From NCBI RefSeq assembly GCF_011762155.1, contig NZ_JAASQL010000003.1, positions 124,001 to 188,000 on the forward strand: DNA of 64,000 nucleotides, in the 5' to 3' direction. Position numbers and translations under genes: made by a program. Source of the stretch: Wenyingzhuangia heitensis. Its GTDB lineage: Bacteria > Bacteroidota > Bacteroidia > Flavobacteriales > Flavobacteriaceae. Below are positions 1-64,000 of the stretch, one piece after another (position 1 is the first letter of the stretch; every line of letters starts with the position of its first letter). Under the pieces are notes generated by a model that worked only from the letters and a program-made list of their open reading frames with translations, had not been told where the DNA came from and did not search any database.

Positions 1-973
1 AGGTATCGCTTGGGCGTTGCTGTGTTGCGCGCTTATGTCCTTCAGTACCACTAATGCGTATGTATAAATAGTTTTTGCTTACGGTGTTGGGCATTTGGAA
101 TGTATTATCATAGATTTCCATATTATGTGTACATTGCTCCAAATGAATTGCCTGACATCCACCACCTGCATTATCTACGATTCCCATAAATTGGTTGTTT
201 CGAATAATAACATCGGCTGTTTGTACCATGCCTATGTTAAACTTCCTACTTTTTCCAAAAATGCAATTCTGAATAATAGTTCCGTTTAAACTTGTACTCT
301 CGGTATATCTGCGGCCTGTTCCGTCTCCACTATCTTCCCTGTCATTTCCGTTATCGCTATTTATAGCACATTCGTAGCCTTCTTTAAAAACACAGCCATC
401 TATCACTACTTTTTTCACACTTGTAATTAGTTCTCCGCCTCTTAAATTAGTATTCCTATTAAAAATTTGAACTGGATAATAATCAATATTAGAAAAAATA
501 CAATTCTTTAAAACCAAGCCGTCAGTTGCATATGCGCGTTGAGCAGCTATCGCATTCCAAATAGAATTAGTAAATTCAACCTCTTCAAAATGATGTGATT
601 TGCTTTTGTTAAATCTGAAGATACAATTCCCAAAACTTTTTTGATTATCTCCACCATCAATGGTTAAGTTTGTTATAAAAGCAGCATCTCCTACCGCATC
701 AATAAACACTCCTCTCTTAGTAGTTAATTTAAGTACAGTTTTACCGATACCGCTCCCTTCTAGGATTAATTTATCGTTTTTTAAAGTGATAGGGTCTGAA
801 AAATTATACGTTCCAGCAGGAAAGATAATTTTTGTGGTTTTTCCATCTTTCACCCATTTTAAAATATCCGTAGTATTTTTAGGGCTGGCTACTCTTTCCT
901 GAGCATGAAGTAAAACTGAATTGAAAAGTCCAATAAGAAATAGTATCATTATTTTTATTGTGTCATGTTTCAT
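1..973 (-). CDS. Secreted right-handed beta-helix protein, C-terminus cut off
   Basis: Reading the minus strand from an ATG at 973 gives 324 codons with no stop before the window edge, so the gene is partial. Residues 1-24 are a signal peptide ending LLHAQ. The rest has the short repeated rungs of a parallel beta-helix, with runs such as LTIDGGDNQ, LKNCIFSNI, VVIDGCVF, IIQNCIFG and VIIRNNQF, which is the pectate-lyase-like fold. Families with this fold include polysaccharide lyases and glycosidases, but catalytic residues cannot be assigned from the visible part. It is divergent from the regulator at 1317. Seen: signal peptide and rung pattern. Inferred: an extracellular or periplasmic carbohydrate-related role. 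Confidence 0.75.
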   Translation of the reverse strand, partial: MKHDTIKIMILFLIGLFNSVLLHAQERVASPKNTTDILKWVKDGKTTKIIFPAGTYNFSDPITLKNDKLILEGSGIGKTVLKLTTKRGVFIDAVGDAAFITNLTIDGGDNQKSFGNCIFRFNKSKSHHFEEVEFTNSIWNAIAAQRAYATDGLVLKNCIFSNIDYYPVQIFNRNTNLRGGELITSVKKVVIDGCVFKEGYECAINSDNGNDREDSGDGTGRRYTESTSLNGTIIQNCIFGKSRKFNIGMVQTADVIIRNNQFMGIVDNAGGGCQAIHLEQCTHNMEIYDNTFQMPNTVSKNYLYIRISGTEGHKRATQQRPSDT

Positions 974-1316
974 CTATTTAAATTTATTTAGTTATTCAAT
1001 AATTAATTTATCTGTGATTATTTCTCCCTCAAACCTTTGGTTTTTACTTTTATTCAATCAAAAAGTAACGTTCCATGTAGGTAATTTATACGTTGTTTTT
1101 ATTGGTTCGTTCGTTTTAAAGTAAGATGAATGAAAATAGAAATAGTTTTATACCTACTCCACAATGTTAACACAAAACAAATAAAACCAACAAGGATGAA
1201 ACTTAGTTTCAACTAAACAATTTGATGTTTTTTTAAAAAATAATATAAACATAATAGGTTTTAATATATATTTACATCCTGATTTTCAATACTTAATTAA
1301 AATAACAATATAAACA
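974..1316. other. Divergent intergenic region, 343 bp
   Basis: AT-rich region between the divergent beta-helix gene and the TPR/HTH regulator. It should hold both promoters. I see no exact TAnnTTTG element, only near matches such as TATATTTA around 1267. There is no coding region, RNA gene or convincing repeat. The CTAGAC motif found upstream of the two other regulators of this family is absent here. Confidence 0.5.
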
Positions 1317-2927
1317 ATGATAAAAACCAATCACAAATACTTATTCCTTGTGATCACGTTACTATTATGCTATTCAGTAAAAACTCACTCTATAAACTCA
1401 CCCTATCCAGATAGCAAAATTTTTAAATCAACTAAAAAAGATTCAACTATTTTAGTACTTGAAAATGCAATTGAAACTAGCTCGAATATAAAAACCAACA
1501 AAAAACACATTCAACTAAAAATTCAATTAATAGAAAGGATGTCTGGTATTGGAGAATACCATAAAGCTTATCAATTATTAAACGAATTAACATCAAACCT
1601 AAAAAATTCTGAATTCACCAATTTAAAAGTGGAATTATTGTCCAAATTATCCATTCTGTATTTGATACTTGACCAAAACAAAAAGGCTAATGATTTATTT
1701 TATTCAAACTTTGACTCCCTATATATTGAAGCCAAGCAAAAAAAAGACAGTATTAAAATTACTAGGAAATTACTTCGTCTCCAAGCCAGTATTGAATCAA
1801 ATGCCAACGAAAATTACTTAAAAGCAGAAAAAGTACTTTTACAAAGTATTGCAATTAACAGTTACAACAAGCAAGATTCTTTAAGCGGTGATTATTGCAA
1901 ATTGTACTTAGGTGAACTTTACACTAAAATGTATCTTTTTGATAAAGCTGAAACTCAGTTTTTGGAAATAGAAAAAAAATATACAGCTACAAATCAACAC
2001 ATACTAACACTACTCTATTTTTATAAAGGACAATTTTATCACAAGAAAAAAAACACAGAATCTTCAATTGAATACTTTGAAAAAAGTTTGCAAAAAATGG
2101 ATTCACAAAACCAACATATTGATTTAACAATTAAAACAATGGAAAGTCTTTCTGAATTGTATTTTCAAAAAGAAGACTATAAAAACGCTTATGCTCTTTT
2201 ATCAAGATCAAAAACACTAAACGAACAATTATTTGGAAGTAGAAGCGAACAAAACAAAGAGTTATTTGACATAAGAGACGAACATTCAAAAGAGCTTCAA
2301 AAACAAAAAATGATGCTATTAAAAAAAGAAAAAAATGTTTTAGTTTTTAAATCCGCACTTTATATAAGCGTGTTAATTGCTATAATATTAATGTTGCTTT
2401 TTTACTTTATTAGAAAAAACAAGTTAGAAAACACAAAACAGCAACTTTTAAAAGCAACTCAAGAAATTGAAATAAAAAACAAAGAAGAAGTCCTTGAATT
2501 AAAAAACAGAGAGCTTTTGTCCTCGGCAATGCAAGTAATAGAAAAAGACGGAATGTTAGAGGACATAAAAAAACAACTGAAAGCACTTGAATTCAATAAA
2601 GAAAACAGTCCTTATATCAAACAAATAATTCAATCATTAAAAATCAACCGTTCTAAAAAATGGGAAGAATTTAATACCCATTTTACAACTCTAAATCATA
2701 ATTACTTTAACTTACTAAAACAACGGTATCCTACGTTAACCAAAACAGATTTAAAAATATGTGCTTTTATTAAACTTGGTTTTTCTAGTAAAGAAATAGC
2801 TCAAATAACCGGACTTGGTGTAGATAGTGTAAACACTACAAGAAGTAGGTTAAGAAAAAAATTAGAATTAAACAGAAGTATCGTCTTAATTAATTTTCTA
2901 CAAAATTTTGACAACAAAGATTTTTAA
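1317..2927 (+). CDS. Membrane-anchored TPR/coiled-coil/HTH transcriptional regulator
   Basis: The 536-aa protein has an N-terminal signal or anchor (about 1-25) and then TPR-like helical repeats to about residue 330, including a ...EYFEKSLQKM... helix. One transmembrane segment (about 343-366) is followed by a Lys/Glu-rich coiled coil (about 370-460). A C-terminal LuxR-like helix-turn-helix begins near residue 474 with TKTDLKICAFIKLGFSSKEI. The layout suggests a periplasmic TPR sensor joined through the membrane to a cytoplasmic DNA-binding domain. Two closer relatives lie at 39399 and 46217. Its partner ligand is unknown. A single gene, it ends in a terminator shared with the convergent tRNAs. 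Confidence 0.8.
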   Translation: MIKTNHKYLFLVITLLLCYSVKTHSINSPYPDSKIFKSTKKDSTILVLENAIETSSNIKTNKKHIQLKIQLIERMSGIGEYHKAYQLLNELTSNLKNSEFTNLKVELLSKLSILYLILDQNKKANDLFYSNFDSLYIEAKQKKDSIKITRKLLRLQASIESNANENYLKAEKVLLQSIAINSYNKQDSLSGDYCKLYLGELYTKMYLFDKAETQFLEIEKKYTATNQHILTLLYFYKGQFYHKKKNTESSIEYFEKSLQKMDSQNQHIDLTIKTMESLSELYFQKEDYKNAYALLSRSKTLNEQLFGSRSEQNKELFDIRDEHSKELQKQKMMLLKKEKNVLVFKSALYISVLIAIILMLLFYFIRKNKLENTKQQLLKATQEIEIKNKEEVLELKNRELLSSAMQVIEKDGMLEDIKKQLKALEFNKENSPYIKQIIQSLKINRSKKWEEFNTHFTTLNHNYFNLLKQRYPTLTKTDLKICAFIKLGFSSKEIAQITGLGVDSVNTTRSRLRKKLELNRSIVLINFLQNFDNKDF

Positions 2928-2933
2928 AACCAA

Positions 2934-2967
2934 AAAAGCCTCATCAAAATAAATTGATGAGGCTTTT
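2934..2967. terminator. Bidirectional intrinsic terminator
   Basis: A 14-bp perfect stem (left arm 2934-2947, right arm 2954-2967, 6-nt loop), with A-tracts on one side and T-tracts on the other. It sits between the convergent regulator gene and the tRNA-Leu pair and can serve both strands. Confidence 0.9.
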
Positions 2968-2968
2968 G

Positions 2969-3054
2969 TACTCAAGATGGGACTTGAACCCATACGGGCA
3001 TTTCTGCCCACTGGATTTTAAGTCCAGCGTGTCTACCAATTCCACCACTTGAGC
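2969..3054 (-). tRNA. tRNA-Leu (anticodon UAA), copy 2
   Basis: 86-nt class II tRNA read on the minus strand. The acceptor stem GCTCAAG pairs with CTTGAGT (G-U at the first pair) and the discriminator is A. The anticodon loop CTTAAAA sits in a CTGGA/TCCAG stem and gives anticodon TAA. There is a long variable arm GGGCAGAAATGCCC and a T-arm GGGTTCAAGTCCC. It is identical in sequence to the copy at 3086-3171 and 31 bp downstream of it. No CCA is encoded. Confidence 0.97.
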
Positions 3055-3085
3055 GTGTGTAAACTTATTTGTTATAAAACTTTTG

Positions 3086-3171
3086 TACTCAAGATGGGAC
3101 TTGAACCCATACGGGCATTTCTGCCCACTGGATTTTAAGTCCAGCGTGTCTACCAATTCCACCACTTGAGC
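3086..3171 (-). tRNA. tRNA-Leu (anticodon UAA), copy 1
   Basis: Same 86-nt sequence as the downstream copy: class II with a long variable arm, anticodon TAA, discriminator A. It is the promoter-proximal copy, so the two are probably made as one precursor and then processed. Confidence 0.97.
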
Positions 3172-3244
3172 ATTCAGTTTACACTAAATATTTGGTATGT
3201 TTTATTTTATAACTAAGAACGTATGCATTCTTTAAATGCGAGTG

Positions 3245-3272
3245 CAAATATAAGAGATATTTCTGTTCTCAA
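3245..3272 (-). promoter_or_regulatory. Promoter of the tRNA-Leu pair
   Basis: On the minus strand there is TATATTTG (3245-3252) and TTG (3270-3272) with 17 bp between. This fits the Bacteroidota TTG-N17-23-TAnnTTTG promoter. The start of transcription would fall about 65 bp upstream of the first tRNA. Confidence 0.7.
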
Positions 3273-3381
3273 AAAAATAATTTGATGTTTTTTTAAAGTT
3301 TTTTTTTATTTTAAGTTTATCCAACTTAAAACCAGTTGTTAATTAAATGTAAAACTTCAATTTATACGTTAATTTAATCCC

Positions 3382-3389
3382 TATCTTTG
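3382..3389 (+). promoter_or_regulatory. -7 element of the heme O synthase/oxidase operon
   Basis: TATCTTTG matches the TAnnTTTG -7 consensus and lies 31 bp before the ATG at 3421. No clear TTG -33 element is visible at the usual distance. Confidence 0.6.
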
Positions 3390-3420
3390 CAAAAATAATT
3401 TAGAAACCTAAAAAAACTAA

Positions 3421-4320
3421 ATGTCAAATACCGATACTACTTTGGTGGAGTCTAAAAACACTTTTATGAGTGATTTTAAACAACTTACTAAATTTGGTCT
3501 TTCTTTAAGCGTTGTTTTTTCTGCTGTAGCTGGATATTTATTGGCTGCTACAACAATTGATTATACTACGATAGCTTTACTATCTATAGGAGGTTATTTA
3601 ATGGTAGGAGCTTCAAATGCTTTTAATCAAATTATAGAAAAAGATGTAGACAAGTTAATGAAAAGGACTAGGAATAGACCTTTACCTACAGGAAGATATA
3701 ATTTAAAAACAGCCATGTTTATTGCTGTTAGCTTTACCATTTTAGGCTTAGGGATACTATACACTATTAATGAAAAAACGGCACTTTTTGGAGCTATCTC
3801 TATCTTTTTATACACTTGTGCCTATACTCCTTTAAAAGGAATTACTCCATTAGCTGTTTTTGTAGGTGCTTTTCCTGGAGCCATACCATTTATGTTAGGT
3901 TGGGTAGCAGCTACCAATCAATTTGGAATAGAAGCAGGTATTTTATTTATGATTCAGTTCTTTTGGCAATTCCCACATTTTTGGGCTATTGGTTGGTTGG
4001 GGCATGATGAATATTTAAAAGCAGGGTATAATTTATTACCCATGGGAAAAAGAGACAGAAAAGCAGTTGTACAGATTCTAATCTACACAATAATGCTTAT
4101 TTTTGCTTCTATAATTCCGGTATTTCAAAAAACAGGAAGTTTTTATATATATCCAGTTACAGCTGTTATTATATTTTTAAGCGGATGTGTTATTTTATAT
4201 TATGGAATATTATTATACAAAGATCTAACTAAAGAAACGGCCAAAAAATTAATGCTAGCAAGTGTGTTTTATATTACTGCCATTCAAATTATATATATAA
4301 TAGATAAATTTCTTCATTAA
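3421..4320 (+). CDS. ctaB: Protoheme IX farnesyltransferase (heme O synthase)
   Basis: The 299-aa integral membrane UbiA-family prenyltransferase converts heme B to heme O for the terminal oxidase. The polyprenyl-diphosphate binding motif is visible as NAFNQIIEKDVDKLMKRTRNR, about residues 66-86, with the Asp residues and following Arg cluster expected for CtaB/CyoE. Several hydrophobic segments fill the rest. It starts an operon with two cytochrome oxidase subunit III genes, subunit IV and SCO1, which fits a role in oxidase assembly. The next gene starts 2 bp after the stop. Confidence 0.95.
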   Translation: MSNTDTTLVESKNTFMSDFKQLTKFGLSLSVVFSAVAGYLLAATTIDYTTIALLSIGGYLMVGASNAFNQIIEKDVDKLMKRTRNRPLPTGRYNLKTAMFIAVSFTILGLGILYTINEKTALFGAISIFLYTCAYTPLKGITPLAVFVGAFPGAIPFMLGWVAATNQFGIEAGILFMIQFFWQFPHFWAIGWLGHDEYLKAGYNLLPMGKRDRKAVVQILIYTIMLIFASIIPVFQKTGSFYIYPVTAVIIFLSGCVILYYGILLYKDLTKETAKKLMLASVFYITAIQIIYIIDKFLH

Positions 4321-4322
4321 AA

Positions 4323-4910
4323 ATGGATCAACCAATCAACCTTAAGAGCGAATTAAAAGCAAGTAGAAAGAAAACCGCAAAACCTATGTTATGGATTTCG
4401 TTGGTTAGTATGACTATGATGTTTGCTGGATTAGTAAGTGCTTATGTAATTAGTAGTAATAGAGAAGATTGGGTTTCTTTTGAATTACCAACATCTTTAG
4501 TAACAAGTACCTACTTAATTGTTATTAGTAGTATTACCATGCATTTGGCAATGTATTTTGGTAAAAAAAACAAAACAAGTTTAACCACCATTTTATTAAC
4601 TATAACCTTAGGATTAGGTCTTGGTTTTGTAATTTCTCAATTTAATGGGTTTACAGAATTAAAAGCATCTGGTTTATTTTTTACAGGACCAACTAGCTTA
4701 ATATCTTCTTCTATGCTAATGGTTATTGTTTTTGCACATTTACTACATATTTTTGCAGCCATTATTGTATTAATTGTAATATTAATAAAACAACTCTTAG
4801 GAAAATATAACAACGGCAATACCCTAGGCCTAGAATTGGGGACTATTTTTTGGCACTTTTTAGATTTACTATGGATTATACTATTTTTATTCTTTTATTT
4901 TAATACTTAA
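4323..4910 (+). CDS. Cytochrome c oxidase subunit III-type protein (short)
   Basis: The 195-aa protein has five hydrophobic segments and the heme-copper oxidase subunit III pattern near its end, with HLLHIFAAIIVLIVI and TIFWHFLDLLWIILF. Bacteroidota commonly carry two subunit III-like genes in tandem, and this is the shorter one before the full-size subunit III at 4972. The catalytic subunits I and II are not in the window. It is 2 bp downstream of ctaB, so clearly co-transcribed. Confidence 0.88.
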   Translation: MDQPINLKSELKASRKKTAKPMLWISLVSMTMMFAGLVSAYVISSNREDWVSFELPTSLVTSTYLIVISSITMHLAMYFGKKNKTSLTTILLTITLGLGLGFVISQFNGFTELKASGLFFTGPTSLISSSMLMVIVFAHLLHIFAAIIVLIVILIKQLLGKYNNGNTLGLELGTIFWHFLDLLWIILFLFFYFNT

Positions 4911-4920
4911 TCTAAATTTA

Positions 4921-4928
4921 TAAATTTG
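4921..4928 (+). promoter_or_regulatory. Possible internal -7 promoter element
   Basis: TAAATTTG matches TAnnTTTG and lies 43 bp before the second subunit III gene, so that gene may have its own promoter besides read-through from ctaB. The -33 element is not clear. Confidence 0.4.
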
Positions 4929-4971
4929 CCATTCGAACGAAAACCGAATAAAACAAACAACAATAACACTT

Positions 4972-5946
4972 ATGAAAGCAACAACTGCTGATCAGAACAC
5001 AAACGTATGGGAAGGTGGAGCAACTAGACCAATGGGTGCTAGCTATGGAAAAATGATGATGTGGTTCTTCATTTTATCTGATGCATTAACTTTTGCAGGA
5101 TTTTTAGCTGCCTACGGATTTACTCGTTACAAATTTATTGACATCTGGCCTATTGCCGATGAGGTATTTACTCACTTTCCGTTTTTTCACGGTACTTATC
5201 CAATGTACTATGTAGCATTGATGACGTTTATTTTAATATTCTCATCTGTAACCATGGTATTAGCGGTAGATGCTGGTCACCAAATGAAAAAGAACAAAGT
5301 AATTACTTATATGTTTTTAACAATCATAGGTGGTTTGGTCTTTGTTGGTTCTCAAGCATGGGAATGGAAAAACTTTATCAAAGGTGAATATGGAGCTGTT
5401 CAATTAAAAGATGGTAAAATTATTCAGTTTGTAAACCACGATGGGAAACAAATTGCTTTAGAAGATTTTGCAACCCCTAGTAATCCAGTTATAGAGCACA
5501 CTCGTGAAAACGGTTTGTGGTTTGAAAAAGGAGAAACGACTTATGAATACACAACTAGTGGAATTATAGAAGCTTTTAAACACAATCCTGAAGTAGGAAT
5601 TCGTTTAGAAAAAATAAATCCTGAAACAAAACAGAAAGAAGTAATTCTTAATAAAGCAGAAGCTTTAAAGTTTTTAGAACAATCAACTAGAGTTGTTAGA
5701 GGAGCTAATTTAGAAGTTAACGAATATGGTTCTAGCCAATTTGCAGATTTCTTTTTCTTTATTACAGGATTTCACGGTTTTCACGTATGTTCTGGTATTG
5801 CCTTAAACATTATTATTTTTGTAAATGTTTTATTAGGTACATACGAAAGAAGAGGGCACTACGAAATGGTAGAAAAAGTTGGATTGTACTGGCACTTTGT
5901 AGATTTAGTGTGGGTATTTGTATTTACATTCTTCTACTTAGTTTAA
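4972..5946 (+). CDS. Cytochrome c oxidase subunit III (long form)
   Basis: The 324-aa oxidase subunit III opens with the conserved Trp/Gly-rich N-terminus (WEGGATRPMGASYGKMMMWF). It ends with FFFFITGFHGFHVCSGIALN and VGLYWHFVDLVWVFVFTFFYL, the family's last two helices. Between the middle and late helices lies a hydrophilic insert of about 100 residues (about 140-250) that explains the size above a typical subunit III. The insert probably faces one side of the membrane, with unknown function. It is followed 30 bp later by subunit IV. Confidence 0.92.
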   Translation: MKATTADQNTNVWEGGATRPMGASYGKMMMWFFILSDALTFAGFLAAYGFTRYKFIDIWPIADEVFTHFPFFHGTYPMYYVALMTFILIFSSVTMVLAVDAGHQMKKNKVITYMFLTIIGGLVFVGSQAWEWKNFIKGEYGAVQLKDGKIIQFVNHDGKQIALEDFATPSNPVIEHTRENGLWFEKGETTYEYTTSGIIEAFKHNPEVGIRLEKINPETKQKEVILNKAEALKFLEQSTRVVRGANLEVNEYGSSQFADFFFFITGFHGFHVCSGIALNIIIFVNVLLGTYERRGHYEMVEKVGLYWHFVDLVWVFVFTFFYLV

Positions 5947-5976
5947 TTTTAAAAAAGGCGAAAGCATAATTATATT

Positions 5977-6321
5977 ATGGGACAACACGAATCAAACACA
6001 AAGTTAATCTGGAAAGTATTCGGATTCTTATCATTAGTAACAATTGTAGAGGTAATTTTAGGTATTATCAAACCTCATAGTTTACACTACACAAACTTTT
6101 TAGGAACCTCTTTATTAAACTGGATCTTTATTATTTTAACAATTGTAAAAGCTGCAGGAATTATGTGGTATTTTATGCACATGAATCATGAGCGTAAAAA
6201 CTTTGTAAACTCTATTATTATTCCTTTAATAATTTTAATTCCTTACTTAGTTACATTATTATTAATAGAAGGTAGTTATATACACGATACTATGGCACCT
6301 TTTGTGAACTGGAAATACTAA
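5977..6321 (+). CDS. Cytochrome c oxidase subunit IV family protein
   Basis: The 114-aa protein has three transmembrane segments and the motif AAGIMWYFMHMNHERK, as in prokaryotic cytochrome c oxidase subunit IV (CyoD/CoxD-like). It is a small non-catalytic subunit helping oxidase stability. The gene closes the oxidase structural block and is followed by an intrinsic terminator. Confidence 0.88.
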   Translation: MGQHESNTKLIWKVFGFLSLVTIVEVILGIIKPHSLHYTNFLGTSLLNWIFIILTIVKAAGIMWYFMHMNHERKNFVNSIIIPLIILIPYLVTLLLIEGSYIHDTMAPFVNWKY

Positions 6322-6344
6322 TTCTTAAGAATTATTACAATATT

Positions 6345-6370
6345 AAAAGGTGGATTTATCCACCTTTTTT
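6345..6370 (+). terminator. Intrinsic terminator after the oxidase subunits
   Basis: A GGTGGA/TCCACC stem with flanking A/T (left 6345-6354, right 6359-6370), a TTTA loop and a T-run. It lies before the start at 6392, so the following genes probably have a separate promoter or depend on read-through. Confidence 0.85.
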
Positions 6371-6391
6371 GCTATTCAAAAACCAAACATT

Positions 6392-7045
6392 ATGAAGAAA
6401 AAAATTATTTTAGCGCTTCTTTTTATAGGGCCTTTAGCTTTCTTTATTTTTTTATCACTAGGAGAAGTTAACTTTATTCCTTGTAAAACTTTTAAAACAA
6501 ATATTGTTGATATTACCGATATCAAAAAAGACAGTATTTCTTTTGATCAAAATATAAACGTGATTACTTTTTTAGGAAAACAACCTATCACTAAAGACAT
6601 CGAAATTTTTAATATAAATGAAGTTGTTTTTAAAAAATTAGCAAAATACACTAAATTTCAACTCATCTCTTTTTACGTTGGAGATAACAATTCTGAAATT
6701 GAAATTATTAAAGAGAGATTGGCAAAAACCAATGATGATAAGTTTTATAAATGGAAGTTTATCTGCTTAGATTCTGTACAAACAACACGTATTTACAATT
6801 CTTTAAAAACAAATACAACCTTAGATTATAATTTAGCTGCCAACAAAGCGTTTATTGTAGATAAAAATAACAACCAAAGAGGAAGAACTGATGATGATAA
6901 AATTGGTGAAGATGTTTTTGCTTATGATTTGTCATCTGTAAATGATTTAAAAAATAAATTATTAACCGACACGCAAAATGTTTTTTACGAACAAGAAGTG
7001 TCTACTACATCCAGAAAAGAAAGATTAGGAAAAGATGAAAAATAA
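6392..7045 (+). CDS. Conserved membrane-anchored protein of the SCO1 cluster, unknown function
   Basis: I choose the ATG at 6392 (MKKKIILALLF) because an in-frame start at 6350 would lie inside the terminator stem. The 217-aa protein has one N-terminal transmembrane anchor and a soluble domain with thioredoxin-like strand spacing (INVITFLGKQP, KFQLISFYVG) but no CxxC motif. It overlaps the SCO1 gene by 11 bp, so a role in oxidase assembly or copper handling is likely by context only. I do not recognise a named family. Confidence 0.7.
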   Translation: MKKKIILALLFIGPLAFFIFLSLGEVNFIPCKTFKTNIVDITDIKKDSISFDQNINVITFLGKQPITKDIEIFNINEVVFKKLAKYTKFQLISFYVGDNNSEIEIIKERLAKTNDDKFYKWKFICLDSVQTTRIYNSLKTNTTLDYNLAANKAFIVDKNNNQRGRTDDDKIGEDVFAYDLSSVNDLKNKLLTDTQNVFYEQEVSTTSRKERLGKDEK

Positions 7046-7748
7046 AAAATTCTCATATATAGGTATTGTCTTTATCATTTTCTTGTTCGGAATATTTGTG
7101 GTCAGAAATTTTAATCACCACTCATCTGCAAGAGAAACCAGATTAAATCACGTGCAAAAAGAATTGCCAAATTCTAGTGGTTTAGATTATTTTGTAATAA
7201 ATAAAAAAGAACGCAAAGTACCCCAATTTAATTTTACAGATCAAAACAATCAAACGATTACTAACATAGATTATGAAGGTAAAGTTTTTGTGGTAGAATT
7301 CTTTTTTACCACCTGCCCATCTATCTGTCCTATTATGAACAGAAACATGTTAACTGTAGAAAAAGAGTTTGGAGATAGAGATGATTTTGGAATTGCTTCA
7401 ATCACCATCAATCCTAGTGTGGACACTCCTATCAAACTAAAAGAATATGCTGAGAACTATGGTGTAACAAGTTTAAACTGGCATTTTTTAACAGGAGACA
7501 GAGACGTTATTTACGAAATGGCCAACAAAGGATTGAATATTTTTGCAGGTCTAAATCCAGAAGTAGAAGGTGGTTTTGAACATCAAGGTTTTTTTGCCCT
7601 AGTAGACAAAAACGGTTATTTAAGATCTAGAAAAGACAACCATGGAAATTCAAAGATTTTTTACCAAGGAATAGACAAACAAGAAGTAGCCTTATTAATA
7701 GAAGATATTCAATTATTATTAGACGAAGAACAAAATGGAAACAACTAA
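7035..7748 (+). CDS. SCO1/SenC copper chaperone for cytochrome oxidase
   Basis: The 237-aa protein has an N-terminal membrane anchor (about 7-23) and a thioredoxin-fold SCO domain. Copper ligands are visible: Cys94 and Cys98 in TTCPSICP, and His183 in GGFEHQGFF. SCO proteins deliver copper to the CuA site of oxidase subunit II on the periplasmic side. It overlaps both neighbours, which indicates translational coupling. Confidence 0.93.
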   Translation: MKNKKFSYIGIVFIIFLFGIFVVRNFNHHSSARETRLNHVQKELPNSSGLDYFVINKKERKVPQFNFTDQNNQTITNIDYEGKVFVVEFFFTTCPSICPIMNRNMLTVEKEFGDRDDFGIASITINPSVDTPIKLKEYAENYGVTSLNWHFLTGDRDVIYEMANKGLNIFAGLNPEVEGGFEHQGFFALVDKNGYLRSRKDNHGNSKIFYQGIDKQEVALLIEDIQLLLDEEQNGNN

Positions 7749-8247
7749 AAACTACAAAAAACTAATCACCGTTTTATCAATTGTAATTCCGGTAGCAGTA
7801 GCTATTTTATTTGGTGTAAAAATAGATATAGAATTACCCGTATTTTTACCTCCTATTTATGCAACTATTAACGGACTAACAGCTTTGTTATTAATAGCAG
7901 CAGTAGTATCTGTAAAAAAAGGAAATATTAAAAGACATGAGTTCTTTATAAAATCTGCCTTAGTATGCTCTGCATTATTTTTAATAATGTACGTATTGTA
8001 TCACATGACTAGTAATTCTACTACTTTTGGTGGACAAGGAAGTATAAAATACATCTACTATTTTATTTTAATAACACATATTATATTATCTATTGCCGTA
8101 ATTCCGTTAGTATTAACCACCTTTGTACGTGGATTAAATCGTGAAGACGAAAAACACAGAAAAATAGCAAAGTATACATTTCCACTATGGTTGTACGTAG
8201 CCGTAACAGGAGTTGTAGTATATCTTATGATTAACCCATATTATTAA
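7735..8247 (+). CDS. DUF420 integral membrane protein
   Basis: The 170-aa protein has about five transmembrane helices, with the family's His-bearing pattern KRHEFFIKSALVCSALFLIMYVLYH and a second conserved stretch HIILSIAVIPLVLTTF. DUF420 (CtaM/YozB-like) proteins occur beside oxidase assembly genes, and the B. subtilis relative is needed for cytochrome oxidase maturation. It overlaps SCO1 by 14 bp. Confidence 0.88.
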   Translation: METTKNYKKLITVLSIVIPVAVAILFGVKIDIELPVFLPPIYATINGLTALLLIAAVVSVKKGNIKRHEFFIKSALVCSALFLIMYVLYHMTSNSTTFGGQGSIKYIYYFILITHIILSIAVIPLVLTTFVRGLNREDEKHRKIAKYTFPLWLYVAVTGVVVYLMINPYY

Positions 8248-8248
8248 T

Positions 8249-8464
8249 ATGAAGTATTTACAATACATATTTTTTACCTTTTTAATTAGCATAACCAATA
8301 CTAGTTACAGCCAATGTGCCATGTGCAAAGCTGTAGTAGAAAACGGAGACTCTGGATTGGCTAAAGGACTAAATGATGGAATTGTAACTTTAATGATTAT
8401 CCCATATATTTTAGTCGCTATTGTTGCTTTTGTATATTGGAAATATTATAAAAACAACAAATAA
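8249..8464 (+). CDS. Small membrane protein with CAMC motif
   Basis: The 71-aa protein has a signal peptide (to about residue 21), then a CAMCKA motif directly at the predicted mature N-terminus, and one C-terminal transmembrane helix. The start is 1 bp after the DUF420 stop, so it is part of the oxidase-assembly operon. Two cysteines spaced CxxC in the periplasm suggest metal or redox handling, but this is inference. I know of no assigned function. Confidence 0.75.
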
Positions 8465-8465
8465 C

Positions 8466-9251
8466 ATGTCAGTAAGAGCCAAAAAACATTTAGGACAACA
8501 CTTTTTAACCGATGAAAGTATTGCCCAACAAATTGCTGATATTTTATCAGAAAACGGATACAACAATGTTTTAGAAATTGGTCCTGGTATGGGGGTGATG
8601 ACCAAATATTTGTTAGAAAAAAAATACACCACACATGTTATAGAAATAGATGATGAATCTGTAGAATATTTACAAGCACATTATCTACACTTAGGACCTA
8701 GAATTTATGGAAAAGATTTTTTAAAAGTAGACTTAAACGAACTATTTAAAAAAGAACAGTTTGCTATTATAGGAAACTTTCCTTATAACATATCTAGTCA
8801 AATTGTTTTTAAAACAATAGAAAACAGAGAACTAATTCCAGAATTTGGAGGTATGTTTCAGATGGAGGTTGCCAAAAGAATTTGTGCAGAACCAGGTAGC
8901 AAAACCTACGGAATAATATCTGTATTAACACAAGCATATTACGATACAGAATATTTATTTACCGTTCCTCCCACTGTTTTTAATCCGCCACCAAGAGTAG
9001 AATCTGGAGTAATGGTAATGAAACGTAAAAAAGAACTGTTTTTAAGTGTTCCCGATAGATTGTTTAAACACGTAGTTAAAACTGCTTTTGGTCAACGCAG
9101 AAAAATGATGAGAAGTAGTCTTAAAAGCTTAAACCTTTCTGACGAATTAAGAGCCAATGAGATTTTTAGCAAAAGACCCGAACAAATATCAGTACAGGGA
9201 TTTATTGAATTAACAACTTTAATAGAACAAGATGGAATTTCAAATCAATAA
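8466..9251 (+). CDS. rsmA: 16S rRNA dimethyladenosine methyltransferase (KsgA)
   Basis: The 261-aa protein begins [14 protein letters not shown], the typical KsgA N-terminus, which fixes the start at 8466. The SAM-binding motif [12 protein letters not shown] and the catalytic NFPYNIS motif (canonical NLPYNIS) are present. It dimethylates two adjacent adenines near the 3' end of 16S rRNA during small-subunit assembly. Its start is 1 bp after the upstream stop, and its 3' end overlaps mgtE by 20 bp. Confidence 0.96.
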
Positions 9252-10581
9252 AGACTTTATTAGTTTTTTATCTGAACTTGTTGAACAAAATAAAACAAAA
9301 CAGATAGAAGAAATTTTTACAGAAGTTCACTATGCAGATTTAGCTGAACTTTTTGAAGAAGTAAATCCCGATTTAGCAGTAGCTATTATTAAAATTTTGG
9401 ATACCGACAAAACATCGGATGCTATTGTTGAATTAGATGAAGACATACGTGAACATATTTTAAAAGGGCTTTCTTCCGAAGAAATTGCAAAAGAAGTTGA
9501 TGAACTAGATACCGATGATGCTGCCGATGTACTTTCTGAACTTTCTGAAGAACAAAAAGAAGAAGTAATCTCTAAAATTGAAGATGTAGAACATGCCAAA
9601 GACATTGTAGATCTTTTACGTTATGATGATGATACTGCTGGAGGTTTAATGGGAAAAGAACTTGTTAAAGTTAATGAGTCTTGGAGCAATATGCGAAGCA
9701 TTAAAGAAATGCGTTTGCAAGCCGAAGAAGTAGAAAAAGTTTACACTATATATGTAGTAGATGACAACGATGTGTTAAAAGGACGATTGTCTTTAAAAAG
9801 TTTATTAACCACCTCTACAAAAACATCTGTTAGTCAAGTATACTCTCCGTCTATTACCTCGGTTAAGGTTGATGACAAAGCCGAAGATGTTGCCAAAGTA
9901 ATGCAAAAATACGATTTGGTAGTAGTTGCCGTAGTAGATGAAATGAATCGTTTGGTAGGTCAAATTACTATTGATGATATTGTTGATATTATTATAGACG
10001 AAGCCAAAGAAGACTACCAGATGGCTGCTGGTATTACTGATGATGTTGAAGCAAGTGACTCTATTTTAGAACTAACAAGAGCTAGATTACCTTGGCTAAT
10101 TTTAGGATTGCTTGGTGGTTTAGGAGCTGCCGCAATTATGGGTAGTTTTGATGAAACTTTAAGTAAATTTCCTGTACTCTTTTTCTTTACTCCTTTAATT
10201 GCCGCTATGGGTGGTAACGTAGGAGTACAATCTTCTGCTATTATAGTTCAAGGTTTGGCCAACAATAATATTAAAGGAAGTTTGTGGAGTCGTTTATTTA
10301 AAGAGATAGGACTTAGTTTAATTAACGGTACCGTATTAGGGTTATTGGTTATTGGTTACGGTTTTATTCAAGACTTTGATGTATTAACAAGTATTACCAT
10401 TGTACTCTCCTTAATAATAGTAATTATAATAGCCGCATTAATAGGAACATTTGTACCTATTGTACTACACAAAAGAGGTATTGACCCTGCTCTAGCCACA
10501 GGTCCTTTTATTACTACTAGTAATGATATTTTTGGAATCTTTATATATTTCAGTATTGCTAAGTTAATATTACCTATTTAA
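9232..10581 (+). CDS. mgtE: MgtE-family magnesium transporter
   Basis: The 449-aa protein has an acidic N-terminal superhelical domain (about 1-130), two CBS domains (about 135-255) that sense Mg2+, and five transmembrane helices. The TM part includes [16 protein letters not shown] and [14 protein letters not shown], where the Asp near the C-terminus is the ion-selecting residue known in the family. The gene overlaps rsmA by 20 bp. The long acidic N-domain yields a Ser-rich antisense reading frame that is not a gene. Confidence 0.95.
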
Positions 10582-10582
10582 A

Positions 10583-10984
10583 ATGATTTCTATTTTATAT
10601 GCCTTAGCCGCAATGTTCCTTTTTGGAATTGCTGTGTTCTTTTACAAACAAGGAACTCCTTTTTTTTCTACAGGATTGGGGGCTGCTATTTTTATTATGA
10701 GTCACATGCTTGTATTAGGAGTATTATCATTAGTAGAAAAAACAAAATACGATGCTAAGCATTTTAAGTTTATTGCCATTGGTGGTGCTTTGGGCGGACT
10801 AGCACAAGTTTGTTGGTTTTTAGCTTTAAAACATGGAAAACTAAGCACTGTAGTTCCTATTAGAAATATGGCTTTATTAGTCACCATTATATTGGGAGTT
10901 GTATTTTTATCCGAACAGCTAACTCCTTTAAAAATTGCTGGAATTGTACTGGGCTTAATTGCCGTAGTATTGGTATCTATTTAA
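10583..10984 (+). CDS. Half-size DMT/EamA-family membrane protein
   Basis: The 133-aa protein has four transmembrane helices matching one EamA repeat (AQVCWFLALKHGKLSTVVPIRN, and LTPLKIAGIVLGLIAVVLVSI at the end). Full DMT exporters have two such repeats, so this may work as a dimer like small multidrug-resistance proteins. It is 1 bp downstream of mgtE. Its stop codon overlaps the stop codon of the convergent 300-aa DMT gene in the shared sequence TTAA. Substrate unknown. Confidence 0.8.
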   Translation: MISILYALAAMFLFGIAVFFYKQGTPFFSTGLGAAIFIMSHMLVLGVLSLVEKTKYDAKHFKFIAIGGALGGLAQVCWFLALKHGKLSTVVPIRNMALLVTIILGVVFLSEQLTPLKIAGIVLGLIAVVLVSI

Positions 10985-11883
10985 GAACTATAAAGAATAC
11001 AAAATACTCCTATTAAAATTCCTAATAGCGGAATTAACTTCATACGTCTGTTTTGTTCTTTAAAAATAAGTCCTCCTATCAATACTGTAAATAGTATTTG
11101 ACTTCTTTTTACAGCAGACATTATCATAATTAATGCTTCGGGATCTTGCAATCCTTTAAAGTAAAAATAATCTGCTAAAAAAATAAGCACCCCACTTGCT
11201 AAAATAGTCCAATGCAGTTTAAATTTTCCCATTTTATCTTTATTAGGCTTGTAAACAAACAATACTAATAGTAGCATAAAAAAAGTTACATAGAAGAAGA
11301 ACCACCATTGTACGGTTAAAACTTCGTAATCTTTATATTGAAACAAGAACTTATCATACAGACCACTTACAGATCCAAAAAAAGTAGCTCCTACAATTGC
11401 TAAAATCCATTTGTTATTTTTAAACACAATTCCCTCTTTTTTTCCGATCCTAGAATAAAATATCATCGATATAATAATCAGAAAAAAACCAATCCATTGT
11501 AACAACTCTGGACTTTCATGATAAATTATAACAGCTCCTATAAAAGTAAAAAAGGGACCTGCTCCTCTAATAGGAGTTACTATGGTAATGGGCAAATGTT
11601 TTAAAGCATAAAAATTTAAAATCCAAGAGCAAGTCATCAAAACAGATTTTATTCCAATCAGAAAATGATCTTCTAAAGAAATACTTGGCATATAAAAACC
11701 AATGTTTTTCATTTGCTCCGCATAAAATATAGAGCCAATAAAGGCTGGTAAAAGCAATAGTAAACTTGTGGCATTAGAAACCAACAATACAGGAAAAACA
11801 GCATTACCTGTTACACTTCTTTTTCTTGCTAAGGCATTAAAACTTAAAAACAAAGCTGCTAATAACCCAAAATAAATCCACAT
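10981..11883 (-). CDS. DMT/EamA-family transporter
   Basis: The 300-aa protein has ten predicted transmembrane helices in two EamA repeats, the second ending VKRSQILFTVLIGGLIFKEQNRRMKLIPLLGILIG. This is the usual length and form of drug/metabolite transporters. Substrate cannot be told from sequence. It lies downstream of the XrtF gene pair on the same strand after a 57-bp gap, and converges on the half-size EamA gene. Confidence 0.85.
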   Translation of the reverse strand: MWIYFGLLAALFLSFNALARKRSVTGNAVFPVLLVSNATSLLLLLPAFIGSIFYAEQMKNIGFYMPSISLEDHFLIGIKSVLMTCSWILNFYALKHLPITIVTPIRGAGPFFTFIGAVIIYHESPELLQWIGFFLIIISMIFYSRIGKKEGIVFKNNKWILAIVGATFFGSVSGLYDKFLFQYKDYEVLTVQWWFFFYVTFFMLLLVLFVYKPNKDKMGKFKLHWTILASGVLIFLADYFYFKGLQDPEALIMIMSAVKRSQILFTVLIGGLIFKEQNRRMKLIPLLGILIGVFCILYSS

Positions 11884-11940
11884 AAGCTTGTATTTAGAGA
11901 TTGCAAAAGTACAATCTAAAAAATGCTTAAATGCATTGTT

Positions 11941-12384
11941 TTAGTCTAAATTAAATCGATAACGTTTTTTTAAAATATAAACAAAAGGAAAAAGAACAAT
12001 AATAAATATTGGATGAATAATAAATCGTCTTAAATAAAAAGGAAGTAAATAACCAATTTCAATTTTTGAAACAATTAAACTAAAAAACAAGATTGATAAA
12101 ATCAGAAACGAAATCGCATAAAAACTCATAATTGTTTTTAAAAAAGCTCTACCCGGAAATGCAATTCTTAGGATTAGAAAAGAAATCCCACTGTTTAAAA
12201 TAAATCGGAATAAATAAGAAAAAAACAATTTAACATATTCAACATCAGGCATTGGTTTTGATAAATGATCACTTTCAAAATAGCTTAAAAAAGGATCGTA
12301 AAATAAATCATACTCAAAAGCTCTTACCAGTACCAGGCAAAAAAACAATAACACTACCAATATAATTCTTATAACTTTAGCCAT
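11941..12384 (-). CDS. Exosortase F system-associated membrane protein
   Basis: The 147-aa protein has about four transmembrane helices and overlaps the end of the XrtF gene by 8 bp. Small membrane proteins in this position are known partners of exosortase F in Flavobacteriia. The first segment holds a conserved-looking FEYDLFYDPFLSYF. The function is unknown beyond the association. Confidence 0.75.
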   Translation of the reverse strand: MAKVIRIILVVLLFFCLVLVRAFEYDLFYDPFLSYFESDHLSKPMPDVEYVKLFFSYLFRFILNSGISFLILRIAFPGRAFLKTIMSFYAISFLILSILFFSLIVSKIEIGYLLPFYLRRFIIHPIFIIVLFPFVYILKKRYRFNLD

Positions 12385-12922
12385 GTTTTGTGTTTTTTAA
12401 GTTAGAAAAATAGTTAACCCAAACAATCCAGAGGACAAAAATATACCCATAGATTATGGCAGGAAAAACCAAATCATGAAACAACCAAGTATATTCTGGG
12501 TAGTGATACATTCCGTAAGTTAACACAACAATTCTAAGAATATTTACATAATAAATAGACAATGCTCCTAGTACAGAAAACAAAATTGTTGCTTTCCAAC
12601 TCCCTTGAAAGGCAATGATAAATGCTACAAATAAAATTATAATACTTACAGAATTACAACCTTCAATAATTCCAACTACATAATCTCCATCAATAAGCAT
12701 ATTTACACTCAGTTCATCAACATCTGGCACTAGAACAACTCCTTGATCAAAAATATTTAAAATATTTTTAGATTGTTCTGCTACATCAATAGTTAAAGGG
12801 TCACAAATAAAAACGGGTTCTTTAGTCTGTGTATTCATTAAAAATATTGAATACAACAAAAAAAAGAAAAAATACGTTCCTAAAAACCGAAACAAGAACC
12901 ACCATATTTTTTTGTTTTTCAT
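12377..12922 (-). CDS. xrtF: Exosortase family protein XrtF
   Basis: The 181-aa integral membrane protein carries the exosortase catalytic triad: Cys89 in EGCNSVSI, Arg130 in NILRIV and His149 in FHDLVFP. Exosortases cleave and transfer proteins with short C-terminal sorting tags; XrtF is the short flavobacterial type, whose target tag is not well defined. No recognisable target protein with such a tag is seen in this window. It is divergent from purH. Confidence 0.9.
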   Translation of the reverse strand: MKNKKIWWFLFRFLGTYFFFFLLYSIFLMNTQTKEPVFICDPLTIDVAEQSKNILNIFDQGVVLVPDVDELSVNMLIDGDYVVGIIEGCNSVSIIILFVAFIIAFQGSWKATILFSVLGALSIYYVNILRIVVLTYGMYHYPEYTWLFHDLVFPAIIYGYIFVLWIVWVNYFSNLKNTKHG

Positions 12923-13011
12923 AGTAAATTGTGACTTTTAACATTTTAATAAAATTAAAAAAATAAAGTTATACTCTTTTTATAAAACTTTGAGAATAAA
13001 GAAGCTTTAAA

Positions 13012-13045
13012 TTGTTTACGCTTTGGAGTAGTTTTAGTAATTTTG
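13012..13045 (+). promoter_or_regulatory. purH promoter
   Basis: TTG (13012-13014), 23 bp spacer, then TAATTTTG (13038-13045), matching the Bacteroidota consensus. The ATG is 25 bp further on. No guanine-type riboswitch is visible in this short leader. Confidence 0.65.
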
Positions 13046-13069
13046 CCTTTTTAATCGAAATTCACAAAA

Positions 13070-14596
13070 ATGAGCACTACGAAACAAGCTAAATCGGCTT
13101 TAATTTCAGTATTTCACAAGGATGGTCTAGAGCCAATTGTTAGAAAATTTAACGAGTTAGGGATTACTATTTACACTACTGGTGGAACTGAAAAATTCAT
13201 TAGAGACTTAGGTATTGACTGTGTTGCAGTTGAAGACATTACATCTTATCCTTCTATTTTAGGAGGACGTGTTAAAACTTTACACCCAAAAGTATTTGGT
13301 GGAATTTTAAGCCGTAGAGATAACGAGAGTGATAAGGCTCAGTTAGCTGAATTTGAAATTCCAGAAATGGATATCGTAATTGTGGATTTATATCCGTTTG
13401 AAAAAACAGTTGCTTCTGGTGCTCCTGAACAAGATATTATTGAAAAAATTGACATAGGTGGTATTTCTTTAATTAGAGCTGCTGCTAAAAACTTTAAAGA
13501 CGTAATCTGTGTTTCTTCTATGGAACAATACGATGAGTTTTTAAACATTATTTCTGCAGATAAAGGAAATACATCTATTGCAGATCGTAAACGTTTTTCT
13601 GCAAAAGCATTTGCTGTTTCTTCTCACTATGATTCTGCCATCTATAATTATATGAATGAAGAGGAAACCAACTTCCGTCAATCTTTTGACAAAGTAAGCC
13701 CTTTACGCTACGGAGAAAACCCTCATCAAAAAGGTGCTTTTTATGGTGATTTAGAGGCTATGTTTGAAAAACTACACGGTAAAGAATTATCTTTTAACAA
13801 CTTGTTAGATGTAGATGCTGCTGTAAACTTAATCAACGAGTTTAAAGGTGAAGCTCCTACATTTGCTATTCTAAAACACAACAATGCTTGTGGTTTTGCA
13901 CAAAGAGAAACTTTAGCTCAGGCTTATGTTGATGCTTTGGCTGGTGATCCTACTTCTGCTTTTGGAGGAGTATTAATTGCTAACAAAACTATTGATGCAG
14001 CTACAGCTACAGAAATTCACAAATTATTTTGCGAAGTTGTTATTGCTCCTGCTTACGATGCAGATGCTTTAGAAATTTTAAAAGGAAAGAAAAACAGAGT
14101 GATTTTAATCTTAAAAGATGTTGAATTACCTAAAGTATCTTACCGTACTGCTCTAAACGGAGTCTTATTTCAAGATGCAAACCTAATTACAGATACTAAA
14201 GAAGGGTTAAAAAACGTAACCGAAAAAATAGTTACCGAAGCTCAAATAGATGATTTATTGTTTGCTTCTAAAATTTGTAAGCACACAAAATCTAACACAA
14301 TTATCCTAGTTAAAAACAAAACTTTATGCGCTGGTGGTACAGGTCAAACATCTCGTGTAGATGCTTTAGAGCAAGCCATTGCAAAAGCAAAACATTTTGA
14401 ATTTGATTTAACTGGTGCTGTAATGGCAAGTGATGCTTTTTTCCCGTTCCCTGACTGTGTAGAAATTGCGCACAAAGCAGGAATTGAAGCTGTAATTCAA
14501 CCAGGTGGATCTATTAAAGATCAGCTATCTATTGATTATTGTAACGAAAATGGAATTGGAATGGTAATGACAGGAACTCGTCATTTCAAACATTAA
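13070..14596 (+). CDS. purH: Bifunctional AICAR formyltransferase/IMP cyclohydrolase
   Basis: The 508-aa protein has the two-domain PurH layout. The N-terminal MGS-like IMP cyclohydrolase domain (about 1-145) has TTGGTEKFIRDLGI and GGRVKTLHPKVFGGIL. The C-terminal AICAR transformylase domain has RYGENPHQKGAFYG, LKHNNACGFA with the catalytic Lys-His pair, and the ending ...MVMTGTRHFKH. It does the last two steps of IMP synthesis. A single gene with its own promoter, it is followed by mreB after 51 bp. Confidence 0.98.
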   Translation: MSTTKQAKSALISVFHKDGLEPIVRKFNELGITIYTTGGTEKFIRDLGIDCVAVEDITSYPSILGGRVKTLHPKVFGGILSRRDNESDKAQLAEFEIPEMDIVIVDLYPFEKTVASGAPEQDIIEKIDIGGISLIRAAAKNFKDVICVSSMEQYDEFLNIISADKGNTSIADRKRFSAKAFAVSSHYDSAIYNYMNEEETNFRQSFDKVSPLRYGENPHQKGAFYGDLEAMFEKLHGKELSFNNLLDVDAAVNLINEFKGEAPTFAILKHNNACGFAQRETLAQAYVDALAGDPTSAFGGVLIANKTIDAATATEIHKLFCEVVIAPAYDADALEILKGKKNRVILILKDVELPKVSYRTALNGVLFQDANLITDTKEGLKNVTEKIVTEAQIDDLLFASKICKHTKSNTIILVKNKTLCAGGTGQTSRVDALEQAIAKAKHFEFDLTGAVMASDAFFPFPDCVEIAHKAGIEAVIQPGGSIKDQLSIDYCNENGIGMVMTGTRHFKH

Positions 14597-14647
14597 TTTG
14601 ATTACATTTATAGAACAACATAGGAATTAAAAAAACAAACAACACAC

Positions 14648-15676
14648 ATGGGATTTTTTGACTTTTGGACCGAAGACATTGCTATAGATTTAGGTACCGC
14701 AAACACACTTATCATTCACGAAGGTAAAGTTGTGATTGACTCACCATCTATTGTAGCAAGAGACAGGACCACTGGGAAAATTATCGCAACCGGTAGAGAT
14801 GCAAGTTTAATGCAAGGAAAAACGCATGAAAACATCAAAACCATTCGTCCGTTAAAAGATGGTGTTATTGCAGATTTTCAGGCTTCTGAAGAAATGATTA
14901 AAGAGTTTGTTAAAAGTATTCCTTCTATCAAAAAGAAAGTTTTTGCTCCTTCTTTAAGAATGGTTATCTGTATTCCCTCTGGAATTACAGAAGTTGAAAA
15001 AAGAGCCGTTAGAGACTCTGCCGTTCATATGAATGCAAAAGAAATATACCTTATCTACGAACCAATGGCTGCGGCCATTGGTGTAGGTATTGATATTATG
15101 GAACCACGTGGTAACATGATTATTGATATAGGTGGTGGTACTACAGAAATTGCTGTAATTGCACTAGCAGGTATTGTATGTGATAAATCTGTAAAAGTTG
15201 CCGGTGATTTATTTACCAGTGATATTATGTATTATATGAGAACCCAACACAACTTACATGTTGGAGAATCTACTGCCGAAAAAATTAAAATTCAGATTGG
15301 TGCTGCTACCGAAGATTTAGAAACTCCTCCAGATGATATGCTGGTACAAGGACGTGATTTACTTAGCGGTAAACCAAAACAAGTACAGGTTTCTTATAGA
15401 GAAATTGCCAAAGCATTAGACAAATCTATTCTTAGAATTGAAGATGCTGTTATGGAATGTTTATCATCTACACCTCCAGAACTAGCTGCAGATATTTACA
15501 ACACAGGAATATATTTAGCAGGTGGTGGTTCTATGTTAAGAGGCTTAGACAAACGTTTATCTAGAAAAACAGATTTACCTGTTTATATTGCTGAAGATCC
15601 ATTAAGAGCCGTAGTAAGAGGAACAGGAATAGCCTTAAAAGAATTAGAAAAATACAAATCGGTACTATTAAGTTAA
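14648..15676 (+). CDS. mreB: Rod-shape determining actin homologue MreB
   Basis: The 342-aa actin-like ATPase opens with FFDFWTEDIAIDLGTANTLI (phosphate 1 loop), carries IDIGGGTTEIAVIAL (phosphate 2) and ends with the adenosine motif YLAGGGSMLRGLDKRL. It polymerises under the inner membrane and directs lateral wall synthesis. First of the run mreB-mreC-mreD-mrdA-rodA, all closely spaced. Confidence 0.98.
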   Translation: MGFFDFWTEDIAIDLGTANTLIIHEGKVVIDSPSIVARDRTTGKIIATGRDASLMQGKTHENIKTIRPLKDGVIADFQASEEMIKEFVKSIPSIKKKVFAPSLRMVICIPSGITEVEKRAVRDSAVHMNAKEIYLIYEPMAAAIGVGIDIMEPRGNMIIDIGGGTTEIAVIALAGIVCDKSVKVAGDLFTSDIMYYMRTQHNLHVGESTAEKIKIQIGAATEDLETPPDDMLVQGRDLLSGKPKQVQVSYREIAKALDKSILRIEDAVMECLSSTPPELAADIYNTGIYLAGGGSMLRGLDKRLSRKTDLPVYIAEDPLRAVVRGTGIALKELEKYKSVLLS

Positions 15677-15680
15677 GCAC

Positions 15681-16502
15681 ATGCAGTTTATTTTATATTT
15701 AATTCAAAAACACAGAAACTTTCTCTTGTTTTTTGTTTTGGAATTGATTGCATTGTTTTTTACTATACAGTTTCACTCCTATCAAAAAAGTAAATTCATC
15801 AATTCTGCAAACGGAATTACTGGTGGATTGTACAACAGCGTTACCTCTTTTAGAAGTTATTTATATTTAAAAGATGAAAACACAATGCTGATTAAAGAAA
15901 ATAGTGAGTTAAAAAATAAGCTACTCAAAAAAGCTGTTACTCCTACCTCTTTTAAAGATAGTATTGACTTAAGATTTCAACAAAAATTTGAATATGCTTC
16001 TGCTAAAATCATCAACAATGATTTTCATAAAAACAACAACTTCTTAACTATTAACAAAGGGAAAAAAGATAGTATTTCACCTTATATGGCTGTGGTTAAT
16101 GCCAAAGGGATTATTGGAATAACATCTAACACATCTAACAATTACACCAGTGCTATTTCCGTTTTAAACACTCATTTTAAAGTAAATGCTCGTTTAAAAA
16201 AAGCAGCTTATTTTGGAACGTTAACATGGAACGGAAAATCATATGATCAAGTACAATTGATAGATATACCTAGACAAGCCTCTTTAAAAATAGGAGATAC
16301 AATTGTAACAGGTGGTCGTTCTGCCATTTTTCCTGAAGGAATTTTAATAGGAAGTGTATCAGACATAGAGTATCAGAACAACAGATATGAAAAAATTAAT
16401 GTAAGCTTGTTTAACGATGTAAGAAACGTGAGCAACGTATATATTATTAAAAACTTGCACAAACAAGAAATACAAAAATTAGAAAACAGTAATAATGACT
16501 AG
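15681..16502 (+). CDS. mreC: Rod-shape determining protein MreC
   Basis: The 273-aa protein has one N-terminal transmembrane helix (about 10-30), a coiled coil (about 60-95) and a periplasmic beta domain with FLTINKGKKDSI and TGGRSAIFPEGILIGSV, the family signatures. It links MreB to the periplasmic wall synthases. It starts 4 bp after mreB and overlaps mreD by 8 bp. Confidence 0.95.
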   Translation: MQFILYLIQKHRNFLLFFVLELIALFFTIQFHSYQKSKFINSANGITGGLYNSVTSFRSYLYLKDENTMLIKENSELKNKLLKKAVTPTSFKDSIDLRFQQKFEYASAKIINNDFHKNNNFLTINKGKKDSISPYMAVVNAKGIIGITSNTSNNYTSAISVLNTHFKVNARLKKAAYFGTLTWNGKSYDQVQLIDIPRQASLKIGDTIVTGGRSAIFPEGILIGSVSDIEYQNNRYEKINVSLFNDVRNVSNVYIIKNLHKQEIQKLENSNND

Positions 16503-17007
16503 TGCTAACATTAAAATACTAATTCGTTTTCTGTTATTAATACCATTACAAGTGTTAATCGCAAATCATATGCGTTTATTTGGATATATAAATCCACAAA
16601 TAAGTTTGCTTTTTTTGTTGTGGTATCCACTTAAAAAAGATGTTTCTGGTTTTTTAGTAAATAGTTTTTTATTTGGTCTTATGATTGATCTATTTAGTAA
16701 TTCTGGAGGTGTAAATGCTGCTGCTTGCCTATTACTGGCTTATACTCGCTTGCCTATTATCAAATTTATTTTTAATGATAAAGAAATCAACCTAAAGTTA
16801 TTTAAATACAGTAATTACAGTACCATGCCTAAAATTGCTCTAATTTTTAGCTTGGCATTTATACATCAATTCACAGTTTATTCTTTAGAATATTTTAATG
16901 TTTCTTACATACTAACCATTCTACAGAAAACGTTTACCAATAGTTTATTTACTACATTTGTGGTCATTATTTTCTTATCCATTTTTACATCAACCAAAAA
17001 ACAATGA
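16495..17007 (+). CDS. mreD: Rod-shape determining protein MreD
   Basis: The 170-aa protein has five or six transmembrane helices and the MreD pattern SFLFGLMIDLFSNSGGVNAAA. It is a membrane partner of MreC and the RodA/PBP2 pair. It overlaps mreC by 8 bp and mrdA by 4 bp (ATGA). Confidence 0.93.
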   Translation: MTSANIKILIRFLLLIPLQVLIANHMRLFGYINPQISLLFLLWYPLKKDVSGFLVNSFLFGLMIDLFSNSGGVNAAACLLLAYTRLPIIKFIFNDKEINLKLFKYSNYSTMPKIALIFSLAFIHQFTVYSLEYFNVSYILTILQKTFTNSLFTTFVVIIFLSIFTSTKKQ

Positions 17008-18890
17008 AAAAAAGAAGTCTGTTATTTCCCATCTTAATTATTGCAACGGGAATTATCTTTGTTACAAGACTTTTTTTTCTTCAAATAATAGAACACGACA
17101 GCAGTGATATTTCATTAAACAGTTCTACCATTAAAAGAATTTACACCTATCCGGAAAGAGGATTTGTATTTGACAGAAATGGTAAATTAATGGTTGCCAA
17201 CGAACAGACTTATGATGTTAAAGTAATACCAAATGAAGTTAAACCCTTTGATACTTTAGAATTTTGTAAACTATTAAAAATAGACAAAGACTATCTTGTT
17301 CACAAATTGGCAAGAGCAAAAAACTATTCTCGATGGTTGCCTTCTGTATTTTTAAGTCAGCTATCTAAAGAAGACTATGCATATCTTCAAGAAAAAATAT
17401 ACAAGTATAAAGGTTTTAGCATTCAACGTAAATCGTTACGCAATTACCCTCATAAATCCTCCTCTAATATTTTAGGTTATATCAATGAAGTAAACGAATA
17501 TTTAGCTCAAAAAAACCCCTATTACGAACAAGGTGAATTGGTAGGAACACAAGGTATAGAAAAAGAATATGAGCATTTATTAAGAGGAACTAAAGGGGTA
17601 GAATACAAATTAAGAAACCGATTAAACAAAGTTATTGGTCCATATAAAGAAGGAATTTTTGATACCATATCTAAACCTGGTGAAGATTTAACCTTAACCA
17701 TAGATTTAGCACTACAAGAGTACGGAGAACTTTTAATGCAAAACAAACGTGGTGGAATTGTAGCTATTGAACCTAATTCTGGTGAAATTTTAGCTTTGGT
17801 AACGGCTCCTAACTACGATCCAAACTTAATGGTAGGTAGAAAAAAATCTAAAAACTCTGTTATTCTTTTTAACGATAGTATTAATAAACCCATGATAGAT
17901 CGTGGATTGCAAGCGGCATATGCCCCAGGATCACCTTTTAAATTAATTCAAGGATTGATTGGTTTACAAGAAAATGTAATTACTCCTAGTTCATCGTTTT
18001 ACTGTCATCACGGATATAAATATGCTAGTGGAAAAAACAACTTTATGGGCTGTCATTGCAATATTGTGGGTAGACCTATAGATTTACGTTTGGGAATTGC
18101 AAAATCTTGCAATACTTATTTTGCCAATGTATATAAAAGACTAATAGAAAAATATCCAACTCCACAGCAAAGTGTTACCAAATGGGCAGAGCATTTACAT
18201 AGTTTTGGATTGGGAAATTATTTAGGATATGACTTACCATCAGGTAGAAAAGGTAACATTCCTACTGCCGATTATTACGATAAAATATATCCTAGAAAAA
18301 CATGGAAATTCCCTACTATTATTTCTAATGCTATTGGGCAAGGAGAAATTGTAACCACTCCTATTCAGTTGGCAAACATGATTGCTGCTATTGCAAATAG
18401 AGGTCATTTTTACACTCCACATATTCTAAAAAAAATAAACAACCAGAATATTGAAATAGAAAAATTTACCACCAAAAGACACACCACCATAGATAAAGAA
18501 AATTTTACGCCTGTTATTGATGGAATGCATGATGTATACACAAACGGAACTGCTAGACACGTACAAGTTAAAGGAATTGATATTTGTGGTAAAACAGGAA
18601 CGGTTCAAAACTACATTCGTAAAAATGGTATAAAATATGAATTGGCTGACCATTCTATTTTTGTAGCTTTTGCTCCAAAAGAAAACCCAAAAATAGCCCT
18701 AGCTATATTTGTAGAAAATGGAGGTTATGGTTCTATGATTGCGGCTCCTATTGCCAGTTTAATGATAGAAAAATACTTATTAGGAACCGACAAATTAAAA
18801 TGGTGGGAAGATAGAATCATTAACACCTCTTTAGAAAAAGAATACAACAAACAAACATCCATAGAATCACTTGAGGTCGCAAAGAAATAA
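17004..18890 (+). CDS. mrdA: Penicillin-binding protein 2, transpeptidase of the elongasome
   Basis: The 628-aa protein has an N-terminal membrane anchor (about 7-29), a pedestal domain and a transpeptidase domain with all active-site motifs: Ser310-x-x-Lys313 in PGSPFK, Ser368-x-Asn370 in KSCN, and Lys530-Thr-Gly in GKTGT. It crosslinks peptidoglycan together with RodA. Its start overlaps mreD by 4 bp, and rodA begins inside its last 20 bp. Confidence 0.96.
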   Translation: MKKRSLLFPILIIATGIIFVTRLFFLQIIEHDSSDISLNSSTIKRIYTYPERGFVFDRNGKLMVANEQTYDVKVIPNEVKPFDTLEFCKLLKIDKDYLVHKLARAKNYSRWLPSVFLSQLSKEDYAYLQEKIYKYKGFSIQRKSLRNYPHKSSSNILGYINEVNEYLAQKNPYYEQGELVGTQGIEKEYEHLLRGTKGVEYKLRNRLNKVIGPYKEGIFDTISKPGEDLTLTIDLALQEYGELLMQNKRGGIVAIEPNSGEILALVTAPNYDPNLMVGRKKSKNSVILFNDSINKPMIDRGLQAAYAPGSPFKLIQGLIGLQENVITPSSSFYCHHGYKYASGKNNFMGCHCNIVGRPIDLRLGIAKSCNTYFANVYKRLIEKYPTPQQSVTKWAEHLHSFGLGNYLGYDLPSGRKGNIPTADYYDKIYPRKTWKFPTIISNAIGQGEIVTTPIQLANMIAAIANRGHFYTPHILKKINNQNIEIEKFTTKRHTTIDKENFTPVIDGMHDVYTNGTARHVQVKGIDICGKTGTVQNYIRKNGIKYELADHSIFVAFAPKENPKIALAIFVENGGYGSMIAAPIASLMIEKYLLGTDKLKWWEDRIINTSLEKEYNKQTSIESLEVAKK

Positions 18891-20148
18891 CATAAAATTA
18901 GAAATAGACTGGCTATTAATTCTACTCTACCTAATATTAGTTGGTTTTGGTTGGATGAACATATATTCTGCATCCAGTTCTGAAACACACAACGAGATAT
19001 TTGATTTTGGTGCTCGTTATGGGAAACAAATTATATGGATAGGATTGGGTGTTTTAATCTCTATATTCTTATTATTTATAGAAAGTTCTTTTTACGAAAA
19101 ATTTGCAGCCTATATTTATTTAGCCTGTATGCTTTTATTAGCAGGCTTGTTTATTGTAGGTAAAAATATTAACGGTGCTACCTCTTGGTATGCCATTGGT
19201 AGTTTTAGTATTCAACCCACCGAATTTGCTAAAACAGGAACCGTATTGGCTTTGGCTAGATTGTTAAATGATAGACAATTTAGTTTTAAACCTTTAAAAA
19301 ACAGACTTAAAACTTTTGTAATCATTACCATTCCTGCCATTTTAATTACACTACAACCAGATCCGGGTTCGGCATTGGTTTACTTGTCTTTTATCTTGTT
19401 ATTTTATAGAGAAGGATTGCATCCTAATATATTAATTGTTGGAATTTCTGCCGTTGTATTATTCTTAGCTACTTTAGTATTTGGTTATTTGTATGTTATT
19501 GCTAGTGTCATTCTTGTATCTATTGTTGTTTTGTGGTTTATATCTAAGGGACGTAAAAAATTAATTCGTTTTGAATGGCCTAAAATACTTGGGATAATAT
19601 CAATAATATTAGGATATGTTTACAGCGTATACTACCTTTTTAATTACGTATTTAAACAAAGACACAGAGACCGATTTAATATTTTATTAGGTCTAAGTGA
19701 TGATACGAGCGATATTGGATACAACACCTATCAATCTATAAAAACCATTTCATCTGGTGGTTTTTGGGGTAAAGGTTTTTTACAAGGAGACAGAACACAA
19801 GGTAAATTTGTTCCAGAGCAAGACACCGATTATATTTTTAGTACCATTGGAGAAGAATGGGGCTTTTGGGGGTCTATGTTAGTTGTCTTATTTTTTATGA
19901 TTTTTATTCTTAGAATTGTCTTTTTAGCCGAAAAACAAAAATCTACATTTGGTAGAGTTTATGGATATGGTGTTGCCTGTATTTTCTTTTTTCATGTGTT
20001 AATTAACATTGCTATGGTTATTGGATTATTCCCAACCATTGGTATTCCATTACCCTTTTTTAGTTATGGCGGTTCATCACTTTGGGGATTTACCATGTTG
20101 CTTTTTATATTTATAAAATTAGATGCTTCTAAAAATTACGAACTCTAA
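18871..20148 (+). CDS. rodA: RodA peptidoglycan glycosyltransferase
   Basis: The 425-aa SEDS-family polymerase has about ten transmembrane helices. Family motifs are FSIQPTEFAKTG (the conserved Gln-Pro-Ser/Thr-Glu), LQPDPGSALVYLSF with the catalytic Asp loop, and IPLPFFSYGGSS near the end. No ATG is available before the first helix, so I take the TTG at 18871, which overlaps mrdA by 20 bp and gives the expected N-terminus MRSQRNNIKLEIDW. Confidence 0.93.
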   Translation: MRSQRNNIKLEIDWLLILLYLILVGFGWMNIYSASSSETHNEIFDFGARYGKQIIWIGLGVLISIFLLFIESSFYEKFAAYIYLACMLLLAGLFIVGKNINGATSWYAIGSFSIQPTEFAKTGTVLALARLLNDRQFSFKPLKNRLKTFVIITIPAILITLQPDPGSALVYLSFILLFYREGLHPNILIVGISAVVLFLATLVFGYLYVIASVILVSIVVLWFISKGRKKLIRFEWPKILGIISIILGYVYSVYYLFNYVFKQRHRDRFNILLGLSDDTSDIGYNTYQSIKTISSGGFWGKGFLQGDRTQGKFVPEQDTDYIFSTIGEEWGFWGSMLVVLFFMIFILRIVFLAEKQKSTFGRVYGYGVACIFFFHVLINIAMVIGLFPTIGIPLPFFSYGGSSLWGFTMLLFIFIKLDASKNYEL

Positions 20149-20176
20149 TTAGAGTGATTATTTACTAAGATATCCG

Positions 20177-20184
20177 TATTTTTG
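20177..20184 (+). promoter_or_regulatory. -7 element of the pyrF promoter
   Basis: TATTTTTG matches TAnnTTTG and is 29 bp before the pyrF ATG. No TTG at the -33 position. Confidence 0.6.
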
Positions 20185-20213
20185 TTTCGTTATTAAATTC
20201 AAAAAACAAACGG

Positions 20214-21047
20214 ATGACATTAGCCAAGTTGGTTTCAGAAATTAAAAGAAAAAAATCTTTTTTATGTGTAGGTTTAGATGTTGATTTAAATAAAATACCT
20301 ACTCACTTATTAGAGACCGAGGATCCTATTTTTGAATTTAATAAACAAATTATAGATGCCACACATCACGTAGCAGTATCTTACAAACCCAACACAGCTT
20401 TTTACGAAGCTTATGGTATTAAAGGATGGCAATCTTTAGATAAAACCATAAAATACATCAATACAAATTACCCGGAAATTTTTACTATTGCCGATGCCAA
20501 ACGTGGAGACATAGGAAACACCTCTACCATGTATGCCAAAGCTTTTTTTGAAGATTTAAATTTTGACTCTGTAACCGTTGCTCCTTACATGGGTAGCGAC
20601 TCTGTAGAGCCTTTTTTAGCTTTTAAGGATAAGTTTACCATTATGCTGGCTTTAACGTCTAACAAAGGAGGATTAGACTTTCAGGGGAAAGAATTAGTTG
20701 ATGGACAACCATTGTACAAAGAAGTTTTAAAAACAGCTTTAACTTGGAAAAATTCAGAAAACTTACTATTTGTAGTAGGTGCTACCAAAGCTGAATATTT
20801 TAAAGGAATTAGAGAAATTGCTCCTAACAGCTTTTTATTAGTACCTGGTGTGGGTGCACAAGGTGGAAGCCTAGAAGGAGTTTGTGAATATGGAATTAAC
20901 AAAGAAAATATTGGTTTGTTAATCAACTCATCACGAGGAATTATTTATGCTAGTAACAGAACCGATTTTGCAGAAGCTGCCAAATTAGAAGCAGAAAAAT
21001 TACAAAATCAAATGGCAACTATTTTAGCTAAAAACAACATTTCATAA
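20214..21047 (+). CDS. pyrF: Orotidine 5'-phosphate decarboxylase (type 2)
   Basis: The 277-aa protein has the catalytic signature [16 protein letters not shown], with the Lys/Asp pair of OMP decarboxylases. The length and the motif [11 protein letters not shown] fit the longer type 2 (PyrF subfamily 2) enzymes. It makes UMP from OMP. Its stop codon TAATG overlaps the start of the next gene by one base. Confidence 0.96.
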
Positions 21048-21856
21048 TGACTTTTACAGATGATTTAGGATACACGCTTAACTTTGATAAAAAACCAAAA
21101 AGAATTATTTCTTTGGTTCCTTCTATCACAGAAACTTTGTACGATTTAAATGTAGAGGAATTTATTGTAGGAGTGACTAAGTTTTGTGTGCATCCTGTGC
21201 ATTTTAAACACACCAAAGCTATTGTTGGCGGAACCAAAACTATCAAACTAGAAAAAATAAAAGAACTACAACCAGATATTGTTTTTTGCAACAAAGAAGA
21301 AAACACTCCAGAAATTGTAGCTCAACTTCAAGAATTCACACAAGTATATGTAACTAAAATTAGCACCATAGAAGATTCTAAACGTATGATTGCTAATTTT
21401 GGAGTTCTTTTAAACAGAAGAACTGAAGCCGACTTATTAAATAGAAAAATTGATTTAAAGCTAGAAGCTTTTAAAACTTTTATAGCTGACTTTGAAATAA
21501 AAAAAGTGGCTTATTTTATTTGGTACAACCCTTGGATGGTAGCAGCCAACAGCACATATATAAACACATTATTAAGCCTTAATAAGTTTGATAATATTTA
21601 TAGTAATTTAGAACAGTACCCAGAAATAAATCCGAAAAGGATTAGACACGATGGAGACCCCGAAGTATTATTCTTCTCTTCAGAACCTTTTCCTTTTAAA
21701 GACAAGCACGCTTTTGAGATTAGTGAATACACCAATAGGTCTAGTGCCGTATTTGTAGATGGAGAAATGTTTAGTTGGTTTGGATCTAGACTTATAAAAG
21801 CTTTTGATTATTTTAAAACAGTAAGAAACAGAATAGACCAAGGTTCCTCTTTTTAA
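21047..21856 (+). CDS. BtuF-like cobalamin/metal-chelate binding protein without signal peptide
   Basis: The 269-aa helical-backbone metal-receptor protein has KRIISLVPSITETLYDL and LQPDIVFCNKEENTPEIV, as in BtuF and related ABC solute receptors. It starts [11 protein letters not shown] with no signal peptide or lipobox, so it is probably cytoplasmic or differently used. Known homologues in Bacteroidota are annotated as cobalamin-binding proteins; the ligand is not proven. It is translationally coupled to pyrF and ends at a strong terminator. Confidence 0.75.
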   Translation: MTFTDDLGYTLNFDKKPKRIISLVPSITETLYDLNVEEFIVGVTKFCVHPVHFKHTKAIVGGTKTIKLEKIKELQPDIVFCNKEENTPEIVAQLQEFTQVYVTKISTIEDSKRMIANFGVLLNRRTEADLLNRKIDLKLEAFKTFIADFEIKKVAYFIWYNPWMVAANSTYINTLLSLNKFDNIYSNLEQYPEINPKRIRHDGDPEVLFFSSEPFPFKDKHAFEISEYTNRSSAVFVDGEMFSWFGSRLIKAFDYFKTVRNRIDQGSSF

Positions 21857-21867
21857 GATAAAATATA

Positions 21868-21911
21868 AAACCCCAAACACTTCTTTAAGATTTGTTTGGG
21901 GTTTCTTTTTT
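21868..21911. terminator. Intrinsic terminator between convergent genes
   Basis: A 12-bp perfect stem AAACCCCAAACA (21868-21879)/TGTTTGGGGTTT (21893-21904), then CTTTTTTT. It ends the pyrF pair, and the A/T flanks could also serve the convergent lipoprotein gene. Confidence 0.92.
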
Positions 21912-21937
21912 TGCTAAGAATTTACATCACTATAATT

Positions 21938-22765
21938 CTATTTTTGAAAGTCACTTTTTTGTAAATTATTATCAAATTTTATATTTGTCCAATTTACCAA
22001 TATCCAAGGATCATTCGTTTCCACAGCATCCCAATTAGAGTTTTTGTATTTACGTTTTGTAGGGATTAACAGATCCTCTACCTGTTCATATTCTAACTTC
22101 ATTAAAAAAGGTTCTGTTTTTCCAAAATCTACAACTGTAAAAAGAAATTGATCTATCAATTTGGTTTCTTTATTTATATAAACCTGGTAAATATCTCTTG
22201 GTTTATTATCTGTAGACTCAAACGTAATTTTAACAATATCATATTGCTTTCCATTAACAGTTTCTTCTTTTAGATACTCATATTGCAACCCTGGATCTAA
22301 TAATTTTTGCATCATACTAAACCAATAAAAATTAGTAGGTCTATTAAAAGCAACTCTTTTTAAAGCTGCAGGATCATTTATATTATTTCCTTTGTTTTTT
22401 AACCACAGCTCACTACCATCATAACCTTGCTCTATTAATCCTTCTAGATTTTCTAAAGTTCTTTCATGTATTTTGTAAGCTCCGTAAGACAGTTCTCCAT
22501 CAAACTTATATTTTTCTGTAGATACATCTTTCTTTCCATCTGGAGTTTGATATGTATAAGTATAAACCACATCTTTTTTTGATGCTAGTTTGCTATAATC
22601 TCCAACTTTTTGAGTCATTTGATACACTAGCTCATGCCCTTTATTTTTAAATTGTTGATGAGTTTCTACCTTAACAGAAATTTCTGTTTTGTTTTCTTGG
22701 TTCTTATTTTTACAAGAAAAAAAAGTAAGAATGGATACTAAACTAAGTACGATGTTAATCTTCAT
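21938..22765 (-). CDS. Lipoprotein, DUF6503-like
   Basis: The 275-aa protein has a lipoprotein signal (lipobox FFSC, Cys18) and no acidic residues directly after the Cys, so it is probably periplasm-facing. The body is beta-rich, with a pattern like ...YGAYKIHERTL and QPDGKKDVSTEKYKFDGELS, resembling the family of outer-membrane-lipoprotein-like DUF6503 proteins of Flavobacteriia. Function unknown. It lies between pyrF and the GH86 gene and has its own likely promoter, so it need not belong to the galactan cluster. Confidence 0.65.
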   Translation of the reverse strand: MKINIVLSLVSILTFFSCKNKNQENKTEISVKVETHQQFKNKGHELVYQMTQKVGDYSKLASKKDVVYTYTYQTPDGKKDVSTEKYKFDGELSYGAYKIHERTLENLEGLIEQGYDGSELWLKNKGNNINDPAALKRVAFNRPTNFYWFSMMQKLLDPGLQYEYLKEETVNGKQYDIVKITFESTDNKPRDIYQVYINKETKLIDQFLFTVVDFGKTEPFLMKLEYEQVEDLLIPTKRKYKNSNWDAVETNDPWILVNWTNIKFDNNLQKSDFQK

Positions 22766-22873
22766 TGATTTGTTTTTATAATTAAAAATTTATTAAAATG
22801 TAATAGTTAACAAGACGGGTTATTATTAGCCAATTTTAATCTATCCTAACCTATTTACGAATAGATTTATAAT

Positions 22874-22881
22874 CAAATTTA
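22874..22881 (-). promoter_or_regulatory. -7 element for the DUF6503-like lipoprotein
   Basis: On the minus strand TAAATTTG matches TAnnTTTG and lies about 109 bp before the start at 22765. A nearby TTAGTCGTCTAA (22905-22916) is an approximate inverted repeat. No -33 TTG is seen. Confidence 0.4.
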
Positions 22882-23057
22882 ATCGTTACTATTATAATTT
22901 TGGCCTTAGTCGTCTAAATATTGTTTTTAATACATCGTTTTTAAAAAACAATATTTTGTTATAATTATTCTGTTATCTACAAAGTACTTTATATGGTCCA
23001 TCATCTAAATAAACATGAATAAAAACAACAGAACCCTTTTTTATATTTTTTAAAGAG

Positions 23058-25574
23058 CTATTTTTTTAAAATTTTAGAAAAAAACTCTTGTTCCTTTGTT
23101 TTAATATTTAATAAATACAAACCTTTAGATAAATCTGCCACCTCTAACTCTATTTTTTGATTTGTTGGTTTTTCTTGTTTAGACAATACTACATTTCCGT
23201 ACATATTTACCAGCTCTATTTTAACTGCTTGATCTATAGAAACATGCTCTGAAAGATTTATTTCTATTGAGTTATTTATCAAACTGGAAGACAAATATAT
23301 TCTTGATGTTCTAAAAATGTCTTTAGTAATTATTCCCTGACAATCATTCTCTGTTTTTACAACCAAATGATTTTTTTCTGATGTTAAATCTAAATTTATT
23401 TGTTCTTCTGTGGTAACAAACTCTTGATTGTTTAATTGAATGTAATATAAATTTGCTCCAAATAAGTTTAAATGTAACTTTTGGAGCCGATCATCAATTT
23501 TAGACTCTACAGCTAATTCTTGAGCTTCCGTAATTGTTACTTGATATTTTTCTATAATACCTTCGTTACTTTTAGATGTTATTTGTACATCATAACTACT
23601 AGGGGCTAAATTAGTAAGTGTATAATTTTCTTTAAAATTAAAATTGTGATTAAATGTGTTGCTTTTTACCCAAACATTATAATCATCTAAAATAGATGCT
23701 TTAATAGTAATACTTCCATTGTTTGCATTAGGACAAGGGCTACTAACGGTCTTTATACTTATTAAATTAATTGGATTTTTATATTTTTCTACATTTAAAA
23801 TTAAGGAACTAATTCTACCATCTGCATCTGGAAAAGTAATTGAAACACGATTATTATCTGACAACAAAGAACTAGGAACTGGAATTTCTATCATTCCAAA
23901 AAAATCATCTCTATTGGCCTGATCGTATCCTTTCCAGTTTGTAGGAACCTCTATATCTACTCCGTTTACCTTTACAATAGGCTGTTTGCTTTTATTGTGT
24001 TTTCTAGAAATACTCATTCGCAATGTTACATAGCCATCACCTGCATCTACATTGTTAAAATTATAATTAATAGCTGTGTTAGCTTTAATAGATTGCAAAT
24101 ATTGTGTAGAATAATAAGAAGCTGTTCTAATAGTATTTACATAAGTTATAGGTTTTTCAAAAGTATACACCAACACAACGGTTTCATCTTTTAACAAAGT
24201 CATTTCGGTAGGAGAGCTGTCTAATATCTTGTCTGTATATTCTGCCAATTGATTGCTGTATACTTTTAAACTTCTTTTAGATACATTTTTAATCGTTTGT
24301 CCCTTAAAGGATTTAGGCAAGGTTAAGGTCTGATCTTGCTCATCTAAATTATTTAAAGCTACGTACATTGTGTTTCCATCAACAAAAGCCTGAGTTTGTA
24401 TGTCTACATTGTTGCTTTTAATTAACACCCTATCTCCTTGTACATTCTTCCATAAATCGTAAAAATGAATTCTAGGCGAATATTCCCAATCTTTAACTGT
24501 TGGCTCACCAATATTTGTTGGAATGAATAATACAGCTTGATAAGGTTGATAATCATTCGCTTCATTAATATGCCAAGTGGCTTTTCCTGTAATAAAAGGG
24601 ATAGAATTAACCAATCTATCTTGACGGTCTAATAAATTAAATAAAATATTATTGATAGATCTTAAGGTTTGTGCACTGGCAATTTTGCTATAATCATCTC
24701 CATAGCCTTTTTCTATAGCTCCGTATTCTGTAATTGCATGTGGTTTTATTTTGTTCCATTTGATGTAACTGTAATTTTCAATCAAATCTAAAATAGCCTC
24801 GGAGTTACTTCCAGATCTTTTATTATCTTGACCTGTTACATTAATTCCATCATACAAATGCGTAGAAAAAGCGTACATATTTTCTCCTGCAACATCCATA
24901 AACATTTTCATTCGGTCATTCCAATGCTGAAAATCATCTATCTCTACAGATGGCCAAGCACTAGAATACCCAATAACTTTCATGTTTTGTAATGCTGGTG
25001 TGCTGTGAATTCTTTTTCCGACTTCGTTATACAACTCTGCCATTTGTAGCATTATGCTATTATTTTTTTCCGTATTCCATCCTTCATAAAATTCATTAGC
25101 ATGTACAAAAGGTTCATTCATAACCTCTACAAATTCCTCTGCACTGCCATTGGTCACAAAATCTTTATAATACTCTGCTGCCCAATCTCCAGCTTTAACA
25201 ACGTCTATTCCATCTACAAAAACATCTTTAGGATGATGTGTTCCTACCACTCCTTTTTTTACAGTTCTAACAACATCATTTCCATTTTTATATACAGGAT
25301 ATTCTCCTACCTTTCCTGTTAATTGTTTGGCTCTTGCAAATGCTCCCCAAAACTGTCTTCCACCTGTAACTCCATAATCGTTTCTAAATTTGGTTTCTTC
25401 TGCTCCCGAACCGGTGTCATGTATACTAAAATATTTAGTTCTATCTAAAGTAGAAACCTCTCCTAAAAAACGTTGGCAAGTAGGATCTAAAGTGATTTGT
25501 GTTTGAGAAAATGCGAATTGGCTGACAATTGCCAATGAGCAAAATAGTTTGGTTTTTAATGTTTTTGTAATCAT
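23058..25574 (-). CDS. GH86 endo-beta-agarase/porphyranase with T9SS tail
   Basis: The 838-aa secreted enzyme has a signal peptide (1-23, ending FAFSQ), then a GH86 (beta/alpha)8 catalytic domain (about 28-390). The acid/base Glu154 is in EVMNEPF and the nucleophile Glu283 is in HAITEYGAIE. Beta-sandwich modules follow, and a C-terminal type IX sorting domain ends LSKGLYLLNIKTKEQEFFSKI. Known GH86 enzymes cut beta-1,4 bonds in agarose or porphyran; which one applies here cannot be told. It is separated from GH29 upstream by a terminator, so it has its own promoter. It should act outside the cell. Confidence 0.9.
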   Translation of the reverse strand: MITKTLKTKLFCSLAIVSQFAFSQTQITLDPTCQRFLGEVSTLDRTKYFSIHDTGSGAEETKFRNDYGVTGGRQFWGAFARAKQLTGKVGEYPVYKNGNDVVRTVKKGVVGTHHPKDVFVDGIDVVKAGDWAAEYYKDFVTNGSAEEFVEVMNEPFVHANEFYEGWNTEKNNSIMLQMAELYNEVGKRIHSTPALQNMKVIGYSSAWPSVEIDDFQHWNDRMKMFMDVAGENMYAFSTHLYDGINVTGQDNKRSGSNSEAILDLIENYSYIKWNKIKPHAITEYGAIEKGYGDDYSKIASAQTLRSINNILFNLLDRQDRLVNSIPFITGKATWHINEANDYQPYQAVLFIPTNIGEPTVKDWEYSPRIHFYDLWKNVQGDRVLIKSNNVDIQTQAFVDGNTMYVALNNLDEQDQTLTLPKSFKGQTIKNVSKRSLKVYSNQLAEYTDKILDSSPTEMTLLKDETVVLVYTFEKPITYVNTIRTASYYSTQYLQSIKANTAINYNFNNVDAGDGYVTLRMSISRKHNKSKQPIVKVNGVDIEVPTNWKGYDQANRDDFFGMIEIPVPSSLLSDNNRVSITFPDADGRISSLILNVEKYKNPINLISIKTVSSPCPNANNGSITIKASILDDYNVWVKSNTFNHNFNFKENYTLTNLAPSSYDVQITSKSNEGIIEKYQVTITEAQELAVESKIDDRLQKLHLNLFGANLYYIQLNNQEFVTTEEQINLDLTSEKNHLVVKTENDCQGIITKDIFRTSRIYLSSSLINNSIEINLSEHVSIDQAVKIELVNMYGNVVLSKQEKPTNQKIELEVADLSKGLYLLNIKTKEQEFFSKILKK

Positions 25575-25613
25575 TTTTTTGGTTTATGATGATACTATCA
25601 AATCTCTAGTATT

Positions 25614-25651
25614 CTGTTGATATATCTAAAACCAAATGATGAAATCAACAG
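25614..25651. promoter_or_regulatory. Inverted repeat upstream of GH86
   Basis: CTGTTGAT (25614-25621) and ATCAACAG (25644-25651) form an 8-bp perfect inverted repeat with 22 bp between, 40-77 bp before the GH86 start. The spacing suits a dimeric regulator or a weak hairpin leader; there is no T-run, so it is not a terminator. Confidence 0.4.
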
Positions 25652-25675
25652 GATAAACGTTGAAAGTAAAACAAA

Positions 25676-25715
25676 AAAACCCCTTAGAATAATGATGATT
25701 ATTCTAAGGGGTTTT
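25676..25715 (-). terminator. Intrinsic terminator after GH29
   Basis: An 18-bp stem with CCCCTTAGAATAAT in the left arm (25676-25693) and its complement (25698-25715), GATG loop. It lies 24 bp after the GH29 stop and cuts GH86 off from the GH2-GH29 pair. Confidence 0.92.
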
Positions 25716-25738
25716 AAATCATTTGTGGTAGTAACCCT

Positions 25739-27289
25739 TTATTTTTTTGGAGTTATCTTAAATGCAAAAGCATGATTTCCGATTTTATTTTTAGGAAGTT
25801 TAATGGTTAATCCTTTTTTATTTCTATCAAAATCTAAGTCTTTGTTATCTCCTAGTAACTGAATTGATTTTATGTGATTAGAATACAAACCATTACCTTT
25901 TACTAAAGATTTTATTGTAAACTCTTTATCTTTAGGCCAGTCTAAAACAATAGCATACAACACATCACCTTTTGTGGTAAAACGTATGTCTTCTGCAGTA
26001 TTATCAGCGTTTTTCTGTTCACTTAAATGACCTTCGGTAACTTTTGCTTTTCCCTCTCCATAAATATCAAATGTTCTAGTTCCATAAATGGCTTCTCCGT
26101 TTATTTTTAACCACTGTCCCATTTCTAACAAACGTTCTTTTACCGGTTCTGGAATTTCACCATTTGATTTTGGAGTAATATTTAATAACACCGCTCCATT
26201 TTTACTAACCACGTCTACTAAAAAATCAACCAACCTATTAGTAGATTTGTAATTTGGATTTTTAATATGAGACCAAGAATTCCAATCTATAGAATCGTCT
26301 GTAAGCCAAGGAAATTCTTTTTTCTCACTCATTCTAGCTCTTTCTAAATCTAACACAGCAGTTCCTTTGGCAAAGTCATAAAACTTATAGGTAGACACAA
26401 CCTCTTGCTTGTTTTTATCGGCATGATTGTAATAATATTCTAAGAACTCTTTTCTGTGTTGTTCAGAAATCACGTCCATTTTGTTATCAAACCAAACCAA
26501 ATCTGGATTGTACTTGTCTATAATTTCTTTCAAACGATTTAACCAATCATCATTAAACTTTTGATCACCTGCTGGATAATACCTTTTTACACCTTCATCA
26601 ATTTCATGCGGCCTGTATGGATATTGAAAATCTCCTTTTTTTACTTTTGGTCCATACAAATCTGCATATTCTGGATTAGAGGCATCTGTCGTTTCATCCC
26701 AAGTAGGAAACCACCCATACAACCATTGACGGTGGTATGTGGCTATAAACTTCATATCTCTTTTTCTTATTTCCTTAGACAACTCTCCCATAATATCTCT
26801 TTTGGGTCCCATGTCTTTGGCATTCCAACGTGTTAAATCACTATCCCACATAGCAAAACCATCAGCATGTTCTGATACGGGTCCAGAAAACTTAGCCCCT
26901 GCTTTTTGAAATAAATCTGCCCATTCTGCTGCATCAAACTTTTCGGCAGTAAATAAGGGTATAAAATCCTTATAACCAAACTTATCTAGCTCTCCGTAAG
27001 TTTCTACATGATGTTTGTAATAATGACTTGCCTCTCCTTTTCTAGCTTCTGGATTGTCTTTATTTACATACATCCAATGTGAATACCACTCATTTTTATA
27101 CTCGGGAACAGAATAAGGCCCCCAATGACAATAGATTCCAAATTTAGCATCTAAAAACCATTCTGGAGTTTTATGTTTTTTTAACGATTCCCACTCTGCT
27201 TTGTATGCTAATTTTTTAGTTTCTTTTTGAGTTTTACAAGAAGTTGCAAAAAATAAAAACCCACAGATTATTATTATATTTTTTTTCAT
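25739..27289 (-). CDS. GH29 alpha-L-fucosidase/alpha-L-galactosidase-type lipoprotein
   Basis: The 516-aa protein has a lipobox (ATSC, Cys18) followed by KTQKE, so it is probably periplasmic. The GH29 (beta/alpha)8 domain shows GIYCHWGPYSVPEY (about 51-64) and the nucleophile Asp268 in NPDLVWFDNKMD. The family motif HHDGF is here EHADGF (about 140-145), so the second His is replaced by Ala. GH29 normally releases L-fucose; in agar/porphyran loci members are credited with releasing L-galactose, which fits the downstream genes. It starts 4 bp after the GH2 stop. Confidence 0.88.
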   Translation of the reverse strand: MKKNIIIICGFLFFATSCKTQKETKKLAYKAEWESLKKHKTPEWFLDAKFGIYCHWGPYSVPEYKNEWYSHWMYVNKDNPEARKGEASHYYKHHVETYGELDKFGYKDFIPLFTAEKFDAAEWADLFQKAGAKFSGPVSEHADGFAMWDSDLTRWNAKDMGPKRDIMGELSKEIRKRDMKFIATYHRQWLYGWFPTWDETTDASNPEYADLYGPKVKKGDFQYPYRPHEIDEGVKRYYPAGDQKFNDDWLNRLKEIIDKYNPDLVWFDNKMDVISEQHRKEFLEYYYNHADKNKQEVVSTYKFYDFAKGTAVLDLERARMSEKKEFPWLTDDSIDWNSWSHIKNPNYKSTNRLVDFLVDVVSKNGAVLLNITPKSNGEIPEPVKERLLEMGQWLKINGEAIYGTRTFDIYGEGKAKVTEGHLSEQKNADNTAEDIRFTTKGDVLYAIVLDWPKDKEFTIKSLVKGNGLYSNHIKSIQLLGDNKDLDFDRNKKGLTIKLPKNKIGNHAFAFKITPKK

Positions 27290-27293
27290 ATCT

Positions 27294-29819
27294 CTATTTA
27301 TTAAATCCTCTTGTTTTAATAGTATCTAGTTTACTTTCTAGTTCTTCTTTATTATCTCCAGAATACTTATCGTAAAATTTATAATAATTACCATAAGTGT
27401 ATTTTCTATTTCTATTTCTAACCTCTTCTCCCATTTTTTTAAATTGAGCAGAAGCTTTTTGCTGATCTCCAATTAATAACATATAGTCATTTTCAGAAAT
27501 CACATTCCCTTTTTTATCTTTAAGCTCCAATGTAACATAAAAATTCTTCTTTACTCTTTTTAAAATTTTTTGATTGATTTCTAAAACTTTAGTAGAACTA
27601 TTCTCTCCTATTTCATCAATATTAAAAGATTTTTTGAACAGCACATTTTTAGCATCATCTTTAATTATATAGGTTGCTTTACAGTTTTTATATTCTTTAT
27701 AAAAATCATTAACAACCCAAATATCTCCTTTAAAATTTTCTGATGTTTTCCATCTACGTTTGTCAAATTTTAAATTAATCAACAAAGGTTGAAATGCTGT
27801 TTTTACAAAATAATAAGAACGTTTTGGCTGGGTATAATTGTCTACCAACCCCCATTTCATATCTGGCCAATATGTAATAAAATGACACAATGAAATTCCG
27901 CTAGTTACCGGTTTTCTTCTTCTAAAATGTTCTATACCTAATTGAAAAATAATTCCCTGAGCATCTTGTGTAGCATCTACAAATTCTTGTAAAGAACCCG
28001 TTTTTTCTTCTCCAAAAGCATCAAAATTCTGAATTCTTAATCTATCTAAATCAGCCCAATGATGTCCCCAACTTACACCAGGAGTCCATAATTCATCTTT
28101 AGGAATAAACTTTTTTAAACTCTCTACATTCGGCACCGAAGTAATTGCATATTCTGGAACAATTGGATAATCTAAACTAGAATACCAGTCTTCCATCAAC
28201 TGTTTCCCCATCCCATAGAAATATCTTAAGGCATGTACGGCTTCTTTAGGTTTGTAACCCGCTTCTTGTGCTGTTTCACAAGTTAAAGGAGAATCTGGCA
28301 CGTAGGGCAAGTCTACCTTAGCTTGTAATCTTTTTCCTAGAGTTTCTAAAAAATTTCTAGTAAACATTGCATCTCCAGAACGTAAAAACATTTCTTCTCC
28401 ACCTTCCATCATAATTAAAGAGGGATGATTTCTTCTTTCTGTGATTACACTTTCTCCTTCTTTAAAAATCTTTTCTAAAAAAGCTTCGTCTTTAGATAAA
28501 TTTCCAGTTCCTAAAGGAATAATGTCTTGCCAAACAGTAATTCCAGCTTCATCACATAATTTATAAAAAATTGGAATTTCTGGTGGATGCCATCCAAAAA
28601 TTCGGATGTTATTCATATTTGCTTCCTTTGCTAATTTGATCAGTCTTTTGTATTTTTCTTCTGTAGTTCTTCCCACAAAAATATCTGGTGGTCCACCCCA
28701 ACAAGCTGAACGAATAAAAATTGGTTTTCCGTTAATTACCGTAGTTCTCGGAAAACTCACCTCATCTTTTGTAAACCCAGGATTCCACTTCATACTTACT
28801 TCTCTAATTCCAAAAGTAGTTTCATTATAATCTTGATTTATTTTATGGTCTTTTAACGAAATTTTAGCTGTATATAAATTAGGCTCTCCCAAATCCCAAG
28901 GCCACCATAATTTGGCATTGTTAATTTTTACCTGTTTTTTAACAATTTGTTTTCCAGGCTTGATCAATTTAGAAAACTCAACCTTAATCTCTTTACTTTT
29001 AAAATTTTTCCCCTCTATAGTTCCTACAAAAGACATTTGTTTAGGTATAGAAGCTGTATTCTCTACTTCTATTTCTAAATTAGCATAAGCTGATTTGTCT
29101 TTGTTAATTTTTGGTTTTACATACAAATCTGTAATTCTAGCTTTACCAGTAGTTACCATTCTAATAGGTCTATACAAACCAAAAGGAATTAAATCTCTCC
29201 AATAGTCTCCAAACCAAGGAGTTTTTCTTCCGGCAACTCTAGAGTTTACTTGTGGTGGTGGTGCCAAACGAACCATTAAAATATTAGAACTTTTTAGCCA
29301 TTTTTTAGAGGTTCTTAATGCGTGATTGATATCAAAAGAAAAAGGAGAAAACGCACCTTCGTGACTTCCTAAATATTCTCCATTTAACCAAACATCACAA
29401 GCGTAATCTACACCATCAAAGTCCAAACGAACCATGTTCTCGCCAATATCTTCGGTTACATTAAATTGATACGAATACCACCATTCGTATTGCATTACCC
29501 ATTGTGCTTTCACACTATTTCTTCCATAATAAGGATCTTCTATTACACCAGCTTTCCATAAATCTGTGTATACATCCCCGGGGATTTTAGCAGGATTCCA
29601 AACATGTGTTTCTATATCTTCTGGAGGTAATTGGTGCAAGCCTTGTTTGACTCCTTCTCCAGGAAGCATCATTTTCATTTTCCATTGGTAGCCACTAAAA
29701 TCTCTAACCAACTGGCTGTTTTCGTTGTGCGAATTGATAGTTCCAGGTTGTGCATACCCAACTATTGCTGCCAAAAGCAAGCAAAAAACTAACATTTTAT
29801 TTTTTACTATTTGTCCCAT
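27294..29819 (-). CDS. GH2-family exo-glycosidase
   Basis: The 841-aa protein has a signal peptide (cleaved near GYAQ, residue 24), then sugar-binding, immunoglobulin-like and TIM-barrel GH2 domains. The acid/base region is NHPSLIMMEGGEEMF (Glu476, possibly Glu475) and the nucleophile is Glu556 in IVPEYAITSVP. The usual GNE/GNNE preceding residue Asn is replaced by Glu. Related branches include exo-beta-glucosaminidase and beta-mannosidase-like enzymes; here a beta-galactosidase acting on agar/porphyran oligosaccharides is the most likely role. No lipobox, so periplasmic. It is co-transcribed with GH29. Confidence 0.85.
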   Translation of the reverse strand: MGQIVKNKMLVFCLLLAAIVGYAQPGTINSHNENSQLVRDFSGYQWKMKMMLPGEGVKQGLHQLPPEDIETHVWNPAKIPGDVYTDLWKAGVIEDPYYGRNSVKAQWVMQYEWWYSYQFNVTEDIGENMVRLDFDGVDYACDVWLNGEYLGSHEGAFSPFSFDINHALRTSKKWLKSSNILMVRLAPPPQVNSRVAGRKTPWFGDYWRDLIPFGLYRPIRMVTTGKARITDLYVKPKINKDKSAYANLEIEVENTASIPKQMSFVGTIEGKNFKSKEIKVEFSKLIKPGKQIVKKQVKINNAKLWWPWDLGEPNLYTAKISLKDHKINQDYNETTFGIREVSMKWNPGFTKDEVSFPRTTVINGKPIFIRSACWGGPPDIFVGRTTEEKYKRLIKLAKEANMNNIRIFGWHPPEIPIFYKLCDEAGITVWQDIIPLGTGNLSKDEAFLEKIFKEGESVITERRNHPSLIMMEGGEEMFLRSGDAMFTRNFLETLGKRLQAKVDLPYVPDSPLTCETAQEAGYKPKEAVHALRYFYGMGKQLMEDWYSSLDYPIVPEYAITSVPNVESLKKFIPKDELWTPGVSWGHHWADLDRLRIQNFDAFGEEKTGSLQEFVDATQDAQGIIFQLGIEHFRRRKPVTSGISLCHFITYWPDMKWGLVDNYTQPKRSYYFVKTAFQPLLINLKFDKRRWKTSENFKGDIWVVNDFYKEYKNCKATYIIKDDAKNVLFKKSFNIDEIGENSSTKVLEINQKILKRVKKNFYVTLELKDKKGNVISENDYMLLIGDQQKASAQFKKMGEEVRNRNRKYTYGNYYKFYDKYSGDNKEELESKLDTIKTRGFNK

Positions 29820-29918
29820 ATGATAGAATTATGATTGATAATTAACTAATAAACTTTAGTCTGTATAAAGATTCTTTTTTTGATATAATTAAACAATGAC
29901 CTTTATCATAATAAAAAA

Positions 29919-29985
29919 CACAAATACGACTTTAACACATTAAAAATACAGGTTAAATTAGTCTTAAAAAAGCACAAATACGACT
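29919..29985 (-). repeat. Two direct repeats upstream of GH2
   Basis: The 13-bp sequence AGTCGTATTTGTG (minus strand) occurs twice, at 29973-29985 and 29919-29931, 54 bp apart (about five helical turns). A related AAGACTAAT lies between. The pair lies 100-166 bp before the GH2 start and after the GH117 terminator, so it is placed as an activator site. Confidence 0.6.
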
Positions 29986-29996
29986 ATCATAAAAAC

Positions 29997-30023
29997 AAAA
30001 AAGACCACTAGCGTGGTCTTTTT
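29997..30023 (-). terminator. Intrinsic terminator after GH117
   Basis: AAAGACCAC/GTGGTCTTT stem with a TAGC loop and T-run on both strands, 20 bp after the GH117 stop. It ends the long operon that begins at the alcohol dehydrogenase. Confidence 0.9.
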
Positions 30024-30043
30024 CATTCTAAAATGTATTTTTT

Positions 30044-31282
30044 TTATTTCTGATCTTTTACAGAAATTTCTTTTCCTTTTACCACACCTTTTGCCGTATG
30101 ATGTTTCATTCTTTCTGTTCTAAATCCACGAATATATTGATAATCGTAATTTTTATACTCATGTGTTAATCCCCAACGTAAAATTTCTGTTGGTTCTTTT
30201 TCATTATCAGCAGTTCTATTTAATCCAATAGCATGTGGAGCTCCTTTAACAACAGCTTTTATGTCAAAATTAATTCCATCAGGAGACCATTGTACTGTAT
30301 TTTTTTCTGGTCCATCTGTAGTAATTAAAGATGCAATACCACCATTGTAAGGCCACACACAAATTTCGTGTCCACTGTTAGATATTGGGTTGTATTCTGA
30401 TTTTACATAAGGTCCTTTAGGGTTGTCTGCAATAGCAACACCATGTCTAATTTGACGACCACCAAATGTGATGGCTTCTCCCATCTGCTCTCCTTTGTAA
30501 TACAAATAAAATTTACCGTTGTAAGGAATAATACATGGATCGTGTACTTTGTGACTATCAAAATCTCCTTTTTTCTCTACAGCAAATCTATCTTGTGCTT
30601 CACCTTTCCAAATTCCATTATTAGCTGGACTTAAAATAGGTTCTTTACTTTTTGTCCAAGGTCCATTAGGAGATGTAGACCAGGCTAAACCTACTTGGTT
30701 TTTTACACGTACACTATAAGGATTTTTTACTGTCTGATAACATAAGTAATACATTCCATCGTTTTCCATAATCTCTACAGTAAACACAGAACGATCATCA
30801 TATTCTCCAGCTTCACCTCTAAGTACGGCTGGTCCTTCTTCTTTCCATGTAATTCCATCTACAGAGGTAGCGTACCAAATATCACATCTATCCCATGGGA
30901 ATACTTTATCTTTAACAACATCTCCTCCAAATCCTTGAGAAGGCCCTGTACTTCTACTATACCAAGTATAGTATTTACCATCATGTTTAATTAATGCACT
31001 AGGATCTCTTCTTACAACTCCTTCTTCATAGGCAAAATCACCTTTTAAATCGTATGTTTCATATTTAAAAAACCACTCGTTTCCATAAATCAATTCATCA
31101 TCCCAAAGCAATGCTCTTTTAGAGGCTGCACTTAATTTATCTTTATTTGTAATTCCTAAAAAATCTTGTTTTTCATCACTCAACTCTATTTTATTTTCAC
31201 AATCCATAGCTGTTTTTTGTTGTTTACAAGAGAACAATCCTAACCCTAAAACTACAGGCAGTATATATTTTATGTTTTTCAT
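30044..31282 (-). CDS. GH117 alpha-1,3-(3,6-anhydro)-L-galactosidase lipoprotein
   Basis: The 412-aa protein has a lipobox (LFSC, Cys19) followed by KQQK, so it probably faces the periplasm. The family's N-terminal helix-turn-helix dimer arm SAASKRALLWDDE (51-63) is present. Catalytic residues of the five-bladed propeller are visible: Asp93 in RRDPS, Asp248 in VHDPC and His305 in SGHE. GH117 releases 3,6-anhydro-L-galactose from the non-reducing end of neoagaro-oligosaccharides. It is the last gene of the anhydrogalactose operon, 18 bp after the symporter gene. Confidence 0.93.
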   Translation of the reverse strand: MKNIKYILPVVLGLGLFSCKQQKTAMDCENKIELSDEKQDFLGITNKDKLSAASKRALLWDDELIYGNEWFFKYETYDLKGDFAYEEGVVRRDPSALIKHDGKYYTWYSRSTGPSQGFGGDVVKDKVFPWDRCDIWYATSVDGITWKEEGPAVLRGEAGEYDDRSVFTVEIMENDGMYYLCYQTVKNPYSVRVKNQVGLAWSTSPNGPWTKSKEPILSPANNGIWKGEAQDRFAVEKKGDFDSHKVHDPCIIPYNGKFYLYYKGEQMGEAITFGGRQIRHGVAIADNPKGPYVKSEYNPISNSGHEICVWPYNGGIASLITTDGPEKNTVQWSPDGINFDIKAVVKGAPHAIGLNRTADNEKEPTEILRWGLTHEYKNYDYQYIRGFRTERMKHHTAKGVVKGKEISVKDQK

Positions 31283-31300
31283 TTTTATGTTTTTTTTTAA

Positions 31301-32317
31301 TTAAGCCAATGTATTTGAATAAGCTATTATAATAATTCCAATCACCATACAAGACAATCCTAAATACAAAGAATTCTTAGCTCTATTAGATGCTGTATAC
31401 CATTCCTTGGTAATTAAACCACTAACAATAGCAGTAACTACACAAGCAGTATTAAAAATTGCATAACCAACACTACCTCCTAATTCTTTTCCTAATTTAA
31501 AAGCCGAATAAGCAAACACTACAGAAGCTGCAAAGTTAAAAACTCCCATAATTGTAGTTAAAGCAATATTTTTTCCTAAATGTGGAGTTTTAAATTTACC
31601 CCATAGTTTTTTTGCAGATAATTGCTGTATAAAGTAAACTGCAATAGCAACTCCACCAGCCATATAAATTACGTACATTACCGCAATAGCACTTTTCCAA
31701 GGAGCATTTCCTTGAGCTTGGGAAGCACTATCTATAATTTCTGCACCATAAGCATTAGCAAAACTAAAACCAGTAGCTAGTAAACCACCTGCAACAGCTA
31801 TTAAAATACCTTTAACAACAGACTCTCCTCTATTAATTGCGTAGCTATCCGTCTTTTTATCGTTCATTCTAATAATTCCAGCTCTACCATTTGCTATAAT
31901 TCCTATTAAAACAACTCCTAACCCCATTAATATAGTTACAAGTACATTTGTTTTAGGTAATCCTACTTGAATAAAAGGTAATAAAGATCCTACTAAAATA
32001 ATAGTTCCAATAAAAATTGAAAAACCTAAAGACAATCCTATATAATTGATCGCTTTTCCCCACATCATAGCACCAATTCCCCAAAGAATACTAGAAATAA
32101 TCATTCCCATAAGTACATTGGTTGGTATTGCTGTTAATACGTCTGCAAACCCATCTATTAATAAAAATGCAGCTATGTTTGGTACCACAAATGTATTGAT
32201 GGCAAAAAACAAACTCCATGTATTTTCAAATTCAAAATCTTTTGTGAATTTTTCTGGCAAGGCATATAACCCCAATAATAATCCTGCAAGTACTGCAAAT
32301 AAAACACCTGTAATCAT
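31301..32317 (-). CDS. RhaT-like sugar:proton symporter
   Basis: The 338-aa protein has ten transmembrane helices and is alignable to the L-rhamnose-proton symporter RhaT over its length (VLAGLLLGLYALPEKFTKDFEFENTWSLFF at the start). RhaT imports L-rhamnose in enterics. Lying between the epimerase and GH117 in this operon, it most likely carries 3,6-anhydro-L-galactose or a disaccharide-derived monosaccharide across the inner membrane. Substrate is inferred from context only. Confidence 0.85.
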   Translation of the reverse strand: MITGVLFAVLAGLLLGLYALPEKFTKDFEFENTWSLFFAINTFVVPNIAAFLLIDGFADVLTAIPTNVLMGMIISSILWGIGAMMWGKAINYIGLSLGFSIFIGTIILVGSLLPFIQVGLPKTNVLVTILMGLGVVLIGIIANGRAGIIRMNDKKTDSYAINRGESVVKGILIAVAGGLLATGFSFANAYGAEIIDSASQAQGNAPWKSAIAVMYVIYMAGGVAIAVYFIQQLSAKKLWGKFKTPHLGKNIALTTIMGVFNFAASVVFAYSAFKLGKELGGSVGYAIFNTACVVTAIVSGLITKEWYTASNRAKNSLYLGLSCMVIGIIIIAYSNTLA

Positions 32318-32404
32318 AAATGTAGTTGTTTAAGTTTTTAGTTATTAAATGTTATGATAGTTGTTTTAGTGTTAAAACCCTACTAATCATAAGTTTGATT
32401 TGTA

Positions 32405-33454
32405 TTACCAACTAAATTTAAAAATAGTAGTACTTTTAAACTCTTCACCAGCTTTGGTAATCGATTTTGGTGAGTTTTTTATATTTGGTCCATTAGGGAA
32501 TCTGTGTGTTTCACAACAAAACCCTTTATATTTTCCAAATTTCTGTCCGTTTTCTCGTTGAATTTCATCAGAAGTGTATTTACCTGTGTAGAATAACATT
32601 CCTGGCTCAGTAGTAGAGACTTCTAATTTTCTTGAAGTTACATTTGATGATATTTCTGCTACTTTTTCTAACTGAAAAGCTTCTTTGTCAAAAATGTAAT
32701 AATGTTCAAAACCATCGTTCATAGCAGTATGCACATGTTTGATAATTTTTGAAGTTCTTAAATCATCATCTTCTCCATTTAAATTAACTACTTCTCCTGG
32801 AGCAGCTCCTGTATCATCCATAGCCAATTTGTTACTCGCTTTTATTTTAACATTGTGTCCTTCTATAGAAGTAGTAAATCCGTTTAAATTAAAATAAGTG
32901 TGATTGGTTAATGCTAAAGGAGTATCTTGATCTGGTGTAGCAGTATAATTTATAGACAACTCGTTATTATCATTTAAAGTAAACGTAACTGCTACGTTTA
33001 CATTTCCTGGAAAACCTTCTTCTAAATCTTTACTAATTAAAGACATTGTAACTCCAGTAATTGTATCTGTATTTATAACTTTTGCCGCCCAAACTTTTTT
33101 ATCAAAACCGACAACCCCACCGTGTAAGTTGTTCTCTCCACAGTTTACTGCCAAAGGATATTCTTTACCGTTTAAGCTAAATTTTGAGTTTTTTATTTGA
33201 GAACAATATCTCCCTACAGTTCCACCAAAGTAGGGAGCATTGTCTGTATAAACTTTTGAAAAATAATTCTCAAACTGATCAAAACCACAAGCTAAGTTCT
33301 CTATTCCTCCCTTATCATTAGGCACATTAACAGTGGTAATTGTAGCACCAAAACTACTTATTTTGATTTCAACTCCATTGTTATTTTTAATGCTATATAA
33401 TTCTATATCTTGACCCTGATAGGTTCCAAATTTTGATACTGTTGTTTTCATCAA
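32405..33454 (-). CDS. galM: Aldose 1-epimerase
   Basis: The 349-aa GalM-family mutarotase has His111 in NNLHGG, His185 in TNHTYFNL, and the catalytic Glu in FCCETHRFPN near the C-terminus. There is no signal peptide, so it is cytoplasmic. It would speed anomer exchange of galactose or anhydrogalactose released by the operon's glycosidases. The start could be either of two adjacent Met codons. The upstream stop is 13 bp away, and an 87-bp gap follows before the symporter. Confidence 0.9.
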   Translation of the reverse strand: MMKTTVSKFGTYQGQDIELYSIKNNNGVEIKISSFGATITTVNVPNDKGGIENLACGFDQFENYFSKVYTDNAPYFGGTVGRYCSQIKNSKFSLNGKEYPLAVNCGENNLHGGVVGFDKKVWAAKVINTDTITGVTMSLISKDLEEGFPGNVNVAVTFTLNDNNELSINYTATPDQDTPLALTNHTYFNLNGFTTSIEGHNVKIKASNKLAMDDTGAAPGEVVNLNGEDDDLRTSKIIKHVHTAMNDGFEHYYIFDKEAFQLEKVAEISSNVTSRKLEVSTTEPGMLFYTGKYTSDEIQRENGQKFGKYKGFCCETHRFPNGPNIKNSPKSITKAGEEFKSTTIFKFSW

Positions 33455-33467
33455 TTTAATTTTAATA

Positions 33468-34562
33468 TTATTTTTCTTCGTATTGTGCTAATTTTTCCCA
33501 GTTAAAAATAACCCCAACACCTGGATAGTCTGGAGCCACTGCTCTGTAATTTTCTACAACTAAAGGTCTAGTTGTGTATTCATCTATAGGAAAACTATGT
33601 ACTTCTAACCAGCCCGAATTAGGTTGTGCAGAAACCAAACTTACGTGCAATTCTTGCATTCCATGAGAACATGCTGGAATTCCGTGCTTATCTGCCAATC
33701 TAGCAGCTGCTAACCATCCTGTAACTCCTCCACAGTTTGATGCATCTGGCTGTACAAAAGATAACTTTGCTTGATCAAAAGCATATTCAAATTCGTGAAT
33801 AGTGTGTAAGTTTTCTCCCATTGCTAAAGGAAAACCTGTAGCATCAACTATCTCTCCAAACCCTTTATAATTGTCTGGAATAATAGGTTCTTCAAACCAT
33901 GTAATATTTTGATCTTTAAATCCTTCTATCGCTTTGATTGCTTTTTCTACCGTCATAGAGTAGTTTGCATCCACCATAAAAGTTACGTCTGGCCCAATAT
34001 ATTCTCTTACTGCTTTGATACGTTCTAAATCTTCTTCTAAATTCTCACGACCAATTTTAATTTTAACCGCATTGAATCCTTTTTCTAAATAACCTTTCAT
34101 GTTATTTAGTAACTTTTCTATTGGGAACATTAAATCAATTCCTCCACAATAAGCTTTACAAGTGTTCCCTGCTCCACCGGCCATTTTCCATAAAGGCTGA
34201 CCTGCTTTTTTACATCGGATATCCCACAAAGCAATATCTACAGCAGAAATTGCAAAAGAAGCAATTCCTCCACGTCCTACGTAATGAATGTGCCATTCTA
34301 GAAAATCATAAATACCTTCTATATCTGTACCGTCTTTACCTATTAATGCATTTGTAAAATCGTGCTCTACCATTGCTTTAATAGCAAAACCTCCTTTACC
34401 TCCAGTATAGGTATATCCTGTACCTTCACTACCATCTTCTAAAGTAACGGTAACTGTTACCAACTCAAAATGATAATGATCTCCATGTTTAGCATCTGAC
34501 ATTACCTCTGGTAACGGCACCGTAAACAATTGTGTTTTAATATTTGAAATTTTTGTACTCAT
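33468..34562 (-). CDS. 3,6-anhydro-L-galactonate cycloisomerase (enolase superfamily)
   Basis: The 364-aa mandelate racemase/muconate lactonizing-type protein has the Lys167-x-Lys169 catalytic pair (VKIKI). Metal ligands are Asp198 (VDAN), Glu224 (WFEEP) and Glu250 (MGEN), and His300 (CSHG) is the second catalytic residue. Characterised enzymes of this type open the anhydro ring of 3,6-anhydro-L-galactonate to 2-keto-3-deoxy-L-galactonate. The assignment rests on the family plus GH117 and the dehydrogenase next to it. An 85-bp gap separates it from the aldehyde dehydrogenase. Confidence 0.85.
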
Positions 34563-34647
34563 ACTATTTTATGATAAAAGAGAGCAAAGCCACTGGCCCC
34601 ATAAACCAAAAAAACAGATACCAATGGCTAATACTCTAAAAAACTAA

Positions 34648-36102
34648 TTATGCTTTGTGTCTAATGTAGAAAGTCTTCTTTTCTAAATATTGTTCAAAAC
34701 CATATTTTCCATCTTCACCTCCAGAACCTGATAACTTGTATCCGTTATGGAAACCTTGATGTTGTTCACCATGACCTCTATTCACATAGATTTCACCGTA
34801 TTCTAATTCGTCATTACACTTCATAATCGTGTTCATGTCATTGGTAAATACCATCGCAGCTAAACCGTATTCACAGTCATTTGCAAAACCGATTACCTCT
34901 TCAAAAGAGCTAAATTTTAAGACAGGTAAGATTGGTCCAAAAGATTCTTCATGAACAATAGTCATGTCTTGAGTTACGTTTGTTAAAACCGTTGGCTCAA
35001 ACCAAAAACCTTTTTCAAACTCAGCTCCTTCAGGTCTTTTACCTCCTGTTGCAACTGTAGCTCCTTCTTTAATACTAATAGCTACCAACTCCTCCATATG
35101 CTTTAACTCAGAACCATTTACCTTTGGTCCCATATCAGTTTCTGCCAACATTGGGTTTCCAACTTTTATTGCTTTAGTTGCAGCAATAAATTTCTCCATA
35201 AATGCATCATAAATTCCTTCGTGCACATACATACGCTCGTTACAAGTACAAACTTGTCCACAGTTGTCAAAACGAGAATGTAAAGCAGATGCTACAGCAG
35301 CATCAATATCTGCATCTTCAAATACAATAAATGGAGCTTTCCCTCCTAACTCTAATTGAACATGTGTTAAATTGTTTGCTGCGTTACGTGCAATTTGCTG
35401 TCCTACAGGAGTAGAACCAGTCATTGTAACCATTTTACAAATAGGGCTTTCTACTAACGCATTCCCCATTGCTCTACCAGGTCCTGTTAAAATATTAATA
35501 ACTCCAGCAGGAATTCCTACTTTTTGAGCTAAGTTTCCTAACTCTAATGTTGCTAAAGGAGTTTCTGAAGTTGGTTTGATTACAATCGTATTTCCTGCAA
35601 CCAATGCTGGACCTAATTTTCGTCCTGCCAATGCCAATGGGAAATTCCATGCTGTAATTGCAACTACAACTCCACGAGGTACTTTCTGAATCCAAATTTG
35701 TTCATTTGGATTGTCTGAAGGAATAATATCTCCCTCAATTCTACGAGCACCTTCTGCAGCATATCTAATAAAAGATGCCGTAACAGCAACTTCTCCTTTT
35801 GCTACTTTTAATAATTTCCCTTGCTCACTAACTAATAATTCTGCTAAATAATCTGAATTAGCATCAATTTCATTTGCTAAAGCATATAAATAATCAGCAC
35901 GCTCACGAGCTGGTAATTTTTTCCATTCTTTTTGTGCTTTATCAGCAGCTTCTAAAGCTTCAATAGCCTCTTCTGCAGTTCCGTTTTGCACTCTTGCCAC
36001 TACTTCTTCTGTAGATGGACTTACAATATCTATTGTTTGACCAGAAGTAGAAGTTCTCCACTCTCCATTAATAAATAACTGGTATTCTTTTACGTTTGAC
36101 AT
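34648..36102 (-). CDS. 3,6-anhydro-L-galactose (aldehyde) dehydrogenase
   Basis: I choose the ATG at 36102 (MSNVKEYQLF, 484 aa), because an in-frame start at 36156 would lie inside the SDR gene. The ALDH fold shows Asn153 (AWNFP), the general base Glu251 (ELGGKAP) and the catalytic Cys285 in NCGQVC. The protein resembles AldA-type enzymes. In agar-degrading bacteria this position is filled by the NAD(P)-dependent dehydrogenase that oxidises 3,6-anhydro-L-galactose to the acid. It follows the SDR stop by 28 bp. Confidence 0.87.
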   Translation of the reverse strand: MSNVKEYQLFINGEWRTSTSGQTIDIVSPSTEEVVARVQNGTAEEAIEALEAADKAQKEWKKLPARERADYLYALANEIDANSDYLAELLVSEQGKLLKVAKGEVAVTASFIRYAAEGARRIEGDIIPSDNPNEQIWIQKVPRGVVVAITAWNFPLALAGRKLGPALVAGNTIVIKPTSETPLATLELGNLAQKVGIPAGVINILTGPGRAMGNALVESPICKMVTMTGSTPVGQQIARNAANNLTHVQLELGGKAPFIVFEDADIDAAVASALHSRFDNCGQVCTCNERMYVHEGIYDAFMEKFIAATKAIKVGNPMLAETDMGPKVNGSELKHMEELVAISIKEGATVATGGKRPEGAEFEKGFWFEPTVLTNVTQDMTIVHEESFGPILPVLKFSSFEEVIGFANDCEYGLAAMVFTNDMNTIMKCNDELEYGEIYVNRGHGEQHQGFHNGYKLSGSGGEDGKYGFEQYLEKKTFYIRHKA

Positions 36103-36130
36103 ATTCCTGTTGTTTTTAATGTTAACTAAA

Positions 36131-36901
36131 TTATCTACCCATCCATCCACCGTCAACTAACATAACGGAACCATTCATATAAGATGCTGCTTCTGATGCT
36201 AAGAACACTGCTGGCCCTGCAAAATCAGTTGCTTCACCCCATCTTCCTGCTGGAATTCTAGATAAAATAGATGCTGATCTTTCTGGATCATTTCTTAAAG
36301 CTTCTGTATTGTCTGTTGCAATATAACCTGGTGCAATTGCATTTACATTGACTCCTTTACTTGCCCATTCGTTAGCAAAAGCCATAGTTAACTGACCAAT
36401 TGCTCCTTTACTTGCAGCATATCCAGGTACTGTAATACCTCCTTGGAATGTTAATAATGAAGCTGTAAAAATTACTTTACCATGACCTCTACTAATCATT
36501 TCCTTACCAATTTCTCTGGTTAAGATAAATTGAGCATTTTGATTCACTTCAATAACCTTATCCCACATTTCATCTGGATGCTCTGCAGCAGGAGCACGTA
36601 AAATTGTACCTGCATTATTTACCAAAATATCAATTTGTGGATGGTCTTTTTTAACCTCAGCAATAAATGCATACAAAGATTTTCTATCAGAAAAATCACA
36701 TTGGTATGCAGAAAAAGATTTTCCTGTTGCTTCTACCGCTTTAGACACTTTACTCCCGCTTAATTCTAACGATGCAGAAACTCCGATAATATTTGCTCCT
36801 GCTTCGGCCATACCGATAGCCATAGCCATTCCAATTCCTCTTTTACAACCTGTTACTAAAGCTGTTTTTCCTTCTAAACTAAATGTATTTAATATACTCA
36901 T
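36131..36901 (-). CDS. KduD-like SDR, 2-keto-3-deoxygluconate 5-dehydrogenase type
   Basis: The 256-aa short-chain dehydrogenase has the NAD-binding TGCKRGIG (17-24), NNAG (95-98) and catalytic Ser148, Tyr161 and Lys165 (YAASK). The overall sequence is KduD-like. In the known anhydrogalactose route an enzyme of this kind reduces 2,5-diketo-3-deoxy-L-galactonate to 2-keto-3-deoxy-D-gluconate (KDG). It sits 12 bp after the alcohol dehydrogenase that would make its substrate. Confidence 0.88.
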   Translation of the reverse strand: MSILNTFSLEGKTALVTGCKRGIGMAMAIGMAEAGANIIGVSASLELSGSKVSKAVEATGKSFSAYQCDFSDRKSLYAFIAEVKKDHPQIDILVNNAGTILRAPAAEHPDEMWDKVIEVNQNAQFILTREIGKEMISRGHGKVIFTASLLTFQGGITVPGYAASKGAIGQLTMAFANEWASKGVNVNAIAPGYIATDNTEALRNDPERSASILSRIPAGRWGEATDFAGPAVFLASEAASYMNGSVMLVDGGWMGR

Positions 36902-36913
36902 GATGATTTATTT

Positions 36914-37930
36914 TTATAATTGACAATCCATTAACACCTTTAATCCATCAGGATTTTTATCGATATTTTCAAAAACAGTTTGAATGTTAGACAATGGCTG
37001 AACATCTGTTATCATTTGTTCAAATGGCAATTCATTTGCTGTAATTAATTGGATTGATTTTTCATAATCTTCTTTCTCGTATACACGAGCACCGATTAAA
37101 CTTAATTCTTTCCAGAAAAATTTAAATAAATCAACTTCTTTTTTAACTCCGTGAATAGCAACCATTACAATTCTACCACAAATTCCTGCTACTTCACACA
37201 TAATATCTAAAGCAGGTTGTACACCAGCTACTTCAAAAACAACATCTGCTCTTTTGTTTTCTGTTTTACTTTTAACGTATTCTACTAAATCAACCTCTAA
37301 TGGACTAACAGCATCAAAACCTAATTCTTTAGCTTTTGCAATACGAGTTGGGTTTACTTCAGAAATAATTACTTGAGCCCCTACTTCTTTAGCAACCATA
37401 GCTACCAATAATCCAATTGGGCCACCACCTAAAACAACAGCAGTTTCTCCTTTTACCAATCCACTTCTACGAACATCGTGAGTAGCTACTGATAAAGGTT
37501 CTATTAAAGCTGCTAATTTTAAATCTGTAGTTTCTTGTAATTTGTGCAATGTAAAAGCAGGTACATTCCAATATTGCTGCATAGAACCTGGACTATCAAT
37601 TCCAATAAATTTTAAATCTTCACAAATATGATTGAATCCTTTGTCAGATGCTTTTACTTTTCTATCGTCTAATGGACGAACTACTACTTTATCTCCAACG
37701 GCATAACCTGTAACTCCCTCTCCAACAGCATCAATTGTTCCAGACATTTCGTGACCAATTGTCTGAGGCATTTCAACTCTCTTATCCATCATACCATGAT
37801 AAATATGAACATCTGTTCCACAAACTCCTGAATAAGCTACCTTAATTCTAACTTCACCGTTTAAAGGTTGCTCAATTTCTTTCTCAATTACCCCAAAGGT
37901 TTTATCACCTTTATATATTGTTGCTTTCAT
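36914..37930 (-). CDS. Zn-dependent alcohol dehydrogenase for a C5 hydroxyl (L-KDGal or L-galactonate)
   Basis: The 338-aa MDR protein has catalytic-zinc ligands Cys37 (GVCGTD), His60-Glu61 (GHE) and Glu144 (LIEPLSVATHD), and the Rossmann motif GGGPIGLLVA at 168-177. The structural-zinc lobe (about 84-104) has kept only Cys103 of the usual four Cys. First gene of the operon. Best call: 2-dehydro-3-deoxy-L-galactonate 5-dehydrogenase. The family also contains L-galactonate 5-dehydrogenase (LgoD), which oxidises the same centre, so it could serve both routes. Its start is 18 bp from an operator-like palindrome. Confidence 0.82.
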   Translation of the reverse strand: MKATIYKGDKTFGVIEKEIEQPLNGEVRIKVAYSGVCGTDVHIYHGMMDKRVEMPQTIGHEMSGTIDAVGEGVTGYAVGDKVVVRPLDDRKVKASDKGFNHICEDLKFIGIDSPGSMQQYWNVPAFTLHKLQETTDLKLAALIEPLSVATHDVRRSGLVKGETAVVLGGGPIGLLVAMVAKEVGAQVIISEVNPTRIAKAKELGFDAVSPLEVDLVEYVKSKTENKRADVVFEVAGVQPALDIMCEVAGICGRIVMVAIHGVKKEVDLFKFFWKELSLIGARVYEKEDYEKSIQLITANELPFEQMITDVQPLSNIQTVFENIDKNPDGLKVLMDCQL

Positions 37931-37948
37931 CTTAAAATTATTTAGATT

Positions 37949-37976
37949 CCAAATAAGGAACTAGTTTCTTATTTGG
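37949..37976. promoter_or_regulatory. Operator-like 28-bp palindrome, promoter-proximal
   Basis: CCAAATAAG-N10-CTTATTTGG with centre GAACTAGTTTC. It covers the expected transcription start just downstream of the TATATTTG element, 18 bp before the dehydrogenase ATG. It is related base for base to the site at 38028-38055. Probably bound by the IclR-family regulator encoded upstream. Confidence 0.7.
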
Positions 37977-37978
37977 AA

Positions 37979-37986
37979 CAAATATA
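37979..37986 (-). promoter_or_regulatory. -7 element of the anhydrogalactose operon
   Basis: Minus-strand TATATTTG, an exact TAnnTTTG match, lies 3 bp upstream of the proximal palindrome and 49 bp before the ATG. No clear TTG -33, which would fit a promoter needing or escaping a regulator. Confidence 0.6.
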
Positions 37987-38027
37987 CAATTAATTGTAAA
38001 AATTACACTTTTTTACATAAAAAAATA

Positions 38028-38055
38028 CCAAATATGAAATTAGTTTCATATTTGG
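38028..38055. promoter_or_regulatory. Operator-like 28-bp palindrome, distal
   Basis: CCAAATATGAAA-N4-TTTCATATTTGG, a perfect palindrome in both 12-bp arms, extended by T-A on either side. Centre to centre it is 79 bp from the proximal site. Its position upstream of the -7 element suggests cooperative binding or looping. Confidence 0.7.
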
Positions 38056-38106
38056 TACTCATATCATCAAAAAAAGTCAGTAAAAACAAGGGGACTGAAC
38101 CAAAAA

Positions 38107-38147
38107 AAACTCATAAACAGTTAGTTAAACAACTATTTATGAGTTTT
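38107..38147 (-). terminator. Intrinsic terminator after the IclR gene
   Basis: AAACTCATAAA/TTTATGAGTTT stem with a longer inner loop that itself contains AGTT/AACT, followed on the minus strand by a T-run. It separates the regulator gene from the operon it probably controls. Confidence 0.8.
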
Positions 38148-38172
38148 ATTTTTTCTTTTTAGAAAGAAAAAA

Positions 38173-38961
38173 TTAACCTACATATCCTAATTTAAGGGAT
38201 ATTTCTTTCGCATATTTTGCAATTACTTCTCCTTTTTTCTCAAAATCTTTAGAAGGCAATCGTCCATGTGGTGCGGTAATCCATATTGCTGCTACAGGAA
38301 CTCCATACTCGTTAAAAATTGGAGCACCCACACAATTAATACCTTGTATATCCTCGCCATTATCTACTGCGTAACCAACTTTTTTAACTTGCTTAAGCTG
38401 CTCTTTAAACACATCTTTTGATGTTAGTGTGTTTTCTGTAAAAGGAGTAAACTTAATTGTATCTACAATTGTATTCATTTCTTTGTCTGGTAAATGAGCA
38501 AGAATAGATTTCCCCCCCACAGAACTGTGTAAACTAAACTGAGTTCCTTGTTCTACAAATAATTTTACAGGATAAGAGGATGCCACTTGTTCTAAAATAG
38601 TTCCTTTGTCTCCAATAATAATACCTAGCATTACAGACTCCTTTAACTCATCTCTTGTAGCTCTCATTATATCTATAGAAACCTCAGCAATACTTTGTTC
38701 ATTCATTGCAGACAAACCAAGTGTTAACATTTTTCTAGAAAGTGTGATCTTTTTGGTCGTTTCATTTTTCTGAAGATAGTTTTTAAATATTAATGTACTT
38801 ACTATTCTAAATGCTGTTGTTTTAGTTATGGATAAATTTTCTATAATTTCTGCCAAAGTTAACCCGCCTTTACAAGTTGCTAGCAATTCAATTATCATTA
38901 ATCCACGTTCTAAATTTGGAACGTTATATATAGGCTTACTCTCTTCTTTTAAAATACTCAT
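38173..38961 (-). CDS. IclR-family transcriptional regulator
   Basis: The 262-aa protein has an N-terminal winged helix-turn-helix (about 14-75, with LTLAEIIENLSITKTTAFRIVSTL) and an IclR effector-binding domain (about 85-262). The effector part shows GGKSILAHLPDKEM, VDNGEDIQGINCVGAPIFNEYG and a ...VAAIWITAP core. IclR proteins often respond to sugar acids such as KDG. It lies directly upstream of, and in the same direction as, the anhydrogalactose operon, with two matching palindromes between. Repressor is the most likely mode because one site covers the start of transcription. Confidence 0.92.
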   Translation of the reverse strand: MSILKEESKPIYNVPNLERGLMIIELLATCKGGLTLAEIIENLSITKTTAFRIVSTLIFKNYLQKNETTKKITLSRKMLTLGLSAMNEQSIAEVSIDIMRATRDELKESVMLGIIIGDKGTILEQVASSYPVKLFVEQGTQFSLHSSVGGKSILAHLPDKEMNTIVDTIKFTPFTENTLTSKDVFKEQLKQVKKVGYAVDNGEDIQGINCVGAPIFNEYGVPVAAIWITAPHGRLPSKDFEKKGEVIAKYAKEISLKLGYVG

Positions 38962-38986
38962 TTAGTGTATTATTCATTAACAATCA

Positions 38987-38994
38987 CAAAAATA
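38987..38994 (-). promoter_or_regulatory. -7 element of the IclR gene
   Basis: Minus-strand TATTTTTG, matching TAnnTTTG, 25 bp before the ATG. TTG-containing sequence lies 13-16 bp further upstream, slightly closer than usual. Confidence 0.5.
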
Positions 38995-39398
38995 GTCATT
39001 ATTTCTACAACAAAATCATTTAACAAAAGTCATCTTACTTAAAAAAGGAACTGAACATTTAGTTTATAGCACCTAAAAGCAACATTCTTTTTCAATTTTA
39101 AACAAAACATAAATTCAATAACATTAGCAACCTAAAAAAGCATAATCCACAATATTTATCTATAGAAAGATCTAAACATTTTACAAAAGAGAGACAATAC
39201 ATACTAAAAAAATAGATACGCAAACTAGACATTAACTGTACTGCAAACCAATATACACTCAACAAAAACAGCCAACTAGAAACAAAAAACATCTAATAAA
39301 ATATGTTTTAACACTAACTAAAATAGAAAACTATACAATTTTTTAAAATAGTTTGTAATTTGCAGTACTTGACAACAAATACAAAATCCTTTAGTTCA
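38995..39398. other. Divergent intergenic region between IclR and a TPR/HTH regulator
   Basis: About 400 bp of AT-rich DNA with no gene I can support. It holds one ACTAGACA (CTAGAC at 39225-39230), the same motif found upstream of the second regulator and the galactanase genes. Short open frames here have no recognisable features or start signals. Confidence 0.5.
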
Positions 39399-40994
39399 AT
39401 GAACAAAGCTCTATATAATATATTCTTATTTTGTTTACTTATAAGCACAACTATATACTCTCAGAGAAAAAAAGATAGTTTATATATAGAGGCTGATAAA
39501 TTAAAACACAAAGACCCTAAGCTTGCCATAGATCTTTTTGAAAGATCTTATGAGCAATCTCTTGAAAAAAAAGATACTGTAAAGGCTATTGATGCTTTGA
39601 TAGGAAAAGGTAAAATTCATAGTCACACTATGAATTATAGCAGATCTTATGATGATTACTGGAAAGCCCTTTTATTAGCAGAAAAAATAGACTCTAAAAC
39701 TTTTATAAATAGATTACATCAATCTCTTGGATGGCTATATAGTTTTTACAATAGAGATGAAGAGGCCATAGAAAACTTTAACAAATCCATTGCCATTAGT
39801 AAAGTAATGGTAAAAAAGAAGTACGCTCCCAAAGGTTATATTTTTTCAGATTATTTTGCCTTAGCCAATTTTTATAGAGTTAGACAACAAAACAAACTAC
39901 ATAATATCTATTTAGACAGCTGTATACAATCTATAGATAACGTAAAAAGAAGTTACTATCTAGAAGCTGAAATAGGCTACAAACTTACCCTAGAAAAAAA
40001 ATACAATAAAGCACTCAAAAAGCTTAATGAATCTAAAAAATACTTTCAAGAAAACGCCCCTTCTTATTTAGTAATCATTAATCATTTAATTGGGAATACT
40101 TATAAAGAAAAAGGAGATTTATCTAAAGCCAAATTACATTTTATAGAATCTATTGATTTATCTAACAGATATAGTAGTCATACCAATTACAAAATAATGG
40201 ACTATGACAAACTTACTGATATATACAGATTAGAAAAAAATTATGAAAAAGCTTTTCATTATCAGAAACTATCCAAGGAATTAAACGAATCCATTTTTGG
40301 AAGTAAAAGCGAAAACAATCAAACATTATTTAAGCTAAAAGACACTTATAGAATAGCCAAAGAGAAGCAAGAAAAACTAGAGGCTATTAGAAAGATAAAA
40401 CTGTTAGAACAAGAAGAGTATATATGGTTCTTAAAACATATTTTATTAGGTGTATGTATCTGTTTTCTAATAATATCTATTATTATATTTATAAGAAACT
40501 TAAAAATTAGTCACGAAAAAGAGAAAAAAACTATTGAAGAAAAACAAAAACTAGAACTTGATAGAAAAAACGAAGTCTTAGAATTAAAAAACAAAGAGCT
40601 AACCGCTTCTGCACTTCAGCTAATAGAAAAAGAAGAGTTTCTTAAAAACTTAAAAAACAAACTTTCTAAACAAAAAGATAATGTTGACGTTAAAGTAATT
40701 AACCGAATGGTGAATACTATACAAGGAAGTCCTAGCAGTAACTGGAAAGAATTTGAAGCACGATTTACGAGTATCAACCAAAGTTTTTACACCAATTTAA
40801 AAGAAAAATTTCCTAAACTAGGACAAACAGATCAAAAGATTTGTGCACTTATTAAATTGAATTTCTCTAGTAAAGAAATGTCATCCTTGCTGGGTATTTC
40901 TGTAGAAAGTGTACACACATCTAGATATAGACTAAGAAAGAAACTAGGCCTAGAACGCAATGATAGTTTGAGTGATTTTATCAACTCTATTTAA
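39399..40994 (+). CDS. Membrane-anchored TPR/coiled-coil/HTH regulator
   Basis: I choose the ATG at 39399 because MNKALYNIFLFCLLISTTIYS is a clean signal sequence; an upstream TTG at 39360 is less likely. The 531-aa protein has TPR-like helices (about 25-325, e.g. EEAIENFNKSIAIS), one transmembrane segment (about 348-370) and a Lys/Glu-rich coiled coil. A LuxR-type HTH begins near 474: GQTDQKICALIKLNFSSKEM. Its C-terminal 140 residues are nearly the same as those of the 46217 regulator. Likely a one-component transmembrane regulator of the surrounding galactan genes. Confidence 0.8.
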   Translation: MNKALYNIFLFCLLISTTIYSQRKKDSLYIEADKLKHKDPKLAIDLFERSYEQSLEKKDTVKAIDALIGKGKIHSHTMNYSRSYDDYWKALLLAEKIDSKTFINRLHQSLGWLYSFYNRDEEAIENFNKSIAISKVMVKKKYAPKGYIFSDYFALANFYRVRQQNKLHNIYLDSCIQSIDNVKRSYYLEAEIGYKLTLEKKYNKALKKLNESKKYFQENAPSYLVIINHLIGNTYKEKGDLSKAKLHFIESIDLSNRYSSHTNYKIMDYDKLTDIYRLEKNYEKAFHYQKLSKELNESIFGSKSENNQTLFKLKDTYRIAKEKQEKLEAIRKIKLLEQEEYIWFLKHILLGVCICFLIISIIIFIRNLKISHEKEKKTIEEKQKLELDRKNEVLELKNKELTASALQLIEKEEFLKNLKNKLSKQKDNVDVKVINRMVNTIQGSPSSNWKEFEARFTSINQSFYTNLKEKFPKLGQTDQKICALIKLNFSSKEMSSLLGISVESVHTSRYRLRKKLGLERNDSLSDFINSI

Positions 40995-40995
40995 C

Positions 40996-41029
40996 AAAAA
41001 AAGAACCTCTTGAAAGAGGTTCTTTTTTT
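40996..41029. terminator. Bidirectional intrinsic terminator
   Basis: 15-bp stem AAGAACCTCT/AGAGGTTCTT with A and T tails (arms 40996-41010 and 41015-41029, TGAA loop), between the convergent regulator and the lipoprotein gene. Confidence 0.93.
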
Positions 41030-41038
41030 GTATAAAAC

Positions 41039-41731
41039 TTATTCTAGCGTAAAACTATACACTTGTGAATTTGATGAATTTCCTGCCAAATCTTTGGTAA
41101 CGACTTTCCAATAATATGTAGTCCCCGTAATTAACGATATATTCTCTACGGTTTGCAAATTTGTAGTGGCATGTTTGGTTGTTGGATTTGAATTTGTATC
41201 TAAATACAACTCATACTCTTTTATATCATTATCAACATCATTCCCACTCCATTCTATAGTAACAGAAGAAGTTACAATTATCTCTTCATTTGTAGGATTC
41301 AATAATTTTGCTGGAAAAGGAATATAATTCTCTACTCCCTCTGCAGCCATATAAAACTCCCAAAGACTACTTGTTGCTGTTATTTGAGATCCTTTTTTTA
41401 ATGAAACCACCGACCAAGAATACGGAACACCTCTTAAAAGATTCACCTCTTTAAAGTTTGTATTTGCAGTAAATTCTTTCACTACCCCCGTATTTAAGCT
41501 TTCTACTTTTAACAAATAAGAGTCTGCATTTTCTGCTTTCTGCCACTTAAACTCTAAAACAGCTTCGGTATCAGACACAACAATCCCTCCTTCACATTCT
41601 TCATTCTCCGCAGGATATACTAATACTGCTTTTTGAGGTTCTAAAACCATTTCTTCAGAATCTTTATTCCCTCCACAAGAAATAGCAATTAAAAGAATTA
41701 AACCAATTGCTAGATTTTTTATATTCTTCAT
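41039..41731 (-). CDS. Lipoprotein with fibronectin type III-like domains
   Basis: The 230-aa protein has a lipobox (AISC, Cys19) and two beta-sandwich domains with the Fn3-like pattern, e.g. VTIEWSGNDVDNDIKEYELYLDTNSNPT and LITGTTYYWKVVTKDLAGNSSNSQVYSFTL. It has no catalytic motif. Such proteins are common on the flavobacterial surface and often bind or present other proteins. Its link to galactan use is by position only. Confidence 0.75.
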   Translation of the reverse strand: MKNIKNLAIGLILLIAISCGGNKDSEEMVLEPQKAVLVYPAENEECEGGIVVSDTEAVLEFKWQKAENADSYLLKVESLNTGVVKEFTANTNFKEVNLLRGVPYSWSVVSLKKGSQITATSSLWEFYMAAEGVENYIPFPAKLLNPTNEEIIVTSSVTIEWSGNDVDNDIKEYELYLDTNSNPTTKHATTNLQTVENISLITGTTYYWKVVTKDLAGNSSNSQVYSFTLE

Positions 41732-41977
41732 ATTATCGTTTTTATTGAACTATAAATTTTGATTTACCTATAAATAACTATTGCCAAGTAAAAGAAACTA
41801 TAAATATTTTTCAAAACAAGTACTATTTTAAGGGTTAGTGTTTCAAATATAAGAGCTAATTCTAAACAAAAGAGCAACTATACACTCAATAAACACTATA
41901 AAACATCAAGTTAATTGATTTGTTATAACACAAAAAACATATGAGTTAGACAACTGAAATTTAACTAATTAAAAAAC
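41732..41977. promoter_or_regulatory. Upstream region and promoter of the Fn3-like lipoprotein
   Basis: Minus-strand TATATTTG (41844-41851) with a TTG at 41875-41877 (23-bp spacer) fits the Bacteroidota promoter and gives a leader of about 100 nt. Nothing else recognisable in this stretch, which ends at the terminator of the next gene pair. Confidence 0.55.
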
Positions 41978-42019
41978 AAAAGCTCCGCTAAAAGATTTTG
42001 ATCTTTTAGCGGAGCTTTT
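41978..42019. terminator. Intrinsic terminator after the DUF4197 gene
   Basis: 19-bp perfect stem containing GCTCCGCTAAAAGAT (arms 41978-41996 and 42001-42019) with a TTTG loop and T-run on the minus strand, 18 bp after the stop. Confidence 0.94.
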
Positions 42020-42037
42020 TACTCTATTAATGTATTT

Positions 42038-42751
42038 TTATTTACCGTCTTGTAATGCAAATACTTTTTGCAATAATACGGTAGACCTTTCACCAATATC
42101 TGTTCTAATTTTTTGTTCTTCAATCGCTATCATGGTATACACTCCTGTTAAGGCTTTTTCCGTAACATAATCTGTTAAGTCTGGATTTACTTTGGTAATA
42201 AACGGAATTTGATTGTATTTGTCTATTAGCAACGTCCATATTTCTGCAGCTCCAACTTTGTCAAAAGAATTTTTAATTACAGGACTAAAGGAAGCGTATA
42301 ATTTATCGTTTGTAGTTGCTGTTAAATAGTTGGTAGCAGCATTGTTACTTCCCATTAATATATTTTTCGCATCGTTAAAACTCATGTTTTTAATAGCGTC
42401 TACAAAAATAGGTGTAGCTGTTTTTACGGCATCTGATGCGGTTGCATTTAAAGCTATCAACCCTTTGTCTGCCAAATCACTCAATCCAAATTTTCGTAGA
42501 GTCTCATCTACTTTTTTCAACTCCTCTGGCAAAGCAATTCTAACCAACTCGTTACTGTAAAATCCTTTGTCTTGGGTTAATTTACTTACCTGGTCTGATA
42601 TTCCTTTATCCAAAGCTTGTTTTAAACCTTGTGAAATATCTAAACTAGAAATTGGATTTTCTGTTCCTATAGGTAAATTACTTACAATATGACTTAATTC
42701 TGCACAGTTTGTTAAACTAAGTGCCAAAACAATTACTAGTATTTTTCTCAT
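42038..42751 (-). CDS. DUF4197 family lipoprotein
   Basis: The 237-aa protein has a probable lipobox (LTNC, Cys16) and a mostly helical body typical of DUF4197, with KGFYSNELVRIALPEELKKV and MGSNNAATNYL and the ending ...IRTDIGERSTVLLQKVFALQDGK. The function of the family is unknown; members are periplasmic. It lies 3 bp after the small Cys-rich gene and ends at a strong terminator. Probably a housekeeping passenger rather than part of the galactan system. Confidence 0.85.
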   Translation of the reverse strand: MRKILVIVLALSLTNCAELSHIVSNLPIGTENPISSLDISQGLKQALDKGISDQVSKLTQDKGFYSNELVRIALPEELKKVDETLRKFGLSDLADKGLIALNATASDAVKTATPIFVDAIKNMSFNDAKNILMGSNNAATNYLTATTNDKLYASFSPVIKNSFDKVGAAEIWTLLIDKYNQIPFITKVNPDLTDYVTEKALTGVYTMIAIEEQKIRTDIGERSTVLLQKVFALQDGK

Positions 42752-42754
42752 TTT

Positions 42755-42919
<165 letters not shown>

Positions 42920-43041
42920 CTATTTTTTTTTTAAAACATTCACAAAAATAGAAAAGTAAAAAACAATACGTCTTTATTAAATTGTAAATAATCCCTTAAA
43001 TATCCTAATTTAAATCCGCAGACTTTTTTTAATAAATAAAG

Positions 43042-43049
43042 TACCTTTG
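43042..43049 (+). promoter_or_regulatory. -7 element of the methyltransferase gene
   Basis: TACCTTTG matches TAnnTTTG and lies 20 bp before the ATG at 43070. It rules out the in-frame ATG at 43052, which would be at about the transcription start. Confidence 0.65.
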
Positions 43050-43069
43050 CATTGTACAAATTACTTTTT

Positions 43070-43780
43070 ATGAATGATGTTTTAGGAACTGCTTTAAAAG
43101 CTTTTTATTTTGATAATAACACACAAGATAAATTGCTCACCAACTCTTCTATTTCTGAAGAAGACGAATTGCCTTTACCTTATTTATTAAGAACGTATAA
43201 AGACATGCCAGCCATTGAACAAAAAGCTTTGCAACTAGCCAAGGGGAAAACTTTAGATGTTGGCTGTGGTGCAGGGAGCCATTCCTTATACTTACAAAAA
43301 AAAGGATTACAGGTAACCGCTATAGATATTTCTGAGGGTGCCATAGAAGTAGCTAAAGACAGAGGAATTACAAACTCCCAAGTTACCGATATTTACAATT
43401 TTAAAACCGATGAAAAATTTGACACCATTTTGGTGTTAATGAACGGAACCGGTATTTGTGGTAAACTAACTAATTTAGCTAGCTTTTTAAATTATTTAAC
43501 TGATTTTTTAACTCCTAATGGACAAATTTTAATAGACTCATCGGACATAGTTTATATGTTTGAAGATGAAAACGGAGACCACTGGATAGATGCCAGTCAA
43601 GAATATTATGGAGAAGTCCAATTTTGGATGAACTATAAAGAGCAACAATCTGAAACTTTTGATTGGCTGTATGTAGATTACAACACGCTACAACGTTGTG
43701 CTGTTTACAATGGCATGAATTGTGAACTTATGGCAGAAGGAGAACATTACGATTATTTAGCTAAAATCACCAAAAACTAA
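43070..43780 (+). CDS. Class I SAM-dependent methyltransferase
   Basis: I choose MNDVLGTALKAF at 43070 (236 aa), given the promoter position. The SAM-binding motif I is TLDVGCGAGSHSLYL, followed by the acidic end of strand 2 (VTAIDISEGAIEVA). The C-terminal part has aromatic-rich EVQFWMNYKEQQSETFDWLYVDYN. The substrate is unknown; the general fold is that of UbiE/tellurite-resistance-like methyltransferases. It is followed 3 bp later by a DUF1684 gene. Confidence 0.83.
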   Translation: MNDVLGTALKAFYFDNNTQDKLLTNSSISEEDELPLPYLLRTYKDMPAIEQKALQLAKGKTLDVGCGAGSHSLYLQKKGLQVTAIDISEGAIEVAKDRGITNSQVTDIYNFKTDEKFDTILVLMNGTGICGKLTNLASFLNYLTDFLTPNGQILIDSSDIVYMFEDENGDHWIDASQEYYGEVQFWMNYKEQQSETFDWLYVDYNTLQRCAVYNGMNCELMAEGEHYDYLAKITKN

Positions 43781-43783
43781 TCC

Positions 43784-44383
43784 ATGAAAAAGTTTCTTAT
43801 TGTTATATTACTAATTTCTCAGTTTGTTTCTGCTCAAAGTAAAAGTTATCAGCAAGAAATAAATAAGCATAGAACAGAATTAAACGAATACTTTAAAGAC
43901 AAAAATAAAAGTCCATTAGCTAAAAGTAAAATCAAAAAATTTACGGGTTTGCCTTTTTTCAAAACTCAAGAAAAATACAAAGTAAACGCAAAGCTTAGTT
44001 ATACATTTAACAGTCCTGTTACCTATATTAGTAATACTGCAGGAAAAACAGAAGCATACCAACAATATGCTTTGGCAAGTTTTAGTATTGATGGAAAGCA
44101 ATTATCATTACGCATTTATCAAAGTTTAAGCTTACTAAAAAAGAAAGGCTTTGAGAACTATTTATTTATTCCTTTTACCGATAACAGCAATGGTAAAACC
44201 ACCTACAATGGAGGAAGATATTTAGATACAACTATTCCAGAAACCCCTACTGGAACTATTGTTTTAGATTTTAACAAAGCTTACAACCCTTATTGTGCCT
44301 ATAATAAAAACTACATTTGTCCAATTCCTCCTAAAAACAATCATTTAGATATTGAAATTTTAGCTGGTGTAAAATATAAATAA
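43784..44383 (+). CDS. DUF1684 family secreted protein
   Basis: The 199-aa protein has a signal peptide (1-17, ending VSAQ) and the DUF1684 signature near the C-terminus: YNGGRYLDTTIPETPTGTIVLDFNKAYNPYCAYNKNYICPIPP. The family's function is not settled. It is co-transcribed with the methyltransferase, 3 bp apart. Confidence 0.88.
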   Translation: MKKFLIVILLISQFVSAQSKSYQQEINKHRTELNEYFKDKNKSPLAKSKIKKFTGLPFFKTQEKYKVNAKLSYTFNSPVTYISNTAGKTEAYQQYALASFSIDGKQLSLRIYQSLSLLKKKGFENYLFIPFTDNSNGKTTYNGGRYLDTTIPETPTGTIVLDFNKAYNPYCAYNKNYICPIPPKNNHLDIEILAGVKYK

Positions 44384-44423
44384 GCTTATTGTATTTATTT
44401 AACAAAAACAGAAATGATAATTG

Positions 44424-45980
44424 TTATTTATAGTTGTTTTTTAACACTGTAATGGCACCTCCATTATTTTGCCAATTTTTAGAGATTATCGTTTTCTTAT
44501 CTTCTCCAAATATTCCAGCGTTACTTCCTAGAATAATATCTAAATCTCCGTCATTGTCAACATCTTTTGCTTTGATTAACATAAAACAGCTATTTTCAAG
44601 ATTATCATCTGCCAAAGAATAAGTTTTAAAACTCCATCCACTCTTTTGTTTACCAATGTTTTCAAAATACAAGAAACTCTCTTGTTTTTTATTTTTAGCA
44701 GAAGCATAATAACCTATAGATGCAATGTCTATATCTCCGTCATTATCAAAATCTGCAGAAACAGTTCCATAAGACCCTTCTTGTTTATGAAACCAAACTT
44801 GTTTGTATTTATGATTTCCTAAATTTTCATGCAACCTAACTCCATGGTTTGGTTTTAGAACACTTACAAAATCATCACTATCTCCACTAGAGGTAATAAT
44901 ATCTAAATCTCCATCTTTATCAAAATCTAACATTTCAAAATATGTTGTCCCATAATCAGGTGGTAAACTAATTATTCTTTGTTTTTCAAACTCTAAATTT
45001 CCTTTGTTTAAAAACAAATAAACACTTTCATTTTCCTGAGCAAGAAGCACATAAAAATCTTTTAATCCATCCTTATTTATATCTTTTAACACAAATTTAA
45101 TAGCTCCAGGTTTTGCATAAATATTTTTCTTAACAACACCTTTTTCTCCTTTTGTATAAATATTAATACCTCCTAAATACTTTCCAAATTCTGCTACTAA
45201 AATTTCTGGAACTCCATCCTTATCCAAATCTTCAATAACAAAATCTATGGGTCTTTCTAAAGACTCTATAAACTTGCTCAAGCCAGTTTTAGATTCTATG
45301 ATTATTTTTCCTGTAGGCTCATCAACATTTGCCATTCTTCCTAATAGTAACAAAAATTCTATATTTCCATTTTTAATAACATTTACCAAAGGAGATTCTA
45401 TTTTTGTTTTTACGGTTTCATTTCCTTTATTATCTAATTTTAAATGATAATTAGATGTCTTAGTATTGTATCCAATATCATAAATCCCTTCATAAAAATT
45501 TAAATATGTTAAACCTTCCATCTTAGCTTTCCACGGAAACACCTCTTTGGTAAATTGAGGCATTTTATAAATAAAATTAGGGGTTAATTCTGGCTTATTT
45601 TCTTTAGAAGCATTTAAAAAATAATACTCCTGTATCATTTTCCATTCTGCTTTTGTAACTAAGGGTGCCTTTGGAAACAAACCAGAAGCTAATAATCTTT
45701 GTTTTGCTATAGGGTTTTTAAAATCAGACAATTGAGTTCCTTCTTTTTGCGCACTTAAAAAAAAACTCATTACAGGCAAAACCTCTTCCCAATATTTTTT
45801 AGGAAATGTTTTGGCTTTAGGAAACTGATGACAGCTTGTACAATATGTTTCTGCTAATTTTTTTCCTTGATTTAACTCCAAATTTTGCTGAACACTCTCC
45901 TTCTTTTCCTTTTGTGGTTTACAAGAATAATAAAGAGGTATTAAAAAAAGAATTATGTATTTATAAAAACTAGCCTTCAT
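44424..45980 (-). CDS. Lipoprotein combining a CxxCH heme motif with FG-GAP/VCBS repeats
   Basis: I choose the ATG at 45980 (518 aa), which gives a clean lipoprotein signal with lipobox YYSC (Cys20). A cytochrome c motif Cys47-Thr-Ser-Cys50-His51 (ETYCTSCHQFP) follows. The rest is a beta-propeller of FG-GAP repeats with calcium loops such as EDLDKDGVPEI, LDFDKDGDLDI, ADFDNDGDIDI and KDVDNDGDLDI. It probably lies in the periplasm or on the outer membrane. The function is unknown. It is divergent from the 46217 regulator, with shared upstream DNA carrying CTAGAC motifs. Confidence 0.82.
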   Translation of the reverse strand: MKASFYKYIILFLIPLYYSCKPQKEKKESVQQNLELNQGKKLAETYCTSCHQFPKAKTFPKKYWEEVLPVMSFFLSAQKEGTQLSDFKNPIAKQRLLASGLFPKAPLVTKAEWKMIQEYYFLNASKENKPELTPNFIYKMPQFTKEVFPWKAKMEGLTYLNFYEGIYDIGYNTKTSNYHLKLDNKGNETVKTKIESPLVNVIKNGNIEFLLLLGRMANVDEPTGKIIIESKTGLSKFIESLERPIDFVIEDLDKDGVPEILVAEFGKYLGGINIYTKGEKGVVKKNIYAKPGAIKFVLKDINKDGLKDFYVLLAQENESVYLFLNKGNLEFEKQRIISLPPDYGTTYFEMLDFDKDGDLDIITSSGDSDDFVSVLKPNHGVRLHENLGNHKYKQVWFHKQEGSYGTVSADFDNDGDIDIASIGYYASAKNKKQESFLYFENIGKQKSGWSFKTYSLADDNLENSCFMLIKAKDVDNDGDLDIILGSNAGIFGEDKKTIISKNWQNNGGAITVLKNNYK

Positions 45981-46053
45981 TGTAAAGTTTATTGATTTGC
46001 AAAAGATATACTTTTTAGTAGAATCCAAATTCAATTTTATCAATTAATTTTAC

Positions 46054-46170
46054 CTAGACAAACAATGCACAAAACTATGTCGTCCTAATAAAAACGAGCA
46101 CTTTTCACCTTAAAAACCAAAATTCTCTAGACATCGAAAAACAAAAAAGAAAACGTATAAATTACTAGAC
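46054..46170. promoter_or_regulatory. Three CTAGAC motifs in a divergent promoter region
   Basis: CTAGAC at 46054-46059, 46127-46132 and 46165-46170, each followed by A (CTAGACA), in the region between the FG-GAP lipoprotein and the TPR/HTH regulator. The last lies 47 bp before the regulator ATG. A role as binding site of the regulators is inference. Confidence 0.45.
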
Positions 46171-46216
46171 AATAAAATTACTACTTTAGAGTCCCTTCAT
46201 TATTAAAAACATTAAA

Positions 46217-47836
46217 ATGCAAAAATTCAATTTCATTTTTTTTATAACATTTAGCATAAGCCTATTATTTAATGTATCTACCTATAGTCAAGAAGAAAAG
46301 GAGATAGACACACTTTTTCAACAAGCAAAAGAGATCAAGTTTATCAACCCAAAAAAATCTGTACAGATATATACACAGTACTATCAAAGTGCTTTAGAAG
46401 AAAAAGACACTCTTAGAGCCATAAAAGGGCTTATAGAAATTGGTACTATATATAGCCATAATGTGAATTACAGCAAAGCTTATGATCATTTATGGAAAGC
46501 TTTGTTATTAGCAGATAGACATCAAAAAAAAATACACAAAGGAAGAGTCTACCAGGAACTTGGCTGGCTTTATGGTTTTTTTAACCGTAAAGAAGAGGCT
46601 TTAAAACACTTTAATGCTTCTTTAGAAATAAGTAGAGATCTCTACAAAAAAAACTTGGTTCCTTCTATTTACATTTTTAGCGATCATTTTGGATTGGCAA
46701 ATTTTTACAGGGTAAACAAAAACTACGACATGTATCTAAAACATCTTGATAGTTGCGTAAAAATTAAAAACAACATTCAAGGACTGCACAAAAACTATTA
46801 TTTAGAAGCAGAGCTAGCCTACAAACTAATGCTTGAAAAAAAATATGACAAAGCTATTGAAAAACTACAAACTGCTAAAGACTTTTTTAAGGAAGAAAGC
46901 ATTACCTATCTAGTAGTCATAGAACATATTTTAGGAAAAGTATACAAAGCCAAAGGAGATTACAAAAAGAGTATAGAGGCTTATACAAACTCGTTACAAA
47001 TCTCCAATCAATATCACTGTCATTCAGATTATAAAATCATGAGTTGTGATGACTTGGTTGAAGTTTATAAAATTAAAAACAACTATCAAAAAGCCTTTGT
47101 TTACCTAAAAGAGTCTAAGGAAATGAATGAGAAAATTTTTGGTAGTAAAACAGAAAATAATCAAGAATTGCTCTTGTTAAAAGATACTTTTAGAACCACT
47201 AAAGAAGAGCAACAAAAACTAGAAAGCAACAGAAAAATTGAACTGTTAAAACAAGAAAAATACATCTCGTTTTTAAAAGTAGTTACTACAACCACCGTAA
47301 CAATATCTGTACTTATATTTGTCTACTTTTTTATTTTTTACACCAAACGAAAACATCAGAACGAAAAGAAAATTATAGAAGAAAAACAAAAACTTGAACT
47401 TGAAAAAAAGAATGAAATTTTAGAATTAAAGAACAAAGAACTAACCACATCTGCTCTGCAGCTAATAGAAAAAGAAGAGTTCTTAAAAAATCTTCAACAA
47501 AGATTAAACAAACAAGACGAGAGCATTAATACCAAAACGGTTAGTAAAATGATCAATACCATACAGGGAAACCCAAATAGTAACTGGAAAGAGTTTGAAA
47601 CGCGTTTTACATTGATCAATCAGAACTTTTACAAAAAGCTTAGAGAACAATTTCCAAACCTTAGCCAGACCGATTTAAAAATTTGCGCTTTGATCAAACT
47701 AAACTTTACCAGTAAAGAGATGTCTTCTTTGTTAGGAATATCTGTAGAAAGTGTTCATACATCTAGATACAGACTTAGAAAAAAATTAAATTTAGAAAAA
47801 GAACAAAGTTTATCAGATTTTATCAATTCCATATAA
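46217..47836 (+). CDS. Membrane-anchored TPR/coiled-coil/HTH regulator, next to SusC
   Basis: The 539-aa protein has a signal sequence (1-24, ending NVSTYSQ), TPR-like repeats including KEEALKHFNASLEIS and YKKSIEAYTNSLQIS, and one transmembrane segment (about 355-375). The coiled coil has the run LELKNKELTTSALQLIEKEEFLKNL. A LuxR-type HTH starts near 482: SQTDLKICALIKLNFTSKEM. It is a close paralogue of the 39399 protein, above all in the last 140 residues. It lies 207 bp upstream of susC on the same strand, so it is the most likely direct regulator of the SusCD operon. Confidence 0.82.
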   Translation: MQKFNFIFFITFSISLLFNVSTYSQEEKEIDTLFQQAKEIKFINPKKSVQIYTQYYQSALEEKDTLRAIKGLIEIGTIYSHNVNYSKAYDHLWKALLLADRHQKKIHKGRVYQELGWLYGFFNRKEEALKHFNASLEISRDLYKKNLVPSIYIFSDHFGLANFYRVNKNYDMYLKHLDSCVKIKNNIQGLHKNYYLEAELAYKLMLEKKYDKAIEKLQTAKDFFKEESITYLVVIEHILGKVYKAKGDYKKSIEAYTNSLQISNQYHCHSDYKIMSCDDLVEVYKIKNNYQKAFVYLKESKEMNEKIFGSKTENNQELLLLKDTFRTTKEEQQKLESNRKIELLKQEKYISFLKVVTTTTVTISVLIFVYFFIFYTKRKHQNEKKIIEEKQKLELEKKNEILELKNKELTTSALQLIEKEEFLKNLQQRLNKQDESINTKTVSKMINTIQGNPNSNWKEFETRFTLINQNFYKKLREQFPNLSQTDLKICALIKLNFTSKEMSSLLGISVESVHTSRYRLRKKLNLEKEQSLSDFINSI

Positions 47837-47888
47837 AAACAAATAAATAAACTATTATATCACAAATAAAATAGCATAAAACTAAAAG

Positions 47889-47978
47889 AACATCATCTAG
47901 ACAGATGTTGAGGGTAATGGCATATTCTCAGTATTAGTCTACCTTCAAAAAAACTCCTGTACAGGATATGTCTATCCT
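47889..47978. promoter_or_regulatory. Inverted repeats upstream of susC
   Basis: Three nested symmetric elements. AACATC/GATGTT arms (47889-47894, 47904-47909) surround CTAGAC (47897-47902). TCCTGTACAGGA is a perfect 12-bp palindrome (47955-47966). AGGATA-N4-TATCCT (47963-47978) overlaps it. No strict TAnnTTTG is seen; GAAATTTG close to 48010 is the nearest match. The layout suggests an activated promoter. Confidence 0.55.
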
Positions 47979-48043
47979 AACCGCAATCTAAAAGCCTTTG
48001 TTTTCAGTGAAATTTGTAAAACAATTAAAACTTTTAGATTCAT

Positions 48044-51000
48044 ATGAAAACTAACCTATGCTTAGGCATCAAGAAAAAACATTTATTAGCTTTTGTTATT
48101 TTGCTATTAAATGTAATCAATGCAAGTGCCCAACAAAAAAATTATCAAGGTCTAGTAAAAGACAATGAAGGACCTCTTTTGGGTGCTCAAATTACTATTA
48201 AAGGAACCCAGCAAACTACACTTTCAGATTTTGATGGAAACTTTGAATTAACGACCACACCAAACAAAACGATTGTTATTACTTATTTGGGTTACTTATC
48301 CAAAGAGGTTGTGTTATCCAATCAAAACTCTAATCTGATTAAAATTCAATTAGAAAGAGACGTACAATCTTTAGATGCTGTACAATTAATAGGATACGGT
48401 AAACAAAAGAAAAAGGAAATTACGGGAGCTGTAGCCAATGTTACTTCAGAAGAAATTACCCAAACCGCTACTTCTGATTTAGGAACAGCTATTCAGGGAA
48501 AAGTAGCAGGGGTAAACATCCAAGCACAAAATGGTAGTCCAGGAGAACCCGCAAATATTCAAATTAGAGGTGTGGGATCTTTAACTGCAGATGCTTTAGG
48601 GCCTTTATATGTAGTTGATGGAATTCCGTACGAAGACAATCCTAATATTGCTCCTAACCAAATAGAATCTATAGACATTCTTAAAGATGGAGCTTCTGCA
48701 GCCATTTATGGAACAAGAGCCTCTAACGGTGTTATTTTAATTACCACAAAAAAGGGAGAAGCCGGAAAAACTAGGGTAAACTTTACAAGTTATGTTGGGG
48801 TTCAAAACATTACTTCTGGAACTCCTTTAATGAATACAGACCAACAACTGTATCAAATTCAACAAAGAAACGTATTAAACAACACTTCTTTTGATCCTTT
48901 TAGTCTAAACCCACAAGCTTTAGATTTTAATACAGATTATATCGAATCTATTCAGAATAACAATGCCATTATAGAAAACTATTCTTTAAATGTTTCTGGA
49001 GGAACCAAAGATGTTCAGTTAAACTTTAACACCACTTATTTTAATCAAGATGGAGTTCTTAAAGGATCTGGATTTAACAGACTGGCCAATAGATTAACAG
49101 CACAATACACCAAAGGAAAATTTAAAATGTTTACTTCTGTGGGGTATACTACCGAAAACAGAGATCGTGAACCTTTTAATATTTACGAACAATCTATCAA
49201 ACAAATGCCATACGGTAGACCTCTTTCGGATCCTAGCGATGTAAGTGTTATTGATGGTGACGGTGATGGTATTATAAGTGTATTTGCTGCTTTATTTGGA
49301 AATACAAACAAAACGGAAACCAAAAGAAACAATATTGCCCTAAACTTGCAATATGAAATCTTAAAAGGATTGAGTTACAAAGTAAACTTGGGATATAACA
49401 ATTTTAATTCTTTTCAAAAAAGGTTTTTCCCTAGATTTTTATCTTTCAACTCACAAGGTGATTTAAATGCTAGTTCTGTCCTAAATGCAAGATTGTTAGA
49501 AGATCATGTTATTTCTAAAAGAAGATCTATAGAAAACATCTTAAACTACAACACTGCTTTTGGTACCAATAAAGAACATAAAGTAGGATTACTAGCAGTA
49601 CTCTCTTATGAGAAATTCCAAAGTCAAACCTCTGGTACAGGAGTTATTTTTGATAAAGATGTACCCAATAACAATGTACAAGTATTAAGTGGTGGTGCAG
49701 AAGCTATAAAACCTACAGGAACAGACATTAACAGAACGCTAAGCGGAAAATTATTTAGAGGTCTGTACAATTACGATGATAAATACTTATTCTCTGGTAG
49801 TATTAGACGTGATGGTTCTTCTAGATTTCAGGGAGATAATAAACACGGAACTTTCTTTGGATTGTCTGCGGGTTGGAACTTACACGAAGAAAATTTTTTA
49901 AAGAATATTAGTGAAATTTCTAACTTAAAATTAAGAGCCAGTTATGCTGAAGTTGGGAACCAAAGCACCAGAGATTATGCAACAAGTTCTATTGTAGAAT
50001 CTGGTGTTAACTACCCGTTTGCTACTTCAGAAAGCTTAGCTATCGGAAATATTCAAAGAAGAATTACCAACGAAAATTTGAAATGGGAAACAACCATTTC
50101 TAAAAATATTGGTATTGACTTAGCACTGTTTAACAATAGACTGAGCATGAACTTTGATTACTACGAAAATAACAAAAACGACATGTTGTTGTTAAAAGAA
50201 TTACCTGGTTCTGCAGGAACTTCACAAACAGATGCCGTAAATCAATATGGAGTTGTTGCCGTAAATGCAGGAAACATGACCAACAAGGGAGTTGAATTTG
50301 CCTTGAATTACAGAAACAGAATCAAAGGATTAAAATACAACATCTCTTATACCTTAACTAAAAATGTAAACGAAGTAACCAACTTAGATGGCCTAGAAAG
50401 AGGTTATGGTGGTGGAGTTCCTTTTACAGAAGGAAATCAAAATGCAGACAACACAACTTACTACGCTGTAGGGCATGAAGCTGGAGCATTTTTCTTATTA
50501 CAAAACCAAGGAGTGATTAAAACTCAAGAACAATTAGATGCTTATCAACTGATTGATAGCGGTTCACAATTGGGAGATTTAATGTATAAAGATCAGAATG
50601 GAGATTCTAAAATTGATGACAATGATTTGGTGTATAGCGGATCTGGTCAAGCAGATTTTGAATCTGGATTAAACATTGGGTTGAATTATAAAAACTTTGA
50701 TTTTAATGCTCAAACCTATTTTTCATCGGGAGCAGAAATTTACAACGGAGCAAAATTATTTGCATACAGAGCTCGTAGACATCAAGATTTATATTCTATG
50801 TGGACACCACAAAACCCAACCTCTAATATTCCTACAGAAAGAACTGTTTCTAGTGAAAACGTTAGATCTAGATCTGACTATTTCTTAGAAGATGGTACTT
50901 ATTTAAGAATCCGAAACTTAACCTTAGGATACACCATTCCAAACTTAGAAAAATTAAACATTAAAAAAGCAAGAGTATACCTAACCTCTGTAAACCCATT

Positions 51001-51127
51001 CACATTTACCAAATACTCAGGTTACGATCCTGAAGTTGGTGGAGATGGATTGTTAACCAGAGGAGTTGACAAAGGAAATTACCCTATTACAAGACAATTC
51101 TTATTGGGAGTTCAAGCTAATTTTTAA
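48044..51127 (+). CDS. susC: SusC/RagA-family TonB-dependent outer-membrane transporter
   Basis: The 1027-aa protein has a signal peptide (1-29, ending NASAQ), then a carboxypeptidase-D-like domain (about 33-108, SDFDGNFELTT). The plug domain shows GAVANVTSEEI, VNIQAQNGSPGEPANIQIRG and KDGASAAIYGTRASNGVILITTKKG. A 22-strand barrel follows to the C-terminal ...TRQFLLGVQANF. It imports oligosaccharides bound by its SusD partner, 22 bp downstream. The substrate is inferred from neighbouring agarase-type genes. Confidence 0.96.
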   Translation: MKTNLCLGIKKKHLLAFVILLLNVINASAQQKNYQGLVKDNEGPLLGAQITIKGTQQTTLSDFDGNFELTTTPNKTIVITYLGYLSKEVVLSNQNSNLIKIQLERDVQSLDAVQLIGYGKQKKKEITGAVANVTSEEITQTATSDLGTAIQGKVAGVNIQAQNGSPGEPANIQIRGVGSLTADALGPLYVVDGIPYEDNPNIAPNQIESIDILKDGASAAIYGTRASNGVILITTKKGEAGKTRVNFTSYVGVQNITSGTPLMNTDQQLYQIQQRNVLNNTSFDPFSLNPQALDFNTDYIESIQNNNAIIENYSLNVSGGTKDVQLNFNTTYFNQDGVLKGSGFNRLANRLTAQYTKGKFKMFTSVGYTTENRDREPFNIYEQSIKQMPYGRPLSDPSDVSVIDGDGDGIISVFAALFGNTNKTETKRNNIALNLQYEILKGLSYKVNLGYNNFNSFQKRFFPRFLSFNSQGDLNASSVLNARLLEDHVISKRRSIENILNYNTAFGTNKEHKVGLLAVLSYEKFQSQTSGTGVIFDKDVPNNNVQVLSGGAEAIKPTGTDINRTLSGKLFRGLYNYDDKYLFSGSIRRDGSSRFQGDNKHGTFFGLSAGWNLHEENFLKNISEISNLKLRASYAEVGNQSTRDYATSSIVESGVNYPFATSESLAIGNIQRRITNENLKWETTISKNIGIDLALFNNRLSMNFDYYENNKNDMLLLKELPGSAGTSQTDAVNQYGVVAVNAGNMTNKGVEFALNYRNRIKGLKYNISYTLTKNVNEVTNLDGLERGYGGGVPFTEGNQNADNTTYYAVGHEAGAFFLLQNQGVIKTQEQLDAYQLIDSGSQLGDLMYKDQNGDSKIDDNDLVYSGSGQADFESGLNIGLNYKNFDFNAQTYFSSGAEIYNGAKLFAYRARRHQDLYSMWTPQNPTSNIPTERTVSSENVRSRSDYFLEDGTYLRIRNLTLGYTIPNLEKLNIKKARVYLTSVNPFTFTKYSGYDPEVGGDGLLTRGVDKGNYPITRQFLLGVQANF

Positions 51128-51149
51128 ACCTTAAAAAGAAGAAATAATT

Positions 51150-52868
51150 ATGAAGATTTTAAAATATAAAATATACACACTTCTAGCCATTCTTATAGGT
51201 TTGGTAGGATGTGATGAAGATAGTTTTCTAGAAGAGCTAACACCCAACGCATATGATGCTGCTCTTTTTTGGCAAACAGAAAACGATTTTAATTCAGGAC
51301 TAACCACTGTCTACGGTGCTTTGCAATTTTCTAGTATTAGCGGTAGACAAATAGTTTCAGAAATGGCTCAGGGAGATTTAACCTTTACAACAACCTTTGC
51401 TCCATTTACACCTCAATTTTTAAACTTGAATTTTAACGATACCGATTTGTCGGTAACCAACAAATGGAACGAGTTGTATATTGGAATCAACAGAGCCAAT
51501 CAAGTTATTGAAAACATTGCAACTGTTGATGAAACATTATTTAATACCTATGATAAAAATGAAATAGAAGGACAAGCAAGATTTTTAAGAGCGTTCTTTT
51601 ACTTTCAATTGGTAAATACTTATGGTCAGGGAATTTTACACACAAAAACCATTACCAGTGATGCAGATGCACTAAAAGAAATGTCTACACTAGAAGAAAT
51701 TACCAATGCCGTAATTATTCCAGACTTAAAATATGCACAAGAAAACATTCGTGCTTCTTGGACAGGAACCGATGTTGGAAGAATTACATCAGGAGCCGCT
51801 TCTAGTTTATTAGGAAAAGTATACCTGTATGACAAAGAATGGAGTTTAGCAGCTACAGAATTTGCCAAAGTGGTAGATTCTGGAGTCTATAGTTTGGTAG
51901 CAGACCCTATGGATAACTTTACACATTTTAACGAGTTTAACGAAGAATCTATTTTAGAAACCAACTACTCTTTTGATTTAAATGCAGGTATTGGTGGTAA
52001 TACTGTAGATGACAATCAATTTGGTTCTGGAGCAGAAGCAACCGCTTTATCTGGACCTATTGGAAAACAAGGAAACGGTGGATTTAACCAAATTTTTGCT
52101 TCATATTATTTACATGAATTAATGGTAAATGATGAAAAAGCAGACGGAACCGATGGACATTCTAACAGACTGTCTGCAAGTATAGCTCCTAGTAATTTTG
52201 AAGATGAGTATTACCAATCTACTTTATTAGACTTGCCTGGACCTAGCTACAACGCATACGGAATTAGTGCTTATGTAAAAAAACATTCTAACTGGTATCA
52301 TTTAAATGTAGAACCAGAATTGTCTAGATCAGGAATCAACTTTAGACACATTCGTTATGCAGATGTTTTGTTAATGTATGCAGAAGCTTTGTTAGAAGGT
52401 GGAACCAACAATGGAAATGTAGACCAAGCTATTGAATTGATTGATTTAGTTAGAACTAGAGCAGGAGTTAAAACTTTAGCTACTTATAGAACTGAAAATG
52501 GAAATCAAATTCCAGAATTACAGACCAGCTTAGATGCTAATGATTTGACAGAATTCCCATTGGTAAATGTAGATGCCAACGCAATCTTAACACATTTACA
52601 ATTTGTAGAAAGACCTTTAGAATTATGTTATGAAGGTCATAGATGGAAAGATTTGGTTCGTTGGGGAATTGTAGCAGATGCTTTGGCAAATGCAAATGAT
52701 CAGGAATCTAAATTGGTAGTTAAATATCCTTTGGCAAACAACGTTCCTCCTTTCTTTTTTAGAACCATGCCACTAAGACACTATCAAGATGCAGTAAGCA
52801 ATTACAACGCTAATAAAGATTACTGGCCAATTCCTAACAAAGAATTACAAAACAACAGTGCGTTATAG
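51150..52868 (+). CDS. susD: SusD/RagB-family glycan-binding lipoprotein
   Basis: The 572-aa lipoprotein (lipobox LVGC, Cys21) has Asp-Glu-Asp directly after the Cys, which resembles the flavobacterial surface-export signal. The fold is the TPR-like SusD type, with GQARFLRAFFYFQLVNTYG, and the C-terminal SusD domain shows RHIRYADVLLMYAEALLEGG and CYEGHRWKDLVRWGI. It forms the lid on SusC and binds the sugar chain at the cell surface. Confidence 0.96.
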   Translation: MKILKYKIYTLLAILIGLVGCDEDSFLEELTPNAYDAALFWQTENDFNSGLTTVYGALQFSSISGRQIVSEMAQGDLTFTTTFAPFTPQFLNLNFNDTDLSVTNKWNELYIGINRANQVIENIATVDETLFNTYDKNEIEGQARFLRAFFYFQLVNTYGQGILHTKTITSDADALKEMSTLEEITNAVIIPDLKYAQENIRASWTGTDVGRITSGAASSLLGKVYLYDKEWSLAATEFAKVVDSGVYSLVADPMDNFTHFNEFNEESILETNYSFDLNAGIGGNTVDDNQFGSGAEATALSGPIGKQGNGGFNQIFASYYLHELMVNDEKADGTDGHSNRLSASIAPSNFEDEYYQSTLLDLPGPSYNAYGISAYVKKHSNWYHLNVEPELSRSGINFRHIRYADVLLMYAEALLEGGTNNGNVDQAIELIDLVRTRAGVKTLATYRTENGNQIPELQTSLDANDLTEFPLVNVDANAILTHLQFVERPLELCYEGHRWKDLVRWGIVADALANANDQESKLVVKYPLANNVPPFFFRTMPLRHYQDAVSNYNANKDYWPIPNKELQNNSAL

Positions 52869-52901
52869 CCTAAAATCACAAATTCATAAAACACAACAAT
52901 C

Positions 52902-54521
52902 ATGAACATAAAATATATAAAATGGCTCGTATGTAGCCTTACTCTTATCTTTTTTGCCTGCAAAGAAGATTCCATCATCTCCATTCCTAGTCACAAACTA
53001 ACTTTAAACTCCTCTGAAAATAATGGAAACAGAACAGAGGTTGGTGCTAGAGTTTCTTTAGGAGATATCTCTACAGGAATTGAATCTAGAAAATGGACTA
53101 TTGAAGAAGGTGTTGCAGATATTATTGATGCAGATAATAACACTGAATCTACAGCGAGTGTTTTAAACTTTCGTTTTTTAAAAACTGGAACGCAAAACGT
53201 AACGCTAAGCCAGGTATTTAAAGAAAATGCTTATGTAGGAGTAGAAGACGAAGTTAATTCTGGTGAAAAGGAATTTGAAGAAATATTTACTTTTGAAGTA
53301 TTGGAACAAATTCAGCTTTCTAACCTAGAAGCAGCCGTATTGGACAGCAATGGAAATACAGAAAAACTTTTAACTCTTGAAAACGATGCTTTAAATGAAG
53401 TAAGTGCAGGTAAAACCGTGCGTTATTCTTTTGATGTAGTTGGGCAACCAGAAACCATTGTTGCAGAATCTGGAGATGCAAATGCGATTGAAGGAAGTGA
53501 AATTATAGATTTAGAGAACAACAAAGCTTCTATTGATGTAAAATACAGCAAGGTAAAAAACTACGATGTGTCTTTAACAGCCTCTAGATTAAACCCTGTA
53601 GGTAATGGTGCCTTGGCATTTACCAACCTAATTACCATTGTTGGGTCTACAGAACCTGTAACCTTAGAAAGCACTTCTATTGTGAATGGTAAAATCACCT
53701 TAGCTTTTAGTAGAGAAATGGAAGCTTCTTCTGTAAACACAGGTGATTTTTCTATCACTCTTAAAAACAAAAGCAACGTAACTATTCCTGCAAGTATTCA
53801 GAATGTAGCAGTACAATCTGGTGATGCTACTTTGGTAGACCTTACTTTAAACGGAGAAACTGTTTATGATGATGACATTGCTACAGTTAGTTATACCAAA
53901 GGTTCTTTTGCTACCACAGATGGAGTCTTGTTAGAAAGTTTTACCAACCAACAAGCTATTAGCGGTGGAGATAATATTTTGGTAGACACAGACTACGATT
54001 TTGATTTTGAAAAATCAGGTACGGGAATAGAGAACTGGAGATCTAACACAACTTTTTGTGGTCCTTGTATTGCAGAAAACAGCAGTTATGAATATTCTAC
54101 AGAACAAGCTAAAACAGGAAGTACTTCTTTAAAACTAAACGTACTACAAGGTGGTGTAGCAGCCTTGGTAAACACAACAACTTCTGGAGTAGATATTGAA
54201 TATCCTATTGTAAATGGTCAGACTTACGAAATTGGTTTGTGGGCTTACGTGCCAGCATCTCACAATTTTGGTCCAAGTCAAGTAAATATTAGAACATTTA
54301 CCAATGACGGTTCTGGTGCTTTAGACCCAGGTTTCCCATCATTAATTTTAAACAACAGTACTCCTAAAGATACTTGGGTGTACGGAAGTGTTACTGCTAG
54401 TTTTAACAGTACTTCTGCTAAATTAATTATGAGAATTCGTAATAACATAGCTGGTCCTGTGCAACCTTTATCAATATACCTAGATAACATTACCATTAAA
54501 GCAGTAAATCCTAGACCATAA
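52902..54521 (+). CDS. Surface glycan-binding lipoprotein (third gene of the SusCD operon)
   Basis: The 539-aa lipoprotein has lipobox FFAC (Cys20) followed by KEDS, matching the K-(D/E)2 lipoprotein export signal. Domains in order: a PKD-like region (about 30-130), a second beta domain, a SwmB-like Ig domain (about 250-345, FSREMEASSVNTGDFSITL), and a C-terminal carbohydrate-binding-like jelly roll (about 365-536) starting DYDFDFEKSGTGIENW. No catalytic site is visible. It stands where SusE/SGBP proteins are usually found and should help hold galactan. Confidence 0.82.
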   Translation: MNIKYIKWLVCSLTLIFFACKEDSIISIPSHKLTLNSSENNGNRTEVGARVSLGDISTGIESRKWTIEEGVADIIDADNNTESTASVLNFRFLKTGTQNVTLSQVFKENAYVGVEDEVNSGEKEFEEIFTFEVLEQIQLSNLEAAVLDSNGNTEKLLTLENDALNEVSAGKTVRYSFDVVGQPETIVAESGDANAIEGSEIIDLENNKASIDVKYSKVKNYDVSLTASRLNPVGNGALAFTNLITIVGSTEPVTLESTSIVNGKITLAFSREMEASSVNTGDFSITLKNKSNVTIPASIQNVAVQSGDATLVDLTLNGETVYDDDIATVSYTKGSFATTDGVLLESFTNQQAISGGDNILVDTDYDFDFEKSGTGIENWRSNTTFCGPCIAENSSYEYSTEQAKTGSTSLKLNVLQGGVAALVNTTTSGVDIEYPIVNGQTYEIGLWAYVPASHNFGPSQVNIRTFTNDGSGALDPGFPSLILNNSTPKDTWVYGSVTASFNSTSAKLIMRIRNNIAGPVQPLSIYLDNITIKAVNPRP

Positions 54522-54530
54522 TTCACCCCA

Positions 54531-54570
54531 AATCCTCTCATTAGTATTCTTTTGAGAGGATTCTTTTTTT
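54531..54570 (+). terminator. Intrinsic terminator after the SusCD operon
   Basis: AATCCTCTCA/TGAGAGGATT stem (54531-54540, 54553-54562) followed by CTTTTTTTT. Confidence 0.9.
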
Positions 54571-54604
54571 TTCAATCGATTATTAACTTTTAAATATTTT
54601 AAAG

Positions 54605-55807
54605 ATGAAATCAAAATTACTTATGGCATTGTTATTACCAACATGCCTATTTTCGCAAACAAACATTGCTGTTAGTAACAGTTCTTTTGAAACCACTACC
54701 AATTGGACAGCCGCTAACGCTAGTACAAGTATAGATGTAAGTGGACAAACCAACAACGCATTGTCTTTTACTGCAGATGCAGGTTCTAATGCGACCAATT
54801 TATTAACGAGTGATACTTTTACTATAGCGAACAATGTTAACTGTGTTGTAAGCCTATGGATAAAAGCTACTGTTGCCAATCAAAAAGTAAAAATGACGGT
54901 AGCAAACAACGGGGCAGATGTGTATACAAGTGCACAAATAAACCTGGCTGCTACACAAGGAACATGGCAACTAATATCTTCTAACGTATTTTCTTCTGGA
55001 ACACAAGCAGACACTTCTCTATGGACCGTTAGTTTTACATTGCCAGGTGGTGCTAATAAAACCTTGTCTTTTGATGAACTTACCATTACTGCCAACCCAC
55101 TAAACGTTAATGGAGATTTTGAAACTGACTTTTTTCACCAAACACAAGCTTTGGGACTAACTAATCCCTACACAAAAAATCAAATCAATCCATTTACACT
55201 AAGTAGTGATTTTGCCAACAGCGGGGCTTATTCTGTAGAACTAACCAATGTATTTTCTTCTGGAGGGAGATCTACTTTTAATGCCAAAACTGGATATCAA
55301 CACTTAGCAGAAACAGGTCAAAACTACCAAGGATCAGTGTACGTGAGAGCGAGTACAGGAGAAACAGTAAACGTAAAAGCTTCTTTATTTTTAAATGGAA
55401 TTGAAAATAAAGGAGACGATGTTTATACATCTGTTGGAGATACGTGGACAAAAATATCGAGTCCTATTGTAACAGCTACCACAAATGATGCTGCTTATGT
55501 AAGATTGACTAGTGAAACAGAAAATGCTGTTTTTTATATTGATGATGTAACGCTTGCTAAAAACGTAACATTATCTAACAACAATCTTTTATTAGAGAAA
55601 ATCGCTATCACAAAAGAGGGTATACACATACAAAAATCAGATGCAGAGGTATTTATTTTTGATGTCTTGGGAAAAACCATTGTTCAACAAAAAGTAAAAA
55701 CAGGAAACCGTTTGTATTTTAATTTTGAAACCTCTAAAATTTACTTAGTATCTATTTTAAATGCAAAAGGAGAAAGATTTACCACTAAGGTTTTGTTTAA
55801 CAACTAA
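54605..55807 (+). CDS. Secreted protein with two binding-module-like domains and a T9SS tail
   Basis: The 400-aa protein has a signal peptide (1-17, ending CLFSQ). Two jelly-roll domains of the CBM4/9-like kind follow: about 18-155, starting AVSNSSFETTTNW, and about 163-315, with GDFETDFFHQ and the end AVFYIDDVTLAKN. A type IX sorting domain (about 325-400) ends KGERFTTKVLFNN. There is no catalytic motif. It probably binds galactan outside the cell or on the surface. It follows the SusCD operon terminator by 35 bp, so partial read-through or a separate promoter is needed. Confidence 0.8.
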   Translation: MKSKLLMALLLPTCLFSQTNIAVSNSSFETTTNWTAANASTSIDVSGQTNNALSFTADAGSNATNLLTSDTFTIANNVNCVVSLWIKATVANQKVKMTVANNGADVYTSAQINLAATQGTWQLISSNVFSSGTQADTSLWTVSFTLPGGANKTLSFDELTITANPLNVNGDFETDFFHQTQALGLTNPYTKNQINPFTLSSDFANSGAYSVELTNVFSSGGRSTFNAKTGYQHLAETGQNYQGSVYVRASTGETVNVKASLFLNGIENKGDDVYTSVGDTWTKISSPIVTATTNDAAYVRLTSETENAVFYIDDVTLAKNVTLSNNNLLLEKIAITKEGIHIQKSDAEVFIFDVLGKTIVQQKVKTGNRLYFNFETSKIYLVSILNAKGERFTTKVLFNN

Positions 55808-55834
55808 ATTGTAACCTTATTTTAAGCATACAAT

Positions 55835-55870
55835 AAAGTCCTAAATAACATTGCTGTTATTTAGGACTTT
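55835..55870. terminator. Bidirectional intrinsic terminator
   Basis: 16-bp perfect stem AAAGTCCTAAATAACA (55835-55850) and complement (55855-55870), TTGC loop, between convergent genes. Confidence 0.94.
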
Positions 55871-55897
55871 TTGAATCTAAAAAGCTATTCTATTTAA

Positions 55898-57037
55898 TTA
55901 ATTACAGCTTCTTGCATTTACATTTCCAGATGGTGAATAAACTCTAATCCAATCTACATACATTTTAGTATTAGGTCCAGATTTAATATCAGAACTGTTC
56001 CAAAAATTATCTGTACTTCCATACCTCCAAGATTGTGCAGCTTGACTAATAATCATGTGCATCTCTCTTGTCAATCCATTCCCACAGCTTGTGTAATAAT
56101 CAGGATCTATACCATCTTCAACTCTTAAACCGCTTACGGTCTTTACTCTTTTTCCATCAATAAAATAATCCAAACGTTGGTTGTTTACCCATTTTACTCC
56201 AAAATAATGGTAATCCTCACTCCAAACCACATCATTAGCTCTACTACAATCTCCTGCTGATTGTTTTCTAGACATCCATGTCTCTACATGGGGTTGGTAA
56301 TCTAACCTAACTCCATTTTCTGTCTTAAAAGTGTGGTGACTTAAATGTATACGATCTCCATAATAAGGATAGTCACATTGTGTGTTATTAGGTCTTATTC
56401 TAGGCCCATAGGTTTCTAAATTATCTATTTCTTCTGTAGTACCTGCATCTCCACTAAGCATCCAAATAGCATTTGCCAGTTGCGAGTTGCTAATTTTAAC
56501 TTTAGCCTCTTGAAAAATAGGATAACTACTCTTAGCATTAGAGGTTATCATACCACAGTTTAATCTTCTACTAGCTCCAGAACCTGTGTCTGCTGCTGTT
56601 AACACCACGGCACGGTTAGAACCACTTAGGGTTTCAAACGTAATTTGATCTCCTGTCCATGCAGTAGGTAAAGGCCCTGTATAATTGTTTACAAATCCAT
56701 ACTTCCATTTGGATGAAAACACTGGAGCAGACTTCCCTCCAGGATAATCAAACTCATCAGACAAATCATCTACCAATTGCCAATTCCCCATTCCAAAAAC
56801 ACTACGGTTAACTGCTTGAATTGTATTGTTAACAGGTGCATCAAATAAAATATTGTCTATAGGGCTACAACTAGATAAAGTAGCAACGGGAGCTCCCTCT
56901 TTAGCAGGTAAATCTTCAAAACCTTCTAAAGAAGCATCCGAAACTTCGTTAGAATTGGAAATGTTTTCTTGGGTTTCTTCTCCACAACTAAACAATAATA
57001 AACAGACTAGCATACTGGTTAATCTCATAAAACTCAT
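55898..57037 (-). CDS. GH16 endo-beta-agarase/porphyranase-type lipoprotein (copy A)
   Basis: The 379-aa protein has lipobox LFSC (Cys18) followed by GEE, an acidic start fitting surface export. After a linker it has one GH16 domain (about 85-375). The catalytic motif is Glu-Ile-Asp-Asn-Leu-Glu within TTEEIDNLETYG. The stretch DRIHLSHHTF and the ending KMYVDWIRVYSP are typical of agarase-like GH16 branches. It cuts internal beta-1,4 bonds of agar-type chains; agarase versus porphyranase is not decided. It is a close paralogue of the enzyme at 57416 and has its own upstream region. Confidence 0.88.
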   Translation of the reverse strand: MSFMRLTSMLVCLLLFSCGEETQENISNSNEVSDASLEGFEDLPAKEGAPVATLSSCSPIDNILFDAPVNNTIQAVNRSVFGMGNWQLVDDLSDEFDYPGGKSAPVFSSKWKYGFVNNYTGPLPTAWTGDQITFETLSGSNRAVVLTAADTGSGASRRLNCGMITSNAKSSYPIFQEAKVKISNSQLANAIWMLSGDAGTTEEIDNLETYGPRIRPNNTQCDYPYYGDRIHLSHHTFKTENGVRLDYQPHVETWMSRKQSAGDCSRANDVVWSEDYHYFGVKWVNNQRLDYFIDGKRVKTVSGLRVEDGIDPDYYTSCGNGLTREMHMIISQAAQSWRYGSTDNFWNSSDIKSGPNTKMYVDWIRVYSPSGNVNARSCN

Positions 57038-57357
57038 AATTTATATTTTTTAAATTAATAAGTAATAAACATAGTCTCTACCTTATAAAAAGAATAAAAT
57101 ACTGTCTAGATTACACATAGACGTATTAGCTAGATTGTTGAAAAAAACCTGAAATAAAAGGTATAATTCTATACATATTCAGACAGCTACAAAATCTTAA
57201 AAAAACACAACCCAATACCGAGGAAAAAACAACATAAACACACACAGAAAACATTATCAACAATACAAGGTTAAAAAAATGATTATAACACAATAAAAAC
57301 ACATATACATTAACATCTAAACAAAATCTATAATCTTAAAAAAAACTCCTTAAAAAC
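57038..57357. promoter_or_regulatory. Upstream region of GH16 copy A
   Basis: About 320 bp of very AT-rich DNA without a gene. Near the start codon it contains GTCTAG (57104-57109, i.e. CTAGAC on the minus strand) and TAGACGTATTAG (57118-57129). A strict TAnnTTTG element is not seen, so the promoter may depend on an activator. Confidence 0.45.
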
Positions 57358-57392
57358 AAAAAAGCCTTCTTTTGCAAAGAAGACTTTTTATA
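57358..57392 (-). terminator. Intrinsic terminator after GH16 copy B
   Basis: AAAAAG-C-CTTCTTT/AAAGAAG-A-CTTTTT stem with one mismatch and a TGC loop, 24 bp after the stop at 57416. It isolates copy B from copy A. Confidence 0.85.
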
Positions 57393-57415
57393 ACAAAATT
57401 AAACTATAAAAGAGG

Positions 57416-58600
57416 TTAGTTACAACTTCTATTATTTACGGTACCTGTTGGAGAATAGACTCTAATCCAATCTACATACATTTTAGCATTAGGTCCTGTT
57501 TTAATGTCAGAACTATTCCAAAAATTAGTAGCTCCTCCATATCTCCAAGCTTGGGCTGCTTGACTAATAATCATATGCATTTCTCTTGTTAAACCATTAC
57601 ATGCTGTATAAGATTCTGGATCTATTCCATCCTTTACACGTAATCCTGTAACTACTTTTACTCTTTTTCCATCTACAAAATATTCTAACCTTTGCTCATT
57701 TACCCATTTTACACCAAAGTAATGATAGTCTTCACTCCAAACCACTTCATTATCTCTGCTACAGTCTCCTTCTGTTTTTTTTCTGGACATCCAAGTCTGA
57801 ATTTTTGGCTGGTAATCCATTCTTTGCCCTCCTACGGTCTTAAATGTATGATGACTTAAATGTATACGATCTGCATAATAAGGATAATCACACAGTGTGT
57901 TGTCGGGTCTTAATCTTGGTCCATAGGCTTCTAAATTATCTATCTCTTCTGTGGTACCAGATTCTCCACTCAACATCCAAACAGCATTGGCTAATTGAGA
58001 ATTGCTAATTTTAACTTTTGCTTCTTGAAAAATAGGATAACTACTCTTTGCTTTAGAACTAATCATCCCACATTTTAAAGTTCTATTCGCTCCTGTACCA
58101 GTCTCAGATGGAGTTAATACAATTGCTCTGTTAGCACCTTCTAAGGTCTCAAAAGTAATTTGATCTCCAGACCATTGTGTTGGGGCAGGTCCTGTATAAT
58201 TGTTAACAAAACCAAACTTCCATTTAGATAAAAATACAGAAGCCGTTTTACCTGCTGCATAATCAAATTCATCAGACAACTCATCTACCAATTGCCAGTC
58301 TCCCATATCAAACTCACTCAAATTTACTTCATGAATATTGTTATTTACTGGGGCATCATATAAAATATCATTTTCTGGGCTACAGCTAGACAAAGCTGCA
58401 CTTGGTTTTCCTTCTGCAGGTTCATAAGTTTGTTCTTCATTCCCAGACTCATCATCATCTTCCTCTTCTTCGGTTTCTTCTGTATCCTCCTTTACAGAAT
58501 CTACAGGATCAGGACTTACTACAATTTCTTTTGTATTAGTACTACAGCTTAAAAGCGTAAAATAAACAGCTAAGGTTAAAACCAATCTAATTAATTTCAT
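57416..58600 (-). CDS. GH16 endo-beta-agarase/porphyranase-type lipoprotein (copy B)
   Basis: The 394-aa protein has lipobox LLSC (Cys19), then a strongly acidic linker (about 34-60, containing EETEEEEDDDESGNEE), which copy A lacks. The GH16 domain (about 100-390) shares the catalytic motif EEIDNLEAYG, the DRIHLSHHTF stretch and the C-terminal KMYVDWIRVYSP. Most of the domain matches copy A, which points to local duplication. The acidic linker may hold the enzyme away from the membrane. Same uncertainty between agarase and porphyranase. Confidence 0.88.
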   Translation of the reverse strand: MKLIRLVLTLAVYFTLLSCSTNTKEIVVSPDPVDSVKEDTEETEEEEDDDESGNEEQTYEPAEGKPSAALSSCSPENDILYDAPVNNNIHEVNLSEFDMGDWQLVDELSDEFDYAAGKTASVFLSKWKFGFVNNYTGPAPTQWSGDQITFETLEGANRAIVLTPSETGTGANRTLKCGMISSKAKSSYPIFQEAKVKISNSQLANAVWMLSGESGTTEEIDNLEAYGPRLRPDNTLCDYPYYADRIHLSHHTFKTVGGQRMDYQPKIQTWMSRKKTEGDCSRDNEVVWSEDYHYFGVKWVNEQRLEYFVDGKRVKVVTGLRVKDGIDPESYTACNGLTREMHMIISQAAQAWRYGGATNFWNSSDIKTGPNAKMYVDWIRVYSPTGTVNNRSCN

Positions 58601-58668
58601 GTTATTCTTTATAATTAATATTTGATGTAAATTTAAGTACCCAACACTTTTAAAAAATCAACATCATC

Positions 58669-58685
58669 CTAGACTTACCCTAGAC
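58669..58685. repeat. CTAGAC direct repeat with 11-bp period upstream of GH16 copy B
   Basis: CCTAGAC occurs twice one helical turn apart (CTAGAC at 58669-58674 and 58680-58685). The first is preceded by AACATCATC (58660-58668), the same sequence that precedes CTAGAC upstream of susC (47889-47897). It lies 69-85 bp upstream of the GH16 copy B start. Confidence 0.55.
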
Positions 58686-58753
58686 AACAACAACAGAACG
58701 CAATCTAAACACTTAATACAAGTAATCTAACCCTACACAAATTCACACATAAC

Positions 58754-58783
58754 AAAAAACCGATGCAAAAGCATCGGTTTTTA
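58754..58783 (-). terminator. Intrinsic terminator after the mutarotase gene
   Basis: AAAAACCGATGC/GCATCGGTTTTT perfect stem with AAAA loop, 19 bp after the stop at 58802. Ends the minus-strand sugar-acid run. Confidence 0.95.
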
Positions 58784-58801
58784 TATTTATTTTATTGAAA
58801 A

Positions 58802-59143
58802 TTACAATTGAAATACTTTTTCCATTTCAATCCATTTTTCACCATTCTTTGCCCAAGGTAAGCCTTGCTGATATTTCCACATCAACTCTTCCCACTCTTG
58901 CACTTTAGGATTGTTGGCATCCATTTCGGCTTTTTTGTTTGGATCAAATGTTTCATCACATTCCATAATCATAAACATTCTATTTCCAAACAAGTAAATT
59001 TGCATATCTACAATTCCAGCATCTTTTATACTTGCTGTAATTTCTGGCCAAGCATTTCCTGGAGCATGATATTCTTTATATTCTGCTATTAACTTAGGAT
59101 CATCTTTTAAATCGCAAGTCAAGCAATATCTTGTTGTACTCAT
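58802..59143 (-). CDS. L-rhamnose/L-fucose-type mutarotase (DUF718 family)
   Basis: The 113-aa protein is of RhaM-like size and fold, with YCLTCDLKDDPKLIAEYKEYH at the start and MQIYLFGNRMFMIMECDETF in the middle. The family interconverts anomers of 6-deoxy-L-sugars; L-galactose differs from L-fucose only at C6. It starts 5 bp after the FucP-like gene, so it is co-transcribed and would prepare the imported sugar for the dehydrogenase. Confidence 0.9.
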   Translation of the reverse strand: MSTTRYCLTCDLKDDPKLIAEYKEYHAPGNAWPEITASIKDAGIVDMQIYLFGNRMFMIMECDETFDPNKKAEMDANNPKVQEWEELMWKYQQGLPWAKNGEKWIEMEKVFQL

Positions 59144-59148
59144 ATTGA

Positions 59149-60486
59149 TTAGTTTTTAGATTTTTTATAAGTAACCATTCCATATCTAGCTACAACAGCC
59201 AAACAGATTAATGGTAAAATAAATGAAAAATTCACTTCTGGAATAAACCCTAAGATTTTCACATCAGAAAACCCAGGACCTCCCCAGTCTAAAATACTTC
59301 CTTGTAAAATTGGCATTAAAGCACCACCTACAATGGCCATTACCAATCCTGCAGAACCAATTTTAGCTTCATCTCCCATATCTTTTAAAGCAATTCCATA
59401 AATAGTAGGGAACATAATAGACATAAATAAAGAAACCAATACTAAAGAATATAATCCTATAGTTCCTGGTAATACAATTGCTCCGGCTGTAAAAATAACT
59501 CCACCAATACCAAACATCATTAATACTCTTGATGGATTCATCGTTTTCATCAACCCTGTTCCAATCCATCTACCTGATAAGAAAATAATCATGGCAGCTA
59601 CATTAAACCAAGTTGCTGTTAAAGCTTCACTTTCTGGCAAACCTTCATTTATATTGTCTACATATTGAAAAATATAAGTCCAACACATAATTTGTGCTCC
59701 CACATAAAATGCTTGCGCAACAACTCCTTGTTTGTAGTTGCTATTAGCAAATAATTTTTTAAACGATTCTGACAAGCCCATTTTGTCTTCTTCTGAAGTA
59801 GAAGGGATTTTGGTAAAAATAATAATCACCATAATTGCCAAAACAACCAATCCTAATAAAATATAAGGGACACTAATCACTCCTAAATCATTTTCTCTTA
59901 CTGCTGCTTTTGCTGTTTCCGATAAAGTATCATACACCAACTCTCCGGCTTCATTTTTATCATCAGATCTTAAAGCAGAAATTACAAATTGCTGAGCCAC
60001 AATCATTCCCATTAAAGAACCTATTGGGTTAAAAGCTTGTGCTAAATTTAAACGTTGTGTTGCCGTTTCTTTATCTCCTAACGCTAAAATTAACGGATTA
60101 GAAGTGGTTTCTAAAAATGCCAAACCACAAGTAATTACCCATAGAGACACTAAAAAATAATTAAATTCTTGAAAAGCCGCTGCTGGATAAAACAAAAAGG
60201 CTCCTATTGCATACAAACACAATCCTAAAATAATTCCAGATTTGTAACTAAATTTTCTAATAAACAAAGCTGCTGGTAAAGCCATAAAGAAATATCCAAA
60301 GTAAAACGCAAATTGTACTAAGGATGCTTGCATGTTAGATAACTCTGGCATTACTTTTTTAAATGCAGATACCATTGGATTTGTTAAATCGTTAGCAATT
60401 CCCCACAACGCAAATAACGATGTAATGATTATAAACGGAAAAAGTAGTTGTTTACTAACTACAGGCTTTTTTATAGTTTGATTCAT
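59149..60486 (-). CDS. FucP-like L-sugar:proton symporter (MFS)
   Basis: The 445-aa protein has twelve transmembrane helices. Residues matching the E. coli FucP proton and substrate sites are present: Asp33 in ANDLTNPMV and Glu126 in FLETTSNPLI. FucP carries L-fucose and also accepts L-galactose and D-arabinose. With a lactonase, UxaB and UxaA beside it, L-galactose is my preferred substrate. It begins 97 bp after the SDR stop; that gap holds an inverted repeat. Confidence 0.9.
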   Translation of the reverse strand: MNQTIKKPVVSKQLLFPFIIITSLFALWGIANDLTNPMVSAFKKVMPELSNMQASLVQFAFYFGYFFMALPAALFIRKFSYKSGIILGLCLYAIGAFLFYPAAAFQEFNYFLVSLWVITCGLAFLETTSNPLILALGDKETATQRLNLAQAFNPIGSLMGMIVAQQFVISALRSDDKNEAGELVYDTLSETAKAAVRENDLGVISVPYILLGLVVLAIMVIIIFTKIPSTSEEDKMGLSESFKKLFANSNYKQGVVAQAFYVGAQIMCWTYIFQYVDNINEGLPESEALTATWFNVAAMIIFLSGRWIGTGLMKTMNPSRVLMMFGIGGVIFTAGAIVLPGTIGLYSLVLVSLFMSIMFPTIYGIALKDMGDEAKIGSAGLVMAIVGGALMPILQGSILDWGGPGFSDVKILGFIPEVNFSFILPLICLAVVARYGMVTYKKSKN

Positions 60487-60513
60487 AATTTTTTAAATTA
60501 GTTTAAAAATAAA

Positions 60514-60554
60514 GTGTTGCTAATTAAGTTAAAATCAATCAAAATTAGCAACAC
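60514..60554. promoter_or_regulatory. 12-bp inverted repeat between the SDR and FucP-like genes
   Basis: GTGTTGCTAATT (60514-60525) and AATTAGCAACAC (60543-60554) form a perfect 12-bp inverted repeat with a 17-nt loop, followed on the minus strand by TTTATTTTT. It can act as a weak terminator that lowers permease expression, or as an operator. Confidence 0.55.
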
Positions 60555-60583
60555 AAAAGTTTCATTTATCTATCACAAATGTT

Positions 60584-61375
60584 TTATTCTGTCAATAAAG
60601 ACCTGTCTAAGTTTACATAACCACCGTCTACAGTAATAAATTGTCCTGTTGTGTGTGATGATTTTTCAGAAATAGTAAACAAACATTGGTCTGCAATTTC
60701 TGCAGGCATTGTCATTCTGTTTTCTAAAGGAATTTTTTTAACGATAGATTTTAACTTTTCTTCTCCATTTTCTAATGTATCAATCCATGCTTGATAAGCA
60801 GGAGTCCAGCTTTCTGCAATAACAATTGCATTAGAACGAATTCCGAATTTAATTAAATCTACAGCCCATTCACGAGTTAAACCAAAAACCCCTCCTTTTG
60901 CTGCCGCATAACCAGAGGTTCCTCCTTGTCCTGTTAAAGCAACTTTAGACCCTATGTTTAAAATATTCCCTTTTGCTTTTTTAAGCATTGGTAAACAATA
61001 TTTTGTCATGGCAAAAAAACTAACCATGTTTAAGTTTATAGAGGTCATAAAATCTTCCATAGAAGCATCTAATCCCGCACCATCATTTACACCTACGTTA
61101 TTGATTAAAGCATCTATTTTTCCATACTTTTTCTCTATCACTTTTGCAGATGCCTCTATTTGAGTATAATCAGACAAATCTGTTTTTACAAAAAGTGCAT
61201 CAATACCTTTTGCTTGTAATTCTTCTGCATATTCAAAACCTCTATCGTTTCTGTCAACTAATACAGGAATAGCTCCTTCTGCTGCTAAATGCTGTACAAT
61301 TGTTTCTCCTATACTTCCTTTAATTCCGGCAGCTCCTGTAACAACAACTACCTTTCCTTTTAATTTTAAGTCCAT
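60584..61375 (-). CDS. SDR-family L-fucose/L-galactose 1-dehydrogenase
   Basis: I choose the ATG at 61375 (MDLKLKGKVV, 263 aa), 10 bp after the lactonase stop; an in-frame ATG at 61429 would lie inside that gene. SDR motifs are TGAAGIKGSIG (13-23), NNVG (92-95), Ser143, Tyr156 and Lys160. Enzymes of this type oxidise C1 of L-fucose-like sugars to the lactone. With a lactonase directly upstream, that reaction fits; L-galactose is the inferred natural substrate. Confidence 0.8.
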   Translation of the reverse strand: MDLKLKGKVVVVTGAAGIKGSIGETIVQHLAAEGAIPVLVDRNDRGFEYAEELQAKGIDALFVKTDLSDYTQIEASAKVIEKKYGKIDALINNVGVNDGAGLDASMEDFMTSINLNMVSFFAMTKYCLPMLKKAKGNILNIGSKVALTGQGGTSGYAAAKGGVFGLTREWAVDLIKFGIRSNAIVIAESWTPAYQAWIDTLENGEEKLKSIVKKIPLENRMTMPAEIADQCLFTISEKSSHTTGQFITVDGGYVNLDRSLLTE

Positions 61376-61385
61376 CTTAATTTTT

Positions 61386-62213
61386 TTATAAATTATAAAA
61401 TTTAATAGCATTTTCTCCCATAATAGCACTTTGCTCTGGCAAACTTAATTTTGCTATAAAATTTGTAATTGTCTCTTTTATTTCTGTATAATTTCCGGCT
61501 ACCAAACAAACTGGCCAGTCAGAACCAAACATAATTCTATCGGTTCCAAAACTGTCTAACACTAATTGTAAATAAGGTTCTAATTGCTCTGGAGTCCATG
61601 TCTTGTAATCTGCTTCTGTTACCATTCCAGATATTTTGCAATACACATTTGGGTGTTTTGCAATCTCTGCCATCAACACAGCCCATCCATCATAAAAACC
61701 ATCTTTTATGTATGGTTTTGCGATATGGTCGATTACAAATTTTATGTTTGGAAATTTTTTAACAAACTCTAAAACAGTACCTAATTGATGTGGAAATACT
61801 AAGATATCATATACAAAATCGTATTTTTCTAACTTAGAAATCCCTTTCAAAAAGTTATCTCTTAGTAAGAAATTATGATCAGCCTCACCTTGTACTACGT
61901 GACGAAATCCTTTTAACACATCAAATTGGCTGTAATGTTCTAACACATCATCAATATTATCTCCTCTAAAATCTACCCAACCAACAACTCCTTTGATAAA
62001 GTTATTTTTAGAAGCTAGGTCTATTAAAAAGTTAGTTTCTTCTAACGTTTGGTCAGCCTGTACTACTACACAACCGTCAATATCGTTTTCTGAATATACT
62101 TTTTGTAAATCTTCTGGTGTAAAATCTCTACGAATCACAGCCATTTCATCGTCTATCCATTCGTGTTTTACAGGTTCGTAATTCCAAAAATGTTGATGTG
62201 AATCTATTACCAT
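61386..62213 (-). CDS. L-fucono/L-galactono-lactonase (COG3618 amidohydrolase)
   Basis: I choose the ATG at 62213 (MVIDSHQHFW, 275 aa), since the metal-binding HxH must lie close to the N-terminus. His6 and His8, the later IDHIAKP His and the Asp of FGSDWPV are the usual metal and catalytic residues. Characterised relatives open L-fucono- and L-galactono-lactones. The next gene's start follows the stop by 10 bp. Upstream a strong terminator separates it from uxaB. Confidence 0.85.
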   Translation of the reverse strand: MVIDSHQHFWNYEPVKHEWIDDEMAVIRRDFTPEDLQKVYSENDIDGCVVVQADQTLEETNFLIDLASKNNFIKGVVGWVDFRGDNIDDVLEHYSQFDVLKGFRHVVQGEADHNFLLRDNFLKGISKLEKYDFVYDILVFPHQLGTVLEFVKKFPNIKFVIDHIAKPYIKDGFYDGWAVLMAEIAKHPNVYCKISGMVTEADYKTWTPEQLEPYLQLVLDSFGTDRIMFGSDWPVCLVAGNYTEIKETITNFIAKLSLPEQSAIMGENAIKFYNL

Positions 62214-62239
62214 ATATAACTTCTTTATTATTGTAAACA

Positions 62240-62278
62240 AAAAAGTCTTTACAGGTATAGTACCTGTAAAGACTTTTT
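62240..62278 (-). terminator. Strong intrinsic terminator between uxaB and the lactonase
   Basis: 18-bp perfect stem AAGTCTTTACAGGTA.../complement (arms 62240-62257 and 62261-62278) with a 3-nt TAG loop and T-run. It lies only 5 bp after the uxaB stop and 27 bp before the lactonase ATG. Confidence 0.92.
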
Positions 62279-62283
62279 AAATA

Positions 62284-63723
62284 TTATTTTACAAAAGCAT
62301 CTAAACTAGCTTTTACTCCGTTTGCTACAATCCCTTCTAGGTGAGAAGTTACTGCTGCTTCTACTCCTTCTAAAGCTGTTAAATCTGTTCCCCAGAAATC
62401 TGTATTAGATAAAGTAGCTTTTACAATAGCAGGAACGTTTCCTGTTGCCCATTGGGCTTTAAAGAAGTCTAAAGCTGATTGGTCATCTTTTAATGCAATT
62501 TCTTCACCATTTCTATCTCCTTTGTAGAATGCAATTAAAGAAGCTAAAGAGAATAACAATCCTTGTGGTAACTCATTCTTTCTCTTAATGTATTCTAAAA
62601 CTGATGGTAAAACTCTTGTTTTAAATTTAGAGGTAGAGTTTAAAGAAATGCTCATTAACGCATGCTCTAAGTATGGGTTTCTAAAACGATCTAATACATC
62701 GTTAGAAAATTGTTTCAATTCAGCATCTGGTAAATCTAACGTAGGACAGATTTCATTAACAATCGTGTTCTTTAAGTAAGTTCCAACCACCTCATCTTCT
62801 AAAGATTCACGTACTTTATCTATTCCATATAAGTAACCTACAGGAACTAAAGTTGTGTGTGCTCCGTTTAAAATTCTTACTTTACGAGTTCTGTATGGCT
62901 CCATATTGTCTGTAAACACAATATTTAATCCACATGCTTCGGCAGGAATTTCATTTTTTACAGATGCAGGTCCTTCAATTACCCATAAGTGGAATTGCTC
63001 TCCTTCTACAACTAAGTTGTCTTTGTATCCTAATTCTTTAGTAATTGCATCCATTTTATCTCTTGGATATCCTGGTACAATTCTATCTACTAAAGAATTA
63101 CAGAAAATATTATCATTATTAATCCAAGCAACAAACTCTTCCCCTAAGTTCCAGTCTGCAGCGTATTGTAAAATAATTTTCTTTAAGTTATCTCCGTTTT
63201 TGTCAATTAACTCACAAGGAATTAAAATTAAACCTTTGTCAGAAGCTCCGTTAAAAGTTTGAAATCTCTTAAACAATAAAGCTGTTAACTTTCCCGGAAA
63301 ACTAGATTGAGGTGCATCGTCTAACTTATCATCAGCATTGTAAGCAATACCAGCTTCTGTTGTATTAGAAATCATAAAACGTAAATCTGGATTTTCAGCT
63401 ACCGCTAAATAATCTGCAGGATTTGCGTAAGGATCAATTCCTCTTTGGATACAGTCTACAATTTGGTGCTCGCTAATTGCTTCTCCATTCTTAATTCCGT
63501 TTAAATATAATGTATACAATCCATCTTGATCGTTTAACATTTTAATTAAACCCTGATCGATTGGCTGAACAGCAACAACTCCAGCATCAAAGTTTGCATT
63601 TTTGTTCATTTCATGAATCATCCAGTTAGCAAAAGCTCTCAAGAAGTTTCCTTCTCCAAATTGAATAATTCTTTCAGTATATGTTTTTACAGTCGTTGCT
63701 GTACTTCTATTTAATGAATTCAT
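62284..63723 (-). CDS. uxaB: Tagaturonate reductase (altronate oxidoreductase)
   Basis: The 479-aa mannitol-dehydrogenase-family protein is of UxaB length. N-terminal NAD-binding part: IIQFGEGNFLRAFANWMI. The catalytic Lys-x5-Asn-x-x-His arrangement is visible in RKVRILNGAHTTLVPVG. It interconverts D-tagaturonate and D-altronate with NADH. In galacturonate users it follows UxaC; no uxaC is seen here, so its tagaturonate may come from L-galactonate instead. Own leader of 73 bp after the uxaA terminator. Confidence 0.92.
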   Translation of the reverse strand: MNSLNRSTATTVKTYTERIIQFGEGNFLRAFANWMIHEMNKNANFDAGVVAVQPIDQGLIKMLNDQDGLYTLYLNGIKNGEAISEHQIVDCIQRGIDPYANPADYLAVAENPDLRFMISNTTEAGIAYNADDKLDDAPQSSFPGKLTALLFKRFQTFNGASDKGLILIPCELIDKNGDNLKKIILQYAADWNLGEEFVAWINNDNIFCNSLVDRIVPGYPRDKMDAITKELGYKDNLVVEGEQFHLWVIEGPASVKNEIPAEACGLNIVFTDNMEPYRTRKVRILNGAHTTLVPVGYLYGIDKVRESLEDEVVGTYLKNTIVNEICPTLDLPDAELKQFSNDVLDRFRNPYLEHALMSISLNSTSKFKTRVLPSVLEYIKRKNELPQGLLFSLASLIAFYKGDRNGEEIALKDDQSALDFFKAQWATGNVPAIVKATLSNTDFWGTDLTALEGVEAAVTSHLEGIVANGVKASLDAFVK

Positions 63724-63796
63724 TTTTTTTATTTTAGTAATTAATACAAAGTAGCTAGTACATAGACTGAACTACTTAAAATTTTATTTAAAAAAG

Positions 63797-63831
63797 GTAC
63801 AGAGTATTACTTTATACTGAATACTCTGTAC
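63797..63831 (-). terminator. Intrinsic terminator after uxaA
   Basis: GTACAGAGTATT/AATACTCTGTAC stem (63797-63808, 63820-63831) followed on the minus strand by a T-run, 10 bp after the uxaA stop. Confidence 0.9.
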
Positions 63832-63840
63832 TTGATATTA

Positions 63841-64000
63841 TTATAGAGACACTCCTCTTTTCCAAGGAATAAAATCATTATTACCATGTAAAACAGCCTT
63901 AGATGCAGTCTCTCCACTTGCCACTCTAATTACATGATCTAAAATCTTTTCTCCCATTGTTTGAATCGTATCCTCTCCTGTAATTACAGTTCCTGTATTA
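63841..64000 (-). CDS. uxaA: Altronate dehydratase, C-terminal end only
   Basis: The minus strand reads 52 codons to a TAA at 63841: ...TGTVITGEDTIQTMGEKILD... with the ending NDFIPWKRGVSL, the typical C-terminus of UxaA. The rest is outside the window. UxaA dehydrates D-altronate to KDG. Together with uxaB next to it this gives two successive steps of one route. Confidence 0.85.
   Translation of the reverse strand, partial: NTGTVITGEDTIQTMGEKILDHVIRVASGETASKAVLHGNNDFIPWKRGVSL

Follow-up and report, generated by a model that had tools for sequence, protein, structure and literature searches.

A putative L-galactose catabolic operon associated with a LacI regulator in Wenyingzhuangia heitensis

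Red algae, nori among them, contain L-galactose, an unusual sugar of mirror-image form. In porphyran, L-galactose-6-sulfate replaces anhydrogalactose, according to the available part of PMC5943477, and enzymes that cut porphyran to sugars are described in the accessible part of PMC12316285. In the open-access literature, judged partly by title and the start of the abstract, we found no study that traces, in marine Bacteroidota, how L-galactose is metabolised once it has been freed. In Wenyingzhuangia heitensis, a gene run in which families named after L-fucose stand beside UxaB and UxaA raises the question of which sugar it serves. We consider it very likely that these genes form the downstream portion of an operon, associated with LacI, for the catabolism of L-galactose, most probably released from red-algal sulfated agars, e.g., porphyran.

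Gene content of the run and its continuation

The window, by which we mean the whole 64,000-nucleotide stretch analysed, ends inside the run. All six genes named in a preliminary description were recovered by profile matches on the minus strand (58802-64000). The C-terminal end of UxaA, a proposed D-altronate dehydratase with altronate/galactarate dehydratase domains, lies at 63841-64000; its stop codon ends at 63841, and the gene extends 1,493 bases beyond the window to L002:3493 (an L002 coordinate plus 62000 gives the window coordinate). UxaB, a D-tagaturonate reductase (62284-63723), scored 682 bits against NF002969 (cut-off, 359) and is 46% identical to E. coli UxaB. The lactonase gene (61386-62213) encodes an amidohydrolase that falls in the L-fucono-1,5-lactonase family and would act as an L-galactonolactonase; its score of 260.5 bits against NF052480 is below the cut-off of 400, and its best solved relative is 4dlf. 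The SDR (60584-61375), of the L-fucose dehydrogenase family and our proposed L-galactose 1-dehydrogenase, has its YxxxK motif at residues 156 to 160. Its top model was NF006384, "SDR family oxidoreductase" (386 bits), with the L-fucose dehydrogenase model NF052481 second (352 bits; cut-off, 300), and the next match in the genome is at 34%. A FucP-family sugar symporter (59149-60486; TIGR00885, 521 bits; cut-off, 280) precedes the last gene of the run, a RhaM-type sugar mutarotase (58802-59143; Pfam PF05336 [rhaM], 114.8 bits) that reached just 20.7 bits against the NCBIfam L-rhamnose mutarotase model, whose cut-off is 99.6.

Two terminator-like hairpins accompany these genes on the minus strand. 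One lies 3' of the mutarotase gene (58755-58782; fold, -17.9 kcal/mol; z, -5.2). The other, a strong one in the gap between UxaB and the lactonase (62240-62278; fold, -22.8 kcal/mol; z, -7.4), is a near-perfect inverted repeat that the scan listed on the plus strand and that was folded on the minus strand. It parts UxaB from the lactonase, a point against our reading, and is possibly an attenuator. Our list of UxaB-lactonase gaps left out loci with a gene between the two. Promoter-like sites were no commoner than in shuffles (21 versus 24.3).

Past 64000, the minus strand continues upstream of UxaA with a KDPG aldolase (L002:3498-4166), a KDG-kinase-like protein that falls below the cut-off of its NCBIfam model (L002:4229-5263), and an LgoD-like zinc dehydrogenase, our candidate L-galactonate 5-dehydrogenase (L002:5295-6305). 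A LacI regulator gene is divergent on the plus strand (L002:6421-7512), followed by a GH29 gene on the minus strand whose product is alpha-L-galactosidase-like (L002:7568-9103). These additional genes lend support to the L-galactose route proposed from the six genes. The accompanying statement that uxaC is absent holds at the locus, with none adjacent to the run, also beyond 64000; the genome's sole PF02614 (uxaC) match is on another contig, C5.

The zinc dehydrogenase of the operon is 42% identical to E. coli LgoD over 337 residues, with 208 bits against NF007489, below the cut-off of 376. Residues C37, H59, and E60, which we take to be zinc binders, are invariant in six of six aligned relatives. 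The preliminary description had placed the C5 oxidation with the alcohol dehydrogenase (ADH) at 36914-37930, an assignment that we abandon, since that protein is 29% identical to LgoD compared to 42% for the operon ADH. The gene at 36914-37930 adjoins 3,6-anhydro-L-galactose genes, in the order seen in Aquimarina ERC-38 for 2-keto-3-deoxy-L-galactonate 5-dehydrogenase. An ADH on contig C1 is nearly as near to LgoD as the operon ADH (41% versus 42%), and a second cluster on C1 may act on L-galactose as well or on a sugar related to it. The KDG-kinase-like protein is the sole close copy that we found in the genome, so that the kinase step may be shared. The route was previously called dedicated, a term that the single kinase and the C1 cluster leave only partly borne out.

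Taken in pathway order, the GH29 alpha-L-galactosidase would release L-galactose, FucP would import it, and the mutarotase would provide the right anomer. The SDR would then convert L-galactose to the lactone and the lactonase would convert this to L-galactonate, which the LgoD-like zinc dehydrogenase would oxidise at C5 to D-tagaturonate. UxaB would reduce D-tagaturonate to D-altronate, UxaA would turn D-altronate into KDG, and the kinase and aldolase would take KDG via KDPG to pyruvate and glyceraldehyde-3-phosphate. We infer each of these substrates from sequence.

Conservation of the arrangement and the proposed LacI site

We compared the best 80 of 266 confirmed candidate loci, picked by dehydrogenase similarity; some of them stop at contig edges, and the window genome's own records may be omitted. 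Genes were counted as best BLAST matches to the proteins of the window organism at a query coverage of at least 45%, with identities above 45% for SDR, AKR, and FucP and above 35% for GH29. The dehydrogenase, UxaA, UxaB, the lactonase, and either an SDR or an AKR occurred together in 51 of these best 80 of 266, a proportion that is not a frequency in nature, and in all 51 full loci the first four were on the same strand. An arrangement kept in so many of these loci exceeds chance. We consider it highly improbable that UxaA and UxaB come from a galacturonate pathway and have landed by chance next to a sugar-oxidation cluster. Galacturonate could use them, since there is one UxaA, one true UxaB, and the uxaC on C5 in the genome, but uxaC was present in only 1 of the best 80 of 266 loci, and the order is conserved in 51 of these 80.

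In 8 of the 51 full loci from the best 80 of 266, an AKR occupies the slot of the SDR between the lactonase and FucP. The best solved match of this AKR is the L-galactose dehydrogenase 7lh6 (83 bits), with IolS at 79 bits. Wenyingzhuangia aestuarii has such an AKR (L070:16959-17912).

A perfect 20-bp palindrome lies at L002:6328-6347, about 20 bases upstream of the zinc dehydrogenase gene. Allowing up to two mismatches, there are only two such sites genome-wide, both within this divergent region, and none in the window or in L004. The exact pattern recurs in 19 of 151 loci, counting the locus itself, and by coordinates all 19 matches lie at most 300 bp upstream of the dehydrogenase. We rejected a wider LacI regulon, and counted only sites with zero and two mismatches, because at up to three mismatches the reversed control outnumbers the real pattern (8 and 8 matches versus 5 and 5). 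The LacI protein presumably controls the operon. We lean toward the broader view that an L-galactose operon under LacI control, complete in itself and tied to porphyran breakdown, is present in marine Bacteroidota. Its first enzyme would be interchangeable, a clade of SDRs of the L-fucose dehydrogenase family having been recruited as an L-galactose dehydrogenase and the unrelated AKR type having taken its place in the operon slot, or the reverse.

L-Fucose and the order of steps

The names of the SDR and lactonase families count against L-galactose, as both refer to L-fucose, and FucP adds to them. The operon could accordingly serve L-fucose, with FucP, mutarotase, SDR, and lactonase making L-fuconate and the UxaA-type enzyme dehydrating it. 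UxaA-type dehydratases do occur in 7 of 11 loci whose SDR is of the farther, fucose type, each time with a fucose-type hydrolase, and altronate-dehydratase-like genes are found in the C. jejuni fucose cluster in the accessible part of PMC9100392. The earlier assertion that UxaB and UxaA cannot serve fucose must therefore be given up for UxaA; the argument from UxaB stands. A 6-deoxy acid lacks the C6 hydroxyl for phosphorylation, and we know of no role for UxaB or KDG kinase on such an acid. Moreover, the genome contains no fucose isomerase (PF02952 search) and no close fucose-type diketo-acid hydrolase, the nearest match being 39% over 179 residues in a 213-amino-acid frame. A fucose-type hydrolase was found in 1 of the best 80 of 266 loci. 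The case against fucose is built on these absent genes together with UxaB, the kinase, and the dehydrogenase; the AKR swap in the SDR slot and the separation of operon and fucose-locus UxaA in a tree also argue against it, and we regard L-fucose as a very improbable substrate of the operon as a whole. In that UxaA tree, for which the row of the window and alternate ones of the others were taken (29 of the 58 galactose-type rows), seven fucose-locus rows fell on one side and operon UxaA rows on the other (97/97), with a very long E. coli branch, flagged by the tool, attached beside the fucose rows.

The operon UxaA is 55 to 56% identical to fucose-locus UxaA, compared to 32% to E. coli UxaA, from which the fucose-locus enzymes are equally far; its top NCBIfam model is galactarate dehydratase, with a score below the cut-off. 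L-Fuconate and L-galactonate have the same configuration from C2 to C5. Both points favor a different order of steps, in which UxaA acts first on L-galactonate to give 2-keto-3-deoxy-L-galactonate, and the zinc dehydrogenase and UxaB invert C5 to reach KDG, as in the 3,6-anhydro-L-galactose route. We consider this order unlikely, since UxaB far exceeds the tagaturonate reductase cut-off and since oxidation comes ahead of dehydration in the routes of Luteolibacter and E. coli, as given in the accessible part of PMC12632266.

The SDR itself was placed in a tree of 85 rows, in which 9 of 10 fucose-labelled rows, with 2 unlabelled ones, split off as a group (100/100). Row L147, the remaining one, was labelled from a weak 29% UxaA match and falls among the other rows, and the galactose-type rows do not form a single clade (8 changes). 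Among residues that might mark SDR specificity, only position 163 separated the labels: 47 of 48 galactose-type rows have V there, as do 12 of 12 hybrid rows, and 9 of 10 fucose-type rows have R. Hybrid loci combine an LgoD-like dehydrogenase with a fucose-type hydrolase, which is present in 11 of the 17 loci compared from the clade of the operon SDR; only 4 of the 17 have both UxaA and UxaB. In one hybrid locus the ADH matches E. coli LgoD at 46 and 43%, more closely than the operon ADH does (42%). The SDR's sugar preference is the weakest link in the proposed route, because its clade also occurs in these hybrid loci with fucose genes. The hybrid loci also raise the possibility, which we hold as the less probable one, that SDR, lactonase, FucP, and mutarotase are a shared module that takes L-fucose or D-arabinose as well as L-galactose in vivo, above a lower branch for L-galactose only. 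This would be compatible with L-galactose catabolism by the operon; against it, a search of the genome for fucose lower-branch genes gave no isomerase and no close hydrolase.

Red-algal setting and known L-galactose pathways

BpGH29 is the exo-alpha-L-galactosidase of the Bacteroides plebeius porphyran locus, according to the available part of PMC12316285. It is the closest solved relative of the GH29 past the LacI gene, which stands outside the operon and scored 418 to 423 bits to the BpGH29 entries 7snk, 7ljj, and 7lnp, versus 296 and 280 bits for the next matches, both fucosidases. This ranking alone is no proof of activity, because BpGH29 is likewise the top match (286 versus 234 bits) of another GH29, in L004, that is more distant. 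The surroundings further include a GH86 with porphyranase domains, a second GH29 nearest to BpGH29, and two proteins nearest to beta-agarases. This setting points to porphyran as the probable source of the L-galactose.

The preliminary description knew of no report of this gene set. The set does appear to be new, as do the SDR/AKR swap, the LacI site, and the red-algal setting, but L-galactose catabolism is already known in Bacteroides vulgatus and Luteolibacter. In Luteolibacter LG18, the lgu cluster encodes a dual L-glucose/L-galactose pathway that would share with our operon L-galactose and L-galactonate dehydrogenases, tagaturonate reductase, altronate dehydratase, KDG kinase, and KDPG aldolase, most of them clustered (PMC12632266, here and below as far as its accessible part goes). 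By description, its first enzyme, LguA, is grouped with BVU_0219 and the plant L-galactose dehydrogenase, whereas here an SDR holds the place of that AKR-type enzyme, which is not in the operon. That text mentions no lactonase, and its cluster legend has neither permease nor mutarotase, all of which are present here; the LG18 KDG kinase is PPi using and located elsewhere, and the regulator is annotated as Btr rather than LacI (PMC12632266). The B. vulgatus pathway (BVU_0219 and BVU_0222; Hobbs 2014, per PMC12632266) likewise runs from an L-galactose dehydrogenase to an L-galactonate dehydrogenase, but its first enzyme, compared by description, belongs to the LguA group and not to the SDRs. E. 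coli LgoD, UxaB, and UxaA (42, 46, and 32% identity) would share C5 oxidation, tagaturonate reduction, and altronate dehydration, but their genes lie in three separate places and start at L-galactonate, while here one run starts from the free sugar. The oxidative L-fucose pathway resembles the operon in its upper half (mutarotase, FucP, SDR, and lactonase) and differs in the lower half, which here consists of LgoD-like dehydrogenase, UxaB, kinase, and aldolase.

If our reading is true, the operon fills the gap between porphyran-derived L-galactose and metabolism, and it would help to correct the annotation of such genes as fucose or galacturonate genes. The LG18 authors report finding no organism that has their gene set without the L-glucose epimerase (PMC12632266, accessible part); operons of the present type would be L-galactose-only cases of that sort, with a different first enzyme. 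They would also show one operon slot filled by either of two unrelated enzyme families. In genomes, the operon would then serve as a marker that the L-galactose half of porphyran is used completely.

Extent of the operon and probable identity of the sugar

The source genome comprises 3.67 Mb in 26 contigs, with the window at C3:124001-188000. All six genes that the preliminary description placed at its right edge (mutarotase, FucP permease, SDR, lactonase, UxaB and UxaA; 58802-64000, minus strand) were present at those positions, and we examined a further stretch, L002 (C3:186001-206000), past the edge. Here the upstream order is UxaA, a KDPG aldolase (NF005499, 377 bits against a cut-off of 275), a KDG-kinase-like PfkB protein whose NCBIfam matches all fell below cut-off, a zinc dehydrogenase (L002:5295-6305), a divergent LacI regulator, a GH29 and a GH2. 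For the zinc dehydrogenase the top NCBIfam match was NF007489, at 208 bits against a cut-off of 376, and aligned directly with E. coli LgoD it proved 42% identical; its counterparts in Wenyingzhuangia sp. 2_MG-2023 and W. aestuarii are 98% identical to it, and that of Ochrovirga pacifica 96%. Searches of the whole genome returned one UxaA match, one true UxaB (next match, 30%), a single KdgK match with an E value no higher than 1e-10 and no second close SDR (next match, 34%). The reported lack of uxaC extends through L002; the genome's sole uxaC lies on contig C5, adjoining genes that resemble, on inspection by eye, uxuA, an SDR and TRAP transporter subunits.

The combination of UxaB, KDG kinase and C5 dehydrogenase fits an acid that carries a hydroxyl at C6 and, because fuconate has none, points to L-galactose rather than L-fucose. 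Two kinds of fucose-specific gene, a class raised earlier as a check on this reading, were looked for: the genome yielded neither a fucose isomerase match nor a close fucose-type hydrolase. We consider a complete L-galactose operon the best reading of the run, and a highly probable one; its kinase and aldolase may also serve other pathways, and dehydration may come before or after C5 inversion.

The ADH at 36914-37930, previously put forward as the L-galactonate 5-dehydrogenase, fits another route better. It lies in a run (30044-38961) of GH43-like, RhaT-like and GalM-like genes, an enolase-superfamily enzyme, an aldehyde dehydrogenase, a KduD-like SDR, the ADH and an IclR regulator. For Aquimarina ERC-38, consecutive entries are 2-keto-3-deoxy-L-galactonate 5-dehydrogenase, a KduD-like enzyme, anhydrogalactose dehydrogenase and cycloisomerase (PMC10163077). 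Since gene order around the ADH is the same in both, this enzyme suits the anhydrogalactose route instead. A second cluster, on contig C1 (L065:6439-14981; C1:198439-206981), holds an AraC-like regulator (by eye), an enolase-superfamily dehydratase, a KduD-like SDR, an aldo-keto reductase (AKR), an ADH 42% identical to the operon's dehydrogenase, and FucP-like, mutarotase-like and GH29 genes; it is perhaps another L-galactose or related route, via 2-keto-3-deoxy-L-galactonate.

Proposed red-algal setting and known routes

The GH29 adjoining the operon has as its nearest relative BpGH29, the exo-alpha-L-galactosidase from a porphyran locus (PMC12316285). A second GH29, also nearest BpGH29, adjoins a GH86 with porphyranase domains at 23058-27289. 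Among solved structures, beta-agarases are the closest matches of two proteins at 55898-58600, neither of which Pfam named at 1e-5. Near the operon, C3:206001-246000 is sulfatase-rich, with more GH29s, a GH2, a GH127-like gene and a sodium:solute symporter. At nine loci (L038, L083, L090, L103, L113, L116, L117, L130 and L133) a GH29, 39 to 41% identical to ours, is embedded in the operon, with UxaB on one side and lactonase on the other.

The L-galactose route itself is not new, being preceded by the E. coli L-galactonate genes, B. vulgatus (reportedly in Hobbs 2014) and Luteolibacter LG18. The LG18 route is described in PMC12632266. In Flammeovirga pacifica, genes for tagaturonate reductase and altronate dehydratase have consecutive numbers and were assigned by the authors to galacturonate, yet the organism grew on porphyran and not on pectate (PMC5385347); an L-galactose role for this pair would fit that growth pattern.

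Predicted regulation

Upstream of the zinc dehydrogenase, at a distance of about 20 bases, is a perfect palindrome, TTGTTCAAACGTTTGAACAA; a two-mismatch copy (L002:6451-6470) falls inside the listed LacI frame, just ahead of what is likely the true LacI start. A whole-genome search allowing up to two mismatches found only these two sites; their confinement to the operon's LacI region suggests a local repressor, predicted to control the operon. The degenerate pattern matched exactly in 19 of 151 loci, some overlapping one another. A strong hairpin between UxaB and lactonase may tune the last four genes. Most listed relatives have no space for it, UxaB and lactonase overlapping or standing no more than 30 bases apart in 35 of 46 listed loci.

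Conservation and proposed enzyme exchange

Dehydrogenase alignment gave 266 candidate loci. Among the best 80, we counted UxaA in 60, UxaB in 56, lactonase in 70, SDR in 56, AKR in 9, FucP in 58, mutarotase in 56, KdgK in 24, KdgA in 24, GH29 in 32 and a fucose-type hydrolase in 1. A full set, made up of dehydrogenase, UxaA, UxaB, lactonase and either SDR or AKR, occurred in 51 of these 80, of which 43 have SDR and 8 have AKR, never both; the first four genes lie on one strand in all 51. Going by record titles, these full loci come from 18 named genera, with agar or Porphyra reflected in the names of six species. Arenibacter loci L125, L132, L134-L136 and L148 combine dehydrogenase with UxaA and lactonase and lack both SDR and AKR; at L125 these precede WecA-like and asparagine-synthase-like genes.

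All 8 operons of the AKR type have this gene between lactonase and FucP, which is the SDR position elsewhere. Wenyingzhuangia has both types, AKR in L069 and L070 and SDR in L072 and L073, and its UxaB slot likewise holds two kinds, 46% (L069, L070) versus 87 to 89% (L072, L073) identical to the window's. Against solved structures, the AKR scored highest with L-galactose dehydrogenase (83 bits), then IolS (79 bits). LguA of LG18, which its authors class with known L-galactose dehydrogenases, is active on L-galactose and showed none of this activity on L-fucose (PMC12632266).

A close SDR occurs in 23 of 296 genomes of the order, and a close dehydrogenase (1e-120) in 12 of 395 of the phylum, both counting our own; two of the 12 belong to another family of the class. 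We compared 28 other SDR neighbourhoods, which split into two groups. Where the SDR is nearer (67 to 83%, n = 17), an LgoD-like dehydrogenase (51 to 77%) is present in 16, UxaA plus UxaB in 4 and a fucose-type hydrolase in 11, the hybrid loci. Where it is farther (49 to 57%, n = 11), the hydrolase is found in 9 and a UxaA-type dehydratase in 7; LgoD-like dehydrogenase and UxaB are absent from all 11. Loci L037, L041, L044-L048, L050-L053 and L146 combine LgoD-like dehydrogenase and fucose-type hydrolase without UxaA or UxaB. At 46 and 43%, two hybrid-locus dehydrogenases come nearer to E. coli LgoD than the operon's own (42%), with the C1 paralogue at 41%, so LgoD identity alone leaves function undecided. 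The hybrids also argue against a galactose-only label for the operon's SDR clade. On our reading of these gene neighbourhoods, different routes can have the upper enzymes in common, and it is the lower branch that would decide the sugar.
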